Assembly (NCBI GenBank): GCA_947166905.1
Contig: CAMVFZ010000001.1
Span: 124,001-188,000 of the forward strand
From: an uncultured Prevotellaceae bacterium
GTDB lineage: Bacteria; Bacteroidota; Bacteroidia; Bacteroidales; UBA932
Length of the DNA stretch: 64,000 nucleotides
Direction of reading: 5' to 3'
Part shown: positions 1 through 64,000 of the stretch, piece by piece
How the letters are laid out: every line of letters starts with the position of its first letter
Position numbering within the stretch: the first letter of the stretch is position 1
Position numbers and translations under genes: made by a program
The notes under the pieces: model-generated
The model's database searches: none
The model's input: only the letters and a program-made list of their open reading frames with translations
What the model was told of the DNA's origin: nothing

Positions 1-607
1 CCACATCGATGGCTTCAAAATGACAAGGGGCAATTCTCTGCAACACCGTCTGACCTTCCTTTGCCTGATCCGTCAACATGATATAAAAGCCGTAGGCATC
101 CTTCTCTTTGGCTATCTGGCACCAGCGGGCCAGGAGTTGCTCGTATTCCTTCTCGTGCTCATCTGGAATTCCGTCTGTCATCAGCTTAAGTATATCCACC
201 TTATTCGCAGACAACACGTTATCCACCACATACTGCAGAGGCTCATAGAGGCACGTCATCGTAGTCATATGGCCATTAAAGTTGTGCAGGGGAATTTTGT
301 ACTCCTTGATTTTGGCTACCAGTTTGGCTTTTCCGGCTACCGTGGCATATTCCTTCCACTCGCCAAGCACTTTGTGCTGGAAAGGGATCACGACAATTTC
401 TGTACGGTCGTCGTTTATCTGCGAAATATCCGTAATAATAGCTTCTTTGACCTGTTCCCAAATATTAGGAGCCCCCGGGGCCTTGCCCTGCATGGACAGC
501 GTAACGTCCCACAGATAGGTCTGCCGCACATCCTTCACGTTTCCACTCTGAGCATAAGTAAGAACAAAGATCAGAAAAGCAAATGTGGAAAATAAAAATC
601 TCTTCAT
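1..607 (-). CDS. Secreted vWA-like protein (partial, runs off window start)
   Basis: Open minus-strand frame from ATG at 607 to the window edge with no stop, so the C-terminus is missing. Residues 1-20 form a signal peptide (hydrophobic FAFLIFVLTYA, then QSG). A von Willebrand factor A-like fold is suggested by D34-V-T-L-S-M, a D-x-T-x-S variant of the MIDAS metal site, followed about 90 residues later by LMTDGIPDEHE, which resembles the later vWA strand carrying the TDG loop. This predicts an exported metal-dependent adhesion or binding protein. No Shine-Dalgarno is seen, as usual in Bacteroidetes. The family is inferred from motifs only; the specific role is unknown. Confidence 0.6.
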   Translation of the reverse strand, partial: MKRFLFSTFAFLIFVLTYAQSGNVKDVRQTYLWDVTLSMQGKAPGAPNIWEQVKEAIITDISQINDDRTEIVVIPFQHKVLGEWKEYATVAGKAKLVAKIKEYKIPLHNFNGHMTTMTCLYEPLQYVVDNVLSANKVDILKLMTDGIPDEHEKEYEQLLARWCQIAKEKDAYGFYIMLTDQAKEGQTVLQRIAPCHFEAIDV

Positions 608-664
608 TATCATCAATCCGTCAGATGCTCAATGACGATAGTTTTTTAGTGTTATTATATGCAG

Positions 665-750
665 AAAGTGTGAGCCAACTTAGTCTTATCTTACCAAGAG
701 GCTCTGGACTGCCGTGTGTGGAGATAAGAGAGAGTTTAAGCTCACACTTT
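665..750. repeat. Imperfect long inverted repeat
   Basis: AAAGTGTGAGC at 665-675 is perfectly complementary to GCTCACACTTT at 740-750. Inside these arms, TTATCT (686-692 region) can pair with AGATAA (722-727 region). The whole could fold as a long interrupted hairpin. Function unknown; a degenerate miniature element or a structured leader of the partial vWA-like gene are both possible. Confidence 0.45.
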
Positions 751-1016
751 GCTATACAGAGGACGAAGCCCAGCATATAGCCAATGCAAGCGATTAAACA
801 TCATCCCACCACACGTGAATTGTCCAGATTCCTTGGTATGGAATAAAGCTAAACGCTTTCTAATATTTTAAAACAATACTGCTTGAGTATCACCAACAAA
901 TATACAATAATAAAGTAAAAAATACAATAATTAATACAGCAATTGCTATCTCTGACGCCTTCCGACAACGCCATATCCCTACTTCCCGCCTAAACGTTTT
1001 ATATCGTTTCTACAAA

Positions 1017-1044
1017 TTATTCGCTCACATGAGTGAGCGAATAA
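1017..1044 (-). terminator. Hairpin terminator of the Nudix gene
   Basis: A perfect 12-bp stem (TTATTCGCTCAC / GTGAGCGAATAA) with an ATGA loop lies 29 nt downstream of the Nudix regulator stop codon. There is only a weak T-rich tail on the minus strand, so termination efficiency is uncertain. Confidence 0.55.
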
Positions 1045-1072
1045 CAAAAGTCCTATCTATTTTTGGATAAAG

Positions 1073-1798
1073 CTAGAACTCCAACTGGAACCCGTTACTT
1101 TTTAGCCGGTCATAATTATCCTTGTCAAAGCGGTACTTGATTGGTGTCCTTGTGCCGTGACGGGGTGTATCGTCCTCAACTTCTGACAGGATCTCATAAT
1201 GCTTCATCTTGTTGGCGAAATTGCGGCGGTCGAACTTGACTTCCAAGATGGACTCGTATAGGTTCTGAAGTTGTGGAAGAGTGAACACTTCAGACAGCAA
1301 TTCAAATCCGACCGGCTCAAAATGGATATTTTGCTTGAGTTTGGAGAAAGCTACGCGCAGAATCTTATCGTGGTCAAAGGCCAGGTGAGGGATGTCCTTC
1401 CAGCTATACCACTCGGCTTTCTCTGCATCTGTGGCCGCCTTAACTTCGGCTAATTTTACAAGAGCATAATGGGCCACAGTTATCACGCGCTCGCGCGGGT
1501 CGCGATTTATATCACTAAAGGTGCCCACCTCTTTGAAATCCTTGACGGACAACTTAAGGCCGGTCTCTTCCTTCAGCTCGCGTGCAGCAGTGTGGGCAAT
1601 AGTCTTATCCTTCTCCACGTCCAAAAAGCCACCGGGAAGTGCCCACTCCCCTACATAAGCAGTGGTGCTTGCATCTTTTTCCTTTCCTCGTTTAATAAGG
1701 AGCACTTTCAATTCCTTTCCGTCATAGCCAAAGACAATGCAATCTGCCGTTACAGCCGGATGCGGATACTCATATGTATACTGACCTTTTGTTGCCAT
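1073..1798 (-). CDS. Nudix hydrolase / NrtR-type transcriptional regulator
   Basis: About 241 residues from MATKGQ; the longer frame upstream is ignored because MATKGQYTYEYPHP is the usual start of this family. The N-terminal half is a Nudix domain with a recognisable box (GGFLDVEKDK..., then RELKEETGL). The RExxEE glutamates are intact, but the loop is two residues longer than the strict G-x5-E-x7 spacing. The C-terminal third (from about residue 150) matches the winged-helix region of NrtR/AraR-like Nudix regulators, ending in a basic DNA-binding segment. NrtR proteins sense ADP-ribose-type or sugar ligands and repress nearby genes. It is divergent from an ADP-ribosylglycohydrolase, with palindromes in the shared promoter, so control of that gene is likely (inference). 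Confidence 0.8.
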   Translation of the reverse strand: MATKGQYTYEYPHPAVTADCIVFGYDGKELKVLLIKRGKEKDASTTAYVGEWALPGGFLDVEKDKTIAHTAARELKEETGLKLSVKDFKEVGTFSDINRDPRERVITVAHYALVKLAEVKAATDAEKAEWYSWKDIPHLAFDHDKILRVAFSKLKQNIHFEPVGFELLSEVFTLPQLQNLYESILEVKFDRRNFANKMKHYEILSEVEDDTPRHGTRTPIKYRFDKDNYDRLKSNGFQLEF

Positions 1799-1852
1799 AT
1801 TCCATTTCTTTTCTGCAAATGTAGTGAGTGCCAAGGATATTTGCAAGCATTA

Positions 1853-1896
1853 TGTGTATTTTTTACACAAAATATTTGTAAACAAAAAATCTTTGT
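1853..1896. promoter_or_regulatory. Cluster of three palindromes, candidate regulator operators
   Basis: Three consecutive dyads: TGTGTA-N5-TACACA (1853-1869), ACAAA-N3-TTTGT (1867-1879) and ACAAA-N5-TTTGT (1882-1896). They overlap the -33 element of the glycohydrolase promoter and lie just upstream of the divergent Nudix regulator, where an autoregulatory operator is expected. Operator function is inferred. Confidence 0.55.
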
Positions 1897-1906
1897 TTTA
1901 TCTTTG
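1875..1906 (+). promoter_or_regulatory. Bacteroidetes-type promoter for the ADP-ribosylglycohydrolase gene
   Basis: TTTG (1875-1878), a 20-nt spacer, then TATCTTTG (1899-1906), a full match to the Bacteroidetes primary-sigma pattern. Predicted transcription start is near 1912, about 40 nt before the ATG. Confidence 0.65.
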
Positions 1907-1953
1907 CGTAAGTTTAACACAATTTTATTAACTTTACAGAAATTTCAGAGACT

Positions 1954-2841
1954 ATGTTGGGTGCTATCACAGGAGATACCATAGGATCGACCTATGAGTT
2001 CCATAATACAAAAGACTACAACTTTACACTATTCCTTGGCAATAGCGCATACACGGATGATAGTGTGATGACTATGGCCGTGGCATACTGGCTTCTGAAG
2101 GACAAGGAGCACAGTTACCAGGGACTTGAAGACATTATGGTAATGTTCGGGGAGAAATGCCCTTGTCCTATGGGCGGCTATGGAGGAGGCTTCCATACAT
2201 GGCTTTTCTCCCCTGAAGGATTGTATAACTATGACAACAAATATGGCGAGGCTCCTTATGAATCAAAGACGGGTCGACATCCCTATGGGTCTTGGGGGAA
2301 TGGCTCTGCTATGCGCGTCAGCGCTGTCGGTTGGTTCTTTGATACTTTGGAGGAGACAGAGCGCGTAGCAGCTATCTCGGCGGCTATCACCCATAATCAT
2401 CCGGAAGGAATCAAAGGGGCTCAGGCAACCGCTGCTGCCATCTGGATGGCCAGAAACGGAAAGTCAAAGGAAGAGATCCGTGATTACATCGAGAATACGT
2501 ATGGATATGACCTTCACAAGACCTGGGAATACTGGCATCCCATTTACCATTGGGAGTCCAGTTGTCAGGGTACTGTCCCTCAAGCAATGATAGCTTTCCT
2601 AGACTCCCAAAATTTTGAGGATGCGATTCGAAAAGCAGTGTCACTCGGCGGGGATTCCGACACCCTTGCCTGTATTACCGGAGGCATAGCCGAGGCGTTT
2701 TATAAGGAGATTCCGCGTTTTATGGCAGAGCGTGTTGCGAAACCTTTTCCTAACATTTTTAACAAAATACTCGATGCCGTAAGAAAAGAGACGGTCTATG
2801 GTTCAACTTGTAAAATAACGGAAAAGAATACTTATCTTTGA
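1954..2841 (+). CDS. ADP-ribosylglycohydrolase family protein
   Basis: 295 residues. The two metal-binding signatures of the DraG/ARH family are present: YTDDSVMTMA near residue 30 and GGDSDTLACITGGIAEA near residue 230, supplying the Asp/Ser/Thr ligands of the di-magnesium site. The family removes ADP-ribose from arginine or other acceptors, or opens related N-glycosidic bonds. Start ATG 1954 gives the canonical MLGAITGDTIGS N-terminus, with the GDTIGS loop that forms part of the active site. No signal peptide, so cytoplasmic. The divergent Nudix regulator suggests induction by ADP-ribose or NAD-derived ligands. The substrate cannot be told from the sequence. Confidence 0.88.
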   Translation: MLGAITGDTIGSTYEFHNTKDYNFTLFLGNSAYTDDSVMTMAVAYWLLKDKEHSYQGLEDIMVMFGEKCPCPMGGYGGGFHTWLFSPEGLYNYDNKYGEAPYESKTGRHPYGSWGNGSAMRVSAVGWFFDTLEETERVAAISAAITHNHPEGIKGAQATAAAIWMARNGKSKEEIRDYIENTYGYDLHKTWEYWHPIYHWESSCQGTVPQAMIAFLDSQNFEDAIRKAVSLGGDSDTLACITGGIAEAFYKEIPRFMAERVAKPFPNIFNKILDAVRKETVYGSTCKITEKNTYL

Positions 2842-2866
2842 AAACAATTCCCATAAACATATCTTC

Positions 2867-4258
2867 ATGAGACTCATAGACCTCTCTTTAATACTAGTTT
2901 TCCTTATATGCTGCGGTAATCCTCAAAAGAAAGTTACCACAGCGGAAGCAGCACTTGAATCTGTACCAGTCGTAGAGGATTTAGTGTACCCTGCAGAAGG
3001 CCTGTTCGCAACGGACTTCAAATACATCGACTTCGGTCAAATCGGATATCGGGACCGTTCATTCCGGGAGGATACTTTGACGTTTCCGCCGATTAAGGGC
3101 TTGGTTCACCGCGCCGTCTATGCAATGTGTCCCAAAGACACTTGCGTGGCAGAATATGCTGTGTTAGCGCTGCGTTGCCCACCTATTGAGCCATTGCTAA
3201 ATTGGGTATCTGACACTGTTTCTACCTTCATTGATATTGACTGTCCCGTAGGAGCAGGTAGGTCTATTTATACAGATAAGCGCAAAGATATCACAAAAAA
3301 GTATTTTTCTTCTACTGAGGAAATATGTGATTATTATATCGGGCAGCTTAGTCATCTCTATGACGACTGGAAGTGTACGGGCGAAGGTGACCACGATATT
3401 CTTAATGAACAGGCAGGCCTGCTGTTATATGATTACTGGCACAACGGCAACCTATACACGTTCTACAGGATTGACTGGTATGATGCACTAACAGGTGGCA
3501 ATAACTCCCGGGAGTCCTTCTATACGGTGGATGCCACGACAGGTAAACAACTAAAGTTACCAGATCTAATCAAACCCGAGAAGTTCGATGAACTGTCGGC
3601 CCTTATGATGCCAAGACTCGTCAATGGCAAAGGAGAATACATCGTTCAACTATATGATTACTACACTCTGGAAGATAAAGACGTCCTCGAACGCGCAAAT
3701 GGTTGCGCACTCATTCCAGAAGGTCTCATTATCTACTTCTATCCCTACAATCTGGGTTGCGGCGCCGATGGTGAATTCGAAGCCGTTATACCATACGAAG
3801 AGCTTGACGGACTTTTGAAAGTAGATATTTCTCCAAAAGACTTAGGCAATAGCCTTCATGGAATTGATTTATTTGGCGTTGATATGAAAGGATCTCCTGA
3901 ACATATTCTTCAAGAGCTGAAAAAAGATTCATACATCAAAATAGACAAAGGCCAAGACTCGCTACACCAATTATCGGAGAATACGTTTTCCTGTAAGGTT
4001 TATTTCGGCAGCATTCCCTTCGGAATGAATCTTCATTATGACAAAGACAATAATTCAATTATCAAAAGCATCAACTTTCTAACCAGCGAATCAAGCGATA
4101 CAGTTATTGACACCATCGTTAATAGTCTCAGCGATTATTACGGCGAACCAGATATCAAAGATTTCGAGTCATACACTTGGTTCCTCGAAAGCAAGCACGA
4201 AATAAGAGCTAGGCGCCTCCATTCAGAAGATGGTGGTTGGACAATATTTATCTATTAG
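2867..4258 (+). CDS. DUF3298-containing lipoprotein
   Basis: 463 residues. The N-terminus MRLIDLSLILVFLICCG is a short lipoprotein signal peptide (lipobox LICC, Cys15/16). The middle (about residues 150-320) follows the RsiV-like DUF4163/DUF3298 pattern: a YTVDATTGKQLKLPDL strand-turn, then GLIIYFYPYNLGCGADGEFEAVIPYEEL near the end of the domain. The last 130 residues are an extra region of unknown fold. In Firmicutes, RsiV uses this domain to bind lysozyme and control a sigma factor; here there is no sigma gene next door, so only a periplasmic or surface binding role is inferred. It starts 25 nt after the glycohydrolase gene. Confidence 0.7.
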   Translation: MRLIDLSLILVFLICCGNPQKKVTTAEAALESVPVVEDLVYPAEGLFATDFKYIDFGQIGYRDRSFREDTLTFPPIKGLVHRAVYAMCPKDTCVAEYAVLALRCPPIEPLLNWVSDTVSTFIDIDCPVGAGRSIYTDKRKDITKKYFSSTEEICDYYIGQLSHLYDDWKCTGEGDHDILNEQAGLLLYDYWHNGNLYTFYRIDWYDALTGGNNSRESFYTVDATTGKQLKLPDLIKPEKFDELSALMMPRLVNGKGEYIVQLYDYYTLEDKDVLERANGCALIPEGLIIYFYPYNLGCGADGEFEAVIPYEELDGLLKVDISPKDLGNSLHGIDLFGVDMKGSPEHILQELKKDSYIKIDKGQDSLHQLSENTFSCKVYFGSIPFGMNLHYDKDNNSIIKSINFLTSESSDTVIDTIVNSLSDYYGEPDIKDFESYTWFLESKHEIRARRLHSEDGGWTIFIY

Positions 4259-4316
4259 CAGTATTTGGCGCCTAAACACATAGTTTCTAGATATGGAGCA
4301 CTCTCCACTTTAATGG

Positions 4317-4342
4317 GATTGCCGATCAGGTCGGCAATGACG
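4317..4342. repeat. Palindromic element, copy A (degenerate)
   Basis: ATTGCCGA-TCAGG-TCGGCAAT (4318-4338) followed by GACGA. This is the reverse orientation of the GTCATGCCC..GGGCATCTCC family found at 21931, 23765, 33019 and 34531. The preceding TTAATGGGATTG closely resembles the flank of the copy at 23765. Confidence 0.6.
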
Positions 4343-4369
4343 AAAAAGGGAGAGCCCGAAGGCTCTCCC
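4343..4369 (-). terminator. Rho-independent terminator of the 55-residue protein gene
   Basis: Perfect 9-bp stem GGGAGAGCC / GGCTCTCCC (4348-4356, 4361-4369) with a four-base loop, followed on the minus strand by a T5 run (4347-4343). It lies 35 nt past the stop of the small minus-strand gene, which supports that gene being transcribed. Confidence 0.75.
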
Positions 4370-4404
4370 CTAAGCAGAAGTTCGTATAAGTTCACACGGT
4401 GTCG

Positions 4405-4572
4405 TTAACGTTGCCCAACTACCGTCCTGCGTCCCACAACGCGTCGGTAGTATGAACGAACCCTAACGACTTTGCCATTGTAAAGCCGCGTGTGCGACTT
4501 TACTTTGACAAATATCGGAGTCTCATACTCTAAGTACAGACTCAGGCAGATGCTGAAATTGCTTCTGGTCAT
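4405..4572 (-). CDS. Small basic Tyr/Arg-rich protein, 55 residues
   Basis: ATG at 4572, TAA at 4405. The protein is hydrophobic/neutral in its first 22 residues (MTRSNFSICLSLYLEYETPI). After that it is strongly basic, with two related strands, VKSHTRLYNGK and VRVRSYYRRV. This 'SHTR..GK..RVRSYxRR' pattern occurs in short hypothetical proteins of Bacteroidetes and phages. It has its own promoter (4744-4774), a leader of about 165 nt containing an 8-bp hairpin (4667-4674 / 4689-4696), and a terminator (4343-4369). No function is assigned; a nucleic-acid-binding role is a guess from charge. The frame is short, but promoter, terminator and coherent sequence together argue that it is real. Confidence 0.55.
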   Translation of the reverse strand: MTRSNFSICLSLYLEYETPIFVKVKSHTRLYNGKVVRVRSYYRRVVGRRTVVGQR

Positions 4573-4743
4573 TTATATATTCATTAAGTTGAAAAAGAAT
4601 TTCGCCGGGCCTAAGAGTACCCCTTCTGCTCTTTTTCTGTGAAGATTATCCTTTTTTGAGAGAATAAAGGCATCTCAGTGTGGGCTGGGATGCCTTGGTT
4701 TCCTTAATGAACTGCCAAGTATTTGGCATATAAATGAACAACG

Positions 4744-4774
4744 CAAAGGTAGAGATAATTCTGATATCTCCAAA
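4744..4774 (-). promoter_or_regulatory. Promoter with operator-like dyad for the 55-residue protein gene
   Basis: On the minus strand TTTG (4774-4771), a 19-nt spacer, then TACCTTTG (4751-4744), an excellent Bacteroidetes promoter. The spacer carries the dyad GAGATA-N7-TATCTC (4752-4770), positioned where a repressor would block RNA polymerase. Predicted start is near 4738. Confidence 0.65.
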
Positions 4775-4818
4775 ACAAATATGGCGTAATCACTTTATAT
4801 GTGGCGAAATAACTGAAG

Positions 4819-4883
4819 TTTTTACAAATCTTATGATTCGTCAACTCGAGCCACTATTCCGGGAATAATAAGATTTGTAAAAA
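4819..4883. repeat. 15-bp perfect inverted repeat
   Basis: TTTTTACAAATCTTA (4819-4833) and its exact complement TAAGATTTGTAAAAA (4869-4883) enclose 35 nt. The left half overlaps the motif shared with 24900-24936. It could be a miniature mobile element or a hairpin; it lacks a clean T tail on either strand. Confidence 0.6.
4821..4858. repeat. Dispersed motif, copy 1 (with 24900-24936)
   Basis: A 38-nt segment with core TTATGATTCGTCAACT matches 24900-24936 at about 33 positions with one 1-nt gap. Both copies sit upstream (in minus-strand sense) of a minus-strand cargo gene and downstream of a minus-strand secreted hydrolase gene. Confidence 0.65.
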
Positions 4884-4931
4884 TTATGATCAGAAAAAGT
4901 CACTAATTGGTTTTAAGCCCACACAATTCAG

Positions 4932-5021
4932 GTGCTTGTCTTGGCGCCAAATTAGAGCCGACACGAGCAAAAACAAGGGAAAATGCTTGTCTTGGGTCAG
5001 ATTTAGCGCCAAGACAAGCAC
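4932..5021. repeat. Two-unit dyad element
   Basis: GTGCTTGTCTTGGCGC (4932-4947) is perfectly complementary to GCGCCAAGACAAGCAC (5006-5021). Between them, TGCTTGTCTTGG recurs (4984-4995) and pairs with CCAAGACAAGCA (5009-5020) to give a compact 12-bp hairpin. AGCCGACACGAGCA (4956-4969) is a degenerate partner for the first unit. The layout resembles REP/BIME-type paired palindromes. It lies 29 nt past the dipeptidase stop codon and may also end its transcript. Confidence 0.6.
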
Positions 5022-5050
5022 TGTGGAGAATGCAGGGAATGACGGGAAGG

Positions 5051-6634
5051 CTAGAAGCCGCGGCCGTGCTTATGCCATAGCTGCTCTTCGATGGATTGCC
5101 ACTTGGCGGCGGCCGCCTCGTAGATCTTGGCGGTGTAGGCGTCAAGGACGGCGGCAGAAGAGCCAGAGGCTGCGTAGTCTGCTTCCAGCTGCTCTAGGCC
5201 ACTGAATTCAAGATCCTCTATCTCCTGGATTGCCTTTGCAAAGGTGTCCTTGTTAGTCTGCCAAGAGACAGTGCCAAGACGGTTGGCGCGGCGGAACTGC
5301 CAAAGGATACAATCGGCCTTATACTGCTTCTGACCGCAGAAATTGAAGGCCTCAGGAAGTTTGTCTCCACCTGCAAAAATAGGGATTCTAGGGCTCTCGG
5401 CCGGATTGTCCACACCATACCAAAGTACACCGCCGATGCCATCGGGCAACCAGCCACGGGCCTGCAGTACGGTAGAATATGAACACCAGCAAACCGCCAG
5501 AGTGCGGACAAAGTCGATAGTACCGGGGGCTATGGTATTCAATGTATTACGGGTTGTTGCAGTCAACCATGGATTGGCCACAGGGCTTATCTTCTTGGTA
5601 GCCGGCTTATCGCCTTTGGCAGGGACGTCAATCAGCCAATTCTTGCACATATCGGCATCTGTACCCTCGTAAGTACCGCGAAGGAACGCCATTACGTCGC
5701 GGACAGAGATCTTGCCAGCCTCCGGCTTCACAGACAGCGGAAGCTCCTCCATATCCATGGTCAGGCCAAGTGACGGAGCAAGCGCATTAAGTACGAACCA
5801 GTCGCGGATGCTATAGTTGCGGCCCTTTGCACGGGGCACGTTGTAAGCCTTCCAGAACACGCAATCGCCCTGGCCATCCCACAGGCCGTTTTCAATGGCA
5901 ACAGCCTCTACATTGTCAGAGCACATGTACCAGTCAGGATTGCTACGATCCACCTTGCCTACGCGAGGAATATTGGCAATGATAGAAACCTCATCGTCAG
6001 GAATCCTCTGCGCTGCCCACACAGCGCCGGTTTTATGCTTGCCAACGCCGCAAATCTCAAAGAGCCAGGCCTCATTCTTATCGGCCACGGTAAGGGCCTC
6101 TCCCCCATCTCCATAGCCGTAAACCTCTGCCAGCGCACCCATAAGACGGATGGCACTACGGGCATTGTCACAGCGCATCAGGGCAATCCTGGCCAGCTCC
6201 TCAATCATAAAGATGGACTCTTTGTTGATAAGGGTGTCCGGCCCGGTAAAGGTAGATTCGCCGATGGTAACCTGTTTCTCGTTCATACAGGGATAGCCGG
6301 TGTCTATGTACGCATAGGTATGTGCAGCCTGGGGGATCTCCCCTACGCACTTAACGCCGGTAGTATCACCCCTAAACTTAGTCCAACGCATACCCTTGTA
6401 GATTTTATGCATAGCGCCGGCCGGATGGTCCTGTGCTTTCTCCAGCGACACCCATGTATGGGAAACGCCGTCGCAGGTATGTGAATTGATGGTTGAACCG
6501 TCTATCGTGGCCAGTTTACCCGCAAAAATGACGGTGCACTCCTGTCCATCCCACTCCGCCAATTCTTCCGGAGTCTGGGCCAATGCAGCTATACCAGCTG
6601 CTAAAATACCTGCTACAAGAAACAACTTTTTCAT
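5051..6634 (-). CDS. Secreted C69-family dipeptidase
   Basis: 527 residues. Signal peptide MKKLFLVAGILAAGIAALAQ is followed by a short pro-region and C33-T-V-I-F-A-G-K-L-A-T-I-D-G-S. That matches the peptidase U34/C69 pattern, in which the Cys becomes the catalytic N-terminal nucleophile after processing. Later family blocks are visible: SHTCDG, the GEST(F) segment, EAWLFEICG and the RSxxxWY-type tail. It cleaves dipeptides in the periplasm, feeding amino-acid uptake. It has its own promoter (6686-6693) and a repeat-rich 3' flank. Length is normal for secreted Bacteroidales members. Confidence 0.88.
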   Translation of the reverse strand: MKKLFLVAGILAAGIAALAQTPEELAEWDGQECTVIFAGKLATIDGSTINSHTCDGVSHTWVSLEKAQDHPAGAMHKIYKGMRWTKFRGDTTGVKCVGEIPQAAHTYAYIDTGYPCMNEKQVTIGESTFTGPDTLINKESIFMIEELARIALMRCDNARSAIRLMGALAEVYGYGDGGEALTVADKNEAWLFEICGVGKHKTGAVWAAQRIPDDEVSIIANIPRVGKVDRSNPDWYMCSDNVEAVAIENGLWDGQGDCVFWKAYNVPRAKGRNYSIRDWFVLNALAPSLGLTMDMEELPLSVKPEAGKISVRDVMAFLRGTYEGTDADMCKNWLIDVPAKGDKPATKKISPVANPWLTATTRNTLNTIAPGTIDFVRTLAVCWCSYSTVLQARGWLPDGIGGVLWYGVDNPAESPRIPIFAGGDKLPEAFNFCGQKQYKADCILWQFRRANRLGTVSWQTNKDTFAKAIQEIEDLEFSGLEQLEADYAASGSSAAVLDAYTAKIYEAAAAKWQSIEEQLWHKHGRGF

Positions 6635-6685
6635 TTAATCACCATTTAGTAGTTACTAGGTATGGAAGGTATACCCATACATTGA

Positions 6686-6693
6686 CAAATATA
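6686..6693 (-). promoter_or_regulatory. -7 element for the C69 dipeptidase gene
   Basis: TATATTTG on the minus strand, about 50 nt upstream of the ATG at 6634. No clear TTTG -33 element. Confidence 0.45.
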
Positions 6694-6702
6694 GACAAAA
6701 TA

Positions 6703-6732
6703 AAAAAGGCATCCAAGTGCGGATGCCTTTTT
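6703..6732 (-). terminator. Rho-independent terminator of rpmE2
   Basis: AAAAAGGCATCC / GGATGCCTTTTT, a perfect 12-bp stem with a 6-nt loop, ending in a T run on both strands. It lies 21 nt past the rpmE2 stop and separates it from the dipeptidase promoter. Confidence 0.8.
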
Positions 6733-6753
6733 AACCTATTTTGAAAGAAGTAA

Positions 6754-7005
6754 TTACTTCTGACGATTCTTGTAACGCTGGTAGAATTTGTCAACACGGC
6801 CGGCGGTATCAACGAGCTTAACCTTACCGGTGTAGAAAGGGTGAGAGGTGTTTGAGATCTCGACCTTTACGACAGGATACTCAACGCCGTCAACCTCAAG
6901 AGTCTCCTTGGTGGTTGCGCAAGAGCGTGTGATGAATACTGTGTCGTTTGACATATCCTTGAAAGCTACAAGACGGTAGGTTTCGGGATGTATTCCTTTC
7001 TTCAT
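6754..7005 (-). CDS. rpmE2: Ribosomal protein bL31, type B
   Basis: 83 residues from MKKGIHPETYRLVAFKDMS. This is the zinc-independent (C-minus) paralogue: there is no CxxC pair, only a single Cys in RSCATT. Family blocks SHPFYTGK and the C-terminal RVDKFYQRYK are intact. bL31 bridges the ribosomal subunits. The start is set by homology; an in-frame extension to 7095 would read through the neighbouring tRNA and is rejected. Its position right after tRNA-Pro suggests shared transcription. Confidence 0.95.
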   Translation of the reverse strand: MKKGIHPETYRLVAFKDMSNDTVFITRSCATTKETLEVDGVEYPVVKVEISNTSHPFYTGKVKLVDTAGRVDKFYQRYKNRQK

Positions 7006-7025
7006 TTTACTTAAATATTTAAGAT

Positions 7026-7101
7026 TGGTCTGGATGAAAGGACTTGAACCTTCGACCTCCTGGTCCCTAACCAGGTGCGCTACCAACTGCGCCACATCCA
7101 G
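7026..7101 (-). tRNA. tRNA-Pro, anticodon AGG as read
   Basis: A 7-bp acceptor stem CTGGATG / CATCCAG, A73 and an encoded CCA. Anticodon stem CCTGG / CCAGG encloses loop TTAGGGA, so positions 34-36 are AGG (codon CCU). C1:G72 with A73 is the bacterial proline-tRNA identity set, which supports Pro. A34 is unusual in bacteria outside tRNA-Arg(ACG). Confidence 0.85.
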
Positions 7102-7140
7102 ATTTTTAAAACCGCCCGGACTTGCCGGACGGGATTTTGT

Positions 7141-7215
7141 TGGTACTGGGTAGGAGAATCGAACTCCTATTGCGAGATTGAGAATCTCGAGTACTAACCG
7201 TTATACGAACCCAGC
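7141..7215 (-). tRNA. tRNA-Glu (CTC)
   Basis: Acceptor GCTGGGT / ACCCAGT with one G:T pair, encoded CCA. Anticodon stem CGAGA / TCTCG encloses loop TTCTCAA, giving anticodon CTC (codon GAG). The T arm AGGAG-TTCGATT-CTCCT is intact. It lies 39 nt upstream of tRNA-Pro on the same strand. Confidence 0.88.
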
Positions 7216-7301
7216 ATTTGGATTTGGGACTGCAAAGATAGGCAATTTTTTTCTCTCTCCAAATTTTTTCGCAAAAAATAGGGTCTTTCATCCAAAATTT
7301 A

Positions 7302-7309
7302 TATTTTTG
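7302..7309 (+). promoter_or_regulatory. -7 element for glmM
   Basis: TATTTTTG, 27 nt before the glmM ATG, in a strongly AT-rich stretch between the tRNA pair and glmM. Confidence 0.4.
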
Positions 7310-7336
7310 CAATTCCGACAACAACTTATTTAAGAT

Positions 7337-8788
7337 ATGACACTCATTAAATCAATTTCCGGTATCAGAGGTACCATCGGCGGAGGTCCCGGTGACGCCC
7401 TCACCCCTGTAGACATCGTCAAATTCGTTTACGCTTATTCCGCCCGCCTGAAGACGCAGGCACCCAAGGCAGAAAAGTATAAAGTAGTAGTAGGCCGTGA
7501 CGCCAGACTTTCTGGCGAAATGGTAGAGCAGCTCGTTTGCGGCACTCTGGTAGCCTGCGGAATTGACGTTGTCAAGGCCGGCCTGGCATCTACCCCTACA
7601 ACAGAACTCGCCGTCCGCTTTGCCAACGCAGACGGTGGAATCATCCTCACAGCCAGCCACAACCCCCGTCAGTGGAACGCCCTCAAACTCCTCAATGATC
7701 AGGGCGAATTCCTCACCGCTGCACAGGGAGAAGCCATCCTCAAGCTTGCAGAGAGCGACGATTTCCAGTTCGCAGAAGTAGACGACCTTGGCCATATTAC
7801 AGAGCACGACTTCACCCAGGAGCACATCCAGAGCGTCCTTGACCTTGAGGCCGTTAACGTAGAAGCAGTCCGCAAGGCCGGCTTCAAAGTAGTCGTTGAC
7901 GCAGTGAATTCAGTTGGTGGTATCATAATGCCCGCAATGCTGGAAGCCCTTGGCGTTCAGGTAGTTAAACTTAACTGCGAGCCCACTGGCCAGTTTGCCC
8001 ACAACCCGGAACCGCTGCCCCAGAACCTTATCGCCCTCAGAGAGGCCGTTGTAGCCAACAAGGCCGATCTTGGCGTATCAGTAGACCCAGACGTAGACCG
8101 TCTGGCCTTTATCTGCGAGGACGGCGAACCCTTCGTAGAAGAATACACCCTTGTCAGTGTAGCCGATTATCTCTTCCGCCGCGCAAGGCAGAAGGCCGAT
8201 GCTAAAGGCATCAGCCTTGAAGAGGCCGTAGCACCCTACAAGCCCGTTGCATGCTCTAACCTCTCCTCTTCAAGAGCACTCCGCGACGTAGCTGAATCAT
8301 ACGGCGGCAAATACCTCAGCTCTGCAGTAGGTGAAGTAAACGTAACTACCCTGATGCACGAGTGCAAGGCCCTCATCGGCGGAGAAGGCAATGGCGGAGT
8401 TATCTATCCCGCAAGCCACTATGGCCGCGACGCCATGACCGGCGTAGCCCTTTTCCTCAGCAGCCTTGCAGACAGGAAACTGTCAACATCGGCTTTGAAG
8501 AAGACCTTCCCGGCATATTTCATTGCAAAGAATAAGATTGAGCTGTCAGACAAAGCGCTGATAGACAAGATATTGAGCGAGCTCAAAAAGATCTACGCAA
8601 AAGAGGATATCAACGACATCGACGGTGTAAAGATCATCTTCGAAGCCAAGAAACAGTGGGTACACCTTCGCCGCTCCAACACAGAGCCCATCATCCGCAT
8701 CTACTCAGAGGCATCGACCGAGGCAGAAGCTGTGGCTCTTGGAGAAGAGGTTATCAAAGTAGCCCAGAATATTATTAATGGTAAATAA
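7337..8788 (+). CDS. glmM: Phosphoglucosamine mutase
   Basis: 483 residues. It interconverts glucosamine-6-P and glucosamine-1-P for UDP-GlcNAc, peptidoglycan and lipid A. All four alpha-D-phosphohexomutase loops are visible: catalytic TASHNP (residues 105-110, Ser107 phosphorylated), metal loop DPDVDRL, sugar-binding GEGNGG, and phosphate-binding RRSNTEP near the C-terminus. The N-terminus MTLIKSISGIRGTIGG is typical of the Bacteroidetes enzyme. The downstream DUF1343 gene begins 5 nt after the stop, which ties the pair to cell-wall sugar metabolism. Confidence 0.93.
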   Translation: MTLIKSISGIRGTIGGGPGDALTPVDIVKFVYAYSARLKTQAPKAEKYKVVVGRDARLSGEMVEQLVCGTLVACGIDVVKAGLASTPTTELAVRFANADGGIILTASHNPRQWNALKLLNDQGEFLTAAQGEAILKLAESDDFQFAEVDDLGHITEHDFTQEHIQSVLDLEAVNVEAVRKAGFKVVVDAVNSVGGIIMPAMLEALGVQVVKLNCEPTGQFAHNPEPLPQNLIALREAVVANKADLGVSVDPDVDRLAFICEDGEPFVEEYTLVSVADYLFRRARQKADAKGISLEEAVAPYKPVACSNLSSSRALRDVAESYGGKYLSSAVGEVNVTTLMHECKALIGGEGNGGVIYPASHYGRDAMTGVALFLSSLADRKLSTSALKKTFPAYFIAKNKIELSDKALIDKILSELKKIYAKEDINDIDGVKIIFEAKKQWVHLRRSNTEPIIRIYSEASTEAEAVALGEEVIKVAQNIINGK

Positions 8789-8793
8789 ACTGA

Positions 8794-9861
8794 ATGTTCT
8801 CATTTAGGACAACTCCGCTGGAGGATCAGACCGACAAGGCCTTGCTGGACGGCAAGGTGGCCTGTTTCTGCACCCAGAACTGCTGGGATACATACCGCGA
8901 CAGGTATATGTACCAGCTGTTCGCAGAGCGCGGAAACCTGGCCTTCGTAATGAACCCCAGGGACACGGAGCTCACTCCGGGAACCAACCACATCCAGTTC
9001 GACGGCCCCTCACAGCTAGAGGGACTGTCGGCCGTAGTGGTTGAAATACAGGATGTTGGCGCACGTTACTTCAACTACACCAAGGACGTATTCCGCCTGA
9101 TGTCGGTATTGGCCGATATGGGCGAGGACTCCCCTGCAATGTACGTTGTAGACCACATCAACCCATCCGGCCGCTTTGTAGAGGGCTCCATCCCCTCCGA
9201 CGACAAGGAGGACTTCGTTCCCAAGGTAGCACACCGCCACGGGCTTACCCTTGGAGAGCTTTGCAGCCTGTATTACAATGAGATAGGCGCCAGCTTCCCC
9301 CTGCACGTAATCTCCGCCCACGCCAGCGACGCCACACGCCAGTTGCTGCCCTGGACCATCGCCCCCGCATCGGACATCCCGGGAATGTTCACTTCCCTGA
9401 TGTACAGCGGAGGAGGCCTTTGGAACAACACCAGCATCACCCCAGCCATAGGCACATCGCGCCCGTACGAGTACCTTGGCGCGCCATTCATCAAACCCAC
9501 CATGGAAAAGATTCCGGTTCCGGAGGGCGTGCTGATGCGCACCTGCTCGTTCACCCCGGCCGCCGGCCGCTATCAGGGCGAGCGCTGCTACGGCTACCAG
9601 ATTATGCTTGTGCCTGGATACGAGTACCACTCGCTGCTGCACACCTTGCAGCTAATGCGCTATTTTACAGAACGTTACTCGCAGTTCGAGCTATATGAAG
9701 AATTCTTCCGCAAGCTCTCTGATCCTGTGATGGCAAGCTATATTCACGGCGACATTTCCCTGAACGACCTCCGCGAACACGTCAAACTGGAAGAGCAGAA
9801 ATGGATAAGAAAAGCCAAGCGCTTCTGCCTGTACGACGACCAACCGCTAAGAATGAAATAG
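8794..9861 (+). CDS. DUF1343 protein (NamZ-like exo-beta-N-acetylmuramidase family)
   Basis: 355 residues. VVEIQDVGARYFNYTKD near residue 85 is the DUF1343 hallmark (usually D-I-Q-D-V-G-x-R-x-Y-T-Y), followed by VVDHINPSGRFVEGSI in place of the commoner VLDRPNP..VEG. Characterised members (NamZ, GH171) release MurNAc from the non-reducing end of peptidoglycan fragments. Unlike most Bacteroidetes members there is no signal peptide or lipobox, so this copy is predicted to be cytoplasmic. It probably shares a transcript with glmM, consistent with cell-wall recycling (inference). A terminator follows directly. Confidence 0.8.
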   Translation: MFSFRTTPLEDQTDKALLDGKVACFCTQNCWDTYRDRYMYQLFAERGNLAFVMNPRDTELTPGTNHIQFDGPSQLEGLSAVVVEIQDVGARYFNYTKDVFRLMSVLADMGEDSPAMYVVDHINPSGRFVEGSIPSDDKEDFVPKVAHRHGLTLGELCSLYYNEIGASFPLHVISAHASDATRQLLPWTIAPASDIPGMFTSLMYSGGGLWNNTSITPAIGTSRPYEYLGAPFIKPTMEKIPVPEGVLMRTCSFTPAAGRYQGERCYGYQIMLVPGYEYHSLLHTLQLMRYFTERYSQFELYEEFFRKLSDPVMASYIHGDISLNDLREHVKLEEQKWIRKAKRFCLYDDQPLRMK

Positions 9862-9889
9862 CCGTGAATCAAATTTCACGGCTTTTTTT
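9860..9889 (+). terminator. Rho-independent terminator after the DUF1343 gene
   Basis: AGCCGTGAA / TTCACGGCT stem with a 6-nt loop and a T7 run. It begins inside the stop codon and ends the glmM-DUF1343 transcript. Confidence 0.88.
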
Positions 9890-9890
9890 A

Positions 9891-9898
9891 TATTTTTG
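9891..9898 (+). promoter_or_regulatory. -7 element for the ECF sigma operon
   Basis: TATTTTTG directly after the terminator T run, about 48 nt upstream of the chosen sigma start at 9946. No clear -33 TTTG. Confidence 0.4.
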
Positions 9899-9945
9899 TG
9901 TTACAAATCTCAATCACCTGCGTTACTTATTCAGAACCGGTTAAA

Positions 9946-10425
9946 ATGGACATCCTGACACAGACATATATTAAACTTCGCGAGAAGCTCACGGCCCGTA
10001 CCGGAGCCATGCTTTCCAGCCGGGAAGACGCAGAAGACGTGCTTCAGGAGACGTTTTACAAGCTCTGGTCCAAGCACTATTCCTACGGCAGCAGCCGGGA
10101 AGCGGAAGCAATCTTCGCCGCCACTGCCAAGAACACCGGAATAGACAAACTGAGGCGCAGCAAGCCTACGGTACCTTTGGACGGACACGACAAAGCCGAC
10201 ACTCCCCCGGGAGACAGCCGCGAGAAACTTAAGATTGTAGAAAACATAATAGAACGGGAACTGACCGACACACAAAAGTATATAATAAGAAGAAAAGAAT
10301 ACGAAGGCGCCCCGATGCATAAAATCGCCGCCGAACTGAAAATGGAAGAAGCCGCAGTCAGAATGCAGCTCTCCAGGGCAAGAAAGAAAATCAGAGAACT
10401 TTATAACAAGACAGAAGATGAATGA
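9946..10425 (+). CDS. ECF-type RNA polymerase sigma factor
   Basis: 159 residues from MDILTQTY. A longer frame to 9898 adds 16 residues without family support and would start inside the promoter region. Region 2 contains SREDAEDVLQETFYKLW (core binding, -10 recognition). Region 4 is a C-terminal helix-turn-helix, MHKIAAELKMEEAAVRMQLSRARKKIRE. It has the compact form of Bacteroidetes ECF factors paired with a small membrane anti-sigma. Its stop overlaps the next start by 8 nt (ATGAATGA), indicating translational coupling. Confidence 0.9.
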   Translation: MDILTQTYIKLREKLTARTGAMLSSREDAEDVLQETFYKLWSKHYSYGSSREAEAIFAATAKNTGIDKLRRSKPTVPLDGHDKADTPPGDSREKLKIVENIIERELTDTQKYIIRRKEYEGAPMHKIAAELKMEEAAVRMQLSRARKKIRELYNKTEDE

Positions 10426-10831
10426 CATTTTAAACAAACTGGCCGACAGGTACTTTGATGGGCTCACTTCTCCCGCAGAGGAAGCCCTGCTGGCAGAACT
10501 TCTGTCCAAAACCAAAGATGATGAGTATCAGGACATTAAGGCCGTGATGGGTTACTTTCTCACGCAGAAAAAAACCCGCCAGGCCAAAGTCAGGAGGGTA
10601 CGTTTCGTAGCCAGTGCACTGGCTGTCGCAGCTGCCGCCACCCTACTCATCGCCACCACCTTTACCGGTAGCCAAAGCGGAATCTGCGAAGGCTGGGTAA
10701 ACGGAGAACGAATCACCGACAATGTAAGCATTTCCAACACTGCCCATCAGCAGCTTACTGATTTCTTCAATGAATCATCGGAATTTGACAACAATGTAGA
10801 TGAGGTATTTGGATTAATGGCAAATGAATAA
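10418..10831 (+). CDS. Putative single-pass anti-sigma factor
   Basis: 137 residues. A soluble N-terminal segment (about 1-60, acidic then basic before the membrane) would face the cytoplasm. One transmembrane helix follows near residues 63-82 (VASALAVAAAATLLIATTF), then a short periplasmic tail. The position directly after and overlapping the ECF gene, and the topology, fit a Bacteroidetes anti-sigma. There is no FecR domain and no recognisable zinc-binding HxxxCxxC motif, so assignment rests on context. Confidence 0.65.
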   Translation: MNDILNKLADRYFDGLTSPAEEALLAELLSKTKDDEYQDIKAVMGYFLTQKKTRQAKVRRVRFVASALAVAAAATLLIATTFTGSQSGICEGWVNGERITDNVSISNTAHQQLTDFFNESSEFDNNVDEVFGLMANE

Positions 10832-11294
10832 CACATCAGATTATATGAAAAGGCTGGCCATTCTTATTTTATTGTTTTTAATGTCGCCGCTGGCCATTCC
10901 ACTGTTCGCTCAAAGCGAATACCGTGTCGGCGAAGTCTTCGATGGCAAAGTCATCCCCATGGAGCAGACCAAAGAGATTCTGATCACGCGGGCAAGCGAA
11001 CTCCCTGGCGATATCGACCACTTCCACAGCATTGAATTCCTGGCCGATGCCGATATGCTGGCAACCGTGACGGCTCTTGTAGAGGCCGACGCCGCCAATG
11101 CCGGAGACAAAGAGACATCTATCAAGGGAGGAAAGCTCACTTATGCAATCCTTCGCTTTCAGAATAAAATCTTCGACCGCTACATCTGCTTCAGCGCCAA
11201 GCCTGAAGAAGACGACAAATACAAGGTAACAATCCTGTATATCAAAGGCCCGGAGAGCATAAAAGACCTTAAGAAAATATTTAGAAATAATTAA
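10824..11294 (+). CDS. Exported protein of unknown function in the sigma operon
   Basis: 156 residues; ATG 10824 overlaps the previous stop by 8 nt in the same arrangement as the sigma/anti-sigma junction. An internal start at residue 8 (MKRLAILILLFLM) would give a shorter signal peptide. After cleavage near FAQ the mature part is small and mixed alpha/beta, with no recognised catalytic motif. Its position between anti-sigma and outer-membrane barrel suggests a periplasmic partner in the stress response or signal this operon senses. Confidence 0.6.
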   Translation: MNNTSDYMKRLAILILLFLMSPLAIPLFAQSEYRVGEVFDGKVIPMEQTKEILITRASELPGDIDHFHSIEFLADADMLATVTALVEADAANAGDKETSIKGGKLTYAILRFQNKIFDRYICFSAKPEEDDKYKVTILYIKGPESIKDLKKIFRNN

Positions 11295-11305
11295 AAATCA
11301 ACGAT

Positions 11306-12184
11306 ATGAAAAAGTTAGTATTAGTCATCGCCAGTATCGCAGCTGCTTCTGCAGCCTTCGCACAGAAGCCGGATACACTTATAGTAAACAATCCGGAAAA
11401 AGTAATAATCGAAGCAACTGACTCTACCCAGACAGTAACTGTCCTTGGCAAGGACGGCAACCCTGAGTACAGGTACACATCAAGCCTGGAGCTGGCCGCA
11501 AAAGACGCCAACAAGACAGAAACAGAATACAACGGAATGGGCATCGACTTCTCTTTGTTCAACAAGAATATCACCACAAAGAAAAGGGAGAACAATTTTG
11601 CCCTCATCGGCTTGGGAGAAATGGGCTTTGGATGGCACGCTGCAGTAAACCGCCCCGCAGGTATCCAGAAATCATCCAGACTGCTCTCTGAGTTCGTAGT
11701 AAGGAATGGTATGGCCATACTTTATCAGCCGGAAAAATCCCCTATCGGAGTATCAGTCGGCGTCGGATATTCCTGGCAGTCATACTATGCAGAAGCAGGC
11801 ACCATGATGGAGAAAGTTGACGGCAAGATTGTTTATTCAAACTTCCCGGCAAACGCCTCTGAGCGCTCTTCAAAGCTTACAGTGGACAACCTGCTTGTTC
11901 CCCTTACAGTATACGTTAACGTATGCAAGGACTTCCGCATTGAATTGGGCCCTGAGCTTATTATAAACACCCGCAGCAGAATCCGCAACCGCTACCACGA
12001 GTCCCCTGCTACGCATAAGATTTCTTACAAGAACCTGCCGATCCGTCCTACATCATACGGACTCTTCGCAGCAGTCAAATTCTTCCACTTTACCCTGTAC
12101 GCACGTTATCAGCCGCAGAGCGTTATCAAGGAAGGCTTCGGACCTCAGTTCAAATCGTTCACCATCGGTATAATGGCCCTGTAA
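11306..12184 (+). CDS. Outer-membrane beta-barrel protein of the sigma operon
   Basis: 292 residues. A clear signal peptide (MKKLVLVIASIAAASAAFAQ) is followed by amphipathic, aromatic-rich strands (FALIGLGEMGFGWHAAV, IGVSVGVGYSWQSYY, LTVYVNVCKDFRIELG) and ends on a hydrophobic strand (SFTIGIMAL), the usual C-terminal beta signal. It is typical of the last gene in Bacteroidales ECF operons, where the barrel is a likely sigma-regulon member or sensor. It follows the previous gene by 11 nt. The ligand is unknown. Confidence 0.75.
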   Translation: MKKLVLVIASIAAASAAFAQKPDTLIVNNPEKVIIEATDSTQTVTVLGKDGNPEYRYTSSLELAAKDANKTETEYNGMGIDFSLFNKNITTKKRENNFALIGLGEMGFGWHAAVNRPAGIQKSSRLLSEFVVRNGMAILYQPEKSPIGVSVGVGYSWQSYYAEAGTMMEKVDGKIVYSNFPANASERSSKLTVDNLLVPLTVYVNVCKDFRIELGPELIINTRSRIRNRYHESPATHKISYKNLPIRPTSYGLFAAVKFFHFTLYARYQPQSVIKEGFGPQFKSFTIGIMAL

Positions 12185-12219
12185 GAATAAGATATAATAC
12201 CTTTTTCAAAGAAAACCGT

Positions 12220-12227
12220 TATCTTTG
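12220..12227 (+). promoter_or_regulatory. -7 element immediately before cca (leaderless candidate)
   Basis: TATCTTTG ends only 4 nt before the cca ATG at 12232, so transcription would begin at or next to the start codon. No perfect TTTG is found at -33. Confidence 0.5.
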
Positions 12228-12231
12228 CATT

Positions 12232-13704
12232 ATGAGTAACTCTGTGCAGATAGATAACGGTTTTCTTTCGCATCCGGTCTTCCAGCTGGTCAGCTGGGTG
12301 GCGGAAAATACCGGTGTGCGCGCCTTTGTAATAGGCGGCTTTGTCCGTGATTGCTTCCTTGGCCGCCCCACAGACGACATCGACATTGTCGTAGAGGGCA
12401 GCGGTATTGACTTTGCCATGCACGTGGCCGATGCCATCAAGGAAGAGACGGGCCACCCCTGCACGGTTGCCAGCTACAGGAACTTCGGCACAGCCATGCT
12501 GCACTACCGCGGGACGGAAATCGAATTCGTAGGCGCACGCCGCGAGTCTTATAACCGCAACTCCCGCAAGCCGATAGTAGAGGATGGCAGCCTTGAAGAT
12601 GATCAGAAGCGCCGCGACTTTACCATAAACGCAATGGCGTTCAGCCTGCAGAAAGAAGACTTCGGCGCACTTGTAGACCCCTTTGGGGGCATAGCGGATC
12701 TTGCCGCCGGCATCATTCGCACTCCCCTGGACCCGGACGTTACCTTCAGCGACGATCCCCTGCGCATGCTTCGCGCAGTACGCTTCGCATCCAAACTATC
12801 CACCCCGCACCTGGCCTTTCATATCAGCCAGGAGTGCCTGGAATCAATATCACGGATGAAGGACAGGATGAAGATACTGTCTGCAGAGAGAATAGCTGAA
12901 GAGCTCAATAAGATATTGCTTACGCCAAAGCCTTCCATCGGACTTAAGCTTTTGGATACCACTGGATTACTGGAATACATACTACCCGCGCTGGCGCGCC
13001 TTAAAGGCGTAGAAACAGTGGACGGCCGCGGCCATAAGGACAACTTCAGCCACACCGTACAGGTGGTGGACCATATAGCTGAAGCAGAGCGTGAAGCCGG
13101 CAAAGAGCCCAATCTGTGGCTCCGCTGGGCCGCCTTGCTCCACGACGTAGGCAAGCCTACCAGCAAGCGATGGGACGCATCGGCCGGTTGGACCTTCCAC
13201 GGCCACGAGGTCGTCGGCGGCCGCCTGGTACCCAAGATCTTCCAGGACCTGAAGATGCCCCTGAACGAGAAAATGAAGTATGTCCAGAAGCTGGTATCCC
13301 TTCACCATCGGCCGGTAGCCCTTGTAGATGAAGAGGTTACAGATTCTGCCGTACGCCGTCTTCTCTTTGACGCAGGCGACGACATCGACGACCTGATGAT
13401 GCTCTGCGGCGCCGATATCACTTCTAAGAACCCCGTCAAGGTTGCCGGAATCAAGCGCAACTTCGAGCTTGTAAAACGCAAGCTTGTAGAGGTAGAAGAG
13501 AAAGACGCCATCCGCAATTGGAAAAACCCCATAACCGGAGAATACATAATGCAGCTTTACGGCCTGAAGCCATGCAATACCATAGGCCAGCTCAAAGACG
13601 CCGTAAAAGAGGCCGTATTGGATGGAGTAATCGGCAACAATTTTGAAGAAGCCGATGCCTTCATGCGCGCAAAAGCCAAGGATATGGGCTTGAAAGAAGT
13701 GTGA
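12232..13704 (+). CDS. cca: CCA tRNA nucleotidyltransferase with HD domain
   Basis: 490 residues. The N-terminal class II nucleotidyltransferase domain has GGFVRDCFLGRPTDDIDIVV (catalytic DxD) and the RRDFTINAMAF and DPLRMLRAVRF blocks of poly(A)-polymerase/CCA enzymes. An HD domain follows (RWAALLHDVGKP, then FHGHEVVGG), as in bacterial CCA enzymes with 2',3'-cyclic phosphodiesterase activity. It adds or repairs the CCA end of tRNAs, needed here for tRNA-Val, whose gene encodes no CCA. The GTGA overlap with the recombinase gene suggests cotranscription. Confidence 0.92.
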   Translation: MSNSVQIDNGFLSHPVFQLVSWVAENTGVRAFVIGGFVRDCFLGRPTDDIDIVVEGSGIDFAMHVADAIKEETGHPCTVASYRNFGTAMLHYRGTEIEFVGARRESYNRNSRKPIVEDGSLEDDQKRRDFTINAMAFSLQKEDFGALVDPFGGIADLAAGIIRTPLDPDVTFSDDPLRMLRAVRFASKLSTPHLAFHISQECLESISRMKDRMKILSAERIAEELNKILLTPKPSIGLKLLDTTGLLEYILPALARLKGVETVDGRGHKDNFSHTVQVVDHIAEAEREAGKEPNLWLRWAALLHDVGKPTSKRWDASAGWTFHGHEVVGGRLVPKIFQDLKMPLNEKMKYVQKLVSLHHRPVALVDEEVTDSAVRRLLFDAGDDIDDLMMLCGADITSKNPVKVAGIKRNFELVKRKLVEVEEKDAIRNWKNPITGEYIMQLYGLKPCNTIGQLKDAVKEAVLDGVIGNNFEEADAFMRAKAKDMGLKEV

Positions 13705-14627
13705 ACCCTATAGATAAATATCTGACTTATATCCGTACCGAACGGCGATATTCCGGCCGTACGGCGGATATTTATGCCGATGTACTGGAAAGGTTCCGCG
13801 AGTGGACCAGCCTGCCGGCTGAAGATATAGTCAAGGCCCTGACCGTAGGCGATATCCGCGATTATCAAGTCTATCTTTCAGACAAACTGAAGCTTGGAGC
13901 ACGCACTATCAGCCAGCATCTGTCGGTACTTAGCGGTTTCTGCACCTATCTGATTAGGCAGGGCCTGCTGGAGAGCAATCCTGTAAAGCTTATCGGCCGT
14001 CCAAAGGTACCCAAACGACTCCCCTCCTTCTACCGCGAGACGTCTATGGAAGAGTACTTTGACCAGACCGATTGGGAGCCCAACGGCAACTACAAGGACC
14101 GACTGGCACACATCGTAGTGACGATGCTCTTCAGTACCGGAATGCGACGCAGCGAACTGATAGGTCTCAGGATAAAATCGGCCGACTTTGACAGAAACGT
14201 ACTCCACGTGCGCGGCAAAGGAAATAAAATGCGAGAAATTCCAATTATTTCTTCATTATCCCAAGAATTATCACTATATTTACAAGCAACTGAGAGCCTG
14301 TTGGGCCGCGCAAGGCTGCCGGAAGAGCCTTTGCTGGTTACGGAAAAGGGTAACGCCCTGTATCCCATGGCAGTAGAAAGGATCGTGGCAGAAGAGCTCG
14401 GAAAAGTGGAGAGCATCGCCGGACGCAAGTCCCCGCACGTGTTGCGGCACACACTTGCAACGGAGCTGCTGGAAAAGGGGGCAGACCTTAATTCCATAAA
14501 AGAATTGCTTGGTCACTCCTCACTGGCTGCGACCCAGGTGTACACCCACAATACCATCGGGCAACTCAAGAACGTTTATAATAACGCCCATCCAAGGGCA
14601 AAAAGAGGAGGTAACAATGGAGATTAG
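13701..14627 (+). CDS. Tyrosine recombinase, XerC/XerD type
   Basis: 308 residues with a GTG start at 13701, overlapping the cca stop by 4 nt. A SAM-like N-terminal core-binding domain (1-100) is followed by a catalytic domain with the full set: R in GMRRSEL, K in the GKGNKMREI hairpin, HVLRH, GHSS and the nucleophile Y in QVYTH. Housekeeping Xer enzymes resolve chromosome dimers at dif. The syntenic position with cca and hpf argues for the chromosomal enzyme rather than a mobile-element integrase. XerC or XerD cannot be told apart here. Confidence 0.88.
   Translation: MNPIDKYLTYIRTERRYSGRTADIYADVLERFREWTSLPAEDIVKALTVGDIRDYQVYLSDKLKLGARTISQHLSVLSGFCTYLIRQGLLESNPVKLIGRPKVPKRLPSFYRETSMEEYFDQTDWEPNGNYKDRLAHIVVTMLFSTGMRRSELIGLRIKSADFDRNVLHVRGKGNKMREIPIISSLSQELSLYLQATESLLGRARLPEEPLLVTEKGNALYPMAVERIVAEELGKVESIAGRKSPHVLRHTLATELLEKGADLNSIKELLGHSSLAATQVYTHNTIGQLKNVYNNAHPRAKRGGNNGD
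14606..14612 (+). promoter_or_regulatory. Strong Shine-Dalgarno before hpf
   Basis: GAGGAGGT-type sequence (AGGAGG core) 6 nt upstream of ATG 14617, inside the 3' end of the recombinase gene (encoding KRGGNNGD). Good Shine-Dalgarno sites are rare in Bacteroidetes; this one helps fix the hpf start. Confidence 0.6.
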
Positions 14628-14907
14628 AGTACAAACTCTGAAGTTCAATGCAGACCAGAAACTTCTGGACTACGTAGACAAGAAAGTGGCAAAGCTGGAG
14701 CGTTTCGACGACAACATTACCAGCGTAGAGGTTGTTCTTTCCCTGATGGAGAGACCGGAGAACAAAGCCGTGAAACTCCAGGCAAATGTCCCCAGTGACA
14801 CTTTGGTTATCGAGAAAAATGCAAAGACCTTCGAAGAGGCCGTAACAGAGGCTGTTGACGCAATGAAAGAGCGTCTCACCCGTAACAAGGAGAAAAGATA
14901 CGATTAA
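14617..14907 (+). CDS. hpf: Ribosome hibernation-promoting factor, short type
   Basis: 96 residues from MEIRVQTLKFNADQKLLDYVDKK, the conserved HPF/YfiA start; a longer upstream frame is not supported. Beta-alpha-beta-beta-beta-alpha pattern with basic helices (KKVAKLERF, DAMKERLTRNKEKRYD) that contact 16S rRNA. It lacks the C-terminal dimerisation domain of long HPF, so it is the short form. It inactivates ribosomes in stationary phase. It overlaps the recombinase gene by 11 nt, and its stop overlaps the convergent HsdR_N-like gene's stop by 3 nt. Confidence 0.9.
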   Translation: MEIRVQTLKFNADQKLLDYVDKKVAKLERFDDNITSVEVVLSLMERPENKAVKLQANVPSDTLVIEKNAKTFEEAVTEAVDAMKERLTRNKEKRYD

Positions 14908-15326
14908 TCCGCCATCATCTCTTCATAAGACGGAATTGTCGGGCAGGGCGAAAAGCTCTGCCCGTTTCGTTTGTATACGTAGGTTGTTTTTCCGTTGGTA
15001 AGAACAAGCCAGCGGACATTCAAAACGTGATTATACATCATGGCCTGTTCTGCCACAGAGGCATTGATTGCCACCTCAGGACGCTTGCATTCCACGGAGA
15101 GCAGGGGCTTGAGCTGGCGATCATAAACGACGATATCGGCCCTGTAACGCTTGCGGGACGTTCCGGCAATGGCGCCCACTTCCTGGCCGAAGTCAAAAGC
15201 TACTTCGCTGCGCATCATATGGAAAGGGATGCCGCACTGATCGTGCAGCACCCCTATAAACCATTGCCGCACCCCCTCCTCCGGAGTGAGTGCGACATCT
15301 TTCTTACGCAACGGATCCCAAACCAT
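14904..15326 (-). CDS. Stand-alone type I restriction R-subunit N-terminal domain protein
   Basis: 140 residues. Sequence follows the HSDR_N family, a PD-(D/E)XK fold: RADIVVYDRQLKPLLSVECKRP supplies the D...ExK nuclease-type core. Common as a solitary gene in Bacteroidales. No methylase, specificity or helicase gene is nearby, so it is not a working type I system. The start overlaps the aspA stop (TAATG), so translation is coupled to aspA. A role in nucleic-acid metabolism is inferred from the fold only. Confidence 0.8.
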   Translation of the reverse strand: MVWDPLRKKDVALTPEEGVRQWFIGVLHDQCGIPFHMMRSEVAFDFGQEVGAIAGTSRKRYRADIVVYDRQLKPLLSVECKRPEVAINASVAEQAMMYNHVLNVRWLVLTNGKTTYVYKRNGQSFSPCPTIPSYEEMMAD

Positions 15327-16738
15327 TATTTAATGTACTCGTGGGACTCTGTCATTGCAGCAGGGTCAAGGGCAGCATCAAGCTTCTCCTTTGACATATA
15401 GCCATGCTCAAGGACAAGGTCGTATACGCTGCGACCGGTCTCAAGGGCCTCTTTGGCAACCTTGGTGCTGGTCTTGTATCCGATGTAAGGGTTAAGGGCG
15501 GTAACAATACCGATACTGTTCTTAACCATCTCGTTGCAATGCTCTGCATTGATGGTGATGCCCTCTACACACTTGACGCGGAGTGTATCCATTGCATTGG
15601 CAAGCCAGGTGATAGACTCTACCATGCACTCCATAATAACAGGCTCCATTACGTTAAGCTGAAGCTGGCCGGCCTCTGCCGCAAATGCAACAGCGGTATC
15701 ATTGCCGATAACCTTGAAGCAAACCTGATTGGTAACCTCAGGAATAACAGGGTTAACCTTTCCGGGCATGATGGAAGAACCGGGAGCCATAGGAGGCAGG
15801 TTGATCTCATGAAGGCCGCAACGGGGGCCGGAAGCCATGAGCCTGAGGTCGTTACAAACCTTTGAAAGCTTGACGGCAAGATGCTTGAGAGCGCCGTGAT
15901 ATGCTACGTAGTCACCAGTGTCGGGTGTAGCAGCAACAAGGTCGCGGGCAGGACGGAAAGGCTCTCCGGTAAGCTCTGCCAAACGTTTGGCGCAAAGCTC
16001 TACGAAGCCGGGAACGGCATTAAGGCCAGTACCGATAGCGGTGCCACCCATGTTGATCTCGTGCATGAACTTGACGTTATGCTCAATATTTGCTATCTCG
16101 TCTTCAAGTGCGTTTGCAAAAGCATAGAACTCCTGGCCGGCTGTCATAGGAACAGCATCCTGGAGCTGGGTACGACCCATCTTGATAATATCCTTGAACT
16201 CATCACCCTTAGCACGGAAGGCCTTTACAAGCTCCTTGAGGCTGGCGATAAGTTTCTTATTCATTCTGATTACACCAAGTTTGATGGCGGTAGGATAGGC
16301 ATCGTTGGTAGACTGGCCACAGTTCACGTGGTCGTTAGGCCAGCAGAACTGATACTCGCCCTTCTGATGACCCATCATCTCCAGTGCGATGTTGGCGATA
16401 ACCTCATTTGCATTCATGTTTACAGAGGTACCCGCACCACCCTGCATCATGTCTACGGGGAACTGATCCTGATACTTGCCGCCCACGATTTCCTTGGATG
16501 CGGCGCAGATAGCATCGGCAATCTTCTTGTCATAAACGCCAAGTTCTCCGTTTGCAGCTGCAGCGGCCCACTTGACATAGGCGATAGCGATTACATAATC
16601 AGGATAATCGCTCATCTTGGTGTTGGAAATCTTGTAGTTGTTGATAGCTCTCTGGGTTTGTACGCCGTAGTAAGCCTCTGCGGGCACCTGAAGCTCGCCC
16701 AAAAGGTCTGATTCGATCCTAAATTTTTTGTCTGACAT
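15326..16738 (-). CDS. aspA: Aspartate ammonia-lyase
   Basis: 470 residues from MSDKKFRIESDLLGE; upstream in-frame codons are not conserved. The fumarase/aspartase superfamily signature GSSIMPGKVNP is present with the catalytic SS loop, as are GGAGTSVNMNANEVIAN and NDHVNCGQSTND. It converts aspartate to fumarate and ammonia, feeding the fumarate reduction common in anaerobic Bacteroidales. Its own promoter (16778-16785) faces away from the uridine kinase-like gene. An HsdR_N-like gene is coupled downstream. Confidence 0.95.
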   Translation of the reverse strand: MSDKKFRIESDLLGELQVPAEAYYGVQTQRAINNYKISNTKMSDYPDYVIAIAYVKWAAAAANGELGVYDKKIADAICAASKEIVGGKYQDQFPVDMMQGGAGTSVNMNANEVIANIALEMMGHQKGEYQFCWPNDHVNCGQSTNDAYPTAIKLGVIRMNKKLIASLKELVKAFRAKGDEFKDIIKMGRTQLQDAVPMTAGQEFYAFANALEDEIANIEHNVKFMHEINMGGTAIGTGLNAVPGFVELCAKRLAELTGEPFRPARDLVAATPDTGDYVAYHGALKHLAVKLSKVCNDLRLMASGPRCGLHEINLPPMAPGSSIMPGKVNPVIPEVTNQVCFKVIGNDTAVAFAAEAGQLQLNVMEPVIMECMVESITWLANAMDTLRVKCVEGITINAEHCNEMVKNSIGIVTALNPYIGYKTSTKVAKEALETGRSVYDLVLEHGYMSKEKLDAALDPAAMTESHEYIK

Positions 16739-16777
16739 AGTGCTATTAATTATTTGAATGATTCTTAACAGTATTTG

Positions 16778-16785
16778 CAAATATA
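16778..16785 (-). promoter_or_regulatory. -7 element for aspA
   Basis: TATATTTG on the minus strand, about 40 nt upstream of the aspA ATG. Confidence 0.45.
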
Positions 16786-16832
16786 AGAAGAATTTTTGTA
16801 TTTCCAGCCTTTTAAGTTTACGGTCTTTTTAG

Positions 16833-16840
16833 TAAATTTG
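16833..16840 (+). promoter_or_regulatory. -7 element for the TGS-uridine kinase operon
   Basis: TAAATTTG, 23 nt upstream of the ATG at 16864; divergent from the aspA promoter. Confidence 0.45.
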
Positions 16841-16863
16841 CCAAATACAATAATCCCGCCTCT

Positions 16864-18534
16864 ATGCTTTCTATCTACTGCAAAAACACAGGTACCACCA
16901 GGAAATACCCTGAGGGCACTTCCCTGCTCCAGATGCTTGGAGACTTTGAATTCGAAAAACCCTACCCCATCGTATCGGCAAAGGTGAACAATGTTTCACA
17001 GGGTCTTAAATTCAAGGTATACAAAAGCAAAGACATAGAATTCATCAGCATAAAAGAATACAGTGGCCGTCGCGTATACTGCAGGTCCCTCTGTTTCCTG
17101 TTGTACAAAGCCGCCGTCGACGTATTCCCGGGCTGCCAGCTCTACATGGAATACCCCATCTCCGGAGGATATTTTTTCCATTTGTACAAGGCCGATGATT
17201 CCCTGTTGGACGACAATGACCTGGCTACGCTGGAAGCGCGGATGAAGGAGATAGTAGCAGAGGACATGCCCTTCCACCGCTATGACGTGCAGACAGACAA
17301 GGTCCTGAAGATATTCCAGGAATTCGGATACGAAGACAAGGTAAAGCTTCTGGAGACCAACGAAGAGGTATACATGGATTATTATAAACTGGGAGAAACC
17401 CCCGACTATTATTATGGCCGTCTTGTGCCCTCGACAGGCTACCTAAAGGTTTGGGGCGTACAGAAATACAAGACAGGCTTCCTGCTGCTTCTCCCGGACA
17501 GGGACAATCCCGATAAACTTGGCCCGGCAATAGACCAGCCCAAGACCTTCGAGATGTTCAACGAGAACCTCCGCTGGAACATCATCATGCGCCTGAATAC
17601 CGTGGGCGACGTAAACATAGCCCTGCGTGACGGCCAGGCCAGCGAGCTAATCCAGGTTGCAGAGGCCCTTCAGGAAAAGAAAATCATACAGATAGCAGAA
17701 GAGATAGACCGTCGCTACCGCGGAGAAAACAAAGTGCGGATGGTGCTTATCACAGGCCCTTCCAGCAGCGGTAAGACCACCTTCTGTAAAAAGCTCAGCG
17801 TACAGCTCAAGGCCTGCGGCCTACGCCCTATCTCGGTTTCCACGGACGACTATTTTGTAAACCGTGAAGATACGCCCAGGTTCCCGGATGGCAGCTTCGA
17901 CTTTGACAACTTTGACACCGTAGACCACGCAATGATGCAGAAAGACCTGATAAAAGTACTTGAAGGTCAGGAAGTTTCAGTTCCGGAATACAACTTTGTA
18001 ACCGGATTGCGCGAGTACAACGGCAAGACCCTTAAGCTGTCAGAAGGCAGCATTCTTCTGGTAGAAGGAATCCATGCCCTGAACCCGGCGCTTACATCCA
18101 GCATCCAGGACAGCTGCAAATTCAAGATATTCATCAACACCCTTACAAGTACGGCTCTGGACTACCACAACTGGATTCCTACCAGCGACAACCGTCTGCT
18201 GCGCCGCATCGTTAGGGACTACAACAAGGGCGCTTTCACGGCCCGCCAGTCCATCAGCCAATGGCCGATGGTACGAGCCGCGGAAGAAAAGTGGATCTAT
18301 CCCTTCCAGGAGAATGCAGACGCCATGTTCAACTCTGCCTACCTTATCGAGTTCGCAGTACTTCGCAACCACGCAGAGCCCATACTGGCCAGCGTTCCCA
18401 AGAACTGTCCTGAATACAGCGAGGCCCACCGCCTGCTTAAATTCATCCACTACTTTACACCAGTATCAGACCGCGAGATTCCTCCGACCTCAATGCTTCG
18501 TGAGTTCCTTGGCGGCAGTAGCTTCACTTACTAG
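16864..18534 (+). CDS. TGS-domain uridine kinase-like nucleoside kinase
   Basis: 556 residues. The N-terminal 65 residues are a TGS-like domain. Residues about 70-200 resemble the second additional domain of threonyl-tRNA synthetase. From about 290 there is a phosphoribulokinase/uridine kinase domain with Walker A GPSSSGKTT (298-306), STDDYF and VEGIHALNP. This architecture is widespread in Bacteroidetes and Firmicutes. It probably phosphorylates a nucleoside or related sugar, with the synthetase-like part sensing or binding RNA (inference). The next gene, ettA, begins 3 nt later, which links it to translation. Confidence 0.82.
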   Translation: MLSIYCKNTGTTRKYPEGTSLLQMLGDFEFEKPYPIVSAKVNNVSQGLKFKVYKSKDIEFISIKEYSGRRVYCRSLCFLLYKAAVDVFPGCQLYMEYPISGGYFFHLYKADDSLLDDNDLATLEARMKEIVAEDMPFHRYDVQTDKVLKIFQEFGYEDKVKLLETNEEVYMDYYKLGETPDYYYGRLVPSTGYLKVWGVQKYKTGFLLLLPDRDNPDKLGPAIDQPKTFEMFNENLRWNIIMRLNTVGDVNIALRDGQASELIQVAEALQEKKIIQIAEEIDRRYRGENKVRMVLITGPSSSGKTTFCKKLSVQLKACGLRPISVSTDDYFVNREDTPRFPDGSFDFDNFDTVDHAMMQKDLIKVLEGQEVSVPEYNFVTGLREYNGKTLKLSEGSILLVEGIHALNPALTSSIQDSCKFKIFINTLTSTALDYHNWIPTSDNRLLRRIVRDYNKGAFTARQSISQWPMVRAAEEKWIYPFQENADAMFNSAYLIEFAVLRNHAEPILASVPKNCPEYSEAHRLLKFIHYFTPVSDREIPPTSMLREFLGGSSFTY

Positions 18535-18537
18535 TTT

Positions 18538-20214
18538 ATGGACGAAAAGATAATATTCTCGATGAACGGGGTCAGCAAAGTGCTCCCCAACAATAACAGA
18601 GTAATCCTTAAAGACATATACCTTGGCTTCTTCTACGGTGCCAAAATCGGCATCATCGGCCTTAATGGCAGCGGTAAGTCCACCCTGCTGAAGATTATCG
18701 CCGGCGTAGAAAAATCCTACAAGGGAGAGGTTGTCTGGGCACCTGGCTACAGCGTGGGTTATCTGGAGCAGGAGCCGCAGATGGACAACAGCAAAACCGT
18801 GCTTGAAGTTGTTCAGGAGGGCGTACAGGAAGTAATGGACCTGCTGGCAGAGTACAACGAGATCTCCGCCAAATTCTGCGAACCCATGGACGACGACCAG
18901 ATGAACAAGCTTATAGAGCGCCAGGGAGAACTCACTGAACTCATCGACCACCACGGAGGCTGGGAAATAGACTCCAAGCTGGAAAGGGCCATGGACGCCC
19001 TCCAGTGTCCTCCGGCCGATGCCAATGTAGCCACTCTTTCCGGAGGTGAACGCCGCCGCGTGGCCCTTTGCCGCCTGCTGCTCCGCCAGCCCGACGTGCT
19101 GCTTCTGGACGAGCCCACCAACCACCTGGACACCGAATCCATCCAGTGGCTGGAAGCCCACCTGCAGCAGTATAAGGGTACCGTTATCGCCGTTACCCAT
19201 GATCGATACTTCCTTGACAACGTAGCCGGATGGATACTTGAGCTGGACCGCGGAGAAGGCATTCCATGGAAGGGCAACTACTCTTCATGGCTGGACCAGA
19301 AGACCAAGCGCCTGGCCCAGGAAGAAAAGGCGGAGAGCAAGCGCCGCAAGACTCTGGAACGCGAGCTGGAATGGGTACGAATGGCTCCCAAGGCCCGCCA
19401 GGCCAAGCAGAAGGCCCGTCTGGGCGCCTACGAAAAGTTGGCATCGGCAGATGTAAAAGAAAAGGAAGCGAATCTGGAAATCTATATCCCCAACGGCCCG
19501 CACCTTGGCAACAAGGTTATCAAATTCAACGATGTAAGCAAGGCCTACGGAGACAAACTTCTATTCGAGCATCTTAGCTTTGAGCTGCCGCCGGCAGGTA
19601 TCGTGGGCGTAATCGGCCCTAACGGAGCGGGCAAGACTACCCTATTCCGCCTGATAATGGGTATCGAGAAGCCGGACAGCGGAAGCATAGAGATTGGCGA
19701 TACTGTAAAACTGGCCTACGTAGACCAGCAGCACAAGAAGATAGACCCGGATCTTACTGTATATGAAACAATTGCAGGCAACTCAGAGTGGGTGCGCCTG
19801 GGCAACAGGGAGATTAATGCCCGCGCGTGGGTGTCTCGTTTCAACTTCTCCGGAGCAGACCAGGAGAAGCTTTGCGGCGTGCTTTCCGGCGGTGAACGCA
19901 ACCGTCTGCACCTTGCGCTTACACTTAAGGACGAGGGCAACGTACTGCTGCTGGATGAGCCGACCAACGACGTAGATGTAAACACCATCCGCGCACTTGA
20001 GGAAGGTTTGGACGGCTTTGCCGGCTGCGCCGTAGTAGTAAGCCACGACCGATGGTTCCTTGACCGTATCGCAACTCACATACTGGCCTTCGAGGGCGAT
20101 TCCCAGGTTGTATTCTTCGACGGCAACTACTCAGAGTACGAAGAGAACCGCAAGGCCCGACTTGGCGCCGACGCCGAGCCCAAGCGCTTCAAGTACAAGA
20201 AATTGATGGAATAA
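18538..20214 (+). CDS. ettA: ABC-F protein, energy-dependent translational throttle EttA
   Basis: 558 residues, no transmembrane segment. Two ABC domains: Walker A GLNGSGKST and signature LSGGERRRVAL in the first, GPNGAGKTT and LSGGERNRLHL in the second. They are joined by a charged linker (about residues 240-300) that reaches the ribosomal P-site tRNA. MNGVSKVLPNNN..LKDIYLGFFYGAKIGIIG and the YLEQEPQ loop are typical of EttA. It gates the first peptide bond according to ATP/ADP level. Likely cotranscribed with the TGS kinase and the HAD gene. Confidence 0.92.
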   Translation: MDEKIIFSMNGVSKVLPNNNRVILKDIYLGFFYGAKIGIIGLNGSGKSTLLKIIAGVEKSYKGEVVWAPGYSVGYLEQEPQMDNSKTVLEVVQEGVQEVMDLLAEYNEISAKFCEPMDDDQMNKLIERQGELTELIDHHGGWEIDSKLERAMDALQCPPADANVATLSGGERRRVALCRLLLRQPDVLLLDEPTNHLDTESIQWLEAHLQQYKGTVIAVTHDRYFLDNVAGWILELDRGEGIPWKGNYSSWLDQKTKRLAQEEKAESKRRKTLERELEWVRMAPKARQAKQKARLGAYEKLASADVKEKEANLEIYIPNGPHLGNKVIKFNDVSKAYGDKLLFEHLSFELPPAGIVGVIGPNGAGKTTLFRLIMGIEKPDSGSIEIGDTVKLAYVDQQHKKIDPDLTVYETIAGNSEWVRLGNREINARAWVSRFNFSGADQEKLCGVLSGGERNRLHLALTLKDEGNVLLLDEPTNDVDVNTIRALEEGLDGFAGCAVVVSHDRWFLDRIATHILAFEGDSQVVFFDGNYSEYEENRKARLGADAEPKRFKYKKLME

Positions 20215-20215
20215 G

Positions 20216-20833
20216 GTGATAAAGAATCTGATATTTGACATGGGGGGCGTAGTCTTCGATTTAGGCTACGAGCAGGCTGTGAGCCGTTTTGAAGAGATCG
20301 GGGTGGCCGATGCCGGAAAATATTTGGACCCTGCCGTACAGACAGGCCTCTTCGGCCGTTTGGAAGGCGGCCTCATCAGCTGCGAGGAGTTCCGCTCCCA
20401 ACTGAGCGAAATTATTGGCAAAGAACTCAGTCACGCACAGTGCGAATATGCCTGGAAGGGCTACATCCTTGCCCTTCCGGAGCGCAATCTGAATAAACTG
20501 GACGAATTAAGAAGCCGCGGCTACCGCATGGTGCTGCTTTCCAACACGAATCCCTACATTACGTCCTGGGCTCACAGCAAGGATTTTTTCCGTGGTCGCA
20601 CTATGGACAGTTACTTCGACCACCTTTACTTCAGCTGCGACCTCAAGCTGATGAAGCCAGGAGAAGAGATATTCCGCCGCGTGCTGGATGCAGAAGGCTT
20701 TACCCCGGAGGAAACGCTTTTCATTGACGACAGTACAAGGAACTGCGCCACGGCACAGGCCCTTGGCATACACACCCTTTGCCCGCAGGGCAACAGTGAC
20801 TGGACCGGGCCTGTCGAAGAGTTTCTGAAATAA
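20216..20833 (+). CDS. HAD-superfamily phosphatase, YihX-like
   Basis: 205 residues with a GTG start 1 nt after the ettA stop. Motif I is FDMGGVV (nucleophile D8; the second Asp is replaced by Gly, as in the YihX/epoxide-hydrolase-N subgroup). Motif II is LLSNTN, motif III K in LMKPGEEIF, and motif IV FIDDSTRN. Members dephosphorylate sugar phosphates such as glucose-1-phosphate. Cytoplasmic. The substrate is not evident. Confidence 0.85.
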   Translation: MIKNLIFDMGGVVFDLGYEQAVSRFEEIGVADAGKYLDPAVQTGLFGRLEGGLISCEEFRSQLSEIIGKELSHAQCEYAWKGYILALPERNLNKLDELRSRGYRMVLLSNTNPYITSWAHSKDFFRGRTMDSYFDHLYFSCDLKLMKPGEEIFRRVLDAEGFTPEETLFIDDSTRNCATAQALGIHTLCPQGNSDWTGPVEEFLK

Positions 20834-20845
20834 CAAAATTATATT

Positions 20846-20853
20846 TATCTTTG
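20846..20853 (+). promoter_or_regulatory. -7 element for the CNNM-family gene
   Basis: TATCTTTG, 19 nt before the ATG at 20873. Confidence 0.5.
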
Positions 20854-20872
20854 CACGTTTTTAACTGATTAT

Positions 20873-21922
20873 ATGGCACTTTTGTTTGTATTCCTTCTTG
20901 GAGCAATGCTCATTTCGTTCCTCTGCTCGGTGCTGGAGGCAACCCTCATGAGTACTCCTATTTCCTACATTACGATGCGGGAAGACGAGGGCTACAAGCC
21001 GGCCAAGAGGATGAAACAGTATAAGACGGAGCCTTCCCGCCCTCTTGCCGCCATATTATCACTCAACACCATTGCCAACACCATCGGCGCCGCAGGCGTA
21101 GGCCGTCAGGCCACCCTGGTTTTCGGCAGCGAGTGGTTCGGTCTGGTGAGTGCAGTTACTACGGTTCTTATCCTGATATTTGCAGAGATTATCCCCAAGA
21201 CCATCGGCACATCCCATTGGAAGTCCCTTATGGGTGTTGCTACCGGGGCAATCCACTCTTTGATTATAGGCCTATACCCTATCGTAGTGGCCGTAGAGTG
21301 GCTTCAGAAGCATATTTCATCGGACGAAACCGACGCCACCATCTCCCGCGAAGAGGTCAGCGCCATGGCCGATGTCGCCGAGGAGTCGGGCGAGCTTGAC
21401 GAGGACGAGAACGAGGTTATCCAGAACATCATTACTCTGGATGAAATCACGGCCAGCGACGCCATGACCCCGCGCGTTGTATGTGCTATCGCTCCAGAAT
21501 CCATGAAGCTCAAAGCCTTCTACAAAGACAAGCGCTTCCTGCATCACAGCCGTATCCCGGTTTACTCAGACAACGACGAGTACATCACAGGCTACATACT
21601 TCGTATGGAGGCCCTGCAGCTTATTGCAGAGGATAAATTCGAGGTTACCCTTGGCGAAATCCGCCGCAGCATTCCTTCTTTCCAGGAAGACAAAACCCTG
21701 GACGAAATCTGGGACGAAATGATCTCAAAGGATGAGCCTATCTCCGTAGTTATAGACGAGTACGGTTCCTTCCAGGGTATTCTTACCCTTGAAGACGTCA
21801 TAGAGACCATTCTTGGCAACGAAATCGTAGACGAACGCGACGAAGTCCGCGATATGCAGCAGCTCGCCAAAGAGCGCTGGAAAAAGCGCAAAATTGCCGC
21901 CCGCGCCAAGAAATCCAGCTAG
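20873..21922 (+). CDS. CNNM/CorC-family membrane protein with CBS pair
   Basis: 349 residues. The N-terminal DUF21/CNNM region (about 1-150) has a signal-anchor-like first helix, a VLILIFAEIIPKTIG helix (the conserved EIIPK segment) and a third helix. A two-CBS module follows (DAMTPRVVCAIAP..., then DEPISVVIDEYGSFQGILTLEDVIE). There is no C-terminal transporter-associated CorC_HlyC domain, so it is a shorter form. Such proteins export or regulate magnesium and related cations, with the CBS pair binding nucleotides. A palindromic repeat follows 8 nt after the stop. Confidence 0.85.
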   Translation: MALLFVFLLGAMLISFLCSVLEATLMSTPISYITMREDEGYKPAKRMKQYKTEPSRPLAAILSLNTIANTIGAAGVGRQATLVFGSEWFGLVSAVTTVLILIFAEIIPKTIGTSHWKSLMGVATGAIHSLIIGLYPIVVAVEWLQKHISSDETDATISREEVSAMADVAEESGELDEDENEVIQNIITLDEITASDAMTPRVVCAIAPESMKLKAFYKDKRFLHHSRIPVYSDNDEYITGYILRMEALQLIAEDKFEVTLGEIRRSIPSFQEDKTLDEIWDEMISKDEPISVVIDEYGSFQGILTLEDVIETILGNEIVDERDEVRDMQQLAKERWKKRKIAARAKKSS

Positions 21923-21930
21923 GTCTTTCC

Positions 21931-21958
21931 GTCATGCCCGACCTGATTGGGCATCTCC
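21931..21958. repeat. Palindromic element, copy B
   Basis: GTCATGCCCGACC-TGATTGGGCATCTCC type: ATGCCC and GGGCAT arms around a 9-nt centre, with conserved GTC before and CTCC after. Same orientation as the in-gene copies at 33019 and 34531. Confidence 0.7.
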
Positions 21959-21965
21959 ACCGGCG

Positions 21966-21994
21966 GCGACACAAAAGTGCCGTTTTCGTGTCGC
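21966..21994 (+). terminator. Hairpin after the CNNM gene
   Basis: GCGACACAAAA / TTTT-C-GTGTCGC stem with one bulge and a GTGCCG loop, without a T tail. A weak terminator for the CNNM gene or another structured repeat. Confidence 0.35.
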
Positions 21995-22127
21995 TGCTTC
22001 ATAGCATCCATTTTGGTCGAAAGAGCAATCGTCAACTTTGGTTTTCGGAAGAGATCGCAAAATTAATCAGCATGTGAAATGATTTGGCACATTCAAGAGC
22101 TATCTTTGCGCTTGTGATCAAGTTCTC

Positions 22128-22144
22128 GCTGTTTGCAAAACAGC
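22128..22144. promoter_or_regulatory. Palindromic operator candidate before the two-gene module
   Basis: GCTGTTT-GCA-AAACAGC, a perfect 7-bp dyad that covers the -33 TTTG of the promoter at 22132-22164. Its location fits a repressor site, possibly for a product of the module itself. Confidence 0.5.
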
Positions 22145-22164
22145 ACATATTTTTTTTATTTTTG
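22132..22164 (+). promoter_or_regulatory. Promoter of the PD-(D/E)XK two-gene module
   Basis: TTTG (22132-22135), a 21-nt spacer, TATTTTTG (22157-22164). ATG follows at 22192. A second possible -7 (TATCTTTG, 22101-22108) lies upstream with poor -33 spacing. Confidence 0.55.
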
Positions 22165-22191
22165 TAATACTCACATTTAACATTAAAGACT

Positions 22192-22830
22192 ATGGCAATC
22201 ACCGATGATTTGCAGTTGGTGTTCACGCAATATTGCAACACCTACAAAGAAATCTTCCAGGACTTCAAGCCCTGGATTGGGACAAAAAGGACAATCAACG
22301 AAGCCAACCAAGTCCACCACTTTCTTGAGGCCTATAAGGCCATATTTCCCGGCATCATCACCTGGATGGAACTCCCCATTCATGATAGAAAAGAACCAGA
22401 TTGTAAAGAAAATGTCACAGATAGTATTTCAAAGAGCAAGGCTTACACCGCAAGAATAGACGGATTTATCCTTTCACAGGTGCAGAAGCGCATCATTTTC
22501 ATCGAAGCCAAACGCTTCTCCCGCGAGAATAAAGTAGAAAGCCTGAAAGAAGACGCCATTCGCATAAAAAGAATCCTAGACAAGATCTTCAATGAAGACG
22601 AAGGCAAATTGAAGAGTCTGGACCTCGACCAATATGAAGTAGCCACACTCTTCCTTGCAGATGCATGGGACAAAAAGCCGGAAATAGTCAACCATTTAGA
22701 TAAGCACCTAAAAGAGCTCGAAGTAGAGGGGCTAACACGGATTGATAAAAGTGAACCCTGTTCTATAGGAGAAGGCTACCACCTGATGTACAGACTAATG
22801 GAGTATTCACCTAAACCCTGCAAGAAATGA
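22192..22830 (+). CDS. Unrecognised protein with PD-(D/E)XK nuclease-like core
   Basis: 212 residues, no signal peptide or membrane helix. The pattern E60 (TWMELP), D90 (ARIDGFIL) and E105-A-K107 (RIIFIEAKRF), followed by a helix rich in K/R/E (SRENKVESLKEDAIRIKRI), fits the alpha-beta-beta-beta-alpha core of restriction-like nucleases. It belongs to no family I can name. The stop overlaps the next start (ATGA, 4 nt), making a tight two-gene operon with its own promoter, operator-like dyad and terminator. Base composition is visibly more AT-rich than the flanking housekeeping genes, suggesting transfer. A defence, nuclease-regulator or toxin role is possible but unproven. Confidence 0.55.
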   Translation: MAITDDLQLVFTQYCNTYKEIFQDFKPWIGTKRTINEANQVHHFLEAYKAIFPGIITWMELPIHDRKEPDCKENVTDSISKSKAYTARIDGFILSQVQKRIIFIEAKRFSRENKVESLKEDAIRIKRILDKIFNEDEGKLKSLDLDQYEVATLFLADAWDKKPEIVNHLDKHLKELEVEGLTRIDKSEPCSIGEGYHLMYRLMEYSPKPCKK

Positions 22831-23420
22831 CAATCCAAGAAGTAGAGGCCCACAAGAACAACCAGGGCTATAATATCGATTATATTCTGGAGAAGTACCA
22901 CTTCCAGCGTAACCATTGGACTGTCCCTTCTCCTGTTCCATGGGCAGAAACTGAAGGTGATGAAGATGATGTAGAAGAAGCAAAAAAAGCCGATGCCTGG
23001 TCCAATAACCGCCGCACCACCGGAATTAAATCCGATGCAGACTTTTACCAGCTCCAGGTAGAGAGGTATAAAAAGGTCATCATGATAAACGAGAAGCCCC
23101 GCCCGGACGCCAAAGCTATTGCCGTACAGGTCTATGCCTGGCTCAAAGCTCAGCCCGATGGTATTGAAATCTCTACCTACGATGCAGTAAATAAGGCACT
23201 CGGCTTAACCTGGACTCAATACGATGACATTAAGAAAAGGAACCTATGTTTTTATGGAGGCCTCATATTAGATGAGCAAGACTTCTACTGCATCCATGAC
23301 TACCTCCTCGGCAAAATCCACATGGGCCATAAGTATGAAGCCGATTTCTCCTCAAAATACGAAGGCCAAAACGTCGGCCTTCCATACAATATCCCATTCG
23401 TCTTCAAAAAAAGTAGCTAA
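22827..23420 (+). CDS. Unrecognised partner protein of the nuclease-like gene
   Basis: 197 residues, soluble. Three visible parts: an N-terminal segment (1-50) ending in an acidic stretch (EGDEDDVEEAKKAD); a central segment (about 70-140, KAIAVQVYAWLKAQPDGIEIS..AVNKALGLTWTQYDDIKKR) whose helix spacing is compatible with a winged helix; and an aromatic C-terminal domain (about 140-197). It overlaps the nuclease-like gene by 4 nt, so the two products probably act together. I do not recognise the family. The central part could bind DNA at the 22128-22144 dyad (speculative). Confidence 0.5.
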   Translation: MTIQEVEAHKNNQGYNIDYILEKYHFQRNHWTVPSPVPWAETEGDEDDVEEAKKADAWSNNRRTTGIKSDADFYQLQVERYKKVIMINEKPRPDAKAIAVQVYAWLKAQPDGIEISTYDAVNKALGLTWTQYDDIKKRNLCFYGGLILDEQDFYCIHDYLLGKIHMGHKYEADFSSKYEGQNVGLPYNIPFVFKKSS

Positions 23421-23430
23421 ACACAAAAAA

Positions 23431-23466
23431 GACTCCAACGGGTAGCCCTTTGGAGTCAATTTTTTT
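23431..23466 (+). terminator. Rho-independent terminator of the two-gene module
   Basis: GACTCCAA / TTGGAGTC stem with an 11-nt loop and a T7 run (AATTTTTTTA), 11 nt after the stop codon. Confidence 0.85.
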
Positions 23467-23541
23467 ATGCTCTGTCATCTGATAGAGCTTCTATCAAACA
23501 TATGGAACTATGTATTAGTCTCAATACAGATAGAAGGCTAA

Positions 23542-23649
23542 CGCCACCAGCTAGCAAACTTGCTAGCGAGAGCCCAGAGCCGATGGAAACGTCCGGAACT
23601 GCCGCTTGTATTTGAAGATATGCCCAAACAGGAGCTGAACGACATTTAA
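23542..23649 (+). pseudogene. Possible C-terminal remnant of a lost gene
   Basis: A 35-codon open stretch, bounded by stops and without a start, encodes a protein-like tail (..ANLLARAQSRWKRPELPLVFEDMPKQELNDI). No continuation is found upstream in any frame. It also contains the 8-bp dyad GCTAGCAA-AC-TTGCTAGC (23550-23567). It may be debris of an earlier accessory gene; chance is not excluded. Confidence 0.25.
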
Positions 23650-23764
23650 CTATAAGTCAAAAAGCTTTTGTTGAATTGAAATCTTTCCGTACCATTGTAC
23701 TGCGACCCGTGTGTCCCTAAGTAATCAAACATACGGGGTTAGTCTTTTAAGGCGGGCATTAAAT

Positions 23765-23818
23765 GAGATTGCCGATCAGGTCGGGCCTGACGAGGATGGT
23801 AATGGTCGGGCATGATGG
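23765..23818. repeat. Palindromic element, copy C plus half copy
   Basis: GAGATTGCCGATCAGG-TCGGGCCTGACG (23765-23792) is the family in reverse orientation; a second half unit, GGTCGGGCATGATGG (23804-23818), follows. The segment ATTAAATGAGATTGCCGATCAGGTCGG is very close to the flank and core of copy A at 4312-4334. Confidence 0.6.
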
Positions 23819-23865
23819 AAAATAGCTCCCTTAGTAGGAGTTCGAAAAAGATTTCAACTTATTGT

Positions 23866-23902
23866 AAAACAGTATCCCAGGTACCTGAGATACTGTTTTT
23901 TG
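23866..23902. terminator. Bidirectional terminator near the 3' end of the Rpn gene
   Basis: AAAACAGTATC / GATACTGTTTT stem around a 12-nt loop, with a T6 run on the plus strand and a T4 run on the minus strand. It lies 33 nt past the Rpn-family stop. Confidence 0.75.
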
Positions 23903-23934
23903 GTCATTGCCAACTTATTTAAAAATTGGCTTTA

Positions 23935-24786
23935 CTATAAAGATTGAATATCTTCTTCCGATAAACCTGTACAACTAGCAATAATTGCCTTATCTATTCC
24001 CTTTTCAAGCATAGCTTTGGCAATCTCATTCTGCGCCTCCTCCCTGCCTTCCAGGCGGGCGTAGGAGATGTAATTCCGGATATCGCGTTCAGTTGTCATG
24101 TCCTTTTCGTATTTTGACTTTTCTTCTGGTGCGAAGTTAGTGATTTCCGCCGATTCAAACAATAATTTGAAGATTTCTTCCTTCAGTTCCGCCGGACGGC
24201 TTGTCATGGTTTCCATATTTCTCAGCGCATAGCAGAAGTTCTCAAGCACAGTTGCGTCCGGTTGTAACGCATTCTTGCAGTTTGGTAATTCCAGAAAAAT
24301 ATACTGCAGATGCTCCGTCATAATCTCATCCGAGCAATCACGCTTCAACAGATATCGGAACTTTACTTCATCAGAATCCTTATGCAGGGAAAAGTCCATC
24401 AAGCCGATGAAATAGACTGTCGGGAAAGCATAATCTCCAGAATTCCCTGATTCCAACTGCTGCTGAATGCCGAAGGTGGAATAGAACACAGCCCGGTCAT
24501 AGAAACTTATCTGCCTTGCGACCTGCATCTCTACGATGAAACGGGAGCCATCGGCATCCGTGCATTCAACGTCGATGCGGATATCCTTTTTGTCTGGAAA
24601 GGGGCTGATATGTTCCTTGTTAACATACGTGAGGTTCGTGATCTTTCTTTCCGGGATCAGTTCTTCCAGAAAGAGTTGCAGGAGGCGTTTGCGTGGTTCT
24701 TCGCCGAAGGTTCTCTTGAACCAGTAATCCATAATGATTCTGGCGTAACGCCCGACCATTGGGCGTTGTTGCATAGTGTTATCCAT
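23935..24786 (-). CDS. Rpn-family PD-(D/E)XK nuclease (recombination-promoting nuclease / 'transposase')
   Basis: 283 residues; MVGRYARIIMDYWFKRTFG (an internal Met at residue 10) is where family similarity begins, so the true start may be there. Active-site pattern: D near KKDIRIDVECTD and E-x-Q in RFIVEMQV, the Rpn signature. The family tail LEGREEAQNEIAKAMLEKGIDKAIIASCTGLSEEDIQSL-type segment is present with the normal final helix-turn-helix-like repeat. Rpn proteins are DNA nucleases that stimulate RecA-independent recombination, occur in variable multicopy sets and may serve in defence. Bounded by shared repeats (see findings). Confidence 0.88.
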   Translation of the reverse strand: MDNTMQQRPMVGRYARIIMDYWFKRTFGEEPRKRLLQLFLEELIPERKITNLTYVNKEHISPFPDKKDIRIDVECTDADGSRFIVEMQVARQISFYDRAVFYSTFGIQQQLESGNSGDYAFPTVYFIGLMDFSLHKDSDEVKFRYLLKRDCSDEIMTEHLQYIFLELPNCKNALQPDATVLENFCYALRNMETMTSRPAELKEEIFKLLFESAEITNFAPEEKSKYEKDMTTERDIRNYISYARLEGREEAQNEIAKAMLEKGIDKAIIASCTGLSEEDIQSL

Positions 24787-24820
24787 AAAAAATGTCCGAC
24801 CGCATTAGAGAGGCCGGACA
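24787..24820 (-). terminator. Terminator between the GH92 gene and the Rpn gene
   Basis: On the minus strand TGTCCGGCC / GGTCGGACA stem (one G:T pair) with a 10-nt loop and T6, the T run touching the annotated Rpn ATG at 24786. It ends the glycine-cleavage/GH92 transcript. Confidence 0.75.
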
Positions 24821-24899
24821 CAAATATATATTACAAAAACTGCCGGAAAACGAAATGTTGCTCGAGTCGCGCAAAGTTTTGAGAAATCTTTATAAAATA

Positions 24900-24936
24900 T
24901 TTACAATGTTTATGATTCGTCAACTTGAGCACTATT
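24900..24936. repeat. Dispersed motif, copy 2 (with 4821-4858)
   Basis: TTTACAA, a 3-nt variable gap, TTATGATTCGTCAACT, then TGAGCACTATT. It matches the first copy at about 33 positions. Its right end overlaps the GH92 stop codon (24932-24934). Confidence 0.65.
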
Positions 24937-27112
24937 TCATTTCAAATAGGAGGTCGGCGCCGGAGCGGATGTCGTCATAGGTGATGGTGGTGCCTTTGAG
25001 GCGGTGGCCGTTGAGGTATACGGCTTTGACGTAGACATGATCGGGGCTCCAGTTCTTGGTGCGGACGGTGAGGGTGCCGCCGTCGGAGAGCCTGACGGTT
25101 ACGCCGGGAAGGCAGGGAGAGCCGAGCTCGTACTTGTTGCTGCCGGGGCAGAGGGGATAGAAGCCAAGGCAGTTGAAGATGTACCAGGCGCTCATCTGGC
25201 CGCAGTCATCGTTTCCGCTAAGGGCATCGGGAGTGTTGCCGTAGAAGTTATCGGCAACGTAGCGAACCCATTTCTGGCATTCCTGTGGCTTACCCAGTTT
25301 ATTGTACAGGTATAGTACATGATGGCAAGGCTCGTTGCCGTGCCAGTATCCGCCTATACGGCCCCAGATATCGTGGGCGCCGGGGATATCGTCGCTCATC
25401 TCAATCTTGAACATATTGTCAAGACGGTCTGTGAGGAACTTCTTGCCGGCAATAGCCATATAATCTTCAAAGGCGTGAGGAACTGTCCAGGTGTACTGGA
25501 GGGTGAAGCCCTCGGTGATATCTCCCCAGCCGTTGTCAGAACCGGGACCTTCGTAAGCGATATCAGAGAAAGGCGTACGCCAGGCACCCTTGGAATCGCG
25601 GCCACGCATATACTTGGTCTCAGGATCAATCAGATTGCGGTAGTTCTGGCTGCGCTTAAAGAAGAACTCATAATCTTCATCGTGACCCAGAAGCTTTGCG
25701 GCCTGGGCGATGCACCAGTCGTCGTATGCGTATTCCAAAGTCTTGGAAACGGACTCCAGCTCCTTGTCAAACGGTACGTAGCCAAGTTCTGTATACTCCG
25801 GCAGGCAGTCATAGTGAGGGTTGGTAGCCGTAGCCTTCATAGCCTGGAAGGCGCGCTCGTAATCAAAGCCCGGAACGCCCTTGACCATCATGTCGGCCAG
25901 AACGGAAACGGCGTGATAGCCAATCATACACCAGGTTTCACCGCCGTAGAAGCTCCATATTGGCAGCATATGCTCCGTGCTCTTGTCGTAATGCTCCAGC
26001 ATAGAGTTGGCAAGGTCTGCCTGCAGCGGCTTGTTCACAAGGTTGAGAAGAGGATGAAAGGCCCTGTAAGTATCCCAAAGAGAGAATGTGGTATAATTTG
26101 TAAAGTCCTTTGCCTGGCCGATGGTGCCGTCGTGAGCGCGGAAGCGCCCGTCTACGTCCTGGAACAGGAAGGGATGAAGGGCAGTGCGATAAACGCTGGT
26201 ATAGAAGGTCTCCTTGTCCTTTTGGCTGCATGAAGAATCAACCTCATAGCGGGAGAGTTCTGCTTCCCAGGCGGCCTCGGCCTCGCTGCGGACGGCCTCG
26301 AAGCTCTTGCCATCCAGCTCTGTAAGGTTGCGAAGGGCTCCATCGGTACCGGTGGCGGAAACAGCCACCTTTATATCTACCTGCTGGCCTTCCGTAGTCG
26401 GGAAGAAAACGCAGGCCTTGATGTCTTTGCCCCAGGCTTCTTTGCTGCTGCGGAAACGGCTGGTGTTGTAAATTACCGGCTTTCCTTCCTTAAAGATGGT
26501 AAGGTCTTTGACCGGCTGCGAAAAACGGGCGGCAAAGTAAACGTAACGGTTTGGATTCCAGCCGTTTACAAGCTTGCTGCCAACAATTGTATAATCATCA
26601 ATCTGGCGGACGGAAGACCACACGCACTTCCATCGGAGAGTGTGGTTAAGGTCTATTACTACCATCGATGTATCGCGGGCGGGATAGGTAAAACGGAGGA
26701 TTCCGCTGCGGGCGGCCGCCGTAACCTCTGCCTTTACGCCATAGTCTGCAAGGTCTACACTGTAATATCCGGGATGGGCTTCTTCTTTGTCATGGCTGAA
26801 GGCCGACGGTTCCATGCCGGGGGCAAACATAAAATCGCCCAGATCCGGGATGCCCGTGCCGCTGAGATGGGTAAGGCTGATGCCCATGATGGAAGCCCTG
26901 GAATACTTGTAACCGGCAGCGGTATCATAATCGTAATCATCGGTATCCGGACTGATCTGAATGCCTCCGAAGGGCACCTGGGCGCCGGGATAAACATTGC
27001 CGAAGCCGGCCGTTCCCACGAAGGGATTAACGTACTGGATATGGTTCTGAGCAAATGCACTGATGGCAAGGGAAGCCATCAGTGCTATGCAAACTAAGCG
27101 TATTTTCTTCAT
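24932..27112 (-). CDS. GH92 alpha-mannosidase, exported
   Basis: 726 residues. Signal peptide MKKIRLVCIALMASLAISAFA precedes the GH92 opening YVNPFVGTAGFGNVYPGAQVPFGGIQISPDT. Other blocks: GYKYSRASIMGISLTHLSGTG, FTNYTTFSLWDTYRAFHPLL, and the C-terminal GNDDCGQMSAWYIFNCLGFYPLCPG with the calcium- and acid/base-region residues. It is a calcium-dependent inverting exo-alpha-mannosidase acting on N-glycans or yeast mannan. It starts 4 nt after the lpd stop, so it is the last gene of the glycine-cleavage operon, an unusual place. No SusC/SusD pair is nearby. Confidence 0.93.
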   Translation of the reverse strand: MKKIRLVCIALMASLAISAFAQNHIQYVNPFVGTAGFGNVYPGAQVPFGGIQISPDTDDYDYDTAAGYKYSRASIMGISLTHLSGTGIPDLGDFMFAPGMEPSAFSHDKEEAHPGYYSVDLADYGVKAEVTAAARSGILRFTYPARDTSMVVIDLNHTLRWKCVWSSVRQIDDYTIVGSKLVNGWNPNRYVYFAARFSQPVKDLTIFKEGKPVIYNTSRFRSSKEAWGKDIKACVFFPTTEGQQVDIKVAVSATGTDGALRNLTELDGKSFEAVRSEAEAAWEAELSRYEVDSSCSQKDKETFYTSVYRTALHPFLFQDVDGRFRAHDGTIGQAKDFTNYTTFSLWDTYRAFHPLLNLVNKPLQADLANSMLEHYDKSTEHMLPIWSFYGGETWCMIGYHAVSVLADMMVKGVPGFDYERAFQAMKATATNPHYDCLPEYTELGYVPFDKELESVSKTLEYAYDDWCIAQAAKLLGHDEDYEFFFKRSQNYRNLIDPETKYMRGRDSKGAWRTPFSDIAYEGPGSDNGWGDITEGFTLQYTWTVPHAFEDYMAIAGKKFLTDRLDNMFKIEMSDDIPGAHDIWGRIGGYWHGNEPCHHVLYLYNKLGKPQECQKWVRYVADNFYGNTPDALSGNDDCGQMSAWYIFNCLGFYPLCPGSNKYELGSPCLPGVTVRLSDGGTLTVRTKNWSPDHVYVKAVYLNGHRLKGTTITYDDIRSGADLLFEMK

Positions 27113-27116
27113 TATA

Positions 27117-28478
27117 TTATGCGCTGTGGGCGGCGGACTGAAGGACCTCGCCCAGTGTGGGATGAGCGTGAATTATCTGCTGGAATTCGTCCAAGGTGGC
27201 CTTGCGGTTCATCAGGGCGGCGATTTCCTGGACAATGTCTGCGCTGTGGGCACCGAAGAGATGGCAGCCCAGAATCTGGCCGGGAGCATACCCAGAAGCG
27301 CCTTCGCCGGCAACGACCAGCTTCACGAAGCCTTCCGGCTCGTTCATAGAAAGGGCCTTGCCGTTTGCGCGGAAGAAAGACTTCAGGCACTTGACAGGTA
27401 CACCGGCAGCCTTGAGCTCGTCCTCCGTCTTACCCACGGTAGCAGCCTCCGGGTTGGTGAACACTGCGGCCGGAACAATGCCGAGGTCGATATTGCAAGG
27501 CTCTCCAACCATAGCGGCCAGAGCCTTAAGGCCCTGGAAAGTAGCCACATGGGCCAGCATATAACCGCCTGTTACATCGCCGATTGCATAAATGCCGGGC
27601 ACATTGGTGCGCATATCCTTGTCTACCACAATGCCCTTGGGAGTGAACTCCACGCCGGCATCGGCAAGATTGATTGCATTCACGGAAGGCCTGCGGCCGA
27701 CAGCCATCAGAACTTTATCTGCCATTATCTCAAATGTCTGCTCTTTCTTGACGTAGGTGACCTTGAGGCCATCGGCGGTCTTTTCAATTGACTGCACACC
27801 GGCCGATGTCTCTATCTCTATGCCGCGCTTGCCAAGGGCCTGCTTAAGCCTTTTTGCAAGGTCGGTGTCGAAGCGGGGAAGTATCTCTTTGCAGAACTCG
27901 ACCACCTTGACCTCAGATCCGAAACTTTTGAAAATGGATGCGAATTCCAGGCCGATGACACCTGCTCCAATCACGCAAAGTCTCTTTGGAACTTCCTGAA
28001 GGTCAAGTATTTCCCTGGATGTAATAACATCTGCGAGGTCTGCTCCCGGGATGGGCAGAGAGGCCGAATAAGAGCCGGTAGCGATGATAATGTTGTCGCC
28101 AGTAATCTCTTCTCCGTTAACTACAACGGTCTTTGCATCCTTGAAGGAAGCCTTGCCGTGTATTAGGGTAATGCCTTTACCGCCAAGCAGGAATTCCACG
28201 CCCTGACGCAGCTGGCCAACGACCTCGTTCTTGCGGGAAACCACTTTCCCGAAGTCAAAATTGTAGCTGAGATTTTCTACGCCGAAGACCTCTCCGCAGG
28301 CCAGATCTTCCAGGACCTCTGCGTTGCGGCAGAAGCTCTTGGTGGGGATGCAGCCCTCATTAAGGCAGGTTCCGCCAACAGGACCGTCAGAGATTATTAC
28401 TACCTCGATTCCTTTCTTTGCAGCAGCCACGGCGGTCTCATATCCGCCCGGACCGGCACCAATAATTATCAGTTTCAT
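27117..28478 (-). CDS. lpdA: Dihydrolipoyl dehydrogenase (glycine cleavage L protein)
   Basis: 453 residues from MKLIIIGAGPGGYE; an upstream in-frame extension is not conserved. FAD-binding GxGxxG at the N-terminus, redox-active pair in GGTCLNEGCIPTKS, NAD-binding GAGVIGLEFA, FAD-phosphate AIGDVTGG, and the dimer-interface His-Glu block (IIHAHPTLGEVLQ) at the C-terminus. It reoxidises the dihydrolipoyl arm of GcvH, reducing NAD. Located 61 nt after gcvPB in the operon, so it is probably the dedicated L protein. Confidence 0.94.
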   Translation of the reverse strand: MKLIIIGAGPGGYETAVAAAKKGIEVVIISDGPVGGTCLNEGCIPTKSFCRNAEVLEDLACGEVFGVENLSYNFDFGKVVSRKNEVVGQLRQGVEFLLGGKGITLIHGKASFKDAKTVVVNGEEITGDNIIIATGSYSASLPIPGADLADVITSREILDLQEVPKRLCVIGAGVIGLEFASIFKSFGSEVKVVEFCKEILPRFDTDLAKRLKQALGKRGIEIETSAGVQSIEKTADGLKVTYVKKEQTFEIMADKVLMAVGRRPSVNAINLADAGVEFTPKGIVVDKDMRTNVPGIYAIGDVTGGYMLAHVATFQGLKALAAMVGEPCNIDLGIVPAAVFTNPEAATVGKTEDELKAAGVPVKCLKSFFRANGKALSMNEPEGFVKLVVAGEGASGYAPGQILGCHLFGAHSADIVQEIAALMNRKATLDEFQQIIHAHPTLGEVLQSAAHSA

Positions 28479-28539
28479 TATTATTTTCTCATTAAAACAA
28501 ATGTTTGCCGCCATACGACGGCAAACATTCATTCAAAAA

Positions 28540-29955
28540 TTACTGATCTCCGTACTTCAGGATGGGCTGACGGGCAGCGGTGGTTTCGTCGGGACGGCGG
28601 ATAGGCGTATTGTGAGGAGCATTGCGCAGGATCATGGGATCTGCGGCAGCCTCGTCGGCAATACGGCGCATAACGCCGATGAACTCGTCGATAGTCTCCT
28701 TGCTCTCTGTCTCTGTAGGCTCGATCATAAGGGCCTGATGGAAGAGCAGCGGGAAATAAATCGTAGGAGCGTGGAAACCGAAGTCAAGCAGACGCTTTGC
28801 AACGTCCAGAGTGGTGGCTCCGTGGCCATCCTCTGCCTTGTCGGCGCCGTCATTAATCAGGCCGTCATATACAAACTCATGCTTGCAAATGGACGGAATC
28901 GGCAGTTTATACTTATCCTTAAGACATTCCTTGATGTAGTTTGCACTGAGGGTGGCGAACTTGCCGGCAAACTTGATATTCTGCCTGCCAAGAGCCAGGA
29001 TGTATGCATAAGCACGCAGGATAACGCCGAAGTTGCCGTTGAAACCGGAAACGCGGGTCTCAGGAAGGAACTTGGCGAGATGCTGTGCAACACCGACAGG
29101 ACCGCTGCCGGGACCGCCGCCGCCGTGAGGCGTGCTGAAGGTCTTGTGAAGGTTCAGGTGCATGATGTCGAAGCCCATATCGCCTGGACGTACAACGCCA
29201 AGCAGAGGGTTCATATTGGCACCGTCGTAATAAAGCAGACCGCCGCACTCGTGAACAAGGGCAGCAATCTCCTTGATTTCCTTCTCGAATAGGCCCAGAG
29301 TGTTGGGGTTGGTCATCATAATACCTGCAATCTCAGGGCCGAGGAGGGGTTTAAGGTCCTCTACGTCAACCAGACCGTTGGCATTGGACTTAACCTCAAC
29401 AATCTCAAGACCGCAAACTGCAGCGCTGGCAGGGTTGGTACCGTGGGCGCTGTCCGGAACGATAACCTTTGTACGGGCAAGGTCACCGCGGCTCATGTGG
29501 TACTGACGCATGATCATAAGACCGGTCAACTCTCCGTGAGCGCCTGCACAAGGCAGGAAGGTGAAGTGGGCCATACCGGTAATTGCGGCAAGAGCCTTGT
29601 CCATGCCCTCATAAACAGCAAGCGCACCGGGAACGGTGGATGCAGGCTGCAGAGGATGCAGGCCATTGAATCCGGGGATAGCGGCAATCTCTTCGTTAAT
29701 CTTGGGATTGTACTTCATAGTACAGCTGCCAAGCGGATAGAAACCGGTATCCACACCGAAGTTCATCTGGGAAAGATTGGTATAGTGACGTACAACATCA
29801 ATCTCGCTTACCTCCGGGAGCTCGGGTGCCTGGGCACGCTTGAGACCTTCGGGGAGTTCGCAGCAAAGGCATCGGCCATATTCGTTCTCAGGAAGAGAAT
29901 AACCGGTACGGCCGGGCTTTGAAAGCTCAAATATAAGTTTATCGTAGTACTTCAT
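28540..29955 (-). CDS. gcvPB: Glycine dehydrogenase (decarboxylating) subunit 2
   Basis: 471 residues. It contains the PLP lysine in LNLHKTFSTPHGGGGPGSGP, the GTNPASAAVCG loop and the N-terminal FGVDTGFYPLGSCTMKYNPK. With GcvPA it forms the two-chain P protein that decarboxylates glycine and transfers aminomethyl to GcvH. It starts 2 nt after the gcvPA stop, supporting stoichiometric expression. Confidence 0.96.
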   Translation of the reverse strand: MKYYDKLIFELSKPGRTGYSLPENEYGRCLCCELPEGLKRAQAPELPEVSEIDVVRHYTNLSQMNFGVDTGFYPLGSCTMKYNPKINEEIAAIPGFNGLHPLQPASTVPGALAVYEGMDKALAAITGMAHFTFLPCAGAHGELTGLMIMRQYHMSRGDLARTKVIVPDSAHGTNPASAAVCGLEIVEVKSNANGLVDVEDLKPLLGPEIAGIMMTNPNTLGLFEKEIKEIAALVHECGGLLYYDGANMNPLLGVVRPGDMGFDIMHLNLHKTFSTPHGGGGPGSGPVGVAQHLAKFLPETRVSGFNGNFGVILRAYAYILALGRQNIKFAGKFATLSANYIKECLKDKYKLPIPSICKHEFVYDGLINDGADKAEDGHGATTLDVAKRLLDFGFHAPTIYFPLLFHQALMIEPTETESKETIDEFIGVMRRIADEAAADPMILRNAPHNTPIRRPDETTAARQPILKYGDQ

Positions 29956-29957
29956 AG

Positions 29958-31286
29958 CTATACCTCCTTTACAAGTGCAACCAGGGCGTCAATCTCTGCC
30001 TTGGTGCGTTTTTCCGTTACACAGAAGCTTACGTAGCCTTCTTCTGTCTGAAGGGCTGCGAAGAAACCGCCATCAAGGAGTTTCTGCTGCAGCTTTTCTA
30101 CAGAAACAAGAGGCTTGAGCACGAATTCCTTAAGGAAAGGAACGCCGGGGAATACTTCCTGGAACTTGCCGGTAGCCAGCAGTTGGTCATGCAGATAGTG
30201 CGCACCTGCATAGCTGAGACCGTTCACCTTCTTGAGGCCTTCGGGGCCCATCAGAGAGGCGTAAACGGTTACCCAAAGGGCCATAAGGCTCTCGTTGGAG
30301 CAGATATTGCTGGTAGCCTTCTCCCTGCGGATGTGCTGCTCGCGGGCCTGGAGCGTAAGCACGAAGCAACGCTTGCCGTCGGCGTCAACTGTCTGGCCTA
30401 CGATACGGCCGGGCATCTTGCGAACATAGTCCTTGCGGCAGGCCATGAAGCCAACGTAAGGGCCACCGTAGCAAAGAGGAATACCAAGGGGCTGGCCGTC
30501 GCCGACTGCAACGTCGAAGTCCCACTCGCCCGGAGTCTTGATAACTGCAAGGGCAGAAGGATCGCAGTACTCTACGACGATACCCTTGGCCTCGTGTACA
30601 GCCTCTGCAAAACCGGTGTAATCCTCTATGATACCATAGCGATTGATAGCCGGGACGATGATACCTGCAACGTCACCTGCCTCAAGCTCCTTGCGGAGGC
30701 TTGCAAGGCTGGTACGGCCATTCTCCATCTCTATGTAGCCCAGAGGGTTGCCATAGAATTTGGAGTAAGTCTCAACAACCTTAAGGACGTTGGGAAGGAG
30801 TCCTTTGGAAAGGAGCACGCGGGGTTTCTTCTTTGCGCAGGCGATAGCCATGCGCACAGCCTCTGCGGCGGCGGTAGGACCGTCGTACATAGAGGCATTG
30901 GAGATATCCATACCAGTAAGCTTGCATATAGTGCTCTGGTACTCAAAGATATAGCGCAGTGTTCCCTGGGAAATCTCTGCCTGGTAAGGAGTATAGGCAG
31001 TGATGAACTCAGACCTCTGGGTGAGGTAAGGAATCACTGAAGGAGTATAGTGGTCATAAGCACCGGCGCCGACGAATACCTTAAGTTTGGCATCCTTGGC
31101 GTCAAGGCCGGCGAAGAAGTCGCGGACCTGCTGCTCTGACATTGCATCCGGGAGGTCGTACTCGCCCTTGTAGATGTAATCCTGCGGAACATCGGCATAA
31201 AGGTCTTCAAGAGACTTTACACCGATTTTGTCCAGCATTGCACGGATATCATCCCCGGTATGAGGAAAATATGCGAAACCTGCCAT
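29958..31286 (-). CDS. gcvPA: Glycine dehydrogenase (decarboxylating) subunit 1
   Basis: 442 residues from MAGFAYFPHTGDDIRAMLDKIG, the standard start; a 16-residue extension would overlap gcvH and is rejected. Family blocks: FVGAGAYDHYTPSVIPYL, YTPYQAEISQGTLRYIFEYQS, TLQAREQHIRREKATSNICSN. The subunit is catalytically paired with GcvPB. The start lies 1 nt after the gcvH stop. Confidence 0.96.
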   Translation of the reverse strand: MAGFAYFPHTGDDIRAMLDKIGVKSLEDLYADVPQDYIYKGEYDLPDAMSEQQVRDFFAGLDAKDAKLKVFVGAGAYDHYTPSVIPYLTQRSEFITAYTPYQAEISQGTLRYIFEYQSTICKLTGMDISNASMYDGPTAAAEAVRMAIACAKKKPRVLLSKGLLPNVLKVVETYSKFYGNPLGYIEMENGRTSLASLRKELEAGDVAGIIVPAINRYGIIEDYTGFAEAVHEAKGIVVEYCDPSALAVIKTPGEWDFDVAVGDGQPLGIPLCYGGPYVGFMACRKDYVRKMPGRIVGQTVDADGKRCFVLTLQAREQHIRREKATSNICSNESLMALWVTVYASLMGPEGLKKVNGLSYAGAHYLHDQLLATGKFQEVFPGVPFLKEFVLKPLVSVEKLQQKLLDGGFFAALQTEEGYVSFCVTEKRTKAEIDALVALVKEV

Positions 31287-31287
31287 T

Positions 31288-31665
31288 TTACTCGGTTGCT
31301 TTGGTGTATGCAGCTGCATCCATAAGAGCGTCAAGCTCTGACTTGTCGCTCATCTTAACCTTGATAATCCAGTTTGCGTATGCGTCGTTGTTGATGAGCT
31401 CGGGCTCGTCCTCAAGGGCCTCGTTAACCTCAACTACGGTTCCTGATACAGGAGCAATGAGGTCGCTGGCTGCCTTAACGCTCTCAAGTGCGCCGAAGTC
31501 TTCACCTGCGGTTACATCGTCATCAACATCGGGAAGGTCTACATAAGTAATGTTACCCATTTCTTTCTGAGCGAAGTCAGAAACACCAACAACGGCGATG
31601 TCGCCCTCAACTTTTACCCATTCGTGTGACTCGCTGTAAAGGAGTCCTTCAAGTACTTTTGACAT
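31288..31665 (-). CDS. gcvH: Glycine cleavage system H protein
   Basis: 125 residues. Lipoyl domain with the modified lysine K64 in GALESVKAASD and the family start YSESHEWVKVEGDIAVVGVSDFAQ. It shuttles the aminomethyl group between P, T and L proteins. The lipoate ligase gene in the same operon would load its lysine. 25 nt from gcvT. Confidence 0.97.
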   Translation of the reverse strand: MSKVLEGLLYSESHEWVKVEGDIAVVGVSDFAQKEMGNITYVDLPDVDDDVTAGEDFGALESVKAASDLIAPVSGTVVEVNEALEDEPELINNDAYANWIIKVKMSDKSELDALMDAAAYTKATE

Positions 31666-31690
31666 AGTTTTATTATTTTGATTTGATTAA

Positions 31691-32794
31691 TTATTTCTTG
31701 TATCTGGTCTGATAAAAACGCTTCTTGACAACCTTGCCGGGGAATACTCTCTTGCGGATGCGGATCCAAAGCGGAGTATCCAGAGCGGCATAAGCCTTGT
31801 CTACAAGGGCGAAGCAAATGCTCTTGTCAAGTGAAATTGAGTGGTAACCGGTGGTAACAACGCCAACCTCGGTGCCGTCCTCAAGTTCTACGGGATAACC
31901 GGCACGCGGAATAGCCTTGTCCTCGATCTCTATACCGACAAGCTTCTTGGCAATCTCGCCGGCCTTCTGGGCAGCAAGGGCCTCTTTGCCGATGAACTCG
32001 TCCTTTTCCATCTTGCAGAACAATCCAAGGCCTGCCATAACAGGGCTGATATCTGCAGAAAGCTCGTCTCCGTAAAGAGGAAGACCAGCCTCGAAGCGAA
32101 GGGTATCACGGCAACCCAGACCGCAGGGCACTACGCCTGCAGCAAGAAGTTGCTTCCAATAAGCTATTGTCTGCTCCGGTGTGGCATAAATCTCAAAACC
32201 GTCTTCTCCGGTGTAACCGGTACGGCTGGCGATTACGCGCTTGCCTGCAACCTCATAGTTGCGGAAGGTATAGAAGCCAAGGTCTGCAACTTCCTTGAAG
32301 CCAAGAACTTCCATAACAGTCTTCTCTGCATCCGGACCCTGGACTGCAATCTGGCCCCAGAGGGGTGACTGGTTGTCAACGACAACATCGAAGCCTGCAG
32401 CCTGCTCTTTCATCCATGCAACATCCTTGTCGATGTTGGCTGCATTGATAACCAGGAGGTATTTATTGGGCTCGAACTCTTTGTAAACAAGAAGGTCGTC
32501 CACCGTGCCGCCATCGGGATAAAGCATCATTCCGTAAAGCACCTGGCCGTCTGCCATGCCGCGGATGTCGTTAGTAAAGATGTGGTTTACATATTTCTCT
32601 GCCTCTTTGCCGCTGATGAAAACCTCTCCCATGTGGGATACATCGAACATACCTACCGCATTACGCACTGCAAGGTGCTCGGTAGTGATGTCGCTGTACT
32701 GAATAGGCATCATAAAGCCAGCAAAAGGGCTCATTTTTGCTCCCAGCTCAACGTGGCTGTTATAGAGCGGAGTAATTTGAAGATTCTCTTCCAT
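31691..32794 (-). CDS. gcvT: Glycine cleavage system T protein (aminomethyltransferase)
   Basis: 367 residues. Blocks MSPFAGFMMPIQYSDI, VGMFDVSHMGEV (with the folate-site Asp) and ASRTGYTGEDGFEI are intact, as is the C-terminal beta-barrel (ISLDKSICFALVD). It transfers the one-carbon unit to tetrahydrofolate, releasing ammonia. It starts 2 nt after the lplA stop. The absence of an intergenic leader leaves no room for a glycine riboswitch here. Confidence 0.95.
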   Translation of the reverse strand: MEENLQITPLYNSHVELGAKMSPFAGFMMPIQYSDITTEHLAVRNAVGMFDVSHMGEVFISGKEAEKYVNHIFTNDIRGMADGQVLYGMMLYPDGGTVDDLLVYKEFEPNKYLLVINAANIDKDVAWMKEQAAGFDVVVDNQSPLWGQIAVQGPDAEKTVMEVLGFKEVADLGFYTFRNYEVAGKRVIASRTGYTGEDGFEIYATPEQTIAYWKQLLAAGVVPCGLGCRDTLRFEAGLPLYGDELSADISPVMAGLGLFCKMEKDEFIGKEALAAQKAGEIAKKLVGIEIEDKAIPRAGYPVELEDGTEVGVVTTGYHSISLDKSICFALVDKAYAALDTPLWIRIRKRVFPGKVVKKRFYQTRYKK

Positions 32795-32796
32795 AA

Positions 32797-33888
32797 TTAT
32801 TTGGTTATTTTATTGTTTTGCTCTGCCGATGGGAACATAATGCGCAGCAGGTCCTCCCCCGCCAGGCCAAGTATTCCCAAGTCTTTATTTTTCAACGCAT
32901 TGCCGATGGCATCCTTTTCCAGCGGCAAACCTTTGACTGCAGCCTCAAGCGCCTTTGACGCTTCTCCGGTCTGAAAAAAATCGCCCTCCAGGCCGACGCT
33001 TTCTATGACGGGGCTACCGTCATGCCCAACCTGATCGGGCATCTCCTTCCCTAACCCGACGTTTACCTTGACCTCTCCCACGCCCTCTACGCGGCCGCCA
33101 AAGGACACGCTGTAGCTGTGATGCTTGCCCTCCAGGAAGTCAGGATCAAGGTAGGCCTGTTCCAGTCGGTCTATCTCTGCCATATCGGAATCGGACAGCA
33201 CAATCTGGTCCAGTTTTCCATTGTCATCGGTGCAGAAGAACTTGATAAGATGATTCTTAAAAGCCTCCAGGCCAACGGGATGGCCGGCAGCTTCCAATTC
33301 TTCCTTTAAGTTAGTCACGTGACTGCGAACGGAATCGACGCCTTTGCTGCTGATTTTGCCTGCCGACGGAGTGATGGCTTTCTGAAGAGCCTCGAAGTCT
33401 ACATCATACATCATCGTTCCGTGGACGATGCTGCCCTTCGGCAGAAGGGTGAAGGCGTTGCCGGATACCTTGCGCCCGCCAATCATAACATCGTTGCGGC
33501 CCGACTTTTCCGCCGGCACGCCAAGGCGGCGCAGCGCAAGGGCCACAAGGTTCAGGAAGCGGCTGAATGTGAAGGCGACATCAGTATTATCGCAGACGTA
33601 TGACAGCATCACATTGCCCATATCGGCATACACGCAGCCGCCACCGCTTTTGCGTCGGAAAAATTTGATGTCGTGGGCTTTGCAATAAGAGAGGTTGACC
33701 TCTGCCTCCATGACCTGATTGCGGCCGAAAATGACAGTGGGAGGCACCTGCCAGAGGAAGAAAGCTTCGCGTTCCCCGATAGCCGAAGGCGGCACAAGAG
33801 CGGTCAGGTTAGCTGCGACGAATTCTTCCATCGCCAGATACCAGACAAGCCTTCGCTGAGTGTTTTGGGGTAAAGCTATATGCTTCAT
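32797..33888 (-). CDS. lplA: Lipoate-protein ligase A with an in-frame repeat insertion
   Basis: 363 residues. Catalytic domain blocks: FGRNQVMEAEVN, RRKSGGGCVYADMGN (lipoyl-AMP binding), GRNDVMIGGRKVSGNA with the conserved lysine, and HGTMMYDVD. A C-terminal accessory domain begins about residue 250. Residues 281-290 (KEMPDQVGHD) are encoded by a palindromic repeat (33019-33046). They interrupt a predicted beta-hairpin between VKVNVG and VIESVGLEGDFF, lengthening the protein. It ligates lipoate to GcvH and other lipoyl domains. First gene of the gcv operon, with its own -7 element at 33912-33919. Confidence 0.92.
   Translation of the reverse strand: MKHIALPQNTQRRLVWYLAMEEFVAANLTALVPPSAIGEREAFFLWQVPPTVIFGRNQVMEAEVNLSYCKAHDIKFFRRKSGGGCVYADMGNVMLSYVCDNTDVAFTFSRFLNLVALALRRLGVPAEKSGRNDVMIGGRKVSGNAFTLLPKGSIVHGTMMYDVDFEALQKAITPSAGKISSKGVDSVRSHVTNLKEELEAAGHPVGLEAFKNHLIKFFCTDDNGKLDQIVLSDSDMAEIDRLEQAYLDPDFLEGKHHSYSVSFGGRVEGVGEVKVNVGLGKEMPDQVGHDGSPVIESVGLEGDFFQTGEASKALEAAVKGLPLEKDAIGNALKNKDLGILGLAGEDLLRIMFPSAEQNNKITK
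33019..33046. repeat. Palindromic element, copy D, inside lplA
   Basis: GTCATGCCCAACC-TGATCGGGCATCTCC type, forward orientation on the plus strand; read on the minus coding strand it gives residues 281-290 of LplA without breaking the frame. Confidence 0.75.
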
Positions 33889-33911
33889 TCTACCTCTTAA
33901 TAATTATCCCT

Positions 33912-33919
33912 CAAAGATA
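33912..33919 (-). promoter_or_regulatory. -7 element for the lplA-gcv operon
   Basis: TATCTTTG on the minus strand, 23 nt upstream of the lplA ATG. A short C4/G4 hairpin (33941-33954 region) lies just upstream, at the 3' side of the preceding gene. Confidence 0.5.
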
Positions 33920-33960
33920 ATTAAAAAGATTGCAATTTTCCCCTTTTTCGGGGATAAAAA

Positions 33961-34695
33961 TTACAAATTTTCACAAAGTGAAAGCAGAACGTGGTTAGTC
34001 CGATTATTAAGGGCGAAGTCTTCCTCTCCGCCGCACTTGTTTGCAGGCAGTTCGCCGCAGATATCTATGCCCAGAATGCGGGTGCCTTTTATGCTTTCCA
34101 GAACCTGTTTCATGGTATCCAGAGTCATAGTTCCCTGGTCCCAGTCGGTAGAGGCATAGCCCCTGGCCAGGACGTCTTTGTCAATAGAAATATATAGAGG
34201 TTCCTGAAGGGCCGACAGCCAGGATTTCAGCTTTTCCGGGATATTGGTTTCTTCCCTTGTAAACACTGTCACCCTGCCCGGAAAACCCGCGGTCTCCCCT
34301 GCCAGGGACGGATCTATTCCAACTATCAGAACCTTGTTCAAATATGGATTCTCCTGGAGCATCTTGCGCACCCATCCGCCGCAGCTCAGTATATTTCCAA
34401 AAGCCGGTTCCTGCATATCCGGATGGTTATCCAGAAGCAGCAGGTTAAAGTTTTCCGTAAGCGCGGCGCAGTGCAGGGCCGTCACATAGTGATAGTCGCC
34501 GGAATCGATGAAATTGAGCCCGACCGCCCCGTCATGCCCGGCTACGACCGGGCATCTCTTCCTTATCGCCTCCTGCGCAGCGTCATCGCAATAGCAGGAG
34601 GTGCCTTCTATGGACCTAAGGTCAAGATATTCCGCCCCCTCCGGAAACGTGTATTCCCGTTCACGGTACACTCCAGAGAAGTCAAGAATTCTCAT
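33961..34695 (-). CDS. Arginase/agmatinase-family (ureohydrolase) protein with in-frame repeat
   Basis: 244 residues. Manganese-site motifs: H69 in SGDYHY, D89-x-H91-x-D93 in LLDNHPDMQ, and D172-x-D174 in YISIDKDVL, followed by GMTL-like TMTLDTM. The size is below that of classical arginases (about 300), as for uncharacterised Bacteroidetes members, so the substrate (arginine, agmatine, formiminoglutamate or other guanidines) is open. Residues 46-55 (ending RCPVVAGHD) come from a palindromic repeat (34531-34558) lying between a helix and the GLNFIDSG strand. The start overlaps the upstream SUMF1-like stop (TAATG). Confidence 0.8.
   Translation of the reverse strand: MRILDFSGVYREREYTFPEGAEYLDLRSIEGTSCYCDDAAQEAIRKRCPVVAGHDGAVGLNFIDSGDYHYVTALHCAALTENFNLLLLDNHPDMQEPAFGNILSCGGWVRKMLQENPYLNKVLIVGIDPSLAGETAGFPGRVTVFTREETNIPEKLKSWLSALQEPLYISIDKDVLARGYASTDWDQGTMTLDTMKQVLESIKGTRILGIDICGELPANKCGGEEDFALNNRTNHVLLSLCENL
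34531..34558. repeat. Palindromic element, copy E, inside the ureohydrolase-family gene
   Basis: GTCATGCCCGGC-TACGACCGGGCATCTC type with a slightly different centre. Same orientation and same frame relative to the host gene as copy D, giving a peptide ending in AGHDG (compare VGHDG in LplA). Confidence 0.75.
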
Positions 34696-35978
34696 TAGAG
34701 GGCGATTCTAAAACCGAAGGTGCTCTTTATATTGATTTTAGGGACCTCGGTGCGATTGCTAACCGTGCAGGCAGAGAAGGGGCTGGCTGCGCTTCCTCCG
34801 CGGATAACGCCCTCGTTCACCCACTCCCAGGCATTGCCGCTCATATCGAAGAGGCCAAGTTGGTTGGGCAGAAGTGTGCGTACGTTTGCCGGGGCTCCCT
34901 TATCTGAATTGTCGATGTTGACTGCAACAAAACGGGCAAAGTTGCTGCCGCTGAAAGGCTGGTCCAAATCTTCCTGACCACCGCGGGCGGCATACTCCCA
35001 TTCAGCCTCTGAAGGCAGACGGAAAGCACGTCCAGTGCGCTGGTTAAGCTTTACTATGAATTCCTGGGCACGATACCAGGAGACATTGACAACAGGCCTG
35101 CGGAGTTCATTGGGATAGTTTCCGATGGGGAGATAGCCCATCACTTCCTGCCAAAGACCGGCGGTAACTTCTTCTTGTGCTATTTCAAAGTCTTCTACTG
35201 TAACGTCCTTTACGGGGAGCTCGTTCTTGCCGCCCTTACCGGTGCGGTCCCCCATACGGAAGGTGCCACCCTTGACGGCCTTCATTGTAATGACCTCGCT
35301 GCCGACGTTTATGGTCTCATCGGCACAAACGTGTTCGCGGGCGACGTTGCCCTCATAAGCCTGTGTGTATTCCACCGGGGCCTTGTGACCGGTAATTACG
35401 GCTACACGGAAGCCAAGAGTGCCGGCTTTTACGGATCCGGGGGTGGCGTTGCGCGTAGTTCTTGTGCGCACTACGTTATTGGTAGTGCCTTCTTTGAAAA
35501 GACCGCCGACCCACTCGGAAAGGTTGCTGGTTGGCTTGATAATGCCGGTATAAACGGCGTGCTCGTAGTTGAGTTCCGGAACAAGGATAAAGCGGATTCC
35601 GATATTCTTTGAGAGTTTATTTGCAAATGATTCGCAGTCGCTTACTGTTACATCGGTCACGGGAGAGTCAGGGTTCTTGACCTGGGAGGGGTTATTTCCC
35701 ATAACAGCCTCCCAAAGAGCCTGGCTTACAGGTGTTTCCATGATTGCGTAGCAATCCAGGAAGGCCTCTGTAAAGTTCTCTGCGCCCTCTACTTTACGGC
35801 CGCTGGTCAACATTCCGTATGTAAAGAAGCCGCCATCGGACAGTTTCATATTGAAGGTGACGTCACCTACGGTATAAGAGTTGTTTACATCTACGATTTC
35901 AGGGTAGGAAGGGCCGCCGCATGCGGCTGTGAAAATTGCTGTGGCTACAATGGCCAAGGTGCTTATAAACTTGTTCAT
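34695..35978 (-). CDS. Lipoprotein with two SUMF1/FGE-like domains
   Basis: 427 residues. Signal MNKFISTLAIVATAIFTAAC has a lipobox (C20). The N-terminal unit (about 50-205) is a degenerate formylglycine-generating-enzyme-like domain (ETPVSQALWEAVMGNNPSQ, ending GTLGFRVAV). The C-terminal unit (about 235-427) is more complete (GGTFRMGD, EEVTAGLWQEVMG, RLPSEAEWEYAARGG, MSGNAWEWV, FGFRIAL). The active-site cysteine pair of true formylglycine enzymes is not evident, so these are probably structural or binding SUMF1 domains, common in Bacteroidetes surface lipoproteins. It has its own -7 (35998-36005) and is coupled to the ureohydrolase gene. Confidence 0.82.
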   Translation of the reverse strand: MNKFISTLAIVATAIFTAACGGPSYPEIVDVNNSYTVGDVTFNMKLSDGGFFTYGMLTSGRKVEGAENFTEAFLDCYAIMETPVSQALWEAVMGNNPSQVKNPDSPVTDVTVSDCESFANKLSKNIGIRFILVPELNYEHAVYTGIIKPTSNLSEWVGGLFKEGTTNNVVRTRTTRNATPGSVKAGTLGFRVAVITGHKAPVEYTQAYEGNVAREHVCADETINVGSEVITMKAVKGGTFRMGDRTGKGGKNELPVKDVTVEDFEIAQEEVTAGLWQEVMGYLPIGNYPNELRRPVVNVSWYRAQEFIVKLNQRTGRAFRLPSEAEWEYAARGGQEDLDQPFSGSNFARFVAVNIDNSDKGAPANVRTLLPNQLGLFDMSGNAWEWVNEGVIRGGSAASPFSACTVSNRTEVPKINIKSTFGFRIAL

Positions 35979-35997
35979 ATCAATCGTCTAATTACGA

Positions 35998-36005
35998 CAA
36001 ATATA
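35998..36005 (-). promoter_or_regulatory. -7 element for the SUMF1-like lipoprotein gene
   Basis: TATATTTG on the minus strand, 19 nt upstream of the ATG at 35978. Confidence 0.5.
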
Positions 36006-36037
36006 GTCAATAAGTACGGATTTCTAGAGATTTTTTG

Positions 36038-36045
36038 TATTTTTG
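36038..36045 (+). promoter_or_regulatory. -7 element for the DUF3943 gene (near-leaderless)
   Basis: TATTTTTG ending 8 nt before the ATG at 36054, predicting a leader of only a few nucleotides. Divergent from 35998-36005. Confidence 0.45.
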
Positions 36046-36053
36046 CCGAGTCC

Positions 36054-37499
36054 ATGAGGAAAATTTGTATAATATTTCTGTTTGCGCTGACTTGTTTCAA
36101 CCTGTCGGCACAGACTGCATTTCCTACCGACAGCGTAAAAAAAAGGCCCTGGACCGCCGCCGCTTACACATTGGTCTTGAACGGAGGAGTTTGGGCATAC
36201 GACAGGTATATCACAAAGTCCGAGTTCGCAGAGATTTCCTACTCTACAATGAAGAGCAACGTCAAGACAGGCTTTGTCTGGGACAGTGACCGCCTGGCCA
36301 CCAACCACCTGGGACATCCCTACAACGGCGGACTATACTTTCTTGGCGCGCGCAGTTGCGGGCTGAATTATTGGCAGTCACTTCCTTACGCCACAGCCGG
36401 CAGCCTACTTTGGGAACTATTTGCAGAAAAAGAGCCCCCGGGCCTCAACGACCTTATTGCCACTCCCCTTGCAGGAGCCGCCTTCGGCGAGGTTTTCCAC
36501 CGCACATCCAACTACATTTTGGATGACAGGACCCGTGGCCCGGAGCGTATAGCACGCGAAGTAGCCGCCGCAGTTATCAACCCGGTAGGCTTTGTAGACA
36601 GAATACTGACCGGCAAACTCTGGAAGTCCAACACCTCCGCCGTCTACGACGCCGACCGCATCCCCCTTAGCCTAACCGTCTCCGCCATCGACAGATTTAT
36701 GTCCGACGGCGCCGATGTCACCCTGGGCCACCACTACCCCTCCCTTCAGATCGATTTGGAGTACGGAGATGCCATGGATGCTTCTGAGAACAGGCCTTTC
36801 GACTATTTCTTTGGCAGCACTACGATGCATCTGGGTTCCAGCAACACCCAGCCGCTGTTTTGCGATATCAATATCACCGGCCGCCTTTGGGGCCGCGAGA
36901 TTGAGACCGGCAGCGATGACTCGGAGGCGGTATTTGGTATCTGGCAGCAATACGACTTCTACCATACCCGTAGCGCCCGCGAGGACGAAGACAACCCCAT
37001 TTTCAACTTCTCTGAAACCGTTGCCGCAGGCCCCGGAATAGTATTCCGCCAGACAGGAAATAATACCGTTTTCCATCAAGCCCTGTTTGCCGATGTCATC
37101 GGCCTTGGAGCAGTGGAAAACAGCAATATCTTCATTATAGAAAGACACTACAACATGGGCAGCGGCTTCGCCCTCAAGTCACTGTCTTCCTTGAGGTTAT
37201 GGAATCGCGTAAGCCTTTCTTTCCAAGCGAAGCTCTTCTACCTCAATACCTGGGGAGACTACACTAGCCGCGATGACGTTGCAGCCGGCTTGCTTGATCC
37301 CCTTTATACGGACACGATGGGAGACAAGAGTTATTCGTGGGCCTTCGTCCTTTCTCCCACCCTTAGGGTTAACGTAGCTAAGCACTGGGGTATCACACTT
37401 TCTGCCAGCCGCCTTGGCCGCGATTCCCACTACAAATCCTTCCCGGACTCCAAAGCCCGCACCACAGACGTAAGATTCGGAATCTACTACAACTTATAG
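36054..37499 (+). CDS. DUF3943 outer-membrane protein
   Basis: 481 residues. Signal peptide MRKICIIFLFALTCFNLSAQ. The DUF3943 block occupies about 75-175: NHLGHPYNGGLYFLGARSCGLNYWQSLPYATAGSLLWELFAEKEPPGLNDLIATPLAG-type sequence, then RIAREVAAAVINPVGFVDRIL. The rest (about 200-481) alternates amphipathic strands with aromatic ends and finishes TTDVRFGIYYNL, a beta-barrel signature. Role unknown; an outer-membrane location is likely. A shared terminator with the convergent DUF4332 gene follows. Confidence 0.85.
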   Translation: MRKICIIFLFALTCFNLSAQTAFPTDSVKKRPWTAAAYTLVLNGGVWAYDRYITKSEFAEISYSTMKSNVKTGFVWDSDRLATNHLGHPYNGGLYFLGARSCGLNYWQSLPYATAGSLLWELFAEKEPPGLNDLIATPLAGAAFGEVFHRTSNYILDDRTRGPERIAREVAAAVINPVGFVDRILTGKLWKSNTSAVYDADRIPLSLTVSAIDRFMSDGADVTLGHHYPSLQIDLEYGDAMDASENRPFDYFFGSTTMHLGSSNTQPLFCDINITGRLWGREIETGSDDSEAVFGIWQQYDFYHTRSAREDEDNPIFNFSETVAAGPGIVFRQTGNNTVFHQALFADVIGLGAVENSNIFIIERHYNMGSGFALKSLSSLRLWNRVSLSFQAKLFYLNTWGDYTSRDDVAAGLLDPLYTDTMGDKSYSWAFVLSPTLRVNVAKHWGITLSASRLGRDSHYKSFPDSKARTTDVRFGIYYNL

Positions 37500-37503
37500 A
37501 CAT

Positions 37504-37535
37504 AAAAAAACCAGCCCTCGCAGGCTGGATTTTTT
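37504..37535. terminator. Bidirectional terminator between DUF3943 and DUF4332 genes
   Basis: CCAGCC / GGCTGG stem (37511-37528) flanked by A7 and T6, so it works in both directions; convergent genes end on either side. Confidence 0.85.
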
Positions 37536-37550
37536 AGGATACGAGATGGA

Positions 37551-37958
37551 TTAGTACTGAACGACCCTGGGAAGTTCTTTAGCCTGGTCGATCATCTTCT
37601 GGAGCTCGCCTGCAGTAGGAACTCTCTTGGTGCGGTGCTCTTTCTCGTTAACCTCGATCATCTGCTTTTCGAGGTTTGCAGCGTTGCGATGAGAGAGTTC
37701 TACTACGGTGTCTACGCCTGCTGCCTCAAGGAGCTCTGAGAACTGAGGGCCAATACCCTTAATTCTGCAAAGATCAGCATGGTTTACCCAGGTAAGGATG
37801 AGTTTTCCGGTGATACCGGTAGCATCTTCAAGGTCCTTGCGGCCCTTGGGGGTCTTTCCTTTCTCAAGGAGCTGGTCTACGGTAGCAATACCGGCAGCGA
37901 CCAATTTCTCTGCGTAAACAGGACCGATGCCCTGAATGTCTACAACATTGTAACCCAT
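37551..37958 (-). CDS. DUF4332 helix-hairpin-helix protein
   Basis: 135 residues. Two helix-hairpin-helix units: DIQGIGPVYAEKLVAAGIATVDQLLEKG near the start and LCRIKGIGPQFSELLEAAGVDTVVEL in the middle, as in DUF4332. A basic C-terminal helix follows. Such units bind DNA non-specifically. Cytoplasmic, single-gene transcript, promoter -7 at 38020-38027. Precise role unknown. Confidence 0.85.
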   Translation of the reverse strand: MGYNVVDIQGIGPVYAEKLVAAGIATVDQLLEKGKTPKGRKDLEDATGITGKLILTWVNHADLCRIKGIGPQFSELLEAAGVDTVVELSHRNAANLEKQMIEVNEKEHRTKRVPTAGELQKMIDQAKELPRVVQY

Positions 37959-38019
37959 TTTCGTTAAATTTTAAGTTTAGTTAATTATTAAGTGTTATTG
38001 CCACTCTGGTAAATCGTTT

Positions 38020-38027
38020 CAAATTTA
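38020..38027 (-). promoter_or_regulatory. -7 element for the DUF4332 gene
   Basis: TAAATTTG on the minus strand, 61 nt upstream of the ATG. Confidence 0.4.
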
Positions 38028-38066
38028 TGAATTCTTCATAAATAATCCTACAAAATAATAGAAGAA

Positions 38067-40880
38067 TTATTCTGCAGCCTCCTCAAAACCATAATACTGG
38101 CCCTTCTTGGCAACAGGCAAACCGGTCTTCATCCATGCAGGCATAGGAGCACCCTTCATGTAGTGGTCGAAGAACTGCTGAAGCCTGCGGGACAGGTCCT
38201 TGCAGTTGCGGCGCTCGCGAAGATTATGAGCCTCGTCGTTGTACTCGAGCAGCCATGCAGGCTTGCCAAAGCGGCGAAGGTTGCTGAAGAACTCGATTCC
38301 CTGATACCACGGAACTGCACCATCGGCATCATTGTGCATGATAAGAACAGGAGTGGTAACCTGGTCTACGAAGAATACAGGAGAATTCTCTATATAAAGG
38401 TCAAGACCACCCTCATCCCACAAAGACTTGCCGATACGGCTCTGACCGTGCTCATACTGCATTGCACGGGCCATACCACTCTCCCAACGGATACCGCCGT
38501 AAGCACTGGTCATGTTGCCCACAGGAGCACCTGCGCCAGCGGCACAGAACATATCGGTACGGGTAACAAGGTATGCGGTCTGATAGCCACCCCAGCTCTG
38601 GCCCTGGATAGCCATATGCTCCTTGTCGATAACCGGGAACTGCTCGCACATGGCCTCAGCTCCGGAGCAAATACAATTATAAGCGCTCTCGCCGGGATGA
38701 CCGGATTCATAAACGATATCCGGGATAAATACAGCGTAACCGTTACTTACATACATGGGCACATTCACAGTAGAACGTGAAGGAGCCGGCTGCCTGTAAG
38801 AATACAGAGTCTCTGAATACTTCTCATAGAAGTAAATCATCAAAGGAAGCTTTTCTCCCTCCTTGACATCATCGGGGAGGAACAGCATTCCGTCCAGAGG
38901 CGTGCCGTCATATGCAGCCCAGTGGACCAGCTGAACGTCGCCCCAACGGTAGTTCTGCTGCTGGGGATTGATGGCAGTAAGCTTGTTGGCACCATCAATA
39001 ATCTTGGTCAAACCCTCCTTGAAAGCAGCCTGATAGCCTTTCTTGCCGGCCTTGGGAGCGTACAGGTAAAGATCCGGAGAATTGCGGAAGTTACCCTTGA
39101 GGAAGGCAAGTACGGCCGCATCTTTGGCCTTTACAGCTGAAGAGTAGGACCATCCTGCGGTAAACCAGTCCGGAACACTTCTCTTTACGCTGTTGATTGT
39201 AGCAAAACCATTCTCCTTGGTAGCCTCTGCATAAGTAGTGAAGAATACAGGGGCGTCAACAGGCTGAACGTAGGTTGCGCCGAACCGCATTTCCTCTGGA
39301 TGGAAGTTGCGGTTAACCGGATCAGCGATGCGGAAACGAACGTTGTTCTGGCGTCCTTCGCCATCGGTAAGGCACTCGATAGAGCTGCCGTTGGCTGCGA
39401 ACTTCCAAACATCGTAGCGGTCGCAGATAAGGATGAACTCGTCATTTGCAGTCCAGGTAGGCCTGCCATCGTATGCGTCGGGATAATTCGGGTGGTCATC
39501 TTCCTCGTCGTAGAAGTTGGTGCGGCAGTCTGCCGTAAGGCAAACAACTTCATTGGTTGCGAGGTCATAGGTATACCACTGGAGATCGCCACAGTCGTAC
39601 CAATAGAGATACTTGCCTGCGGGGGAAAGCCTGGGCGAACCTGCCACTTTCTCCATGATGAGGCGACGGCTGCCGTCGGCCAGAGATACAATGTAAACGT
39701 CGTTGTAAGGGTTGGAATCCCAATAGGCAGAAAGCTGATAGGGGCCTCTGTCTACCACAAGGGCGTATTCTGCGTCACCACCGTTAAAGTGGAATACATG
39801 CTCGTTGTAATTCTTGCTGAGAATAGTTACAGCCTTGCTGCCCAAATCGATAACAGCCGGATTGGTATACTTGTCCAGGCGGGCTTTCATTGCCTTCTGC
39901 ATAGGAGGAGTAAGGATGGCATCCCAATTCCATATATCCAGCTTGGCGGACTCAAAGTCTACGATAGAAGTATCCTTGGGAGGCATGTACTCTGCAAGGC
40001 CGGCGAAGATACGGTTGCCTGACTCAGAGAAAACCGGAGTAGTCTTCTGAGTGAAGCAAAGGCCGTCGTTAGTGTAGCTTGCAGGAACGAGTTCCTCTGC
40101 TGCCTTACCGCCCTTGGAAAGCATTATGGCGCAATGACGGTCTCCGCCACGCTCTGCAATGATGCTGTCTGCAGATGCAATGAAAACTACGTCTTCTCCG
40201 TTGCGACTGAAGTTAACTCCACCGTAGTATTTCATATCCTGATGCAGGCTGGCGCGGGATTTTGAAGGAAGATCAAAGAGGACCACCTCGTTTTTGGAAA
40301 GGCTGTCTTTCTTCTCTTTCTTGAAGATAACGGCCATCTTGTCACCCTTCCTGCTGAAGAAGTAAGAATCCACATTCTTAAGGGTATCAGTCCACTTAGA
40401 GGCAGGATCCATGACGATGGTTTTCTTGTCCAGCGAGTAAGTCACATAAGGCATGGCGTCGAAGCCGGTCTTAAAGGACTTAATACCAGCTATCTTACTA
40501 ATCTCCAAGGTTTTAAGATTGATGATAGCCAGGGAATCCTTGGGCATCTGATCCGGTTTCTTCTTGGCGATCTTAGCCTTTCTGGTAACCTGGAACGGCG
40601 GCTTTACAGAGCAATAAGCCCAATCGCCGGAAGGAGACATCTTCAGGGAACTTCCGCGAGGAATGGCAAGCTCCTTGCCGTCTGTGGTACGCTTGATATA
40701 AAGCACGCCATCGCCCTCCTGCGGAACGACAGACCATGTTAGGAAAACGCCGTCTGCGCTAAGGGCAGTACTGGCAACCCTCTGCCATGAATCGTAGACA
40801 TCATGATCCATGGCCGGCTTCTGTGCCAGCGCCACTGCGCCGGCTGCAAAAACCGCAAAAATTGTCAATAACTTCTTCAT
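38067..40880 (-). CDS. Secreted S9-family (prolyl oligopeptidase-like) peptidase
   Basis: 937 residues. Signal peptide MKKLLTIFAVFAAGAVALA, a long N-terminal beta-propeller-like region (about 30-650), then an alpha/beta hydrolase domain. Nucleophile Ser in GQSWGGYQ, Asp in HNDADGAVPWYQ, His in NDEAHNLRERRN complete the triad. The family removes dipeptides or cleaves oligopeptides in the periplasm, which suits an amino-acid-fermenting lifestyle together with the C69 dipeptidase. It starts 6 nt after the flavodiiron gene stop, so the two may share a transcript. Confidence 0.9.
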   Translation of the reverse strand: MKKLLTIFAVFAAGAVALAQKPAMDHDVYDSWQRVASTALSADGVFLTWSVVPQEGDGVLYIKRTTDGKELAIPRGSSLKMSPSGDWAYCSVKPPFQVTRKAKIAKKKPDQMPKDSLAIINLKTLEISKIAGIKSFKTGFDAMPYVTYSLDKKTIVMDPASKWTDTLKNVDSYFFSRKGDKMAVIFKKEKKDSLSKNEVVLFDLPSKSRASLHQDMKYYGGVNFSRNGEDVVFIASADSIIAERGGDRHCAIMLSKGGKAAEELVPASYTNDGLCFTQKTTPVFSESGNRIFAGLAEYMPPKDTSIVDFESAKLDIWNWDAILTPPMQKAMKARLDKYTNPAVIDLGSKAVTILSKNYNEHVFHFNGGDAEYALVVDRGPYQLSAYWDSNPYNDVYIVSLADGSRRLIMEKVAGSPRLSPAGKYLYWYDCGDLQWYTYDLATNEVVCLTADCRTNFYDEEDDHPNYPDAYDGRPTWTANDEFILICDRYDVWKFAANGSSIECLTDGEGRQNNVRFRIADPVNRNFHPEEMRFGATYVQPVDAPVFFTTYAEATKENGFATINSVKRSVPDWFTAGWSYSSAVKAKDAAVLAFLKGNFRNSPDLYLYAPKAGKKGYQAAFKEGLTKIIDGANKLTAINPQQQNYRWGDVQLVHWAAYDGTPLDGMLFLPDDVKEGEKLPLMIYFYEKYSETLYSYRQPAPSRSTVNVPMYVSNGYAVFIPDIVYESGHPGESAYNCICSGAEAMCEQFPVIDKEHMAIQGQSWGGYQTAYLVTRTDMFCAAGAGAPVGNMTSAYGGIRWESGMARAMQYEHGQSRIGKSLWDEGGLDLYIENSPVFFVDQVTTPVLIMHNDADGAVPWYQGIEFFSNLRRFGKPAWLLEYNDEAHNLRERRNCKDLSRRLQQFFDHYMKGAPMPAWMKTGLPVAKKGQYYGFEEAAE

Positions 40881-40886
40881 GTAATA

Positions 40887-42065
40887 TTACTTGATTATTT
40901 CGTTTGCTAAAACTTCAAGGGCCGATTTGTCGGACTCCTTCATCACACTCTTAAGCGTAACGACAGGCTCTATCAGCTCCATTTCCTTGAGTCCGGAAAC
41001 CATGTCCTTCATTATTCGGCCGGAGCAGGGAGCCCAGGTTCCGTTTTCAATGAAACCGATGCGGCGCTTCTGCCAGGCCTTGTCCTGAAGATGATGGAGG
41101 AAATTGTACATCGGCGGGAAAAGTCCTCCGTCGTAAGACGAGGCCGCCAGCACTACCCTATTATAAGAGAATGCATCTTCCACGGCCTCCGACGCCTCCA
41201 TGCGGGCAACATCTATAACCTTGGCCTTTACGCCCTTTGCCGATATCATCTCTCCCAGCAGTTTAGCTGCCTTGGCCGTTCCGCCATGGATGGATGCATA
41301 GGCAATCAGCACGCCCTGTTTCTCTGCCTCGTACCGGCTCCAGATATTGTAAAGATTGAAGTACTGTTCAAGGTCTTTGCGAAGTATTGGACCGTGTGCC
41401 GGAGCAATGGTCTTGACATCCAGTTTTGCCACTTTGCCAAGAAGGGTCTGCACAGGAAGGCCGTATTTTCCGCAGATATTGAAGTAATACCTCCTGGCCT
41501 CGCAAGCCCAGTCCTCTTCTTCGTCTCCGTAGAAACCGCTTTTACTAAGGGCGCCGAATTTTCCAAAGGCATCGGCGCTGAAAAGTGTGCCGCTCAAAGC
41601 ATCGTATGAGACCATGACCTCTGGCCAGTGAACCATCGGGGCGGCATAGAATACAAGGCTGCGGCCGCCAAGATCAAGTTCATCCCCCTCTTTGAGGGCA
41701 AGGGTACGGCCGCCAAAGTCCGTCTCCGGGAAGAATTGCGCCATTAACTGGATGGCCTTTGCCGATCCTGCCACAACGATACCGGGATAAAGGTTCATTA
41801 CCTTTGCGATGACGGCGGAATGGTCCGGTTCCAGATGATGGATGACCAGATAGTCCGGCTGCGAGCCGCCAAGAGCCTCTGCCAGATTGGCCAGCCACTC
41901 GTCCGCCTTGCGGGCATCGGCAGTATCAAGAATTGCAGTCTTGTCCCCTTTGATCAGATAAGAATTGTATGCCATGCCCTCCGGAACAGGGTATTGGCTC
42001 TCAAACAAATCAAGGTCAAGGTCATCCGTACCGATGTAAAACAAACCTTTAGATATCTCTTTCAT
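40887..42065 (-). CDS. Flavodiiron (FprA-type A-flavoprotein) oxygen or NO reductase
   Basis: 392 residues. The N-terminal metallo-beta-lactamase-like domain has the di-iron ligand motif H-x-E-x-D-H in HHLEPDHSAV, then MVHWPEVM and the later His in PAHGPIL. The C-terminal flavodoxin domain (about 250-392) binds FMN (IAYASIHGGTAKAAK, AASSYDGGLFPPM). These enzymes reduce O2 to water or NO to N2O and protect anaerobes. No fused rubredoxin. A promoter -7 at 42095-42102 is divergent from the lipid operon. Confidence 0.92.
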   Translation of the reverse strand: MKEISKGLFYIGTDDLDLDLFESQYPVPEGMAYNSYLIKGDKTAILDTADARKADEWLANLAEALGGSQPDYLVIHHLEPDHSAVIAKVMNLYPGIVVAGSAKAIQLMAQFFPETDFGGRTLALKEGDELDLGGRSLVFYAAPMVHWPEVMVSYDALSGTLFSADAFGKFGALSKSGFYGDEEEDWACEARRYYFNICGKYGLPVQTLLGKVAKLDVKTIAPAHGPILRKDLEQYFNLYNIWSRYEAEKQGVLIAYASIHGGTAKAAKLLGEMISAKGVKAKVIDVARMEASEAVEDAFSYNRVVLAASSYDGGLFPPMYNFLHHLQDKAWQKRRIGFIENGTWAPCSGRIMKDMVSGLKEMELIEPVVTLKSVMKESDKSALEVLANEIIK

Positions 42066-42094
42066 GGCTTTTATCTCTTTTCAAACGTAATATG

Positions 42095-42124
42095 CAAATA
42101 TAAATAAAAGTTTTCGTATATTTG
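42095..42124. promoter_or_regulatory. Back-to-back promoters: flavodiiron gene (-) and lipid operon (+)
   Basis: TATATTTG on the minus strand (42102-42095) and TATATTTG on the plus strand (42117-42124), 14 nt apart, leading to ATGs at 42065 and 42158. Confidence 0.5.
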
Positions 42125-42157
42125 CGTAATTGTTGAAGAACACTATAACAAAAAACT

Positions 42158-42859
42158 ATGGCAAAAGAACAATCCGTCAGAATACAGACATCACTGCTGA
42201 ATGCGGCAGAGAAAAAAGCTCTCGTATGGCTCGCAGAAAGGCAGCCTAAGTGGATGACTTCTGACATTCTTACATTTATAGGTTTCCTTGGTGCTGTTAT
42301 CATTGCGGTAGGTTATGCCCTTTCCGCAAATCCCGTTTTCCTGTGGCTCTCTACCGCAGGTTGGATTATCAACTGGTACGGAGATTCCCTGGACGGCACA
42401 CTTGCACGCGTTCGCAAACAGCAGCGTCCGATTTACGGTTTTTTCATCGACCATACCGTAGACTGCATCAATGAATCAATAATGATCATAGGTTTGGGCA
42501 TGGCGCCTTTCATGCAGTTCGATATCGCCATCCTTTGCCTTGTAGCATACCTGCTTATCAGCGTTTACGTTTACATCAGCGCACATCTCAAGGGTGAATT
42601 CAAACTCACATACGGAAAGATGGGGCCGACGGAGCTTAGGGTTATCATGATTATCATCAACACCCTCTGGTTCTTCATACCCTGGCTCAGGGAGTACCGT
42701 CTGGCCGTGGAGGCATTCAACAACGTGTATGTGTTCTCCGTATTTGACTTACTTGGTATTTTCATCTTCATCGGCATACTTGTAGCATACTTCGGAAGTC
42801 TTATCAAAGATGGCCGCGAATATGCAAAAGCAGACCCCCTAAAGAAGAATGAACAGTAA
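42158..42859 (+). CDS. CDP-alcohol phosphatidyltransferase
   Basis: 233 residues, about six membrane helices. The complete CDP-alcohol phosphotransferase motif is visible: D76-x2-D79-G80-x2-A83-R84-x9-G94-x3-D98-x3-D102. It joins a CDP-activated lipid to an alcohol such as inositol phosphate, glycerol phosphate or serine. First gene of a six-gene run whose members overlap or nearly touch. An inositol-type acceptor is suggested by the PAP2-type synthase at the end of the run, but this is inference. Confidence 0.88.
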   Translation: MAKEQSVRIQTSLLNAAEKKALVWLAERQPKWMTSDILTFIGFLGAVIIAVGYALSANPVFLWLSTAGWIINWYGDSLDGTLARVRKQQRPIYGFFIDHTVDCINESIMIIGLGMAPFMQFDIAILCLVAYLLISVYVYISAHLKGEFKLTYGKMGPTELRVIMIIINTLWFFIPWLREYRLAVEAFNNVYVFSVFDLLGIFIFIGILVAYFGSLIKDGREYAKADPLKKNEQ

Positions 42860-43328
42860 GTACAAACAACTGATAATCAGAATTATCGCCTTTTCCACAT
42901 CTACCCTTGCCGGGTTTATTGTGGACATGGTGGTCCTTTGGGTTTTCTCTCGTTTTGTACTGAGCAGCACATACGCGGGACGGTTTATCTTCTCCAACCT
43001 TATTTCCTTTGAGTGTGCAGTTCTGGCGAACTTTGCCTGTGCATACTTTTTTGTTTGGAAAGACAGGATTTCCCAGCGTTCGGTAAAGTCATTTTTAAGG
43101 CACTACCTTGGTTATAACCTGTCCTCAACAGGAGGTTATTTCATTCAGCAGGGAGCGATTCTGCTCTTCAGCTGGTGGTTCGGCTGGGACGTACTAATCT
43201 GCAAGATACCCGCACTCTGCATATCAGGTGGCGTAAACTTCGCCCTGAACGAATGGGTGGTTTTTCGCAAGAAAACCCCGCCTTTAAAAGAAGAAGAGGA
43301 GAACGCTGATGGCACTTCTGGACAATAA
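42849..43328 (+). CDS. GtrA-family membrane protein
   Basis: 159 residues, four predicted transmembrane helices, with FSTSTLAGFIVDMVVLW near the start and GGVNFALNEWVVFRKK at the end, the GtrA-like pattern. Family members are linked to flipping or transfer of undecaprenyl-linked sugars and polar lipids. It overlaps the CDP-alcohol phosphatidyltransferase gene by 11 nt and the acyltransferase gene by 20 nt. Confidence 0.85.
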   Translation: MNSKYKQLIIRIIAFSTSTLAGFIVDMVVLWVFSRFVLSSTYAGRFIFSNLISFECAVLANFACAYFFVWKDRISQRSVKSFLRHYLGYNLSSTGGYFIQQGAILLFSWWFGWDVLICKIPALCISGGVNFALNEWVVFRKKTPPLKEEEENADGTSGQ

Positions 43329-44169
43329 CCAACTAGCAAGCCTTCACCCTTTCTTTGCAACCGGCACCGGCCGCTTTGCAGCAAAGGTTATAAAGAAGGT
43401 TTTTTCACTGAACGATTTTGTACATTATTATGAAACCAGCGGGGCCGATGGTTCCGTGGGTCCGGACTTCGCGTACAACGTCTGCAAAAACACCGGTGTA
43501 AACTATCAGGTTGCCGGATTGGAAAACCTTACCGCCATAAAGGAAGGCCCGTTCATTGTTGTCAGCAACCACCCCTACGGTGGCCTGGACGGCATCATCC
43601 TGGCAGATCTCTTCGGTCATACAAGACCCGGATTCAGGATTATCGTAAACAAATTCATATCCATCCTGGAGTACATGGGGCCCAGCTTTATAAATGTAAC
43701 CCCCACCGGAAAGGAGAAAAAGGCCGCCTCTTCAGTCAGCATCCAGGGTATCAAACAGGCTCTGGACCAGGTTAAGAACGGCTTGCCGCTTGGCGTTTTC
43801 CCAGCAGGAGCCACATCCAATCTTAAAATCGGCACCGGAAAAGTGTTCGACAGGCCCTGGCAGGAGGCTATAATCAAGGTTATACGCAAGGCGAATGTTC
43901 CGGTACTGCCGGTTCATTTCCTTGACAGGAATACAAACTGGTTCTACGGCCTTGGCTACATTAGCCACGCGCTTAGGACCATGAGACTGCCAAAAGAAGT
44001 CATCAACAAGGGCGGAAAACAGGTGCGCCTTGTAATTGGAAGCCCCGTTTCCGTTGAAGAGCAGAAGGCCTGCCCGGACATCCAGTCGCTTAGCGACTTC
44101 CTCCGCAGCAAGGTATACGATATGCCTGTCCCGGAGAAGTTCACCTTCAGAAACGATATCACGATATGA
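43309..44169 (+). CDS. PlsC-like acyltransferase
   Basis: 286 residues. Acyltransferase block I is N87-H88-P-Y-G-G-L-D94-G, the NHPxGGLDG variant found in a subgroup that includes O-acyltransferases of amino-acid lipids and lysophospholipid enzymes. FPAGATSN matches block III (FPEGTRS-like) and VPVLPVHF block IV. It probably acylates a lysolipid at the cytoplasmic membrane. ATG at 43309 lies within gtrA-like coding sequence (20-nt overlap), consistent with translational coupling. Confidence 0.85.
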   Translation: MALLDNNQLASLHPFFATGTGRFAAKVIKKVFSLNDFVHYYETSGADGSVGPDFAYNVCKNTGVNYQVAGLENLTAIKEGPFIVVSNHPYGGLDGIILADLFGHTRPGFRIIVNKFISILEYMGPSFINVTPTGKEKKAASSVSIQGIKQALDQVKNGLPLGVFPAGATSNLKIGTGKVFDRPWQEAIIKVIRKANVPVLPVHFLDRNTNWFYGLGYISHALRTMRLPKEVINKGGKQVRLVIGSPVSVEEQKACPDIQSLSDFLRSKVYDMPVPEKFTFRNDITI

Positions 44170-45413
44170 GCCGCGGGCCGGAAATCGCCATAATAGGAGC
44201 AGGGGCGGCCGGCTGTTTTTGCGGCGCATTTCTTGGCGCCGATGCCTCACTGCACCGCGCAGGTGCAAGGATTACCATCTATGAATCGGGCCGCAAGCCA
44301 CTTGCCAAGGTGGCCATAACCGGTGGTGGACGGTGCAATCTTACCAATTCCTTCAAAGAAACTTCGGTAGAAAAGGCTTACCCGCGTGGAGCTCGCCTTG
44401 TCGGGCGACTTATGACTGGTTTTTCCAACGAAGATACCTGCGAATGGTTTTCCTCCAAAGGCGTAGCCCTGGTTACTCAGGAAGACCAGTGCGTTTTCCC
44501 AAAATCGCAGAATGCCATGCAGATTGTAAACACGCTGCTTGGCTGCCTTAAGGAAGGTGGTGTAGGCATAGTAACCGAGTCTCCGGTGCAACGAATAGAG
44601 CCATCGGAAGGCGGATACATCTTGCATTTTGACGGCAAGCCGTCCGTAAATGCCGATGTCGTCCTGGTTGCTATCGGCGGCCTTGCAACGGCAAAGATGC
44701 AGGACCTCTTCCAGGGACTGGATCTGGAGATGGTAAAACCAGTGCCATCACTGTTCACCCTAAAGACGGATTCCCCCGTGCGGGACCTTGCGGGCACGGT
44801 TGTAAACCCCGCCCAGGCAAGCCTGCAGGGCACAAAACTAAGCGCCGCCGGTCCACTTCTTATTACCGACTGGGGCTTTAGCGGCCCGGCCGTACTGAAG
44901 CTTTCTTCTTACGGCGCAAGGATACTTGCAGAGGCCGGATACAAGGGAGTTCTGGCAATCAACTGGATGTATGGCAGCACAGAGGAAGAGTTGCGCCGAT
45001 GGTTGCAGAAGACGGCATCGGCAAATCCGGAAAAGCAAATTGGCTCCGTCCATCCGGAAAGGCTGACCTCCAGACTCTGGAATTTTATTATAAATAAGGC
45101 TAGTATTAGAGAAAATATTAAATTTGCAGAATTAAGCCCAAAGATGGCGGGCAGGTTATGTTCAACCCTTCTTAGTGACTGCTATCCCATTACGGGAAGA
45201 GCGCGTTTCAAAGAGGAATTCGTAACCTGCGGTGGAGTGGCCCTTGGCCAGCTAAATCAAAACACTTTGGAGTGCAAACGCTATCCCGGGCTGTATTTTG
45301 CCGGAGAGGTAATGGACATTGACGCAGTTACAGGCGGGTTCAACCTTCAGGCAGCGTGGACTACCGGCTATACGGTGGCAAACAGTATTATCAAGAGTTT
45401 CCAAAAGGATTGA
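44166..45413 (+). CDS. HI0933/BaiN-family flavoprotein
   Basis: 415 residues. N-terminal dinucleotide-binding AIIGAGAAGCFCG, the hallmark KVAITGGGRCNLTNS, GGLATAKM-type segment in the middle, and a C-terminal FAGEVMDIDAVTGGFNLQAAWTTGYT block that closes the FAD site. NAD(P)/FAD-dependent oxidoreductase of unknown physiological substrate. It overlaps the acyltransferase gene by 4 nt (ATGA). Its presence in a lipid operon suggests a redox step on a lipid or isoprenoid, or simple operon hitch-hiking. Confidence 0.87.
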   Translation: MSRGPEIAIIGAGAAGCFCGAFLGADASLHRAGARITIYESGRKPLAKVAITGGGRCNLTNSFKETSVEKAYPRGARLVGRLMTGFSNEDTCEWFSSKGVALVTQEDQCVFPKSQNAMQIVNTLLGCLKEGGVGIVTESPVQRIEPSEGGYILHFDGKPSVNADVVLVAIGGLATAKMQDLFQGLDLEMVKPVPSLFTLKTDSPVRDLAGTVVNPAQASLQGTKLSAAGPLLITDWGFSGPAVLKLSSYGARILAEAGYKGVLAINWMYGSTEEELRRWLQKTASANPEKQIGSVHPERLTSRLWNFIINKASIRENIKFAELSPKMAGRLCSTLLSDCYPITGRARFKEEFVTCGGVALGQLNQNTLECKRYPGLYFAGEVMDIDAVTGGFNLQAAWTTGYTVANSIIKSFQKD

Positions 45414-45417
45414 GAAT

Positions 45418-46224
45418 ATGAAAAGGAAATGCACAGTAGTACTTCTTACCGGAGGCAGCAGCGGAATAGGCGCAGCCACGGCAGCAGTGCTGGCCGGCAA
45501 GAACATCAAGGTTTACGCAGCATCAAGAAGCGGTAAGGCCCCGTTGAACGGCAACATCATCCCGATTGTGATGAACGTTAACGACGAGTCTGCCGTAAAG
45601 GCTGCCGTAGAGGATATTTTCACTAAGGAAGGCCACCTTGACGCAGTTATCTGCAATGCAGGAAACGGCATTGCCGGTGCAGTAGAGGACACCACCATAG
45701 AAGAAGTCCGTTATCAGTTCGAGACTTGCTATTACGGTGCAATCCGCACGATCAACGCCTGCCTGCCCTACTTCAGGCAGCAGGGCTTCGGTAAAATAAT
45801 CACGGTTACTTCAGTGGCCGGATTCATTCCCATTCCTTTCCAGGCATACTATTCTTCAGTCAAAGCCGCCCTAATCATGCTTACAAAAGCGCTTTCGCTT
45901 GAGCTTAAGCCCTTCGGCATCCAGTGCTGCAGCGTTCAGCCGGGAGACACAAAGACCGGTTTTACATCCGCCCGCAAGTACACAGAGAATGCTTACAACG
46001 GAGCTTACGTAGAGACCATGAAGCGCTCAGTGGCAAAGATGGAGAAGGACGAGCAAAATGGAATGCCCCCGGAGAAGATTGCCAACGCCATATATAAACA
46101 GCTGAAAGCCAGGAAAATGCGCCTGAATGTAACGCCGCGCTTTGACTACCGTGCCATCGAGATCCTGGCCAAGATTCTGCCCACTAAGATGATTATGTGG
46201 CTGGTTGGAAAACTCTATTGCTAA
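45418..46224 (+). CDS. Short-chain dehydrogenase/reductase
   Basis: 268 residues from MKRKCTVVLLTGGSSGIG, 4 nt after the previous stop; a longer frame starting inside the upstream gene is rejected. Cofactor motif TGGSSGIG (10-17), NAG in VICNAGNG, catalytic Ser in TVTSVAGF, and Y-x3-K in AYYSSVKAAL. The final hydrophobic segment (AKILPTKMIMWLVGKLY) suggests membrane association. The TGGSSGIG form and tail resemble 3-ketosphinganine-type or hydroxysteroid-type SDRs. In this operon a sphingoid or fatty-acyl ketone substrate is plausible, not shown. Confidence 0.83.
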   Translation: MKRKCTVVLLTGGSSGIGAATAAVLAGKNIKVYAASRSGKAPLNGNIIPIVMNVNDESAVKAAVEDIFTKEGHLDAVICNAGNGIAGAVEDTTIEEVRYQFETCYYGAIRTINACLPYFRQQGFGKIITVTSVAGFIPIPFQAYYSSVKAALIMLTKALSLELKPFGIQCCSVQPGDTKTGFTSARKYTENAYNGAYVETMKRSVAKMEKDEQNGMPPEKIANAIYKQLKARKMRLNVTPRFDYRAIEILAKILPTKMIMWLVGKLYC

Positions 46225-46226
46225 CT

Positions 46227-47180
46227 ATGTTCAAAACTATTAAAGATACACTCCAGCAGCCAGAGAGGAAGAGGACAGGACTGATGCCAATCGAATGGTT
46301 GACAGTTGGTTACGTCGCCATCACCTCCATCCTCATGCTAATATTCGGGAGCCGCATGACCGATATCGGCGGGATGATAGCACTACGTGCCGCCGCACTG
46401 GCCTGCGTAGGCATTGGCTTCTACTGCTACAAAAAGACTCCGTCGCGCCTTACACTAATGCTTCGCGTAATGCTACAGGTTAGCCTGCTTGCATTCTGGT
46501 ACCCGGACCTGTACGGTATCTGCCGCGTCTTCCCCAATGCAGACTATTTCTTTGCAGGGCTTGAACAACAGGCCTTCGGTTGTCAGCCGGCGCTGCTGTT
46601 CTCTGAAGTTTGCCCCTCTAAGATATTGAGCGAGTGCTTCTACATGGGCTATCTCTTCTACTTCCCGATGATAGCCATGGTGCTTGTCTTCTATCTCTTT
46701 GCCCGTTTTGAAAGCTTTGAGAAAGCCGCTACCATAGTTCTGGGCTCATTCTTCGCCTATTATCTGGTATTCCTGTTCCTGCCCGTTGCAGGACCCCAGT
46801 ACTACTTTAACGCCATAGGTCTGGAGGCCGCATATAACGGAGATTTCCAGCCTGTCGGGCACTGGTTCAACAGTAACATAGAAATGCTCGATCCTCCGGG
46901 CTGGAAGGGAGGTCTCTTTTATAAGCTCCTGGCAATAGTCCGCGAAAGCGAACGCCCGGTAGCATCCTTCCCCAGCAGCCACGTAGGAGTAAGCCTGATA
47001 GTAGTAATCCTTGCCTTCAAAGCCCACAGCAAGGGCCTTCTGGCCATACTTCTGCCGCTATGGGTCTTCCTGGTTTGCGCCACGGTTTACATCCGTGCAC
47101 ACTACCTGATAGACGTTCTGGCCGGCTTTGTTTCCGCCCCGATCGTCTACCTGGTATTCAATAAAGTTTTCAGGAAATAG
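46227..47180 (+). CDS. PAP2-type membrane phosphatase / inositol-phosphorylceramide synthase-like
   Basis: 317 residues from MFKTIKDTLQQPERK, 2 nt after the SDR stop. Six or more membrane helices. Active-site motifs: SFPSSHVGVS and RAHYLIDVLAGF. These match the D3/D4 motifs of fungal-type IPC synthases (AUR1) and the PAP2_3 family better than simple PAP2 phosphatases. It would transfer or remove a lipid phosphate head group at the membrane. Last gene of the operon; it ends 6 nt from the convergent alkaline phosphatase gene with no evident terminator. Confidence 0.8.
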   Translation: MFKTIKDTLQQPERKRTGLMPIEWLTVGYVAITSILMLIFGSRMTDIGGMIALRAAALACVGIGFYCYKKTPSRLTLMLRVMLQVSLLAFWYPDLYGICRVFPNADYFFAGLEQQAFGCQPALLFSEVCPSKILSECFYMGYLFYFPMIAMVLVFYLFARFESFEKAATIVLGSFFAYYLVFLFLPVAGPQYYFNAIGLEAAYNGDFQPVGHWFNSNIEMLDPPGWKGGLFYKLLAIVRESERPVASFPSSHVGVSLIVVILAFKAHSKGLLAILLPLWVFLVCATVYIRAHYLIDVLAGFVSAPIVYLVFNKVFRK

Positions 47181-47186
47181 CAGTCG

Positions 47187-49886
47187 CTACTTCAACCACT
47201 TTTCTTTGGCCTTGGACAGGGCGTCCCAGTGTTCGGGAGTCATGCTGTCCGGGGTAAAGAGACAGATGCCTGCGGCACCGTTTTCCATTGAGCCGATAAC
47301 TGCTGCTTCAATCTCTGAGGGCACCAGACCGGAATTCTCAGGATCGACCAGGCTGGCCTTGTTCTGCCAGTCGCGGCAGATGAAGAGGCCGCTGTAGACA
47401 GGCTTGCGGTCAACTGAGCGGACTTCCTCTCCGGTAACACGGGCTATCCAATTGGTATCTGTAAGATAGAAGTCGTTGTAGTTCATGGGGAAGATCTCGT
47501 CCACATTCCACTTGTCCCACTCCTGGCGTACCATCCACTCTGCGTAGGATGAAGGGCCCGGGAAAACATCGGCGCTAACCTTCTTGTCCTCGTTGTGAAC
47601 GGCGGCAACAATCTTATTTACAAGGTTGGTAATCACGTCCTTACGGAACTGCGCCCACTCCTCGTCGCGGGCGGGGTTGCTCTTGAGTTTACGTCCCACT
47701 TTGGCCTCGAAGTCTGCAATGCAGTCCTTGCAATAGCAATAATCGGCCGGGGCGTAATAATTTGTCATATCCAGATTGTACTTTGCCCAAAGTCCACGGG
47801 AAAGCACTACATCAGGGTAGCGGATATAATCCAGCTGAACATAGTCCACGTCCGGAATCCTGGCTATCTCTGTATACTGCTTTACAATCCAGTCTATCAC
47901 CTGCGGGTTGTGAGGGTCAAGAGCCTTGTAATAATCTACATAGACGGGGTGGGTATCGGCCGGCTGGCCAAGGGCGTTCACGGCATACCAGCTATGAGGC
48001 ATATCGGCCTGAAGCATACAGGGCAGCCATGCATGGTAAACCAGGCCAACCTCATGGGCGGCCTTGGATGCCATGGCAATCTTTTCGCGGTCTTTCAGTG
48101 AAGAACCTACGCAAACACCGGTCACTCCCTTGTCCTTAAGGTCCTGGAGATAAGCCTTGAAGGTTTCCGGGGTATCATCGGCCTTCACACTGCACCAGGC
48201 ATAGACAGGGATATCCTTATGCTCGGGCTCCTCTACCTTGGGAAGGAAGGAACGAACCGATTCGGGCAGATAGAAAGTATTGTTCTCCTTGATATAAGGG
48301 ACGATGGTTTCAAGGTTTTTACGCTCTCCGTCTACAAGAACATAAGAACGGTTGGACGGAACCTCAAGGGTGACGCCACCGGCTACAACCTGGAGAACAG
48401 GGCCGTCGAAGCCCTCAAGAACGGCATAATCGTAGTTCTTGAACACCTTGTAGTGAGGCACGTAAATACGGTCGGTAATAGTTTCAAGCTCTTCCTTAAG
48501 GCCAAGAATCTTGCGCATATACCTGTTAAGGTCTATGTTCCTTATAAGGCCCTGGGGACGCTGATCGTTGGGGTTGTATACGGCCAGGAAGACATCTTCT
48601 CCGGTATGGCCGCCGGTAACCCAGCCAATATGGGTGTGCTTAGTGAGAATCTTGTTTATCTCTGCTCCAAGGTTGGGAGAGAGGTCTACGCTCATATGGT
48701 CAGCAGCAGTCTTGAAGCGATGTGCCATAAGGGCTGCAAGTTCACGCTCGTTAAGGTCAATTCCAGTGTACTCCTTGAAGATTGCAGGAATCTCGTCGGC
48801 CCGGCAAGCCTGAAGCATCTTCTCCAGTCCGGCGCCGGAAGCCTTGTAATTGCGGAAGTTGATAAACATGGAATCCAGGCCCTTCTTGCTATAGTTACGA
48901 TAGCGATATTCGCCCATCTGGATGCCGCCAGTTCCATGGTCGGGCATAACCACGATAGTGGTGTTGCCGTCTTTCTTGGCAAACTCCAGCACAGCCTCAA
49001 AGGCATTGTTGAATTCTATGAACTCAGAGACAGTACCTGCAGGGTCGTTGGCATGTGCGCCAAAGTCCACCTTGCTGCCCTCTATCATAAGGAAGAAACC
49101 CTTCTTGTTCTTAGAAAGCAGTTCAAGGGCCTTCTTTGTCATCTCTGTAAGAGAAGGCTCATTGTCCTTGCGATCCAGCTCGTAATCCATGTGGGTATCG
49201 TTGAACAGGGCCCAAACCTTACCCTCCTTGTGATTACGGAAGCCCTCGATATCCTTGTCGTAGTAGGTAATTCCCTTATCCTCAAAGATCTGCTTTACAT
49301 TGTCATCGATGTATTTGGCACCGCCGCCAAACACAACGTCAAGGCCCTGGGAGGCCATCTGACGTGTAATATCGTACTCATCGCTGCGCTCTACGGTATG
49401 GGCGGAAGTAGCGGCCGGAGTAGCATGATGATAGTAGCAGGTTACTACAACTCCGGTAGACTTGCCCTGAAGTTTGGCAGCCTCAAGCAAAGTGGTCTGC
49501 GGCTGATACTCGCGGGACATGTCGATGGGCACAAGGTCCTGGGGAGGATTGGCATGCGGATATACAGAGATATTCTTTCCCTGCTGCAGCACACCTGTCA
49601 TGTATGCAGACATCGAACCTGCAGACTCCGCCATGGGAGCGTCGGAATTATGAGTCCTGACAAGACCGCAGATATAAGGATCTATCTGCAGGGAACTGAG
49701 GTCGTCCTGAGGATTGGTATACTGCTTATACCAGCGGGCGATTGACAGAAGTCCGGTACAGGTACCGTCGGTAATCATGACTACAAGGTTCTTGGTGGGC
49801 TTAACGTCCGAAGAACCTCCGCCGCAGCCGTGAACTGCAAAAAGAATGCTGGCTGCAAAAAGGATTATGGCTACTGCTTTTTTCAT
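47187..49886 (-). CDS. Alkaline phosphatase fused to a GH10-like (GHL) barrel, lipoprotein
   Basis: 899 residues. Lipobox VHGC (C21). Residues 30-460 are an alkaline phosphatase: D40 in MITDG, nucleophile S88 in MAESAGS, E-G-x-x-x-D-x-x-x-H in MIEGSKVDFGAH, DH in VMPDHGTGG, and the late His in TGGHTGEDV. After a linker, about 565-899 match bacterial family-10-like glycoside hydrolases: PVYAWCSV..ETFKAYLQDLKDKGVTG, then VQLDYIRYPD and a DEIFPMNYNDFY strand end. It would be a surface enzyme that removes phosphate and may act on a glycan. The upstream M23 gene overlaps it by 4 nt. Confidence 0.85.
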   Translation of the reverse strand: MKKAVAIILFAASILFAVHGCGGGSSDVKPTKNLVVMITDGTCTGLLSIARWYKQYTNPQDDLSSLQIDPYICGLVRTHNSDAPMAESAGSMSAYMTGVLQQGKNISVYPHANPPQDLVPIDMSREYQPQTTLLEAAKLQGKSTGVVVTCYYHHATPAATSAHTVERSDEYDITRQMASQGLDVVFGGGAKYIDDNVKQIFEDKGITYYDKDIEGFRNHKEGKVWALFNDTHMDYELDRKDNEPSLTEMTKKALELLSKNKKGFFLMIEGSKVDFGAHANDPAGTVSEFIEFNNAFEAVLEFAKKDGNTTIVVMPDHGTGGIQMGEYRYRNYSKKGLDSMFINFRNYKASGAGLEKMLQACRADEIPAIFKEYTGIDLNERELAALMAHRFKTAADHMSVDLSPNLGAEINKILTKHTHIGWVTGGHTGEDVFLAVYNPNDQRPQGLIRNIDLNRYMRKILGLKEELETITDRIYVPHYKVFKNYDYAVLEGFDGPVLQVVAGGVTLEVPSNRSYVLVDGERKNLETIVPYIKENNTFYLPESVRSFLPKVEEPEHKDIPVYAWCSVKADDTPETFKAYLQDLKDKGVTGVCVGSSLKDREKIAMASKAAHEVGLVYHAWLPCMLQADMPHSWYAVNALGQPADTHPVYVDYYKALDPHNPQVIDWIVKQYTEIARIPDVDYVQLDYIRYPDVVLSRGLWAKYNLDMTNYYAPADYCYCKDCIADFEAKVGRKLKSNPARDEEWAQFRKDVITNLVNKIVAAVHNEDKKVSADVFPGPSSYAEWMVRQEWDKWNVDEIFPMNYNDFYLTDTNWIARVTGEEVRSVDRKPVYSGLFICRDWQNKASLVDPENSGLVPSEIEAAVIGSMENGAAGICLFTPDSMTPEHWDALSKAKEKWLK

Positions 49887-51151
49887 ATGATGTTAGTTTT
49901 TGTTGTCAATGAGTCCAGAAGGGCCGCCACCGTGCATCGCACTGAATCCAGGGCGTGCAGATTCTCTTCTTTGATGGGTTCCGCCGACGGCGACTCCATG
50001 GTAAGCGGGTTGATGGGAGTTCCGTTCTTCCAAACACGGAAGTCAAGATGCGGCCCGGTTGCCGTACCGGTCATACCCACATAGCCGATTACCTGGCCCT
50101 GATGCACCCTATCCCCTACTTTCAGGCCTCCGGCATATTTGGAAAGATGCATGTATGACGTAGTGTATACGCTGTTATGGCGGATTTTGACGGTATTGCC
50201 ACCGCCGCCTGCCCATCCTTTGCTGATTACAGTACCGTCGCCGATACTCATAACCGGCGTACCCGTAGGCGCCGCATAGTCAACGGCAGTGTGGGCACGG
50301 ACATCCCCGTGAACAGGATGTTTGCGATGATATGTAAAGCCTGAACTGATGCGGGTAAATTTGAGCGGGGCCTTCAGGAAGGCCTTTTTCATGCTCTCCC
50401 CTTTCTCGTTCCAATACTTGTTGCCTCCGTCTCCCTGGTCGAACATTATGGCCTGCAACTGCTTGCCGTCACGGATGAAAACAGCGTACGGGATACCGGA
50501 AATGCCGATGACGTCTCCGTCACACATCTTCTGTTCGTACAACACCCTGAATCGGTCACCCTTGTGAAGGCCAAAGAAATCCACTGTCCAGGCATAGATT
50601 TCCGCCAGTTCCGATATCATCAGCGGAGATACCCCGGCTGCAACCATATCATTCCAAAGCGAAGTGTTGATGGTGACATCGGCCACCATGGTTTCAACTT
50701 CCACCGGCCTGGCAACCTTGTAAGCATATAGGCTGTCGGCGCAATGGAATATGGTCATATTGACTTTATCCTGATTGTAAACCAGATACTGCACGCGGCG
50801 GGGCGCAGTAGTATCGGCGTTGTAATAGGCATTCCAGGTATTGCCGGCTCTGAGTTTGCGTACGTCGAAGACCGAGTCCGACGCCTGTACAAGGTTGTAC
50901 GCTTCCTGATTGCTCAAGCCAAGGCGCAGCAGCAGTCCAGTGAAGTTTTCTCCATTGCGGATGGTGCCGCTGACCATATCGAATGAATCCGTGCAGAAAC
51001 CCAGCGGATAAACCGTATCTTTCAGTGCTACAGAGTCTTCAATTCCCTCTGTTCCTTTGCCTCCGGAGCACTTGCATCCGGGCAGAATCTGTGCAGCCAG
51101 AACGGCCGCTGCTATTACTATAATATAACTATACCTTAGCGCAGACTTCAT
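49883..51151 (-). CDS. M23-family peptidoglycan endopeptidase, lipoprotein
   Basis: 422 residues from MKSALRYSYIIVIAAAVLAA; upstream in-frame codons run antisense through tRNA-Val and are rejected. Lipobox LPGC near residue 27. The middle (100-280) is an OapA/LysM-like region. The C-terminal M23 domain has HTAVDYAAPTGTPV (H-x3-D metal motif), MHLSKYA and GPHLDFRVWKNG. The last motif has HLD in place of the classical HLH, a variant common in Bacteroidetes. It cleaves peptidoglycan cross-bridges in the periplasm. Confidence 0.9.
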   Translation of the reverse strand: MKSALRYSYIIVIAAAVLAAQILPGCKCSGGKGTEGIEDSVALKDTVYPLGFCTDSFDMVSGTIRNGENFTGLLLRLGLSNQEAYNLVQASDSVFDVRKLRAGNTWNAYYNADTTAPRRVQYLVYNQDKVNMTIFHCADSLYAYKVARPVEVETMVADVTINTSLWNDMVAAGVSPLMISELAEIYAWTVDFFGLHKGDRFRVLYEQKMCDGDVIGISGIPYAVFIRDGKQLQAIMFDQGDGGNKYWNEKGESMKKAFLKAPLKFTRISSGFTYHRKHPVHGDVRAHTAVDYAAPTGTPVMSIGDGTVISKGWAGGGGNTVKIRHNSVYTTSYMHLSKYAGGLKVGDRVHQGQVIGYVGMTGTATGPHLDFRVWKNGTPINPLTMESPSAEPIKEENLHALDSVRCTVAALLDSLTTKTNII

Positions 51152-51187
51152 GTAAAGATAATTTCTGTAAATATACGCATTTTTATT

Positions 51188-51216
51188 TTTGTCTGATGTT
51201 TTTTTGTGTAACTTTG
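51188..51216 (+). promoter_or_regulatory. Promoter of tRNA-Val
   Basis: TTTG (51188-51191), a 17-nt spacer, TAACTTTG (51209-51216). The tRNA begins 10 nt further on. Confidence 0.6.
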
Positions 51217-51225
51217 CAGTCCCTT

Positions 51226-51300
51226 GAGGCTTTAGCTCAGTTGGTTCAGAGCGCTTGCTTGACAGGCAAGAGGTCGGCGGTTCAAATCCGCCAAGCCTCA
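51226..51300 (+). tRNA. tRNA-Val (GAC)
   Basis: Acceptor GAGGCTT / AAGCCTC with A73. Anticodon stem CTTGC / GCAAG encloses TTGACAG, anticodon GAC. T arm GGCGG-TTCAAAT-CCGCC. No encoded CCA, so it needs the CCA-adding enzyme (12232-13704). Confidence 0.93.
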
Positions 51301-51326
51301 CAACCTAAACATTCAACTAACAACAA

Positions 51327-51878
51327 ATGGATAAACTGAACAAACCCGCCATACTGGTTGTTGACATGCTCAACGACTTTGTAACCGGCGCCATCGGCTG
51401 CGACAGGGCAAGAGATATCGTTCCTGCAACCGCAAAGCTTCTTGATGCAGCACGCAAGGCTGGCGTTCCCGTTATTTACTGCAACGACGCCCACCTTCCC
51501 AAGATTGACCGTGAGCTTGAAATCTGGGGCGACCACGCCCTCGTAGGCACTCCCGGCGCACAGGTCATCCCTGAGCTTGCGCCCCAGGCTTGCGACTATG
51601 TAATTCCCAAGCGCAGATATAGCGGCTTCTTCCAGACAGACCTTGACATCCTTCTTAAGGAGCTTGGCGTCAAGACCGTTATCATGACCGGTCTTCACAC
51701 ACACATGTGCGTACGCCACACCTCTGCAGATGCATACTGCCTTGGTTATGACGTAGTAGTTGCAAAAGAGGCCACAAACTCTTTCACAGAGCAGGATTAC
51801 CTCTACGGTCTTGAGTACCTCAAGATCTGCTACGGCGCTCCCGCTTGCACCAACGAAGAACTTATCGCTGCTTTTTAA
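51327..51878 (+). CDS. Isochorismatase-fold cysteine hydrolase (nicotinamidase-like)
   Basis: 183 residues. Catalytic triad visible: Asp in VVDMLNDFV, Lys in VIPKRRYSGF, and Cys in LHTHMCVRHT with the preceding cis-peptide region. The family hydrolyses amides or carbamates such as nicotinamide, N-carbamoyl compounds or isochorismate. YCNDAHLPKIDRELEIWGDH resembles the metal-site loop of nicotinamidases (D-x-H-x5-E type), favouring that activity, but this is not certain. It follows tRNA-Val and is closed by a terminator. Confidence 0.85.
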   Translation: MDKLNKPAILVVDMLNDFVTGAIGCDRARDIVPATAKLLDAARKAGVPVIYCNDAHLPKIDRELEIWGDHALVGTPGAQVIPELAPQACDYVIPKRRYSGFFQTDLDILLKELGVKTVIMTGLHTHMCVRHTSADAYCLGYDVVVAKEATNSFTEQDYLYGLEYLKICYGAPACTNEELIAAF

Positions 51879-51899
51879 TTTAAGAGCACATATCATCTG

Positions 51900-51930
51900 A
51901 AAAGGTCCGTTTAAAAAGCGGGCCTTTTTC
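51900..51930 (+). terminator. Rho-independent terminator before the V-ATPase operon
   Basis: AAAGGTCCG / CGGGCCTTT stem (one G:T pair) with a 9-nt loop, followed by further Ts. It isolates the V-ATPase operon from the hydrolase gene. Confidence 0.8.
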
Positions 51931-51998
51931 TTGTTTTTGTCTGTAACATTCTGTACCTTTAAAAGTTGAACTTTAGCAAACAAAAAATCACATAAGAT

Positions 51999-52604
51999 AT
52001 GAACGACAAATTGCAACAGCTTACAGACAAACTTTACAACGAAGGTCTGTCCAAGGGCAAGCAGGAAGGTGAAGCCATCCTGGCGGAGGCCAAGAAAAAG
52101 GCAGAGGCCATAATAGCCCAGGCCAACAAGCAGGCCGACGATATCATCGGCAAGGCCAAGGCAGACGCAGAGGACTATCGGCACAAGGTAGAGAGCGACG
52201 TAAAGATGGCATCGGCCCAGAGCCTTCAGGCAACCAAAAAGGACATAGAGAATCTTCTGGTAGCCAAAATGGCCGCAGAGCCGGTAAAGGCCAGCCTTGC
52301 GGACGGAGCCTTCCTTAAGGAGATTATCAAGGAGGTTGCAAAAAAGTTCAGTGCAGAGAACCCGGAAGACCTTTCCCTTGTTCTGCCGGAGAAGCTTCAG
52401 AAGGAGCTGGAGCCCTTCGTGGCCGGAGAACTTGCCAAGCAGCTTGGAAAAGAGGTTAAGGTCAGCTTCTCCAAGAAGATTGCCGGCGGCCTTACAATAG
52501 GCCCTTCAGACGGCAGCTACTTTGTTTCCCTGACTGACGAGACGTTCAGTGAACTTATCGGAGAATACCTGCGCCCCGCCACCAAAAAACTTCTTTTTGG
52601 CTAG
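51999..52604 (+). CDS. atpE: V-type ATPase subunit E
   Basis: 201 residues. A long N-terminal coiled coil (about 1-95, KKKAEAIIAQANKQADDIIGKAKADAEDY), rich in Ala/Lys/Glu, is followed by a globular C-terminal domain, as in peripheral stalk subunit E. First gene of the operon, about 120 nt after the previous gene; a TTTG and a TACCTTTA near 51936-51961 are a possible weak promoter. No separate subunit G/H gene is seen. Confidence 0.88.
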   Translation: MNDKLQQLTDKLYNEGLSKGKQEGEAILAEAKKKAEAIIAQANKQADDIIGKAKADAEDYRHKVESDVKMASAQSLQATKKDIENLLVAKMAAEPVKASLADGAFLKEIIKEVAKKFSAENPEDLSLVLPEKLQKELEPFVAGELAKQLGKEVKVSFSKKIAGGLTIGPSDGSYFVSLTDETFSELIGEYLRPATKKLLFG

Positions 52605-52607
52605 CGC

Positions 52608-53201
52608 ATGGACAATTACGAATACATAATAGCATCGCTCCCGGATTTCACCCCGGATAAAGGCCCAGGCCAGAATCCGGAAGAGATCATAGAGTTTGTG
52701 CACAGCCAGCTGGAAGAAAAGGATCTGGCCCTTGCCGGCATCCTGGAAGACAGCTGGGATGGAGACAAGCTGGATCTGGAGTTCTACGAGCAGGCCCTGG
52801 CGCAAAAGAACCGCTTCCTGCGGGAATTCTTCGGCTTTGACCTGGAAGTACGAAACGCCAAGGTCCGCCACCTCAACAGGGCCCTGGGGCGCAAGGAAGA
52901 CACTGATATCTTCCTGCCCATAGAAGAACCGGACCAGGAACTTGAATCCACCCTGGAAAGGATATACGCAGACCCTGACATCCTTGCAAAGGAAAGGGCT
53001 ATAGACCGCCTTATGTGGGAAAAGATCGACGAGATTACCACCTTCGACTACTTTGACATCGACGCAATACTTGGCTTCCTTGCCAAACTGCATATTGCCA
53101 AAAGGTGGATGATTCTTGACGAGGAAAGCGGCCGTGAAATGTTCCGCCAGCTTACCCAGGAAGTCCAGAGCACATTCAAAGGCGTTAATTACGAACAATA
53201 A
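52608..53201 (+). CDS. DUF2764 protein, V-ATPase subunit C-like
   Basis: 197 residues, soluble. MDNYEYIIASLPDF is the DUF2764 start. The family is found almost only between E and A genes of bacterial V-ATPase operons in Bacteroidetes, Chlamydiae and relatives, and is thought to replace the central-stalk C (d) subunit. It lies 3 nt after the subunit E stop. The helical, acidic sequence is compatible with such a socket subunit. Role by context. Confidence 0.85.
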   Translation: MDNYEYIIASLPDFTPDKGPGQNPEEIIEFVHSQLEEKDLALAGILEDSWDGDKLDLEFYEQALAQKNRFLREFFGFDLEVRNAKVRHLNRALGRKEDTDIFLPIEEPDQELESTLERIYADPDILAKERAIDRLMWEKIDEITTFDYFDIDAILGFLAKLHIAKRWMILDEESGREMFRQLTQEVQSTFKGVNYEQ

Positions 53202-53213
53202 AAACTACACGAT

Positions 53214-54971
53214 ATGGCTAAAACAACAGGCACAGTAACCGGCATCGTATCAAACCTGGTCACCGTCCTTGCAAACGGCCCTGTAGCGGAGAATGAGCTC
53301 TGCTACATCACTACCGGAGGTACCCGTCTTATGGCGGAGGTTATCAAGGTGGGCGGCAAGTACGCACAGGTCCAGGTCTTCGAGAGCACCCGCGGCCTCA
53401 AGAACGGAGACTCCGTGGAATTCGAAGGCAAGATGCTGGAGATAACACTAGGTCCAGGACTGCTGCGCGGTGTATACGATGGCTTGCAGAACGACCTTAC
53501 AACCATGGAGGGAGTCTTCCTTAAGAGAGGAGAATACACAGATCCCCTTAACCGCGAAACCCTTTGGGACTTCGTTCCGATTGCCAAACCCGGCGACAAA
53601 GTAATCGCCGCCGATTGGCTGGGAGAGGTCAAGGAAGGCTGGCTGCCCCATAAAATCATGGTTCCCTTCGCCTTCAAGGGTGAATACACGGTAAAGAGCA
53701 TAGTTCCCGCCGGCAGCTACACTGTAGACAAAGAAATCGCAGTGCTGACCAATCAGGACGGAGAAGACGTTCCCGTCACCATGACCCAGAAATGGCCGGT
53801 GAAGGTTGCCGTCAAGGCATATAAAGAGAAACCCAGGCCGGACCGCATCATGGAAACCGGTGTACGCGTAATAGATTCATTCAACCCTATCGCAGAGGGC
53901 GGCACAGGCTTTATCCCCGGCCCCTTCGGCTGTGGAAAGACAGTGCTTCAGCACGCCATCGCCAAGCAGGGTGAGGCCGATGTAATCGTAATGGCAGCCT
54001 GCGGCGAACGTGCCAATGAGGTTGTAGAAATCTTTACAGAGTTTCCTGAACTCATCGACCCCCACACCGGCCGTCATCTGATGGAAAGGACAACCATCAT
54101 CTGCAACACATCCAACATGCCTGTTGCAGCCCGTGAGGCCTCCGTTTACACCGCAATGACCATTTGCGAGTACTACAGGGCCATGGGCCTCCGTTGCCTG
54201 CTGCTGGCAGACTCCACCTCCCGTTGGGCACAGGCCCTTAGGGAGATGAGTAACCGTATGGAGGAACTCCCCGGTGCCGATGCCTTCCCGGTAGACCTTT
54301 CAGCCATCATATCGAACTTCTACTCCCGTGCGGGCATGGTAATACTGAACAACGGACAGAGGGGCGCAGTAACCTTCATCGGTACAGTATCCCCTGCCGG
54401 CGGTAACCTTAAGGAGCCTGTAACGGAAAGTACAAAAAAGGCCGCCCGTTGCTTCTATGCGCTGGAGCAGAACCGCGCCGACCAGAAGCGCTATCCGGCC
54501 GTAAACCCCATCGACTCCTATTCAAAATATCTGGAGTATCCGGAAATCAAGCATTATCTTGACGAAACCGTAGAGGAAGGCTGGACAGAGCGCATCGGCA
54601 AGGCTAAAAACATTGTCCGCCGCGGCCGCGAAGCCAACGACCAGATCAACATTCTGGGAGACGACGGCGTACCTATGAGCTACCACGAGACATTCTGGAA
54701 GAGCGAGCTAATCGACTTCTGCTTCCTGCAGCAGGACGCCTTCGACGACATCGACGCCCTCTGCCCTATCGAGAGGCAGAAATTCATGCTGGACCTCATC
54801 CTTGACATCTGCGACAAAGAGTTTAATTTCACAGACTTCGAGGCCTGCCGCAACTGGTTCAAGAACCTTATCAACCTGCTGCGCCAGATGAACTACTCGC
54901 CCTGGAAGAGCGACTCCTTCAATTCTTACTGCGATCAAATCTCTAAAATGGTAGAAGACAATGGCAACTAA
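53214..54971 (+). CDS. atpA: V-type ATPase catalytic subunit A
   Basis: 585 residues. P-loop GPFGCGKTV (236-244), Walker B region LLLADSTSRWAQALREMS, catalytic Glu in ACGERANEVVE, and the non-homologous insert (about 120-190) typical of V/A-type A subunits. It hydrolyses or makes ATP in the A3B3 head. It overlaps atpB by 11 nt. Confidence 0.96.
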   Translation: MAKTTGTVTGIVSNLVTVLANGPVAENELCYITTGGTRLMAEVIKVGGKYAQVQVFESTRGLKNGDSVEFEGKMLEITLGPGLLRGVYDGLQNDLTTMEGVFLKRGEYTDPLNRETLWDFVPIAKPGDKVIAADWLGEVKEGWLPHKIMVPFAFKGEYTVKSIVPAGSYTVDKEIAVLTNQDGEDVPVTMTQKWPVKVAVKAYKEKPRPDRIMETGVRVIDSFNPIAEGGTGFIPGPFGCGKTVLQHAIAKQGEADVIVMAACGERANEVVEIFTEFPELIDPHTGRHLMERTTIICNTSNMPVAAREASVYTAMTICEYYRAMGLRCLLLADSTSRWAQALREMSNRMEELPGADAFPVDLSAIISNFYSRAGMVILNNGQRGAVTFIGTVSPAGGNLKEPVTESTKKAARCFYALEQNRADQKRYPAVNPIDSYSKYLEYPEIKHYLDETVEEGWTERIGKAKNIVRRGREANDQINILGDDGVPMSYHETFWKSELIDFCFLQQDAFDDIDALCPIERQKFMLDLILDICDKEFNFTDFEACRNWFKNLINLLRQMNYSPWKSDSFNSYCDQISKMVEDNGN

Positions 54972-56280
54972 GGCATATCAGAGGGTATACACCCAATTGG
55001 AGGCTATTACTAAAGCCACCGTTACACTTAAGGCCAAGGGCGTTTCCAACGACGAGCTCGCCGTTGTAGCCGGCCGCCTTGCACAGGTTGTCCGCACCAA
55101 GGGAGACCTTGTCACCCTGCAGATTTTCTCCGGGACGGAGGGCATCCCCACAAATGCAGAGGTGGTATTCCTTGGCACGCCTCCTACCATAAAGGTAAGC
55201 GACCAGCTAAGTGGCCGATTCTTTGACGCATACGGCCATCCCATCGACGGAGGCCCGGAGGTAGAGGGAGAAGAAAGGCAGATCGGCGGCCCGTCGGTTA
55301 ACCCGTACAAGAGACGCCAGCCGTCGCAGCTCATCCCTACCGGCATCGCCGGCATCGACCTCAACAACACCCTGGTCTCCGGTCAGAAGATTCCTTTCTT
55401 CGCAGACCCTGACCAGCCGTACAACCAGGTTATGGCCGATGTTGCACTGCGCGCCGACGTAGACAAAATTATCCTTGGCGGAATGGGTCTTTCAAACGAC
55501 GACTACTTGTTCTTCAAGCACAGCTTCGAGGCCGCAGGTGCTCTGGAAAAGATTATCTGCTTTGTAAATACTACAGAGGAGCCCCCGGTAGAGCGACTGC
55601 TCATCCCGGACATGGCCCTTACGGCAGCTGAATACTTCGCCGCCGACAAGAACGAAAAGGTTCTTGTATTGCTCACAGATATGACCCTGTACGCAGACGC
55701 CCTGTCCATCGTATCCAACCGTATGGACCAGATTCCGTCCAAGGACAGTATGCCGGGTTCCCTTTACTCTGACCTTGCGAAGATTTACGAAAAGGCCGTA
55801 CAGCTGCCTACAGGCGGTTCCATCACCATCATCGCCGTAACAACCCTGAACGACGGAGATATTACCCACGCCATACCGGATAATACCGGATATATCACGG
55901 AGGGCCAGCTCTTCCTTCGCGCAGACTCTGATTCCGGAAAGGTTATCATCGACCCGTTCCGTAGCCTGTCCCGTCTGAAACAGCTTGTGCAGAACAAGAA
56001 GACCAGGGAAGACCACAGCCAGGTGATGAACGCATCGGTTAGGTTGTACGCCGACGCCCAGAATGCTAAGACAAAGCTGGAGAACGGCTTCGACCTCTCC
56101 GACTACGACCACCGCTGCCTTGAATATGCCAAGGAGTACGCCACAAGGCTGCTTTCCATCGATGTCAACATCCGCATTGAAGAGATGCTGGACACCGCAT
56201 GGGAACTCTTCGGCAAATACTTCACTCCGGCGGAAACCAGTATCCGTCAGGCACTTATCGACAAGTACTGGAAGAAATAG
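54961..56280 (+). CDS. atpB: V-type ATPase regulatory subunit B
   Basis: 439 residues. Lacks a functional P-loop (the equivalent position reads FADPDQPYNQVMAD), as expected for the non-catalytic B subunit; LTDMTLYADALSIVSNRMDQIPSKD is the conserved signature. It alternates with A in the hexameric head. The start lies inside the 3' end of atpA. Confidence 0.95.
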   Translation: MATKAYQRVYTQLEAITKATVTLKAKGVSNDELAVVAGRLAQVVRTKGDLVTLQIFSGTEGIPTNAEVVFLGTPPTIKVSDQLSGRFFDAYGHPIDGGPEVEGEERQIGGPSVNPYKRRQPSQLIPTGIAGIDLNNTLVSGQKIPFFADPDQPYNQVMADVALRADVDKIILGGMGLSNDDYLFFKHSFEAAGALEKIICFVNTTEEPPVERLLIPDMALTAAEYFAADKNEKVLVLLTDMTLYADALSIVSNRMDQIPSKDSMPGSLYSDLAKIYEKAVQLPTGGSITIIAVTTLNDGDITHAIPDNTGYITEGQLFLRADSDSGKVIIDPFRSLSRLKQLVQNKKTREDHSQVMNASVRLYADAQNAKTKLENGFDLSDYDHRCLEYAKEYATRLLSIDVNIRIEEMLDTAWELFGKYFTPAETSIRQALIDKYWKK

Positions 56281-56291
56281 CGATCTAACTT

Positions 56292-56903
56292 ATGGCTATA
56301 AAGTTTCAATACAACAAGACGTCCCTGAATAACCTGGGCAAGCAGCTCAAGGTCCGTCAGAACGCCCTCCCTACCCTTCAGAACAAGGAGAGCGCCCTGA
56401 GGATGGAAGTGCGCAAGGCCAAGGAGTATTCAGACAAACTTGCTCTTGATCTTGAAGCCGGCCTTCGCAGCTACGATTATTTGGCTGCACTTTGGAACGA
56501 ATTTGAACCGGGACTGATATCCATTAAGGATGTGGAGCTGGTTACCGTCAAGGTTGCGGGTGTTAAAACCCCGGCGCTCAAGGACATTACCTACGAGATA
56601 GCGCCGTTCAACGCCTTCACAAAACCAGCCTGGTTCGCAGACGGAGTCGCCATACTCAAGGAGCTCTCCCGTCTTGGAATAGAGTCGGAGGTATACAAGG
56701 AGAAAACGCGCATTCTTGAGTTCCAGCGAAAGAAGACCACCCAGAAGGTGAACCTGTACGAGAAAGTACAGATTCCCGGTTACAAAGAGGCCATACGCAA
56801 GATCAAGCGTTATATGGAGGACGAGGAAAACCTTAGCAAGGCTTCGTCAAAGATAGTCAAGAGCCGCCACGCCGCGGAAGAAGAAGAGGAGGAAACGGTA
56901 TGA
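56292..56903 (+). CDS. atpD: V-type ATPase subunit D (central shaft)
   Basis: 203 residues, almost wholly helical. The N- and C-terminal long helices (KTSLNNLGKQLKVRQNALPTLQNKESALRME...; EAIRKIKRYMEDEENLSKASSKIVKSRHAAEEE) form the rotor coiled coil, ending in an acidic tail. No separate F subunit gene follows. Its stop overlaps the subunit I start by 4 nt. Confidence 0.92.
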   Translation: MAIKFQYNKTSLNNLGKQLKVRQNALPTLQNKESALRMEVRKAKEYSDKLALDLEAGLRSYDYLAALWNEFEPGLISIKDVELVTVKVAGVKTPALKDITYEIAPFNAFTKPAWFADGVAILKELSRLGIESEVYKEKTRILEFQRKKTTQKVNLYEKVQIPGYKEAIRKIKRYMEDEENLSKASSKIVKSRHAAEEEEEETV

Positions 56904-58693
56904 TATCAAAGATGACAAAATACTCCTTCATCCTTCTGAGCGGGGATAAGGACAGCTTCCTTGAGAAGCTCGGCGCCCTTGGCCTGGTAGACATTGTCCG
57001 CAGCACAAAGCCTGTTAACGATGCCACCCATGAAATCATGGCAGAGATAGAGTTGCTTAACGGCCTTATACACGGCCTTCAGACATCTTATATCCCTGAA
57101 GGAACCGTCCCGGAGCGCATTGACATGGACATCGTCCGTCTTGCAGGAGGCGTGCTGATGCGATATGCAGACGACCGCAATGCCATCAGCGAACTGGAAA
57201 AGGAAATCGAGAGCCTGCGGGTATGGGGCAATTTTGACAGTACGATTATTGACAAACTGTCCGATGCCGGCGTTCCCCTGCACTTCCATGTGCTTACGCA
57301 TAAAGCCTTCCAGGAAGATTGGGCCAATGATTATGCACTTAGTGTTATCTCCCAGGACAAGTCCCACGTCTACTTTGTAGTAGCAGGGGAAGACAATCTT
57401 CCCGGAGAGATTCCCGCCCCGGAGGGAAACGAAGAGCAGAAAAAGGCAGAGCTTGCAGAAAAGAAGGAGCACTACCAGAAAGTGCTGTGCAGCATTGCCG
57501 ACGTTAAAGCCCGCATCCCGGAACTTAAGGAGCTCCGCGACAAAGCATACGTTAAACTGGACCGCAGCCTGGCCAACGCCACGGCGGTTTCGGCAGCAGA
57601 AGATACGATAGCCACCTTCGTTGGCTACGTTCCTTCCGACCAGGATGAAGTGGTTTCCGCAGCCCTGGACCAGGACGGCGTATTCTATATAAAAGAAGCA
57701 GCAACGGTTGAAGACAGGCCACCTATCAGCCTCAAAAACAACAAGTTCACCCGGATGTTTACCGTACTTACAGATATGTACGGACGCCCGGAATACAACG
57801 GATTCGACCCTACTCCCTACATTTCAGTTTTCTTCATGCTGTTCTTCGCCTTCTGTATGGGCGATGCCGGTTATGGAATTGTTCTGGCAGGCGTGGGTCT
57901 GTTGCTACGCAAGGCAAAAGGCATGGCATCGCTGGCGCCCCTGGTAATCACCCTGGGTATTGCCACAACTGTCATCGGCTTCCTATTCCATACCTTCTTC
58001 TCTATGGACATAGCGCAGTGGGAATGCATGGCTCCGCTAAAGAGCATCTTCCTGCCGTCCAAGATAGCTGGTTATGACGGAACTATGGTTCTGGCAATTC
58101 TGGTTGGTATATTCCATATTTGCCTGGCGCTTATTGTAAAGACGATATACGCAACCAAAAACCACGGTTTCCTTGGTTCACTGGGCACCTGGGGCTGGAC
58201 TCTGCTTATTGTAGGCGGCATCGTTGTAGGCGGATTGTCCCTTGGAGGAGTGCTTGAAGCCACCCTTACCAAGTGGATTATCATTGCCATCGGCATACTG
58301 TCGGCACTGGGAATATTCTTCCTCAACGACCTGCACCGCAATCCGCTTGTCAACGTAGGAGCCGGCCTTTGGGAGACATACAACACCGCCACCGGCCTAC
58401 TGGGCGACGTGCTTAGTTACCTGCGTCTTTACGCCCTTGGACTTGCAGGCGCAATGCTTGGCTTTGCCTTCAACGACCTTGGAGCGAAGGTTCTTGGCGA
58501 CGGTGCCATAGTGAACTGGATCTTCTTTATCCTGATTGTACTGATTGGCCACGTGCTTAACATGGCAATGGCTGCGCTCGGCGCATTCGTACACCCCCTG
58601 CGTCTTAACTTCCTGGAGTTCTTCAAGAATTCAGGTTACGAGGGCGGCTCCAGGATATACGATCCGTTAAAAAACGACAAAAAGACAGAATAA
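56900..58693 (+). CDS. ntpI: V-type ATPase subunit I (a subunit)
   Basis: 597 residues. The N-terminal half (1-300) is a soluble, coiled stator arm. The C-terminal half has about seven to eight membrane helices. DVLSYLRLYALGLAGAMLGFAFND carries the essential arginine of the ion channel (R in SYLRLYALG), and LNMAMAALGAFVHPLRLNFLEFFKNS is the conserved end. It forms the ion path with subunit K. Confidence 0.95.
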   Translation: MISKMTKYSFILLSGDKDSFLEKLGALGLVDIVRSTKPVNDATHEIMAEIELLNGLIHGLQTSYIPEGTVPERIDMDIVRLAGGVLMRYADDRNAISELEKEIESLRVWGNFDSTIIDKLSDAGVPLHFHVLTHKAFQEDWANDYALSVISQDKSHVYFVVAGEDNLPGEIPAPEGNEEQKKAELAEKKEHYQKVLCSIADVKARIPELKELRDKAYVKLDRSLANATAVSAAEDTIATFVGYVPSDQDEVVSAALDQDGVFYIKEAATVEDRPPISLKNNKFTRMFTVLTDMYGRPEYNGFDPTPYISVFFMLFFAFCMGDAGYGIVLAGVGLLLRKAKGMASLAPLVITLGIATTVIGFLFHTFFSMDIAQWECMAPLKSIFLPSKIAGYDGTMVLAILVGIFHICLALIVKTIYATKNHGFLGSLGTWGWTLLIVGGIVVGGLSLGGVLEATLTKWIIIAIGILSALGIFFLNDLHRNPLVNVGAGLWETYNTATGLLGDVLSYLRLYALGLAGAMLGFAFNDLGAKVLGDGAIVNWIFFILIVLIGHVLNMAMAALGAFVHPLRLNFLEFFKNSGYEGGSRIYDPLKNDKKTE

Positions 58694-58701
58694 AAATATA
58701 A

Positions 58702-59154
<453 letters not shown>

Positions 59155-59163
59155 TCCTTAGAC

Positions 59164-61257
59164 TTAAAGAGGATCTACATCTATTGAAATATGTCCGGCC
59201 CATTTGTGGAAAGACTCAAAGCCGGATACAAGTGCGAGCAGCTTTTCCTTTGACTTGGAAAGCTGCTTGTTGCGTAACATAGTCAGACGAATGATACGCA
59301 GATGGCGGCCGGCGATTCTGTCCACCTGAGGAGGGAACGGCCCCAGCACAGTACCGATGCCAGCCCGGCGCAACTGCCCGGCCAGAAGCATGGAAAGATT
59401 TTCAAGGCGGGTCTCGAAGCTATCCTGAAGCACCAGGTCTATCATTCTGGTATAGGGCGGATATCCAAAGGCCTGCCTTTGCGCATTCAGTTCCGACTCA
59501 AAGTCTTCCGACGCCGACAAGCCAGCCAGAAGTTTGTAGACCGGATGGTCGCTGCGGGAGGTCTGGACCATCAGCATTCCGGCCTTACCACGCCGGCCGG
59601 CACGCCCCTGTAGCTGGGACAGTATCTGGACCGCCTTTTCGTCGGCCCTGAAGTCCATAAGACCTATTAAACTGTCGGCGCCGATGGCGGCCACAAGCTG
59701 TAGTCCAGGGAAGTCAAAGCCCTTGACCAGCATCTGTGTACCTATCAGTATATCAAGTTCTCCTTTAGCAAAACTATCCGTTATTTCCTGACGTGCCGAT
59801 GCCGCCGTATCTCCGTCCAGGCGGGCTATTCTGGCCTGCGGAAAAAGTGCGGCCGCCTCTTCTTCTATCTTTTGAGTACCGGAGCCCATGCCCTGTAAAG
59901 TACCGCCGCAGGATGGGCAGGCTTCCACCGGCTTTCTGGCCCCGCAATAATGGCAGACAAGTTTACCGGAATCCTTATGGTAGCTCATTGGCACATTGCA
60001 GTGCGGGCACTTGACAATCTCTCCACAGGCGGTGCATTGCATGGCCGTAGAATAAGCCCTGCGAGCACGCAAAATCAGCACCTGGCCGCCACCGGCCAAA
60101 GTCTTGCCTATCTGGGCGATTAGCTTTCTGGAGAAGTTGCCCACCATTCCGTTCTTCTTGTATTCAGCAGTGGTATCGATAATCTCTACCCTTGCATCCC
60201 CGCTTCCAAAGTATTTTTCCTTAAGCGACACCCTGGCATACTTGCCAGCATTGCAGTTATAGATTGTCTCCAGAGAAGGGGTCGCAGAGCCCAGCAGGAA
60301 GCGGGCGCCGTGAAGCGCGGCCAACACTGCCGCACAGTCCCGCCCGTTGTAGCGGGGCGACGAGTCCTGCTTGTACGCTCCGTCGTGTTCCTCGTCTACC
60401 ACAACCAGGCCCAGGTTAGTGTGGGGCAGAAAGATGGAAGAGCGGGTACCAAGTACGACGTAGGGCTTTTTGCGGACAGCGTCCGTCACTATGCTGCGCT
60501 GAACCGCTGTCTGCGCGGAATGATAAGTATAAAGCCTGGGGCCGAAGTAAGCGCGCAGGCGATCCTCCAGCTGCCCGCTAAGGGCAATCTCCGGCACAAG
60601 TATTAGCGCATTGCGTCCCTGGGACAGAGCCTCGCTGGCCAGGGTGATATAAACCTCTGTTTTTCCTGAACCAGTCACTCCGTCAAGCAGGGCCGGCTTT
60701 CCCTCAAGGAAGGCCTTCCTTAATGAGCCCAAGGCCGTCGTCTGGGCCTTGCTCAGTTTAGTCTGTACGGGATCCCACGGCAGGGTGTCGTCCAGCAGGG
60801 CAATCTGGGTTTTCAGATTCTCTATGGCCTCCAGAAGGGCAGCCTTCTTTTTAGTGCCCTCGCGGGCGGCATCGGCCTTGGCAAGTTTGTCGTCAAGGGA
60901 CTCGCGGAGTTTGGCAAGTTTAGCGGACCTGTCCAGGCGTACTATGCCTGCGGGACAGGCGATTTTATAGACTTCGCCGATGCTGCAAAGGTAGTAGTCC
61001 GCAATGAATTGCCAAAGCTTCAACTCGTTCTCAGTAATATCGGGGAGGGCCTCGATATCATCGGCATACCTGACCTTTGTTTCCTCCGGGGGCGGCGGGC
61101 AATCGGCCTCCCAAACGACTCCGCTGTAAGGACGGCCTGCAAATGTCACTTTGATCCTGCTGCCGCGATGGACGTCCATACCATCGGGCAAAAGATAATA
61201 AGGTTGCCAGTCCAGCCGCAGCGGGACCACCACCTTGATATATCTTTTTCTGTCCAT
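59164..61257 (-). CDS. priA: Primosomal protein N' (replication restart helicase)
   Basis: 697 residues from MDRKRYIKVVVPLRLDWQPYYLL; an 11-residue upstream extension is unsupported. N-terminal 3'-end-binding domain, then helicase motifs: DGVTGSGKTEVY (Walker A), VVDEEHD (DEAH-like), GSATPSLET, and C-terminal motifs GTQMLVKGFDFPGLQLV and QLQGRAGRRGK. Eight zinc cysteines occur in CTACGEIVKCPHCNVP and VCHYCGARKP..CPSCGG. It reloads the replisome at stalled forks. Convergent with subunit K, 9 nt apart. Confidence 0.95.
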   Translation of the reverse strand: MDRKRYIKVVVPLRLDWQPYYLLPDGMDVHRGSRIKVTFAGRPYSGVVWEADCPPPPEETKVRYADDIEALPDITENELKLWQFIADYYLCSIGEVYKIACPAGIVRLDRSAKLAKLRESLDDKLAKADAAREGTKKKAALLEAIENLKTQIALLDDTLPWDPVQTKLSKAQTTALGSLRKAFLEGKPALLDGVTGSGKTEVYITLASEALSQGRNALILVPEIALSGQLEDRLRAYFGPRLYTYHSAQTAVQRSIVTDAVRKKPYVVLGTRSSIFLPHTNLGLVVVDEEHDGAYKQDSSPRYNGRDCAAVLAALHGARFLLGSATPSLETIYNCNAGKYARVSLKEKYFGSGDARVEIIDTTAEYKKNGMVGNFSRKLIAQIGKTLAGGGQVLILRARRAYSTAMQCTACGEIVKCPHCNVPMSYHKDSGKLVCHYCGARKPVEACPSCGGTLQGMGSGTQKIEEEAAALFPQARIARLDGDTAASARQEITDSFAKGELDILIGTQMLVKGFDFPGLQLVAAIGADSLIGLMDFRADEKAVQILSQLQGRAGRRGKAGMLMVQTSRSDHPVYKLLAGLSASEDFESELNAQRQAFGYPPYTRMIDLVLQDSFETRLENLSMLLAGQLRRAGIGTVLGPFPPQVDRIAGRHLRIIRLTMLRNKQLSKSKEKLLALVSGFESFHKWAGHISIDVDPL

Positions 61258-61306
61258 CACCGCTAAGATAGTTATAAATGCGCAAAGCATTGTAAGAAAA
61301 AATCAC

Positions 61307-61314
61307 TATTTTTG
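61307..61314 (+). promoter_or_regulatory. -7 element for the serine hydrolase gene
   Basis: TATTTTTG in the priA/hydrolase intergenic region, about 50 nt before ATG 61364. Confidence 0.4.
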
Positions 61315-61363
61315 TAAGGTTGCAACTTATACCGGAATAATCACTTAATGTAACATAACTGTT

Positions 61364-62506
61364 ATGAAAAAATCCTTCATTTTTGCTGCCGCCCTGTCAC
61401 TACTGATGGTATCTTGCGGCAAGAGCGCAGAGCAGGCATTCGTAGAAGATATAGAGGCTTATCGCCAGGAGATGGGCAACGTTGGCCTGGCAGTTGCCGT
61501 GGTCAAGGACAATAAGATAGTTTATCATGCTAACTTTGGTGTTTCAGACATTGATACTCAGGCACCTTTGCAGGATAACTCCCTTTTCAGAATTGCTTCC
61601 ATCTCCAAGTCTTTCAGCGCAGTTTCAATGCTTCAGCTTGTAGAAAAAGGCCTTGTTTCACTGGATACCGACGTCAGCGAGCTGGCCGGCTTTACGGTAC
61701 GCAACCCCAAGTTCCCGGACAAGGTAATTACCCTGGAACTTCTCATGTCCCATACATCCAGCCTTAATGACAGCGAAGGCTATTTTACCCTTGACGTAAT
61801 CAATCCGGAGGCCAATCCCAACTGGGCTAACTGCTATAATGACTACGCCCCCGGAGAAGGCTACGAGTACTGCAACCTCAACTTCAATATGGTGGGTACT
61901 TTCATAGAAAAGCTCTCCGGCGAGCGCTTCGACCAGTACGTTGTTCACCACGTCCTTGAGCCCCTTGGCCTCTATGGCGGATACTGCGTCGATTCACTTG
62001 ACGCTTCACGCTTTGTCAAGCTTTACAACTACAACGCCAAGGAAGACAAGATGGTAGAACAGACCGATGCCTACGAGCCCCGCAGCGAGCGCATCGCCAA
62101 CTATAAGTTCGGTTACGACACACCCGTCTTCTCCCCCACCGGCGGCATGAAGATATCCGCATGCGATCTTGCCCGCTACATGATGATGCACATGGGTTGG
62201 GGGACCTCTCCCGACGGCGTAACTCTCATTACCAAAGAGCATTCAGAGTCCATGCAGACTCCCCGTTCGGATGACGAGCACTACGGCCTAGCTATCTGGC
62301 ACGATTTTGACAGGATTCCCGGCGTTGAACTGGTGGGCCACACCGGCGGAGCCTACGGACTTCGCAGCGCAATGTTCTGGGCACCGGACCGCAGCTTCGG
62401 CCTTGTTATGATTAGCAGCGGCTGCAAGGTAGACGGAGAAGGCGAGCAGAACATTATCACCGGAACACTCAACCGCATGTACAATCACTTTGTTAAGACA
62501 AAATAA
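61364..62506 (+). CDS. Beta-lactamase-fold serine hydrolase, lipoprotein
   Basis: 380 residues. Lipobox LMVSC (C18). Class C beta-lactamase/esterase (AmpH, EstB) motifs: S-x-x-K in IASISKSFSA, Y-x-N in YEYCNLNF, and HTGG near the C-terminus (VGHTGGAYG) in place of KTG. It is probably an exported D,D-peptidase-like or esterase enzyme. Penicillin hydrolysis is not implied by sequence. A thioredoxin-like gene follows 9 nt later. Confidence 0.88.
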   Translation: MKKSFIFAAALSLLMVSCGKSAEQAFVEDIEAYRQEMGNVGLAVAVVKDNKIVYHANFGVSDIDTQAPLQDNSLFRIASISKSFSAVSMLQLVEKGLVSLDTDVSELAGFTVRNPKFPDKVITLELLMSHTSSLNDSEGYFTLDVINPEANPNWANCYNDYAPGEGYEYCNLNFNMVGTFIEKLSGERFDQYVVHHVLEPLGLYGGYCVDSLDASRFVKLYNYNAKEDKMVEQTDAYEPRSERIANYKFGYDTPVFSPTGGMKISACDLARYMMMHMGWGTSPDGVTLITKEHSESMQTPRSDDEHYGLAIWHDFDRIPGVELVGHTGGAYGLRSAMFWAPDRSFGLVMISSGCKVDGEGEQNIITGTLNRMYNHFVKTK

Positions 62507-62515
62507 AGATACTCA

Positions 62516-63028
62516 ATGAAAAGAATACTTTCAGTTATAGTTCTGGTTGCAGCAATGGCTGCATTCATTCCTGCAAAAGCACAGGAAGAACTCAAAAAGG
62601 TTTACGACGACGAGATTAATCCCATCGAGCAGATAGACAACGCCCTGGCCCAGGCCGGTGCAGAAGGCAAATTCGTAATTTGCCAGGTGGGCGGCAACTG
62701 GTGCCCCTGGTGCCTTCGCTTCGCGGCATTCATCACCGCCGATGCCGACATCAGCAAGCTAATTGCCGACAACTTCGTTTACATCCATGTAAACTTCGAT
62801 CCCAGGGCCAACAGAAAAGACCCGGCAAAGGCAGAACTCGCAGGACAGATGATGAAGAAGGTAGGCAATCCCGGCCGCTTCGGTTATCCTGTCTTCGTGG
62901 TTCTTGATGCCACAGGCAAGGTACTGCACATCCAGGACTCAAGTTTCCTGGAAGAAGGCAAAGGCTACGACAAGGAAAAAGTTGTACGTTTCTTCAAAAA
63001 CTGGACGCCGTCTGCCGTTAACAAATAA
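62516..63028 (+). CDS. Exported thioredoxin-like protein (CPWC)
   Basis: 170 residues. Signal peptide MKRILSVIVLVAAMAAFIPAKAQ. Thioredoxin fold with redox pair C-P-W-C in GGNWCPWCLRF and the cis-proline region FGYPVFVVLD, of the thioredoxin_7 / YyaL-N type. The periplasmic location suggests thiol-disulfide exchange. Partner unknown; probably cotranscribed with the serine hydrolase. Confidence 0.85.
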   Translation: MKRILSVIVLVAAMAAFIPAKAQEELKKVYDDEINPIEQIDNALAQAGAEGKFVICQVGGNWCPWCLRFAAFITADADISKLIADNFVYIHVNFDPRANRKDPAKAELAGQMMKKVGNPGRFGYPVFVVLDATGKVLHIQDSSFLEEGKGYDKEKVVRFFKNWTPSAVNK

Positions 63029-63036
63029 AAATAAAG

Positions 63037-63044
63037 TATATTTG
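63037..63044 (+). promoter_or_regulatory. -7 element for parAB
   Basis: TATATTTG, 24 nt upstream of the parA ATG at 63069. Confidence 0.5.
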
Positions 63045-63068
63045 CAGATTGCATAAATAATACAGAAT

Positions 63069-63872
63069 ATGGGAAAAGTTATAGCAATAGCCAACCAGAA
63101 AGGCGGAGTAGGAAAGACCACTACGGCCATCAACCTTGCCGCATCCCTGGCTGTGCTGGAGAAGAAGGTTCTTGTCATAGACTCGGACCCCCAGGCCAAC
63201 ACCACGTCCGGCCTTAACTTCTCCCCTGAAGACGATCAGAAAAGAACTCTGTATGAGGTACTTATCGGAGAACTTGACATCCGTGACGCCCTCATCCAGA
63301 CAGAGATGAACAATCTGCATATGATCCCCTCCCACATCAACCTTGTGGGTGCGGAAATAGAAATGCTCAAAATAGATGACCGCGAGTCCGTTATGCGCAA
63401 AGCCCTTGCGCCGATTCTTAACGACTACGACTACATCATCATTGACTGCTCCCCTTCCCTGGGCCTTATTACGGTAAACGCGCTTGTCGCCGCCAACTCC
63501 GTAATCATTCCTGTTCAGCCTGAATTCTTCGCCCTGGAAGGCCTTGGCAAGCTGCTCCAAACTATCCGCATAGTCCAGAACAGCCTTAACCAGGACCTTA
63601 CAATAGAGGGTTTTGTAGTCACAATGTTCGACGGCCGCACCAAGGTTCACACCCAGGTGGTAGGAGAACTCAGGGAGCATTTCAAAGACATGGTCTTCAA
63701 GACCATCATCCAAAGAAACATCAGGTTGTCCGAGGCCCCGTCACACGGAAAGCCAATCATACTTTACGACGTGATGAGCAACGGTACGACCAATTATTTA
63801 AATCTAGCCAAAGAGGTACTGCAGCGTAACTCTGAGTACCCTATGGACGAAGACGGAGAAGACTATGAATAA
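63069..63872 (+). CDS. parA: Chromosome-partitioning ATPase ParA (Soj)
   Basis: 267 residues. Deviant Walker A KGGVGKTTT at residues 11-19, Walker A' VIDSDPQANTT, Walker B YIIIDCSPSLGLIT. The short form without an N-terminal DNA-binding extension marks the chromosomal Soj type rather than plasmid type Ia. With ParB it segregates the origin region. The stop overlaps the parB start by 8 nt. Confidence 0.95.
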   Translation: MGKVIAIANQKGGVGKTTTAINLAASLAVLEKKVLVIDSDPQANTTSGLNFSPEDDQKRTLYEVLIGELDIRDALIQTEMNNLHMIPSHINLVGAEIEMLKIDDRESVMRKALAPILNDYDYIIIDCSPSLGLITVNALVAANSVIIPVQPEFFALEGLGKLLQTIRIVQNSLNQDLTIEGFVVTMFDGRTKVHTQVVGELREHFKDMVFKTIIQRNIRLSEAPSHGKPIILYDVMSNGTTNYLNLAKEVLQRNSEYPMDEDGEDYE

Positions 63873-64000
63873 ACCCGTTCATGGCCTTGGAAAAGGCCTC
63901 GGAGCCCTTCTGGGCGACGTAGACAGCGTTCAGTCACTGCGCAAGCCTATCGGCTACGTCAACAAGGAAATCGCCGGAGCAAAGGAGCCCCAGGATACAT
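63865..64000 (+). CDS. parB: Chromosome-partitioning protein ParB (partial, runs off window end)
   Basis: Only the first 45 codons are present, from ATG 63865. MNKPVHGLGKGLGALLGD is the typical ParB/Spo0J N-terminus with the basic GLGKGLGALL segment that stimulates ParA. The CTP-binding and helix-turn-helix parts lie beyond the window. It suggests the replication origin may be within reach on this side. Confidence 0.9.
   Translation, partial: MNKPVHGLGKGLGALLGDVDSVQSLRKPIGYVNKEIAGAKEPQDT

Follow-up and report, generated by a model that had tools for sequence, protein, structure and literature searches.

Results

Palindromic elements in two neighbouring genes

The window, by which we mean the whole 64-kb stretch of DNA that was analysed, carries on its minus strand a lipoate-protein ligase gene, lplA, and a gene of the arginase/ureohydrolase family, each with a short palindrome, here classified as a REP, within its reading frame. 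The features concerned are as follows.

4313..4343, minus strand: fourth REP copy, intergenic, with the tail CCCA in place of CTC (40.7 bits)
21930..21957, plus strand: third REP copy, intergenic, found by pattern and covariance model
23763..23793, minus strand: degenerate fifth copy (17 bits); no ORF of at least 100 aa at the site
32797..33888, minus strand: lplA, lipoate-protein ligase with insert, 363 aa (PF21948, 1.1e-53)
33018..33045, plus strand (antisense to the gene): REP type A in lplA, encoding (K)EMPDQVGHD(G) (47.3 bits); not in orthologues
33046..33050, plus strand: CTTCC after the tail of the lplA REP, an extension of the element or a target preference
33961..34695, minus strand: arginase/ureohydrolase-family gene with insert, 244 aa (PF00491, 2.6e-10)
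34530..34558, plus strand (antisense): REP type A with a perfect 8-bp stem in the arginase-family gene, encoding (K)RCPVVAGHD(G) (50.1 bits)

The initial annotation had reported the same 28-bp palindrome in both genes, with the same orientation to the host and the same reading frame. Both palindromes are real and near-identical, but the lplA copy is 27 bp long (GTCATGCCCAACCTGATCGGGCATCTC) with one mismatched stem pair, while the copy in the arginase-family gene has 28 bp (GTCATGCCCGGCTACGACCGGGCATCTC) and a perfect 8-bp stem. The shared orientation was confirmed, both genes lying on the minus strand and both REPs antisense to them. The shared frame holds for the right arm only (GHDG); the left arms (K-EMPD versus K-RCPV) are read in different frames because the loop of the ureohydrolase copy is 1 nt longer.

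In 100 dinucleotide shuffles of the window, the expected count of the palindrome pattern was 0.00. A covariance model added two copies (4313-4343 and the degenerate 23763-23793, both on the minus strand) to the three found by pattern; two of the five copies are in frame within genes and three lie outside recognised genes. Rfam gave no relevant match in window positions 20000-36500.

Architecture and types of the element

A genome search located the copies, and the DNA surrounding them was then analysed. Twenty-four copies from this genome (G000) and its sisters align as a (C/T)GTC head, an 8-bp stem, a 5-6-nt loop and a CTC tail. The head is present and unpaired in all 24 aligned copies, the eight stem pairs begin with AT and the first two are invariant (AU, then UA), and the loop has 5 nt in about half of the copies and 6 nt in the rest. 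Paired bases fill 99% of the stem cells, 25 cells show compensatory change, and changes fall at three of the eight pairs. The covariation score of the stem was matched by none of 500 shuffles and was lost once the partners were slid. A second type with an internal loop, type B (GTCATTTCGACCGTAGTGGAGAAATCTC), coexists with type A. Elements were called by an arm-complementarity rule; an MFE filter misses type B copies with their internal loop. The pairs that we looked at, in hutU, truB, rdgB, the GH97 gene and addB, are all head-to-head dimers with their tails outward. The tail is followed by TTCC in 30 of 100 classified copies, against a background of 2.7%.

Some G061 genes (loci L193, L200, L217, L222 and L225) also contain tandem arrays of half REPs, with head halves such as GTCATTTCGACCGG, which are read as low-complexity sequence, for example CHFDRT or VISSSSS.

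Distribution in the clade

With the covariance model, 46 copies were counted in this Bacteroidales genome of 2.1 Mb, and 59, 18, 25 and 8 copies in its relatives RGIG4399 (G061), hRUG909 (G062), RUG205 (G063) and RUG11933 (G064), respectively, compared with 0, 0, 1, 1 and 5 copies in five other members of the genus. These data show an expansion of the REPs confined to one clade of uncultured Bacteroidales. Order-wide counts with a loose pattern indicated weak enrichment in most genomes, and no claim is based on them.

In-frame copies genome-wide

Approximately 21 of the 51 copies examined in this genome (about 41%) lie in frame within some 15 genes. Hosts with one copy are lplA, the arginase-family gene, sod, citC-citG, citX and the genes for an AddB-type nuclease, a glycosyltransferase, a ferredoxin-domain protein and a SAM methyltransferase, while two copies each occur in hutU, truB, rdgB and the genes for a PG_1098-type methyltransferase, a TrmB-type methyltransferase and a GHMP kinase. 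The hosts belong to recognisable protein families. Copies were assigned to genes from the coding score on either side of the element and from Pfam matches, with orthologues as further evidence in several genes; citX and both copies in the PG_1098-type methyltransferase gene failed the two-flank coding score and were assigned by family match and orthologue. REP-bearing proteins in sister genomes include MetG, PurD, MiaA, PotA, UDP-glucose dehydrogenase, ManA and a gyrase/topoisomerase IV A subunit. In addition, RNA-modification and tRNA-related genes (truB, miaA, trmB-type, metG) recur as hosts in G000, G061 and G062.

In-frame insertion with empty orthologous sites was shown, with both orientations and several frames in use. 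Compared with solved structures, for example, RdgB carries about 20 inserted residues, and its sites are empty in G005 and G023. The genome-wide search and tabulation that the initial annotation had suggested revealed presence/absence variation between sister species, though no orientation bias: among confidently intragenic copies of the sampled genomes, 19 run along the gene and 19 opposite to it, and nearly all frames are used. These counts rule out an orientation or frame rule, and the arrangement shared by the two window copies is therefore not general behaviour. Type B copies are found in the VIS-frame 12 times where 5.1 are expected, an excess that is not independent evidence because tandem arrays count several times.

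Insertions in LplA and the arginase-family protein

The LplA peptide is a clean 11-residue insertion. The nearest orthologues (77%, 77%, 69% and 56% identity) have a gap there, the peptide is missing from every aligned orthologue spanning the site, and the solved structure 1vqz likewise has a gap. The clean gap looked for by alignment is therefore present in close and more distant relatives alike. In the predicted structure of LplA (mean pLDDT 84.5), residues 281-293 make up the turn that joins strand 271-280 to strand 294-302, in agreement with the beta-hairpin loop proposed at the outset; pLDDT drops below 50 at residues 286-289. Orthologues of lplA that lack the repeat already have TTC at the corresponding place.

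For the arginase-family protein, more distant members of the genus have a shorter sequence at the REP site. The site is filled by REP-like sequence in all four close relatives, though by a different one in each: the same type with an 18-bp duplication in G063, several type B units in G061 and, as assigned by eye, a degenerate type B unit in G062 and an apparent one, oppositely oriented, in G064. In the predicted structure of the ureohydrolase (confidence 94.1 overall), the weakest block is 51-60, between a helix and strand 60-65. As judged from these models, the loop position is shown for LplA; the lowest-confidence block of the ureohydrolase is consistent with the loop also proposed for its peptide, but less sharply.

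Different repeats at the same site

In several genes, sister species carry different repeats at the same site. The hutU site is empty in G063 and G064, whereas G000 has a type A dimer, G061 a type B dimer plus tandem units, and G062 a single repeat of another type; the left boundary GCAAA-GAGAT is common to the three filled genes. In the gene for a GH97-type alpha-galactosidase, G061 has a type B dimer and G062 a type A dimer, and their outer boundaries are identical (CCCTTCR-GAGATT ... ATCTC-CTTCCGC) while the interiors differ. G000 and G063 have no recognisable repeat in this gene, and the repeat-free orthologues have TTC at the corresponding place. The miaA gene holds type B in G061 and type A in G062, and addB and citC-citG likewise have different repeats at the same site between sister species.

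The truB gene has two such sites. At the first, G061 and G063 are empty, G000 has a type A dimer and G062 another type, and the left boundaries differ. At the second, G061 and G062 have REP dimers and G000 has an unrelated hairpin repeat. A truB dimer adds a net 12 residues for about 61 bp and seems to have replaced some sequence, so that not every case is a simple insertion.

The unrelated repeat is about 75 bp long, has three predicted hairpins (GGCCGTAGGGGTTTGGGGGAGTGTCTCCCCCAGTATAGACA...) and lies in frame within genes, where it encodes RPEAVGVWGSxSPSID. It occurs in truB (L102) and in an AddA-like ORF (L315) of G000 and in an HU-domain-like ORF of G061 (L217/L316); in truB it occupies the site taken by REP dimers in sister species.

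Discussion

CGTC-tagged REPs were defined by Di Nocera, De Gregorio and Rocco in 2013 in five phyla including Bacteroidetes (PMC3733652). They consist of an unpaired CGTC (or TGTC/CCTC) head, a stem of 8-9 bp that opens with an A-T and then a T-A pair, a loop of 4-5 nt, with other lengths in some species, and a short, unpaired tail which in most but not all cases fits CCA (PMC3733652). Head-to-head dimers predominate among their pairs, no dedicated transposase was found, and units are known within genes, including tRNA pseudouridine synthase genes, although most are intergenic (PMC3733652). Moreover, two Xanthomonas recB genes carry different REPs at about the same site, and the Rickettsia elements RPE-4 and RPE-6 belong to CGTC-4 and CGTC-1, respectively (PMC3733652).

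The elements described here agree with this plan in their head and 8-bp stem starting with AT, as well as in their head-to-head dimers, intragenic units and lack of an adjoining transposase. Their loop of about 5 nt and short unpaired tail match it less clearly: many copies have a 6-nt loop, and the tail is CTC(C) rather than the CCA of most CGTC REPs, with one window copy ending in CCCA. They differ further in the large intragenic share noted above. Like RPE-4 and RPE-6 as described, they are short palindromes that add peptides in frame to protein genes, but the host is an uncultured Bacteroidales bacterium with relatives from ruminant guts and not an intracellular alphaproteobacterium. They resemble the GTAG REPs associated with RAYT transposases in their hairpins, dimers and intragenic cases, but have a CGTC/TGTC head and no adjacent RAYT. 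We conclude that the elements are CGTC-tagged REPs. The Rickettsia-like in-frame insertion postulated in the initial annotation is borne out by the gaps in orthologues and the empty sites (LplA, RdgB, HutU, GH97), but it is not new in kind, and the suggestion that such elements were undescribed fails, as CGTC REPs had been reported from Bacteroidetes and include RPE-4 and RPE-6 (PMC3733652). No account of CGTC REPs within Bacteroidales genes came up in a literature search that covered few subscription journals. The less expected part of our results is the recurrent use of the same gene sites by different repeats.

Very probably, the CGTC-tagged REPs multiplied in this clade as selfish repeats, and those inserted in frame into surface loops of gene products survived. 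The REPs would behave as non-autonomous elements that insert between genes as well as into them, copied by an enzyme acting in trans or by hairpin-driven template switching. Insertions keeping the frame in surface loops would survive and leave dozens of enzymes with REP peptides, some 10 residues long or, at sites that have grown into a head-to-head dimer or a tandem array, longer; these peptides would be translated and roughly neutral. Sister species retain repeats at corresponding sites of several genes, and the hairpins fold with z of about -2 to -4, which might instead be taken to mean that selection maintains the repeats within genes as regulatory RNA hairpins or for a useful peptide. However, between sister species the repeat at a given site varies in type, orientation, frame, length and dimer state, empty sites are frequent, and we consider selection of this kind very unlikely. 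The genomes in question all seem to have been assembled from metagenomes, and the repeats might then be artefacts of assembly or binning, but the same sites are filled in assemblies from separate studies (RGIG4399, hRUG909 and RUG205) and the frames are intact, which leaves such an artefact only the slightest chance.

The shared sites could have arisen in two ways that are about equally likely. One is a single old insertion whose inner sequence was later exchanged in place, through template switching or gene conversion involving REP types with common GTCAT and ATCTC ends; sisters would then differ in type and not in position. This account, to which we give close to an even chance, is favoured by the identical outer GH97 boundaries in G061 and G062 and by the hutU left boundary shared between the type A repeat of G000 and the other types of G061 and G062. 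It fits poorly with the differing left boundaries at the first truB site and with the unrelated repeat class of G000 at the second, and repeated hits on permissive loops would also yield shared positions. The other is that there are few tolerant loops, or a short target in which the tail comes to lie beside TTC or TTCC, and that the types arrive independently, for which we put the chances at even. The unrelated class in truB agrees with this, as do the excess of TTCC after the tail and the TTC in repeat-free lplA and GH97 orthologues, whereas the exact GH97 boundaries would need two hits on the same nucleotide. The TTCC/TTC pattern thus hints at a target preference, TTC having been looked at in two repeat-free sites, which are too few to conclude. 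More tentatively, such sites may be 'slots', that is, fixed loops of housekeeping enzymes in which REPs are gained, dimerised, expanded and, from one sister species to another, replaced by other repeat types, with boundaries that are sometimes nucleotide-exact. Slots, if true, would point to an active replacement mechanism rather than to rare random insertion.

Rickettsia provides the best-known cases of palindromes inserted in frame, and genome decay may be one reason why they are tolerated there. The Bacteroidales clade studied here, with ruminant-gut relatives, is densely populated with such insertions, and its sister genomes include orthologous sites with and without a repeat, so that the movement of CGTC REPs, their target choice and their tolerance by enzymes become directly testable. 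For annotators, short peptides such as VIPGLTGNL, RFPVKPGMT, EIPDQVGND or CHSDRSGGIS in Bacteroidales proteins can be repeat DNA and not conserved sequence.

Mobilisation by a RAYT was considered and rejected: PF01797 genes exist, but none of the three in this genome has an adjacent CGTC REP, no mobilising enzyme was found among them, and other repeats flank PF01797 genes. One PF01797 (Y1 transposase-like) gene of this genome is flanked by a repeat containing CGGCGACAC, which three times also lies beside CGTC REPs between genes, once within the window (21965-21973); the loci of this repeat are L243, L104 and L109 and the window position. Another PF01797 gene, at the end of contig 3 of G000 (L245), lies between imperfect inverted repeats of its own (GGATAGCGCAGA...CTGCGCTATCC).
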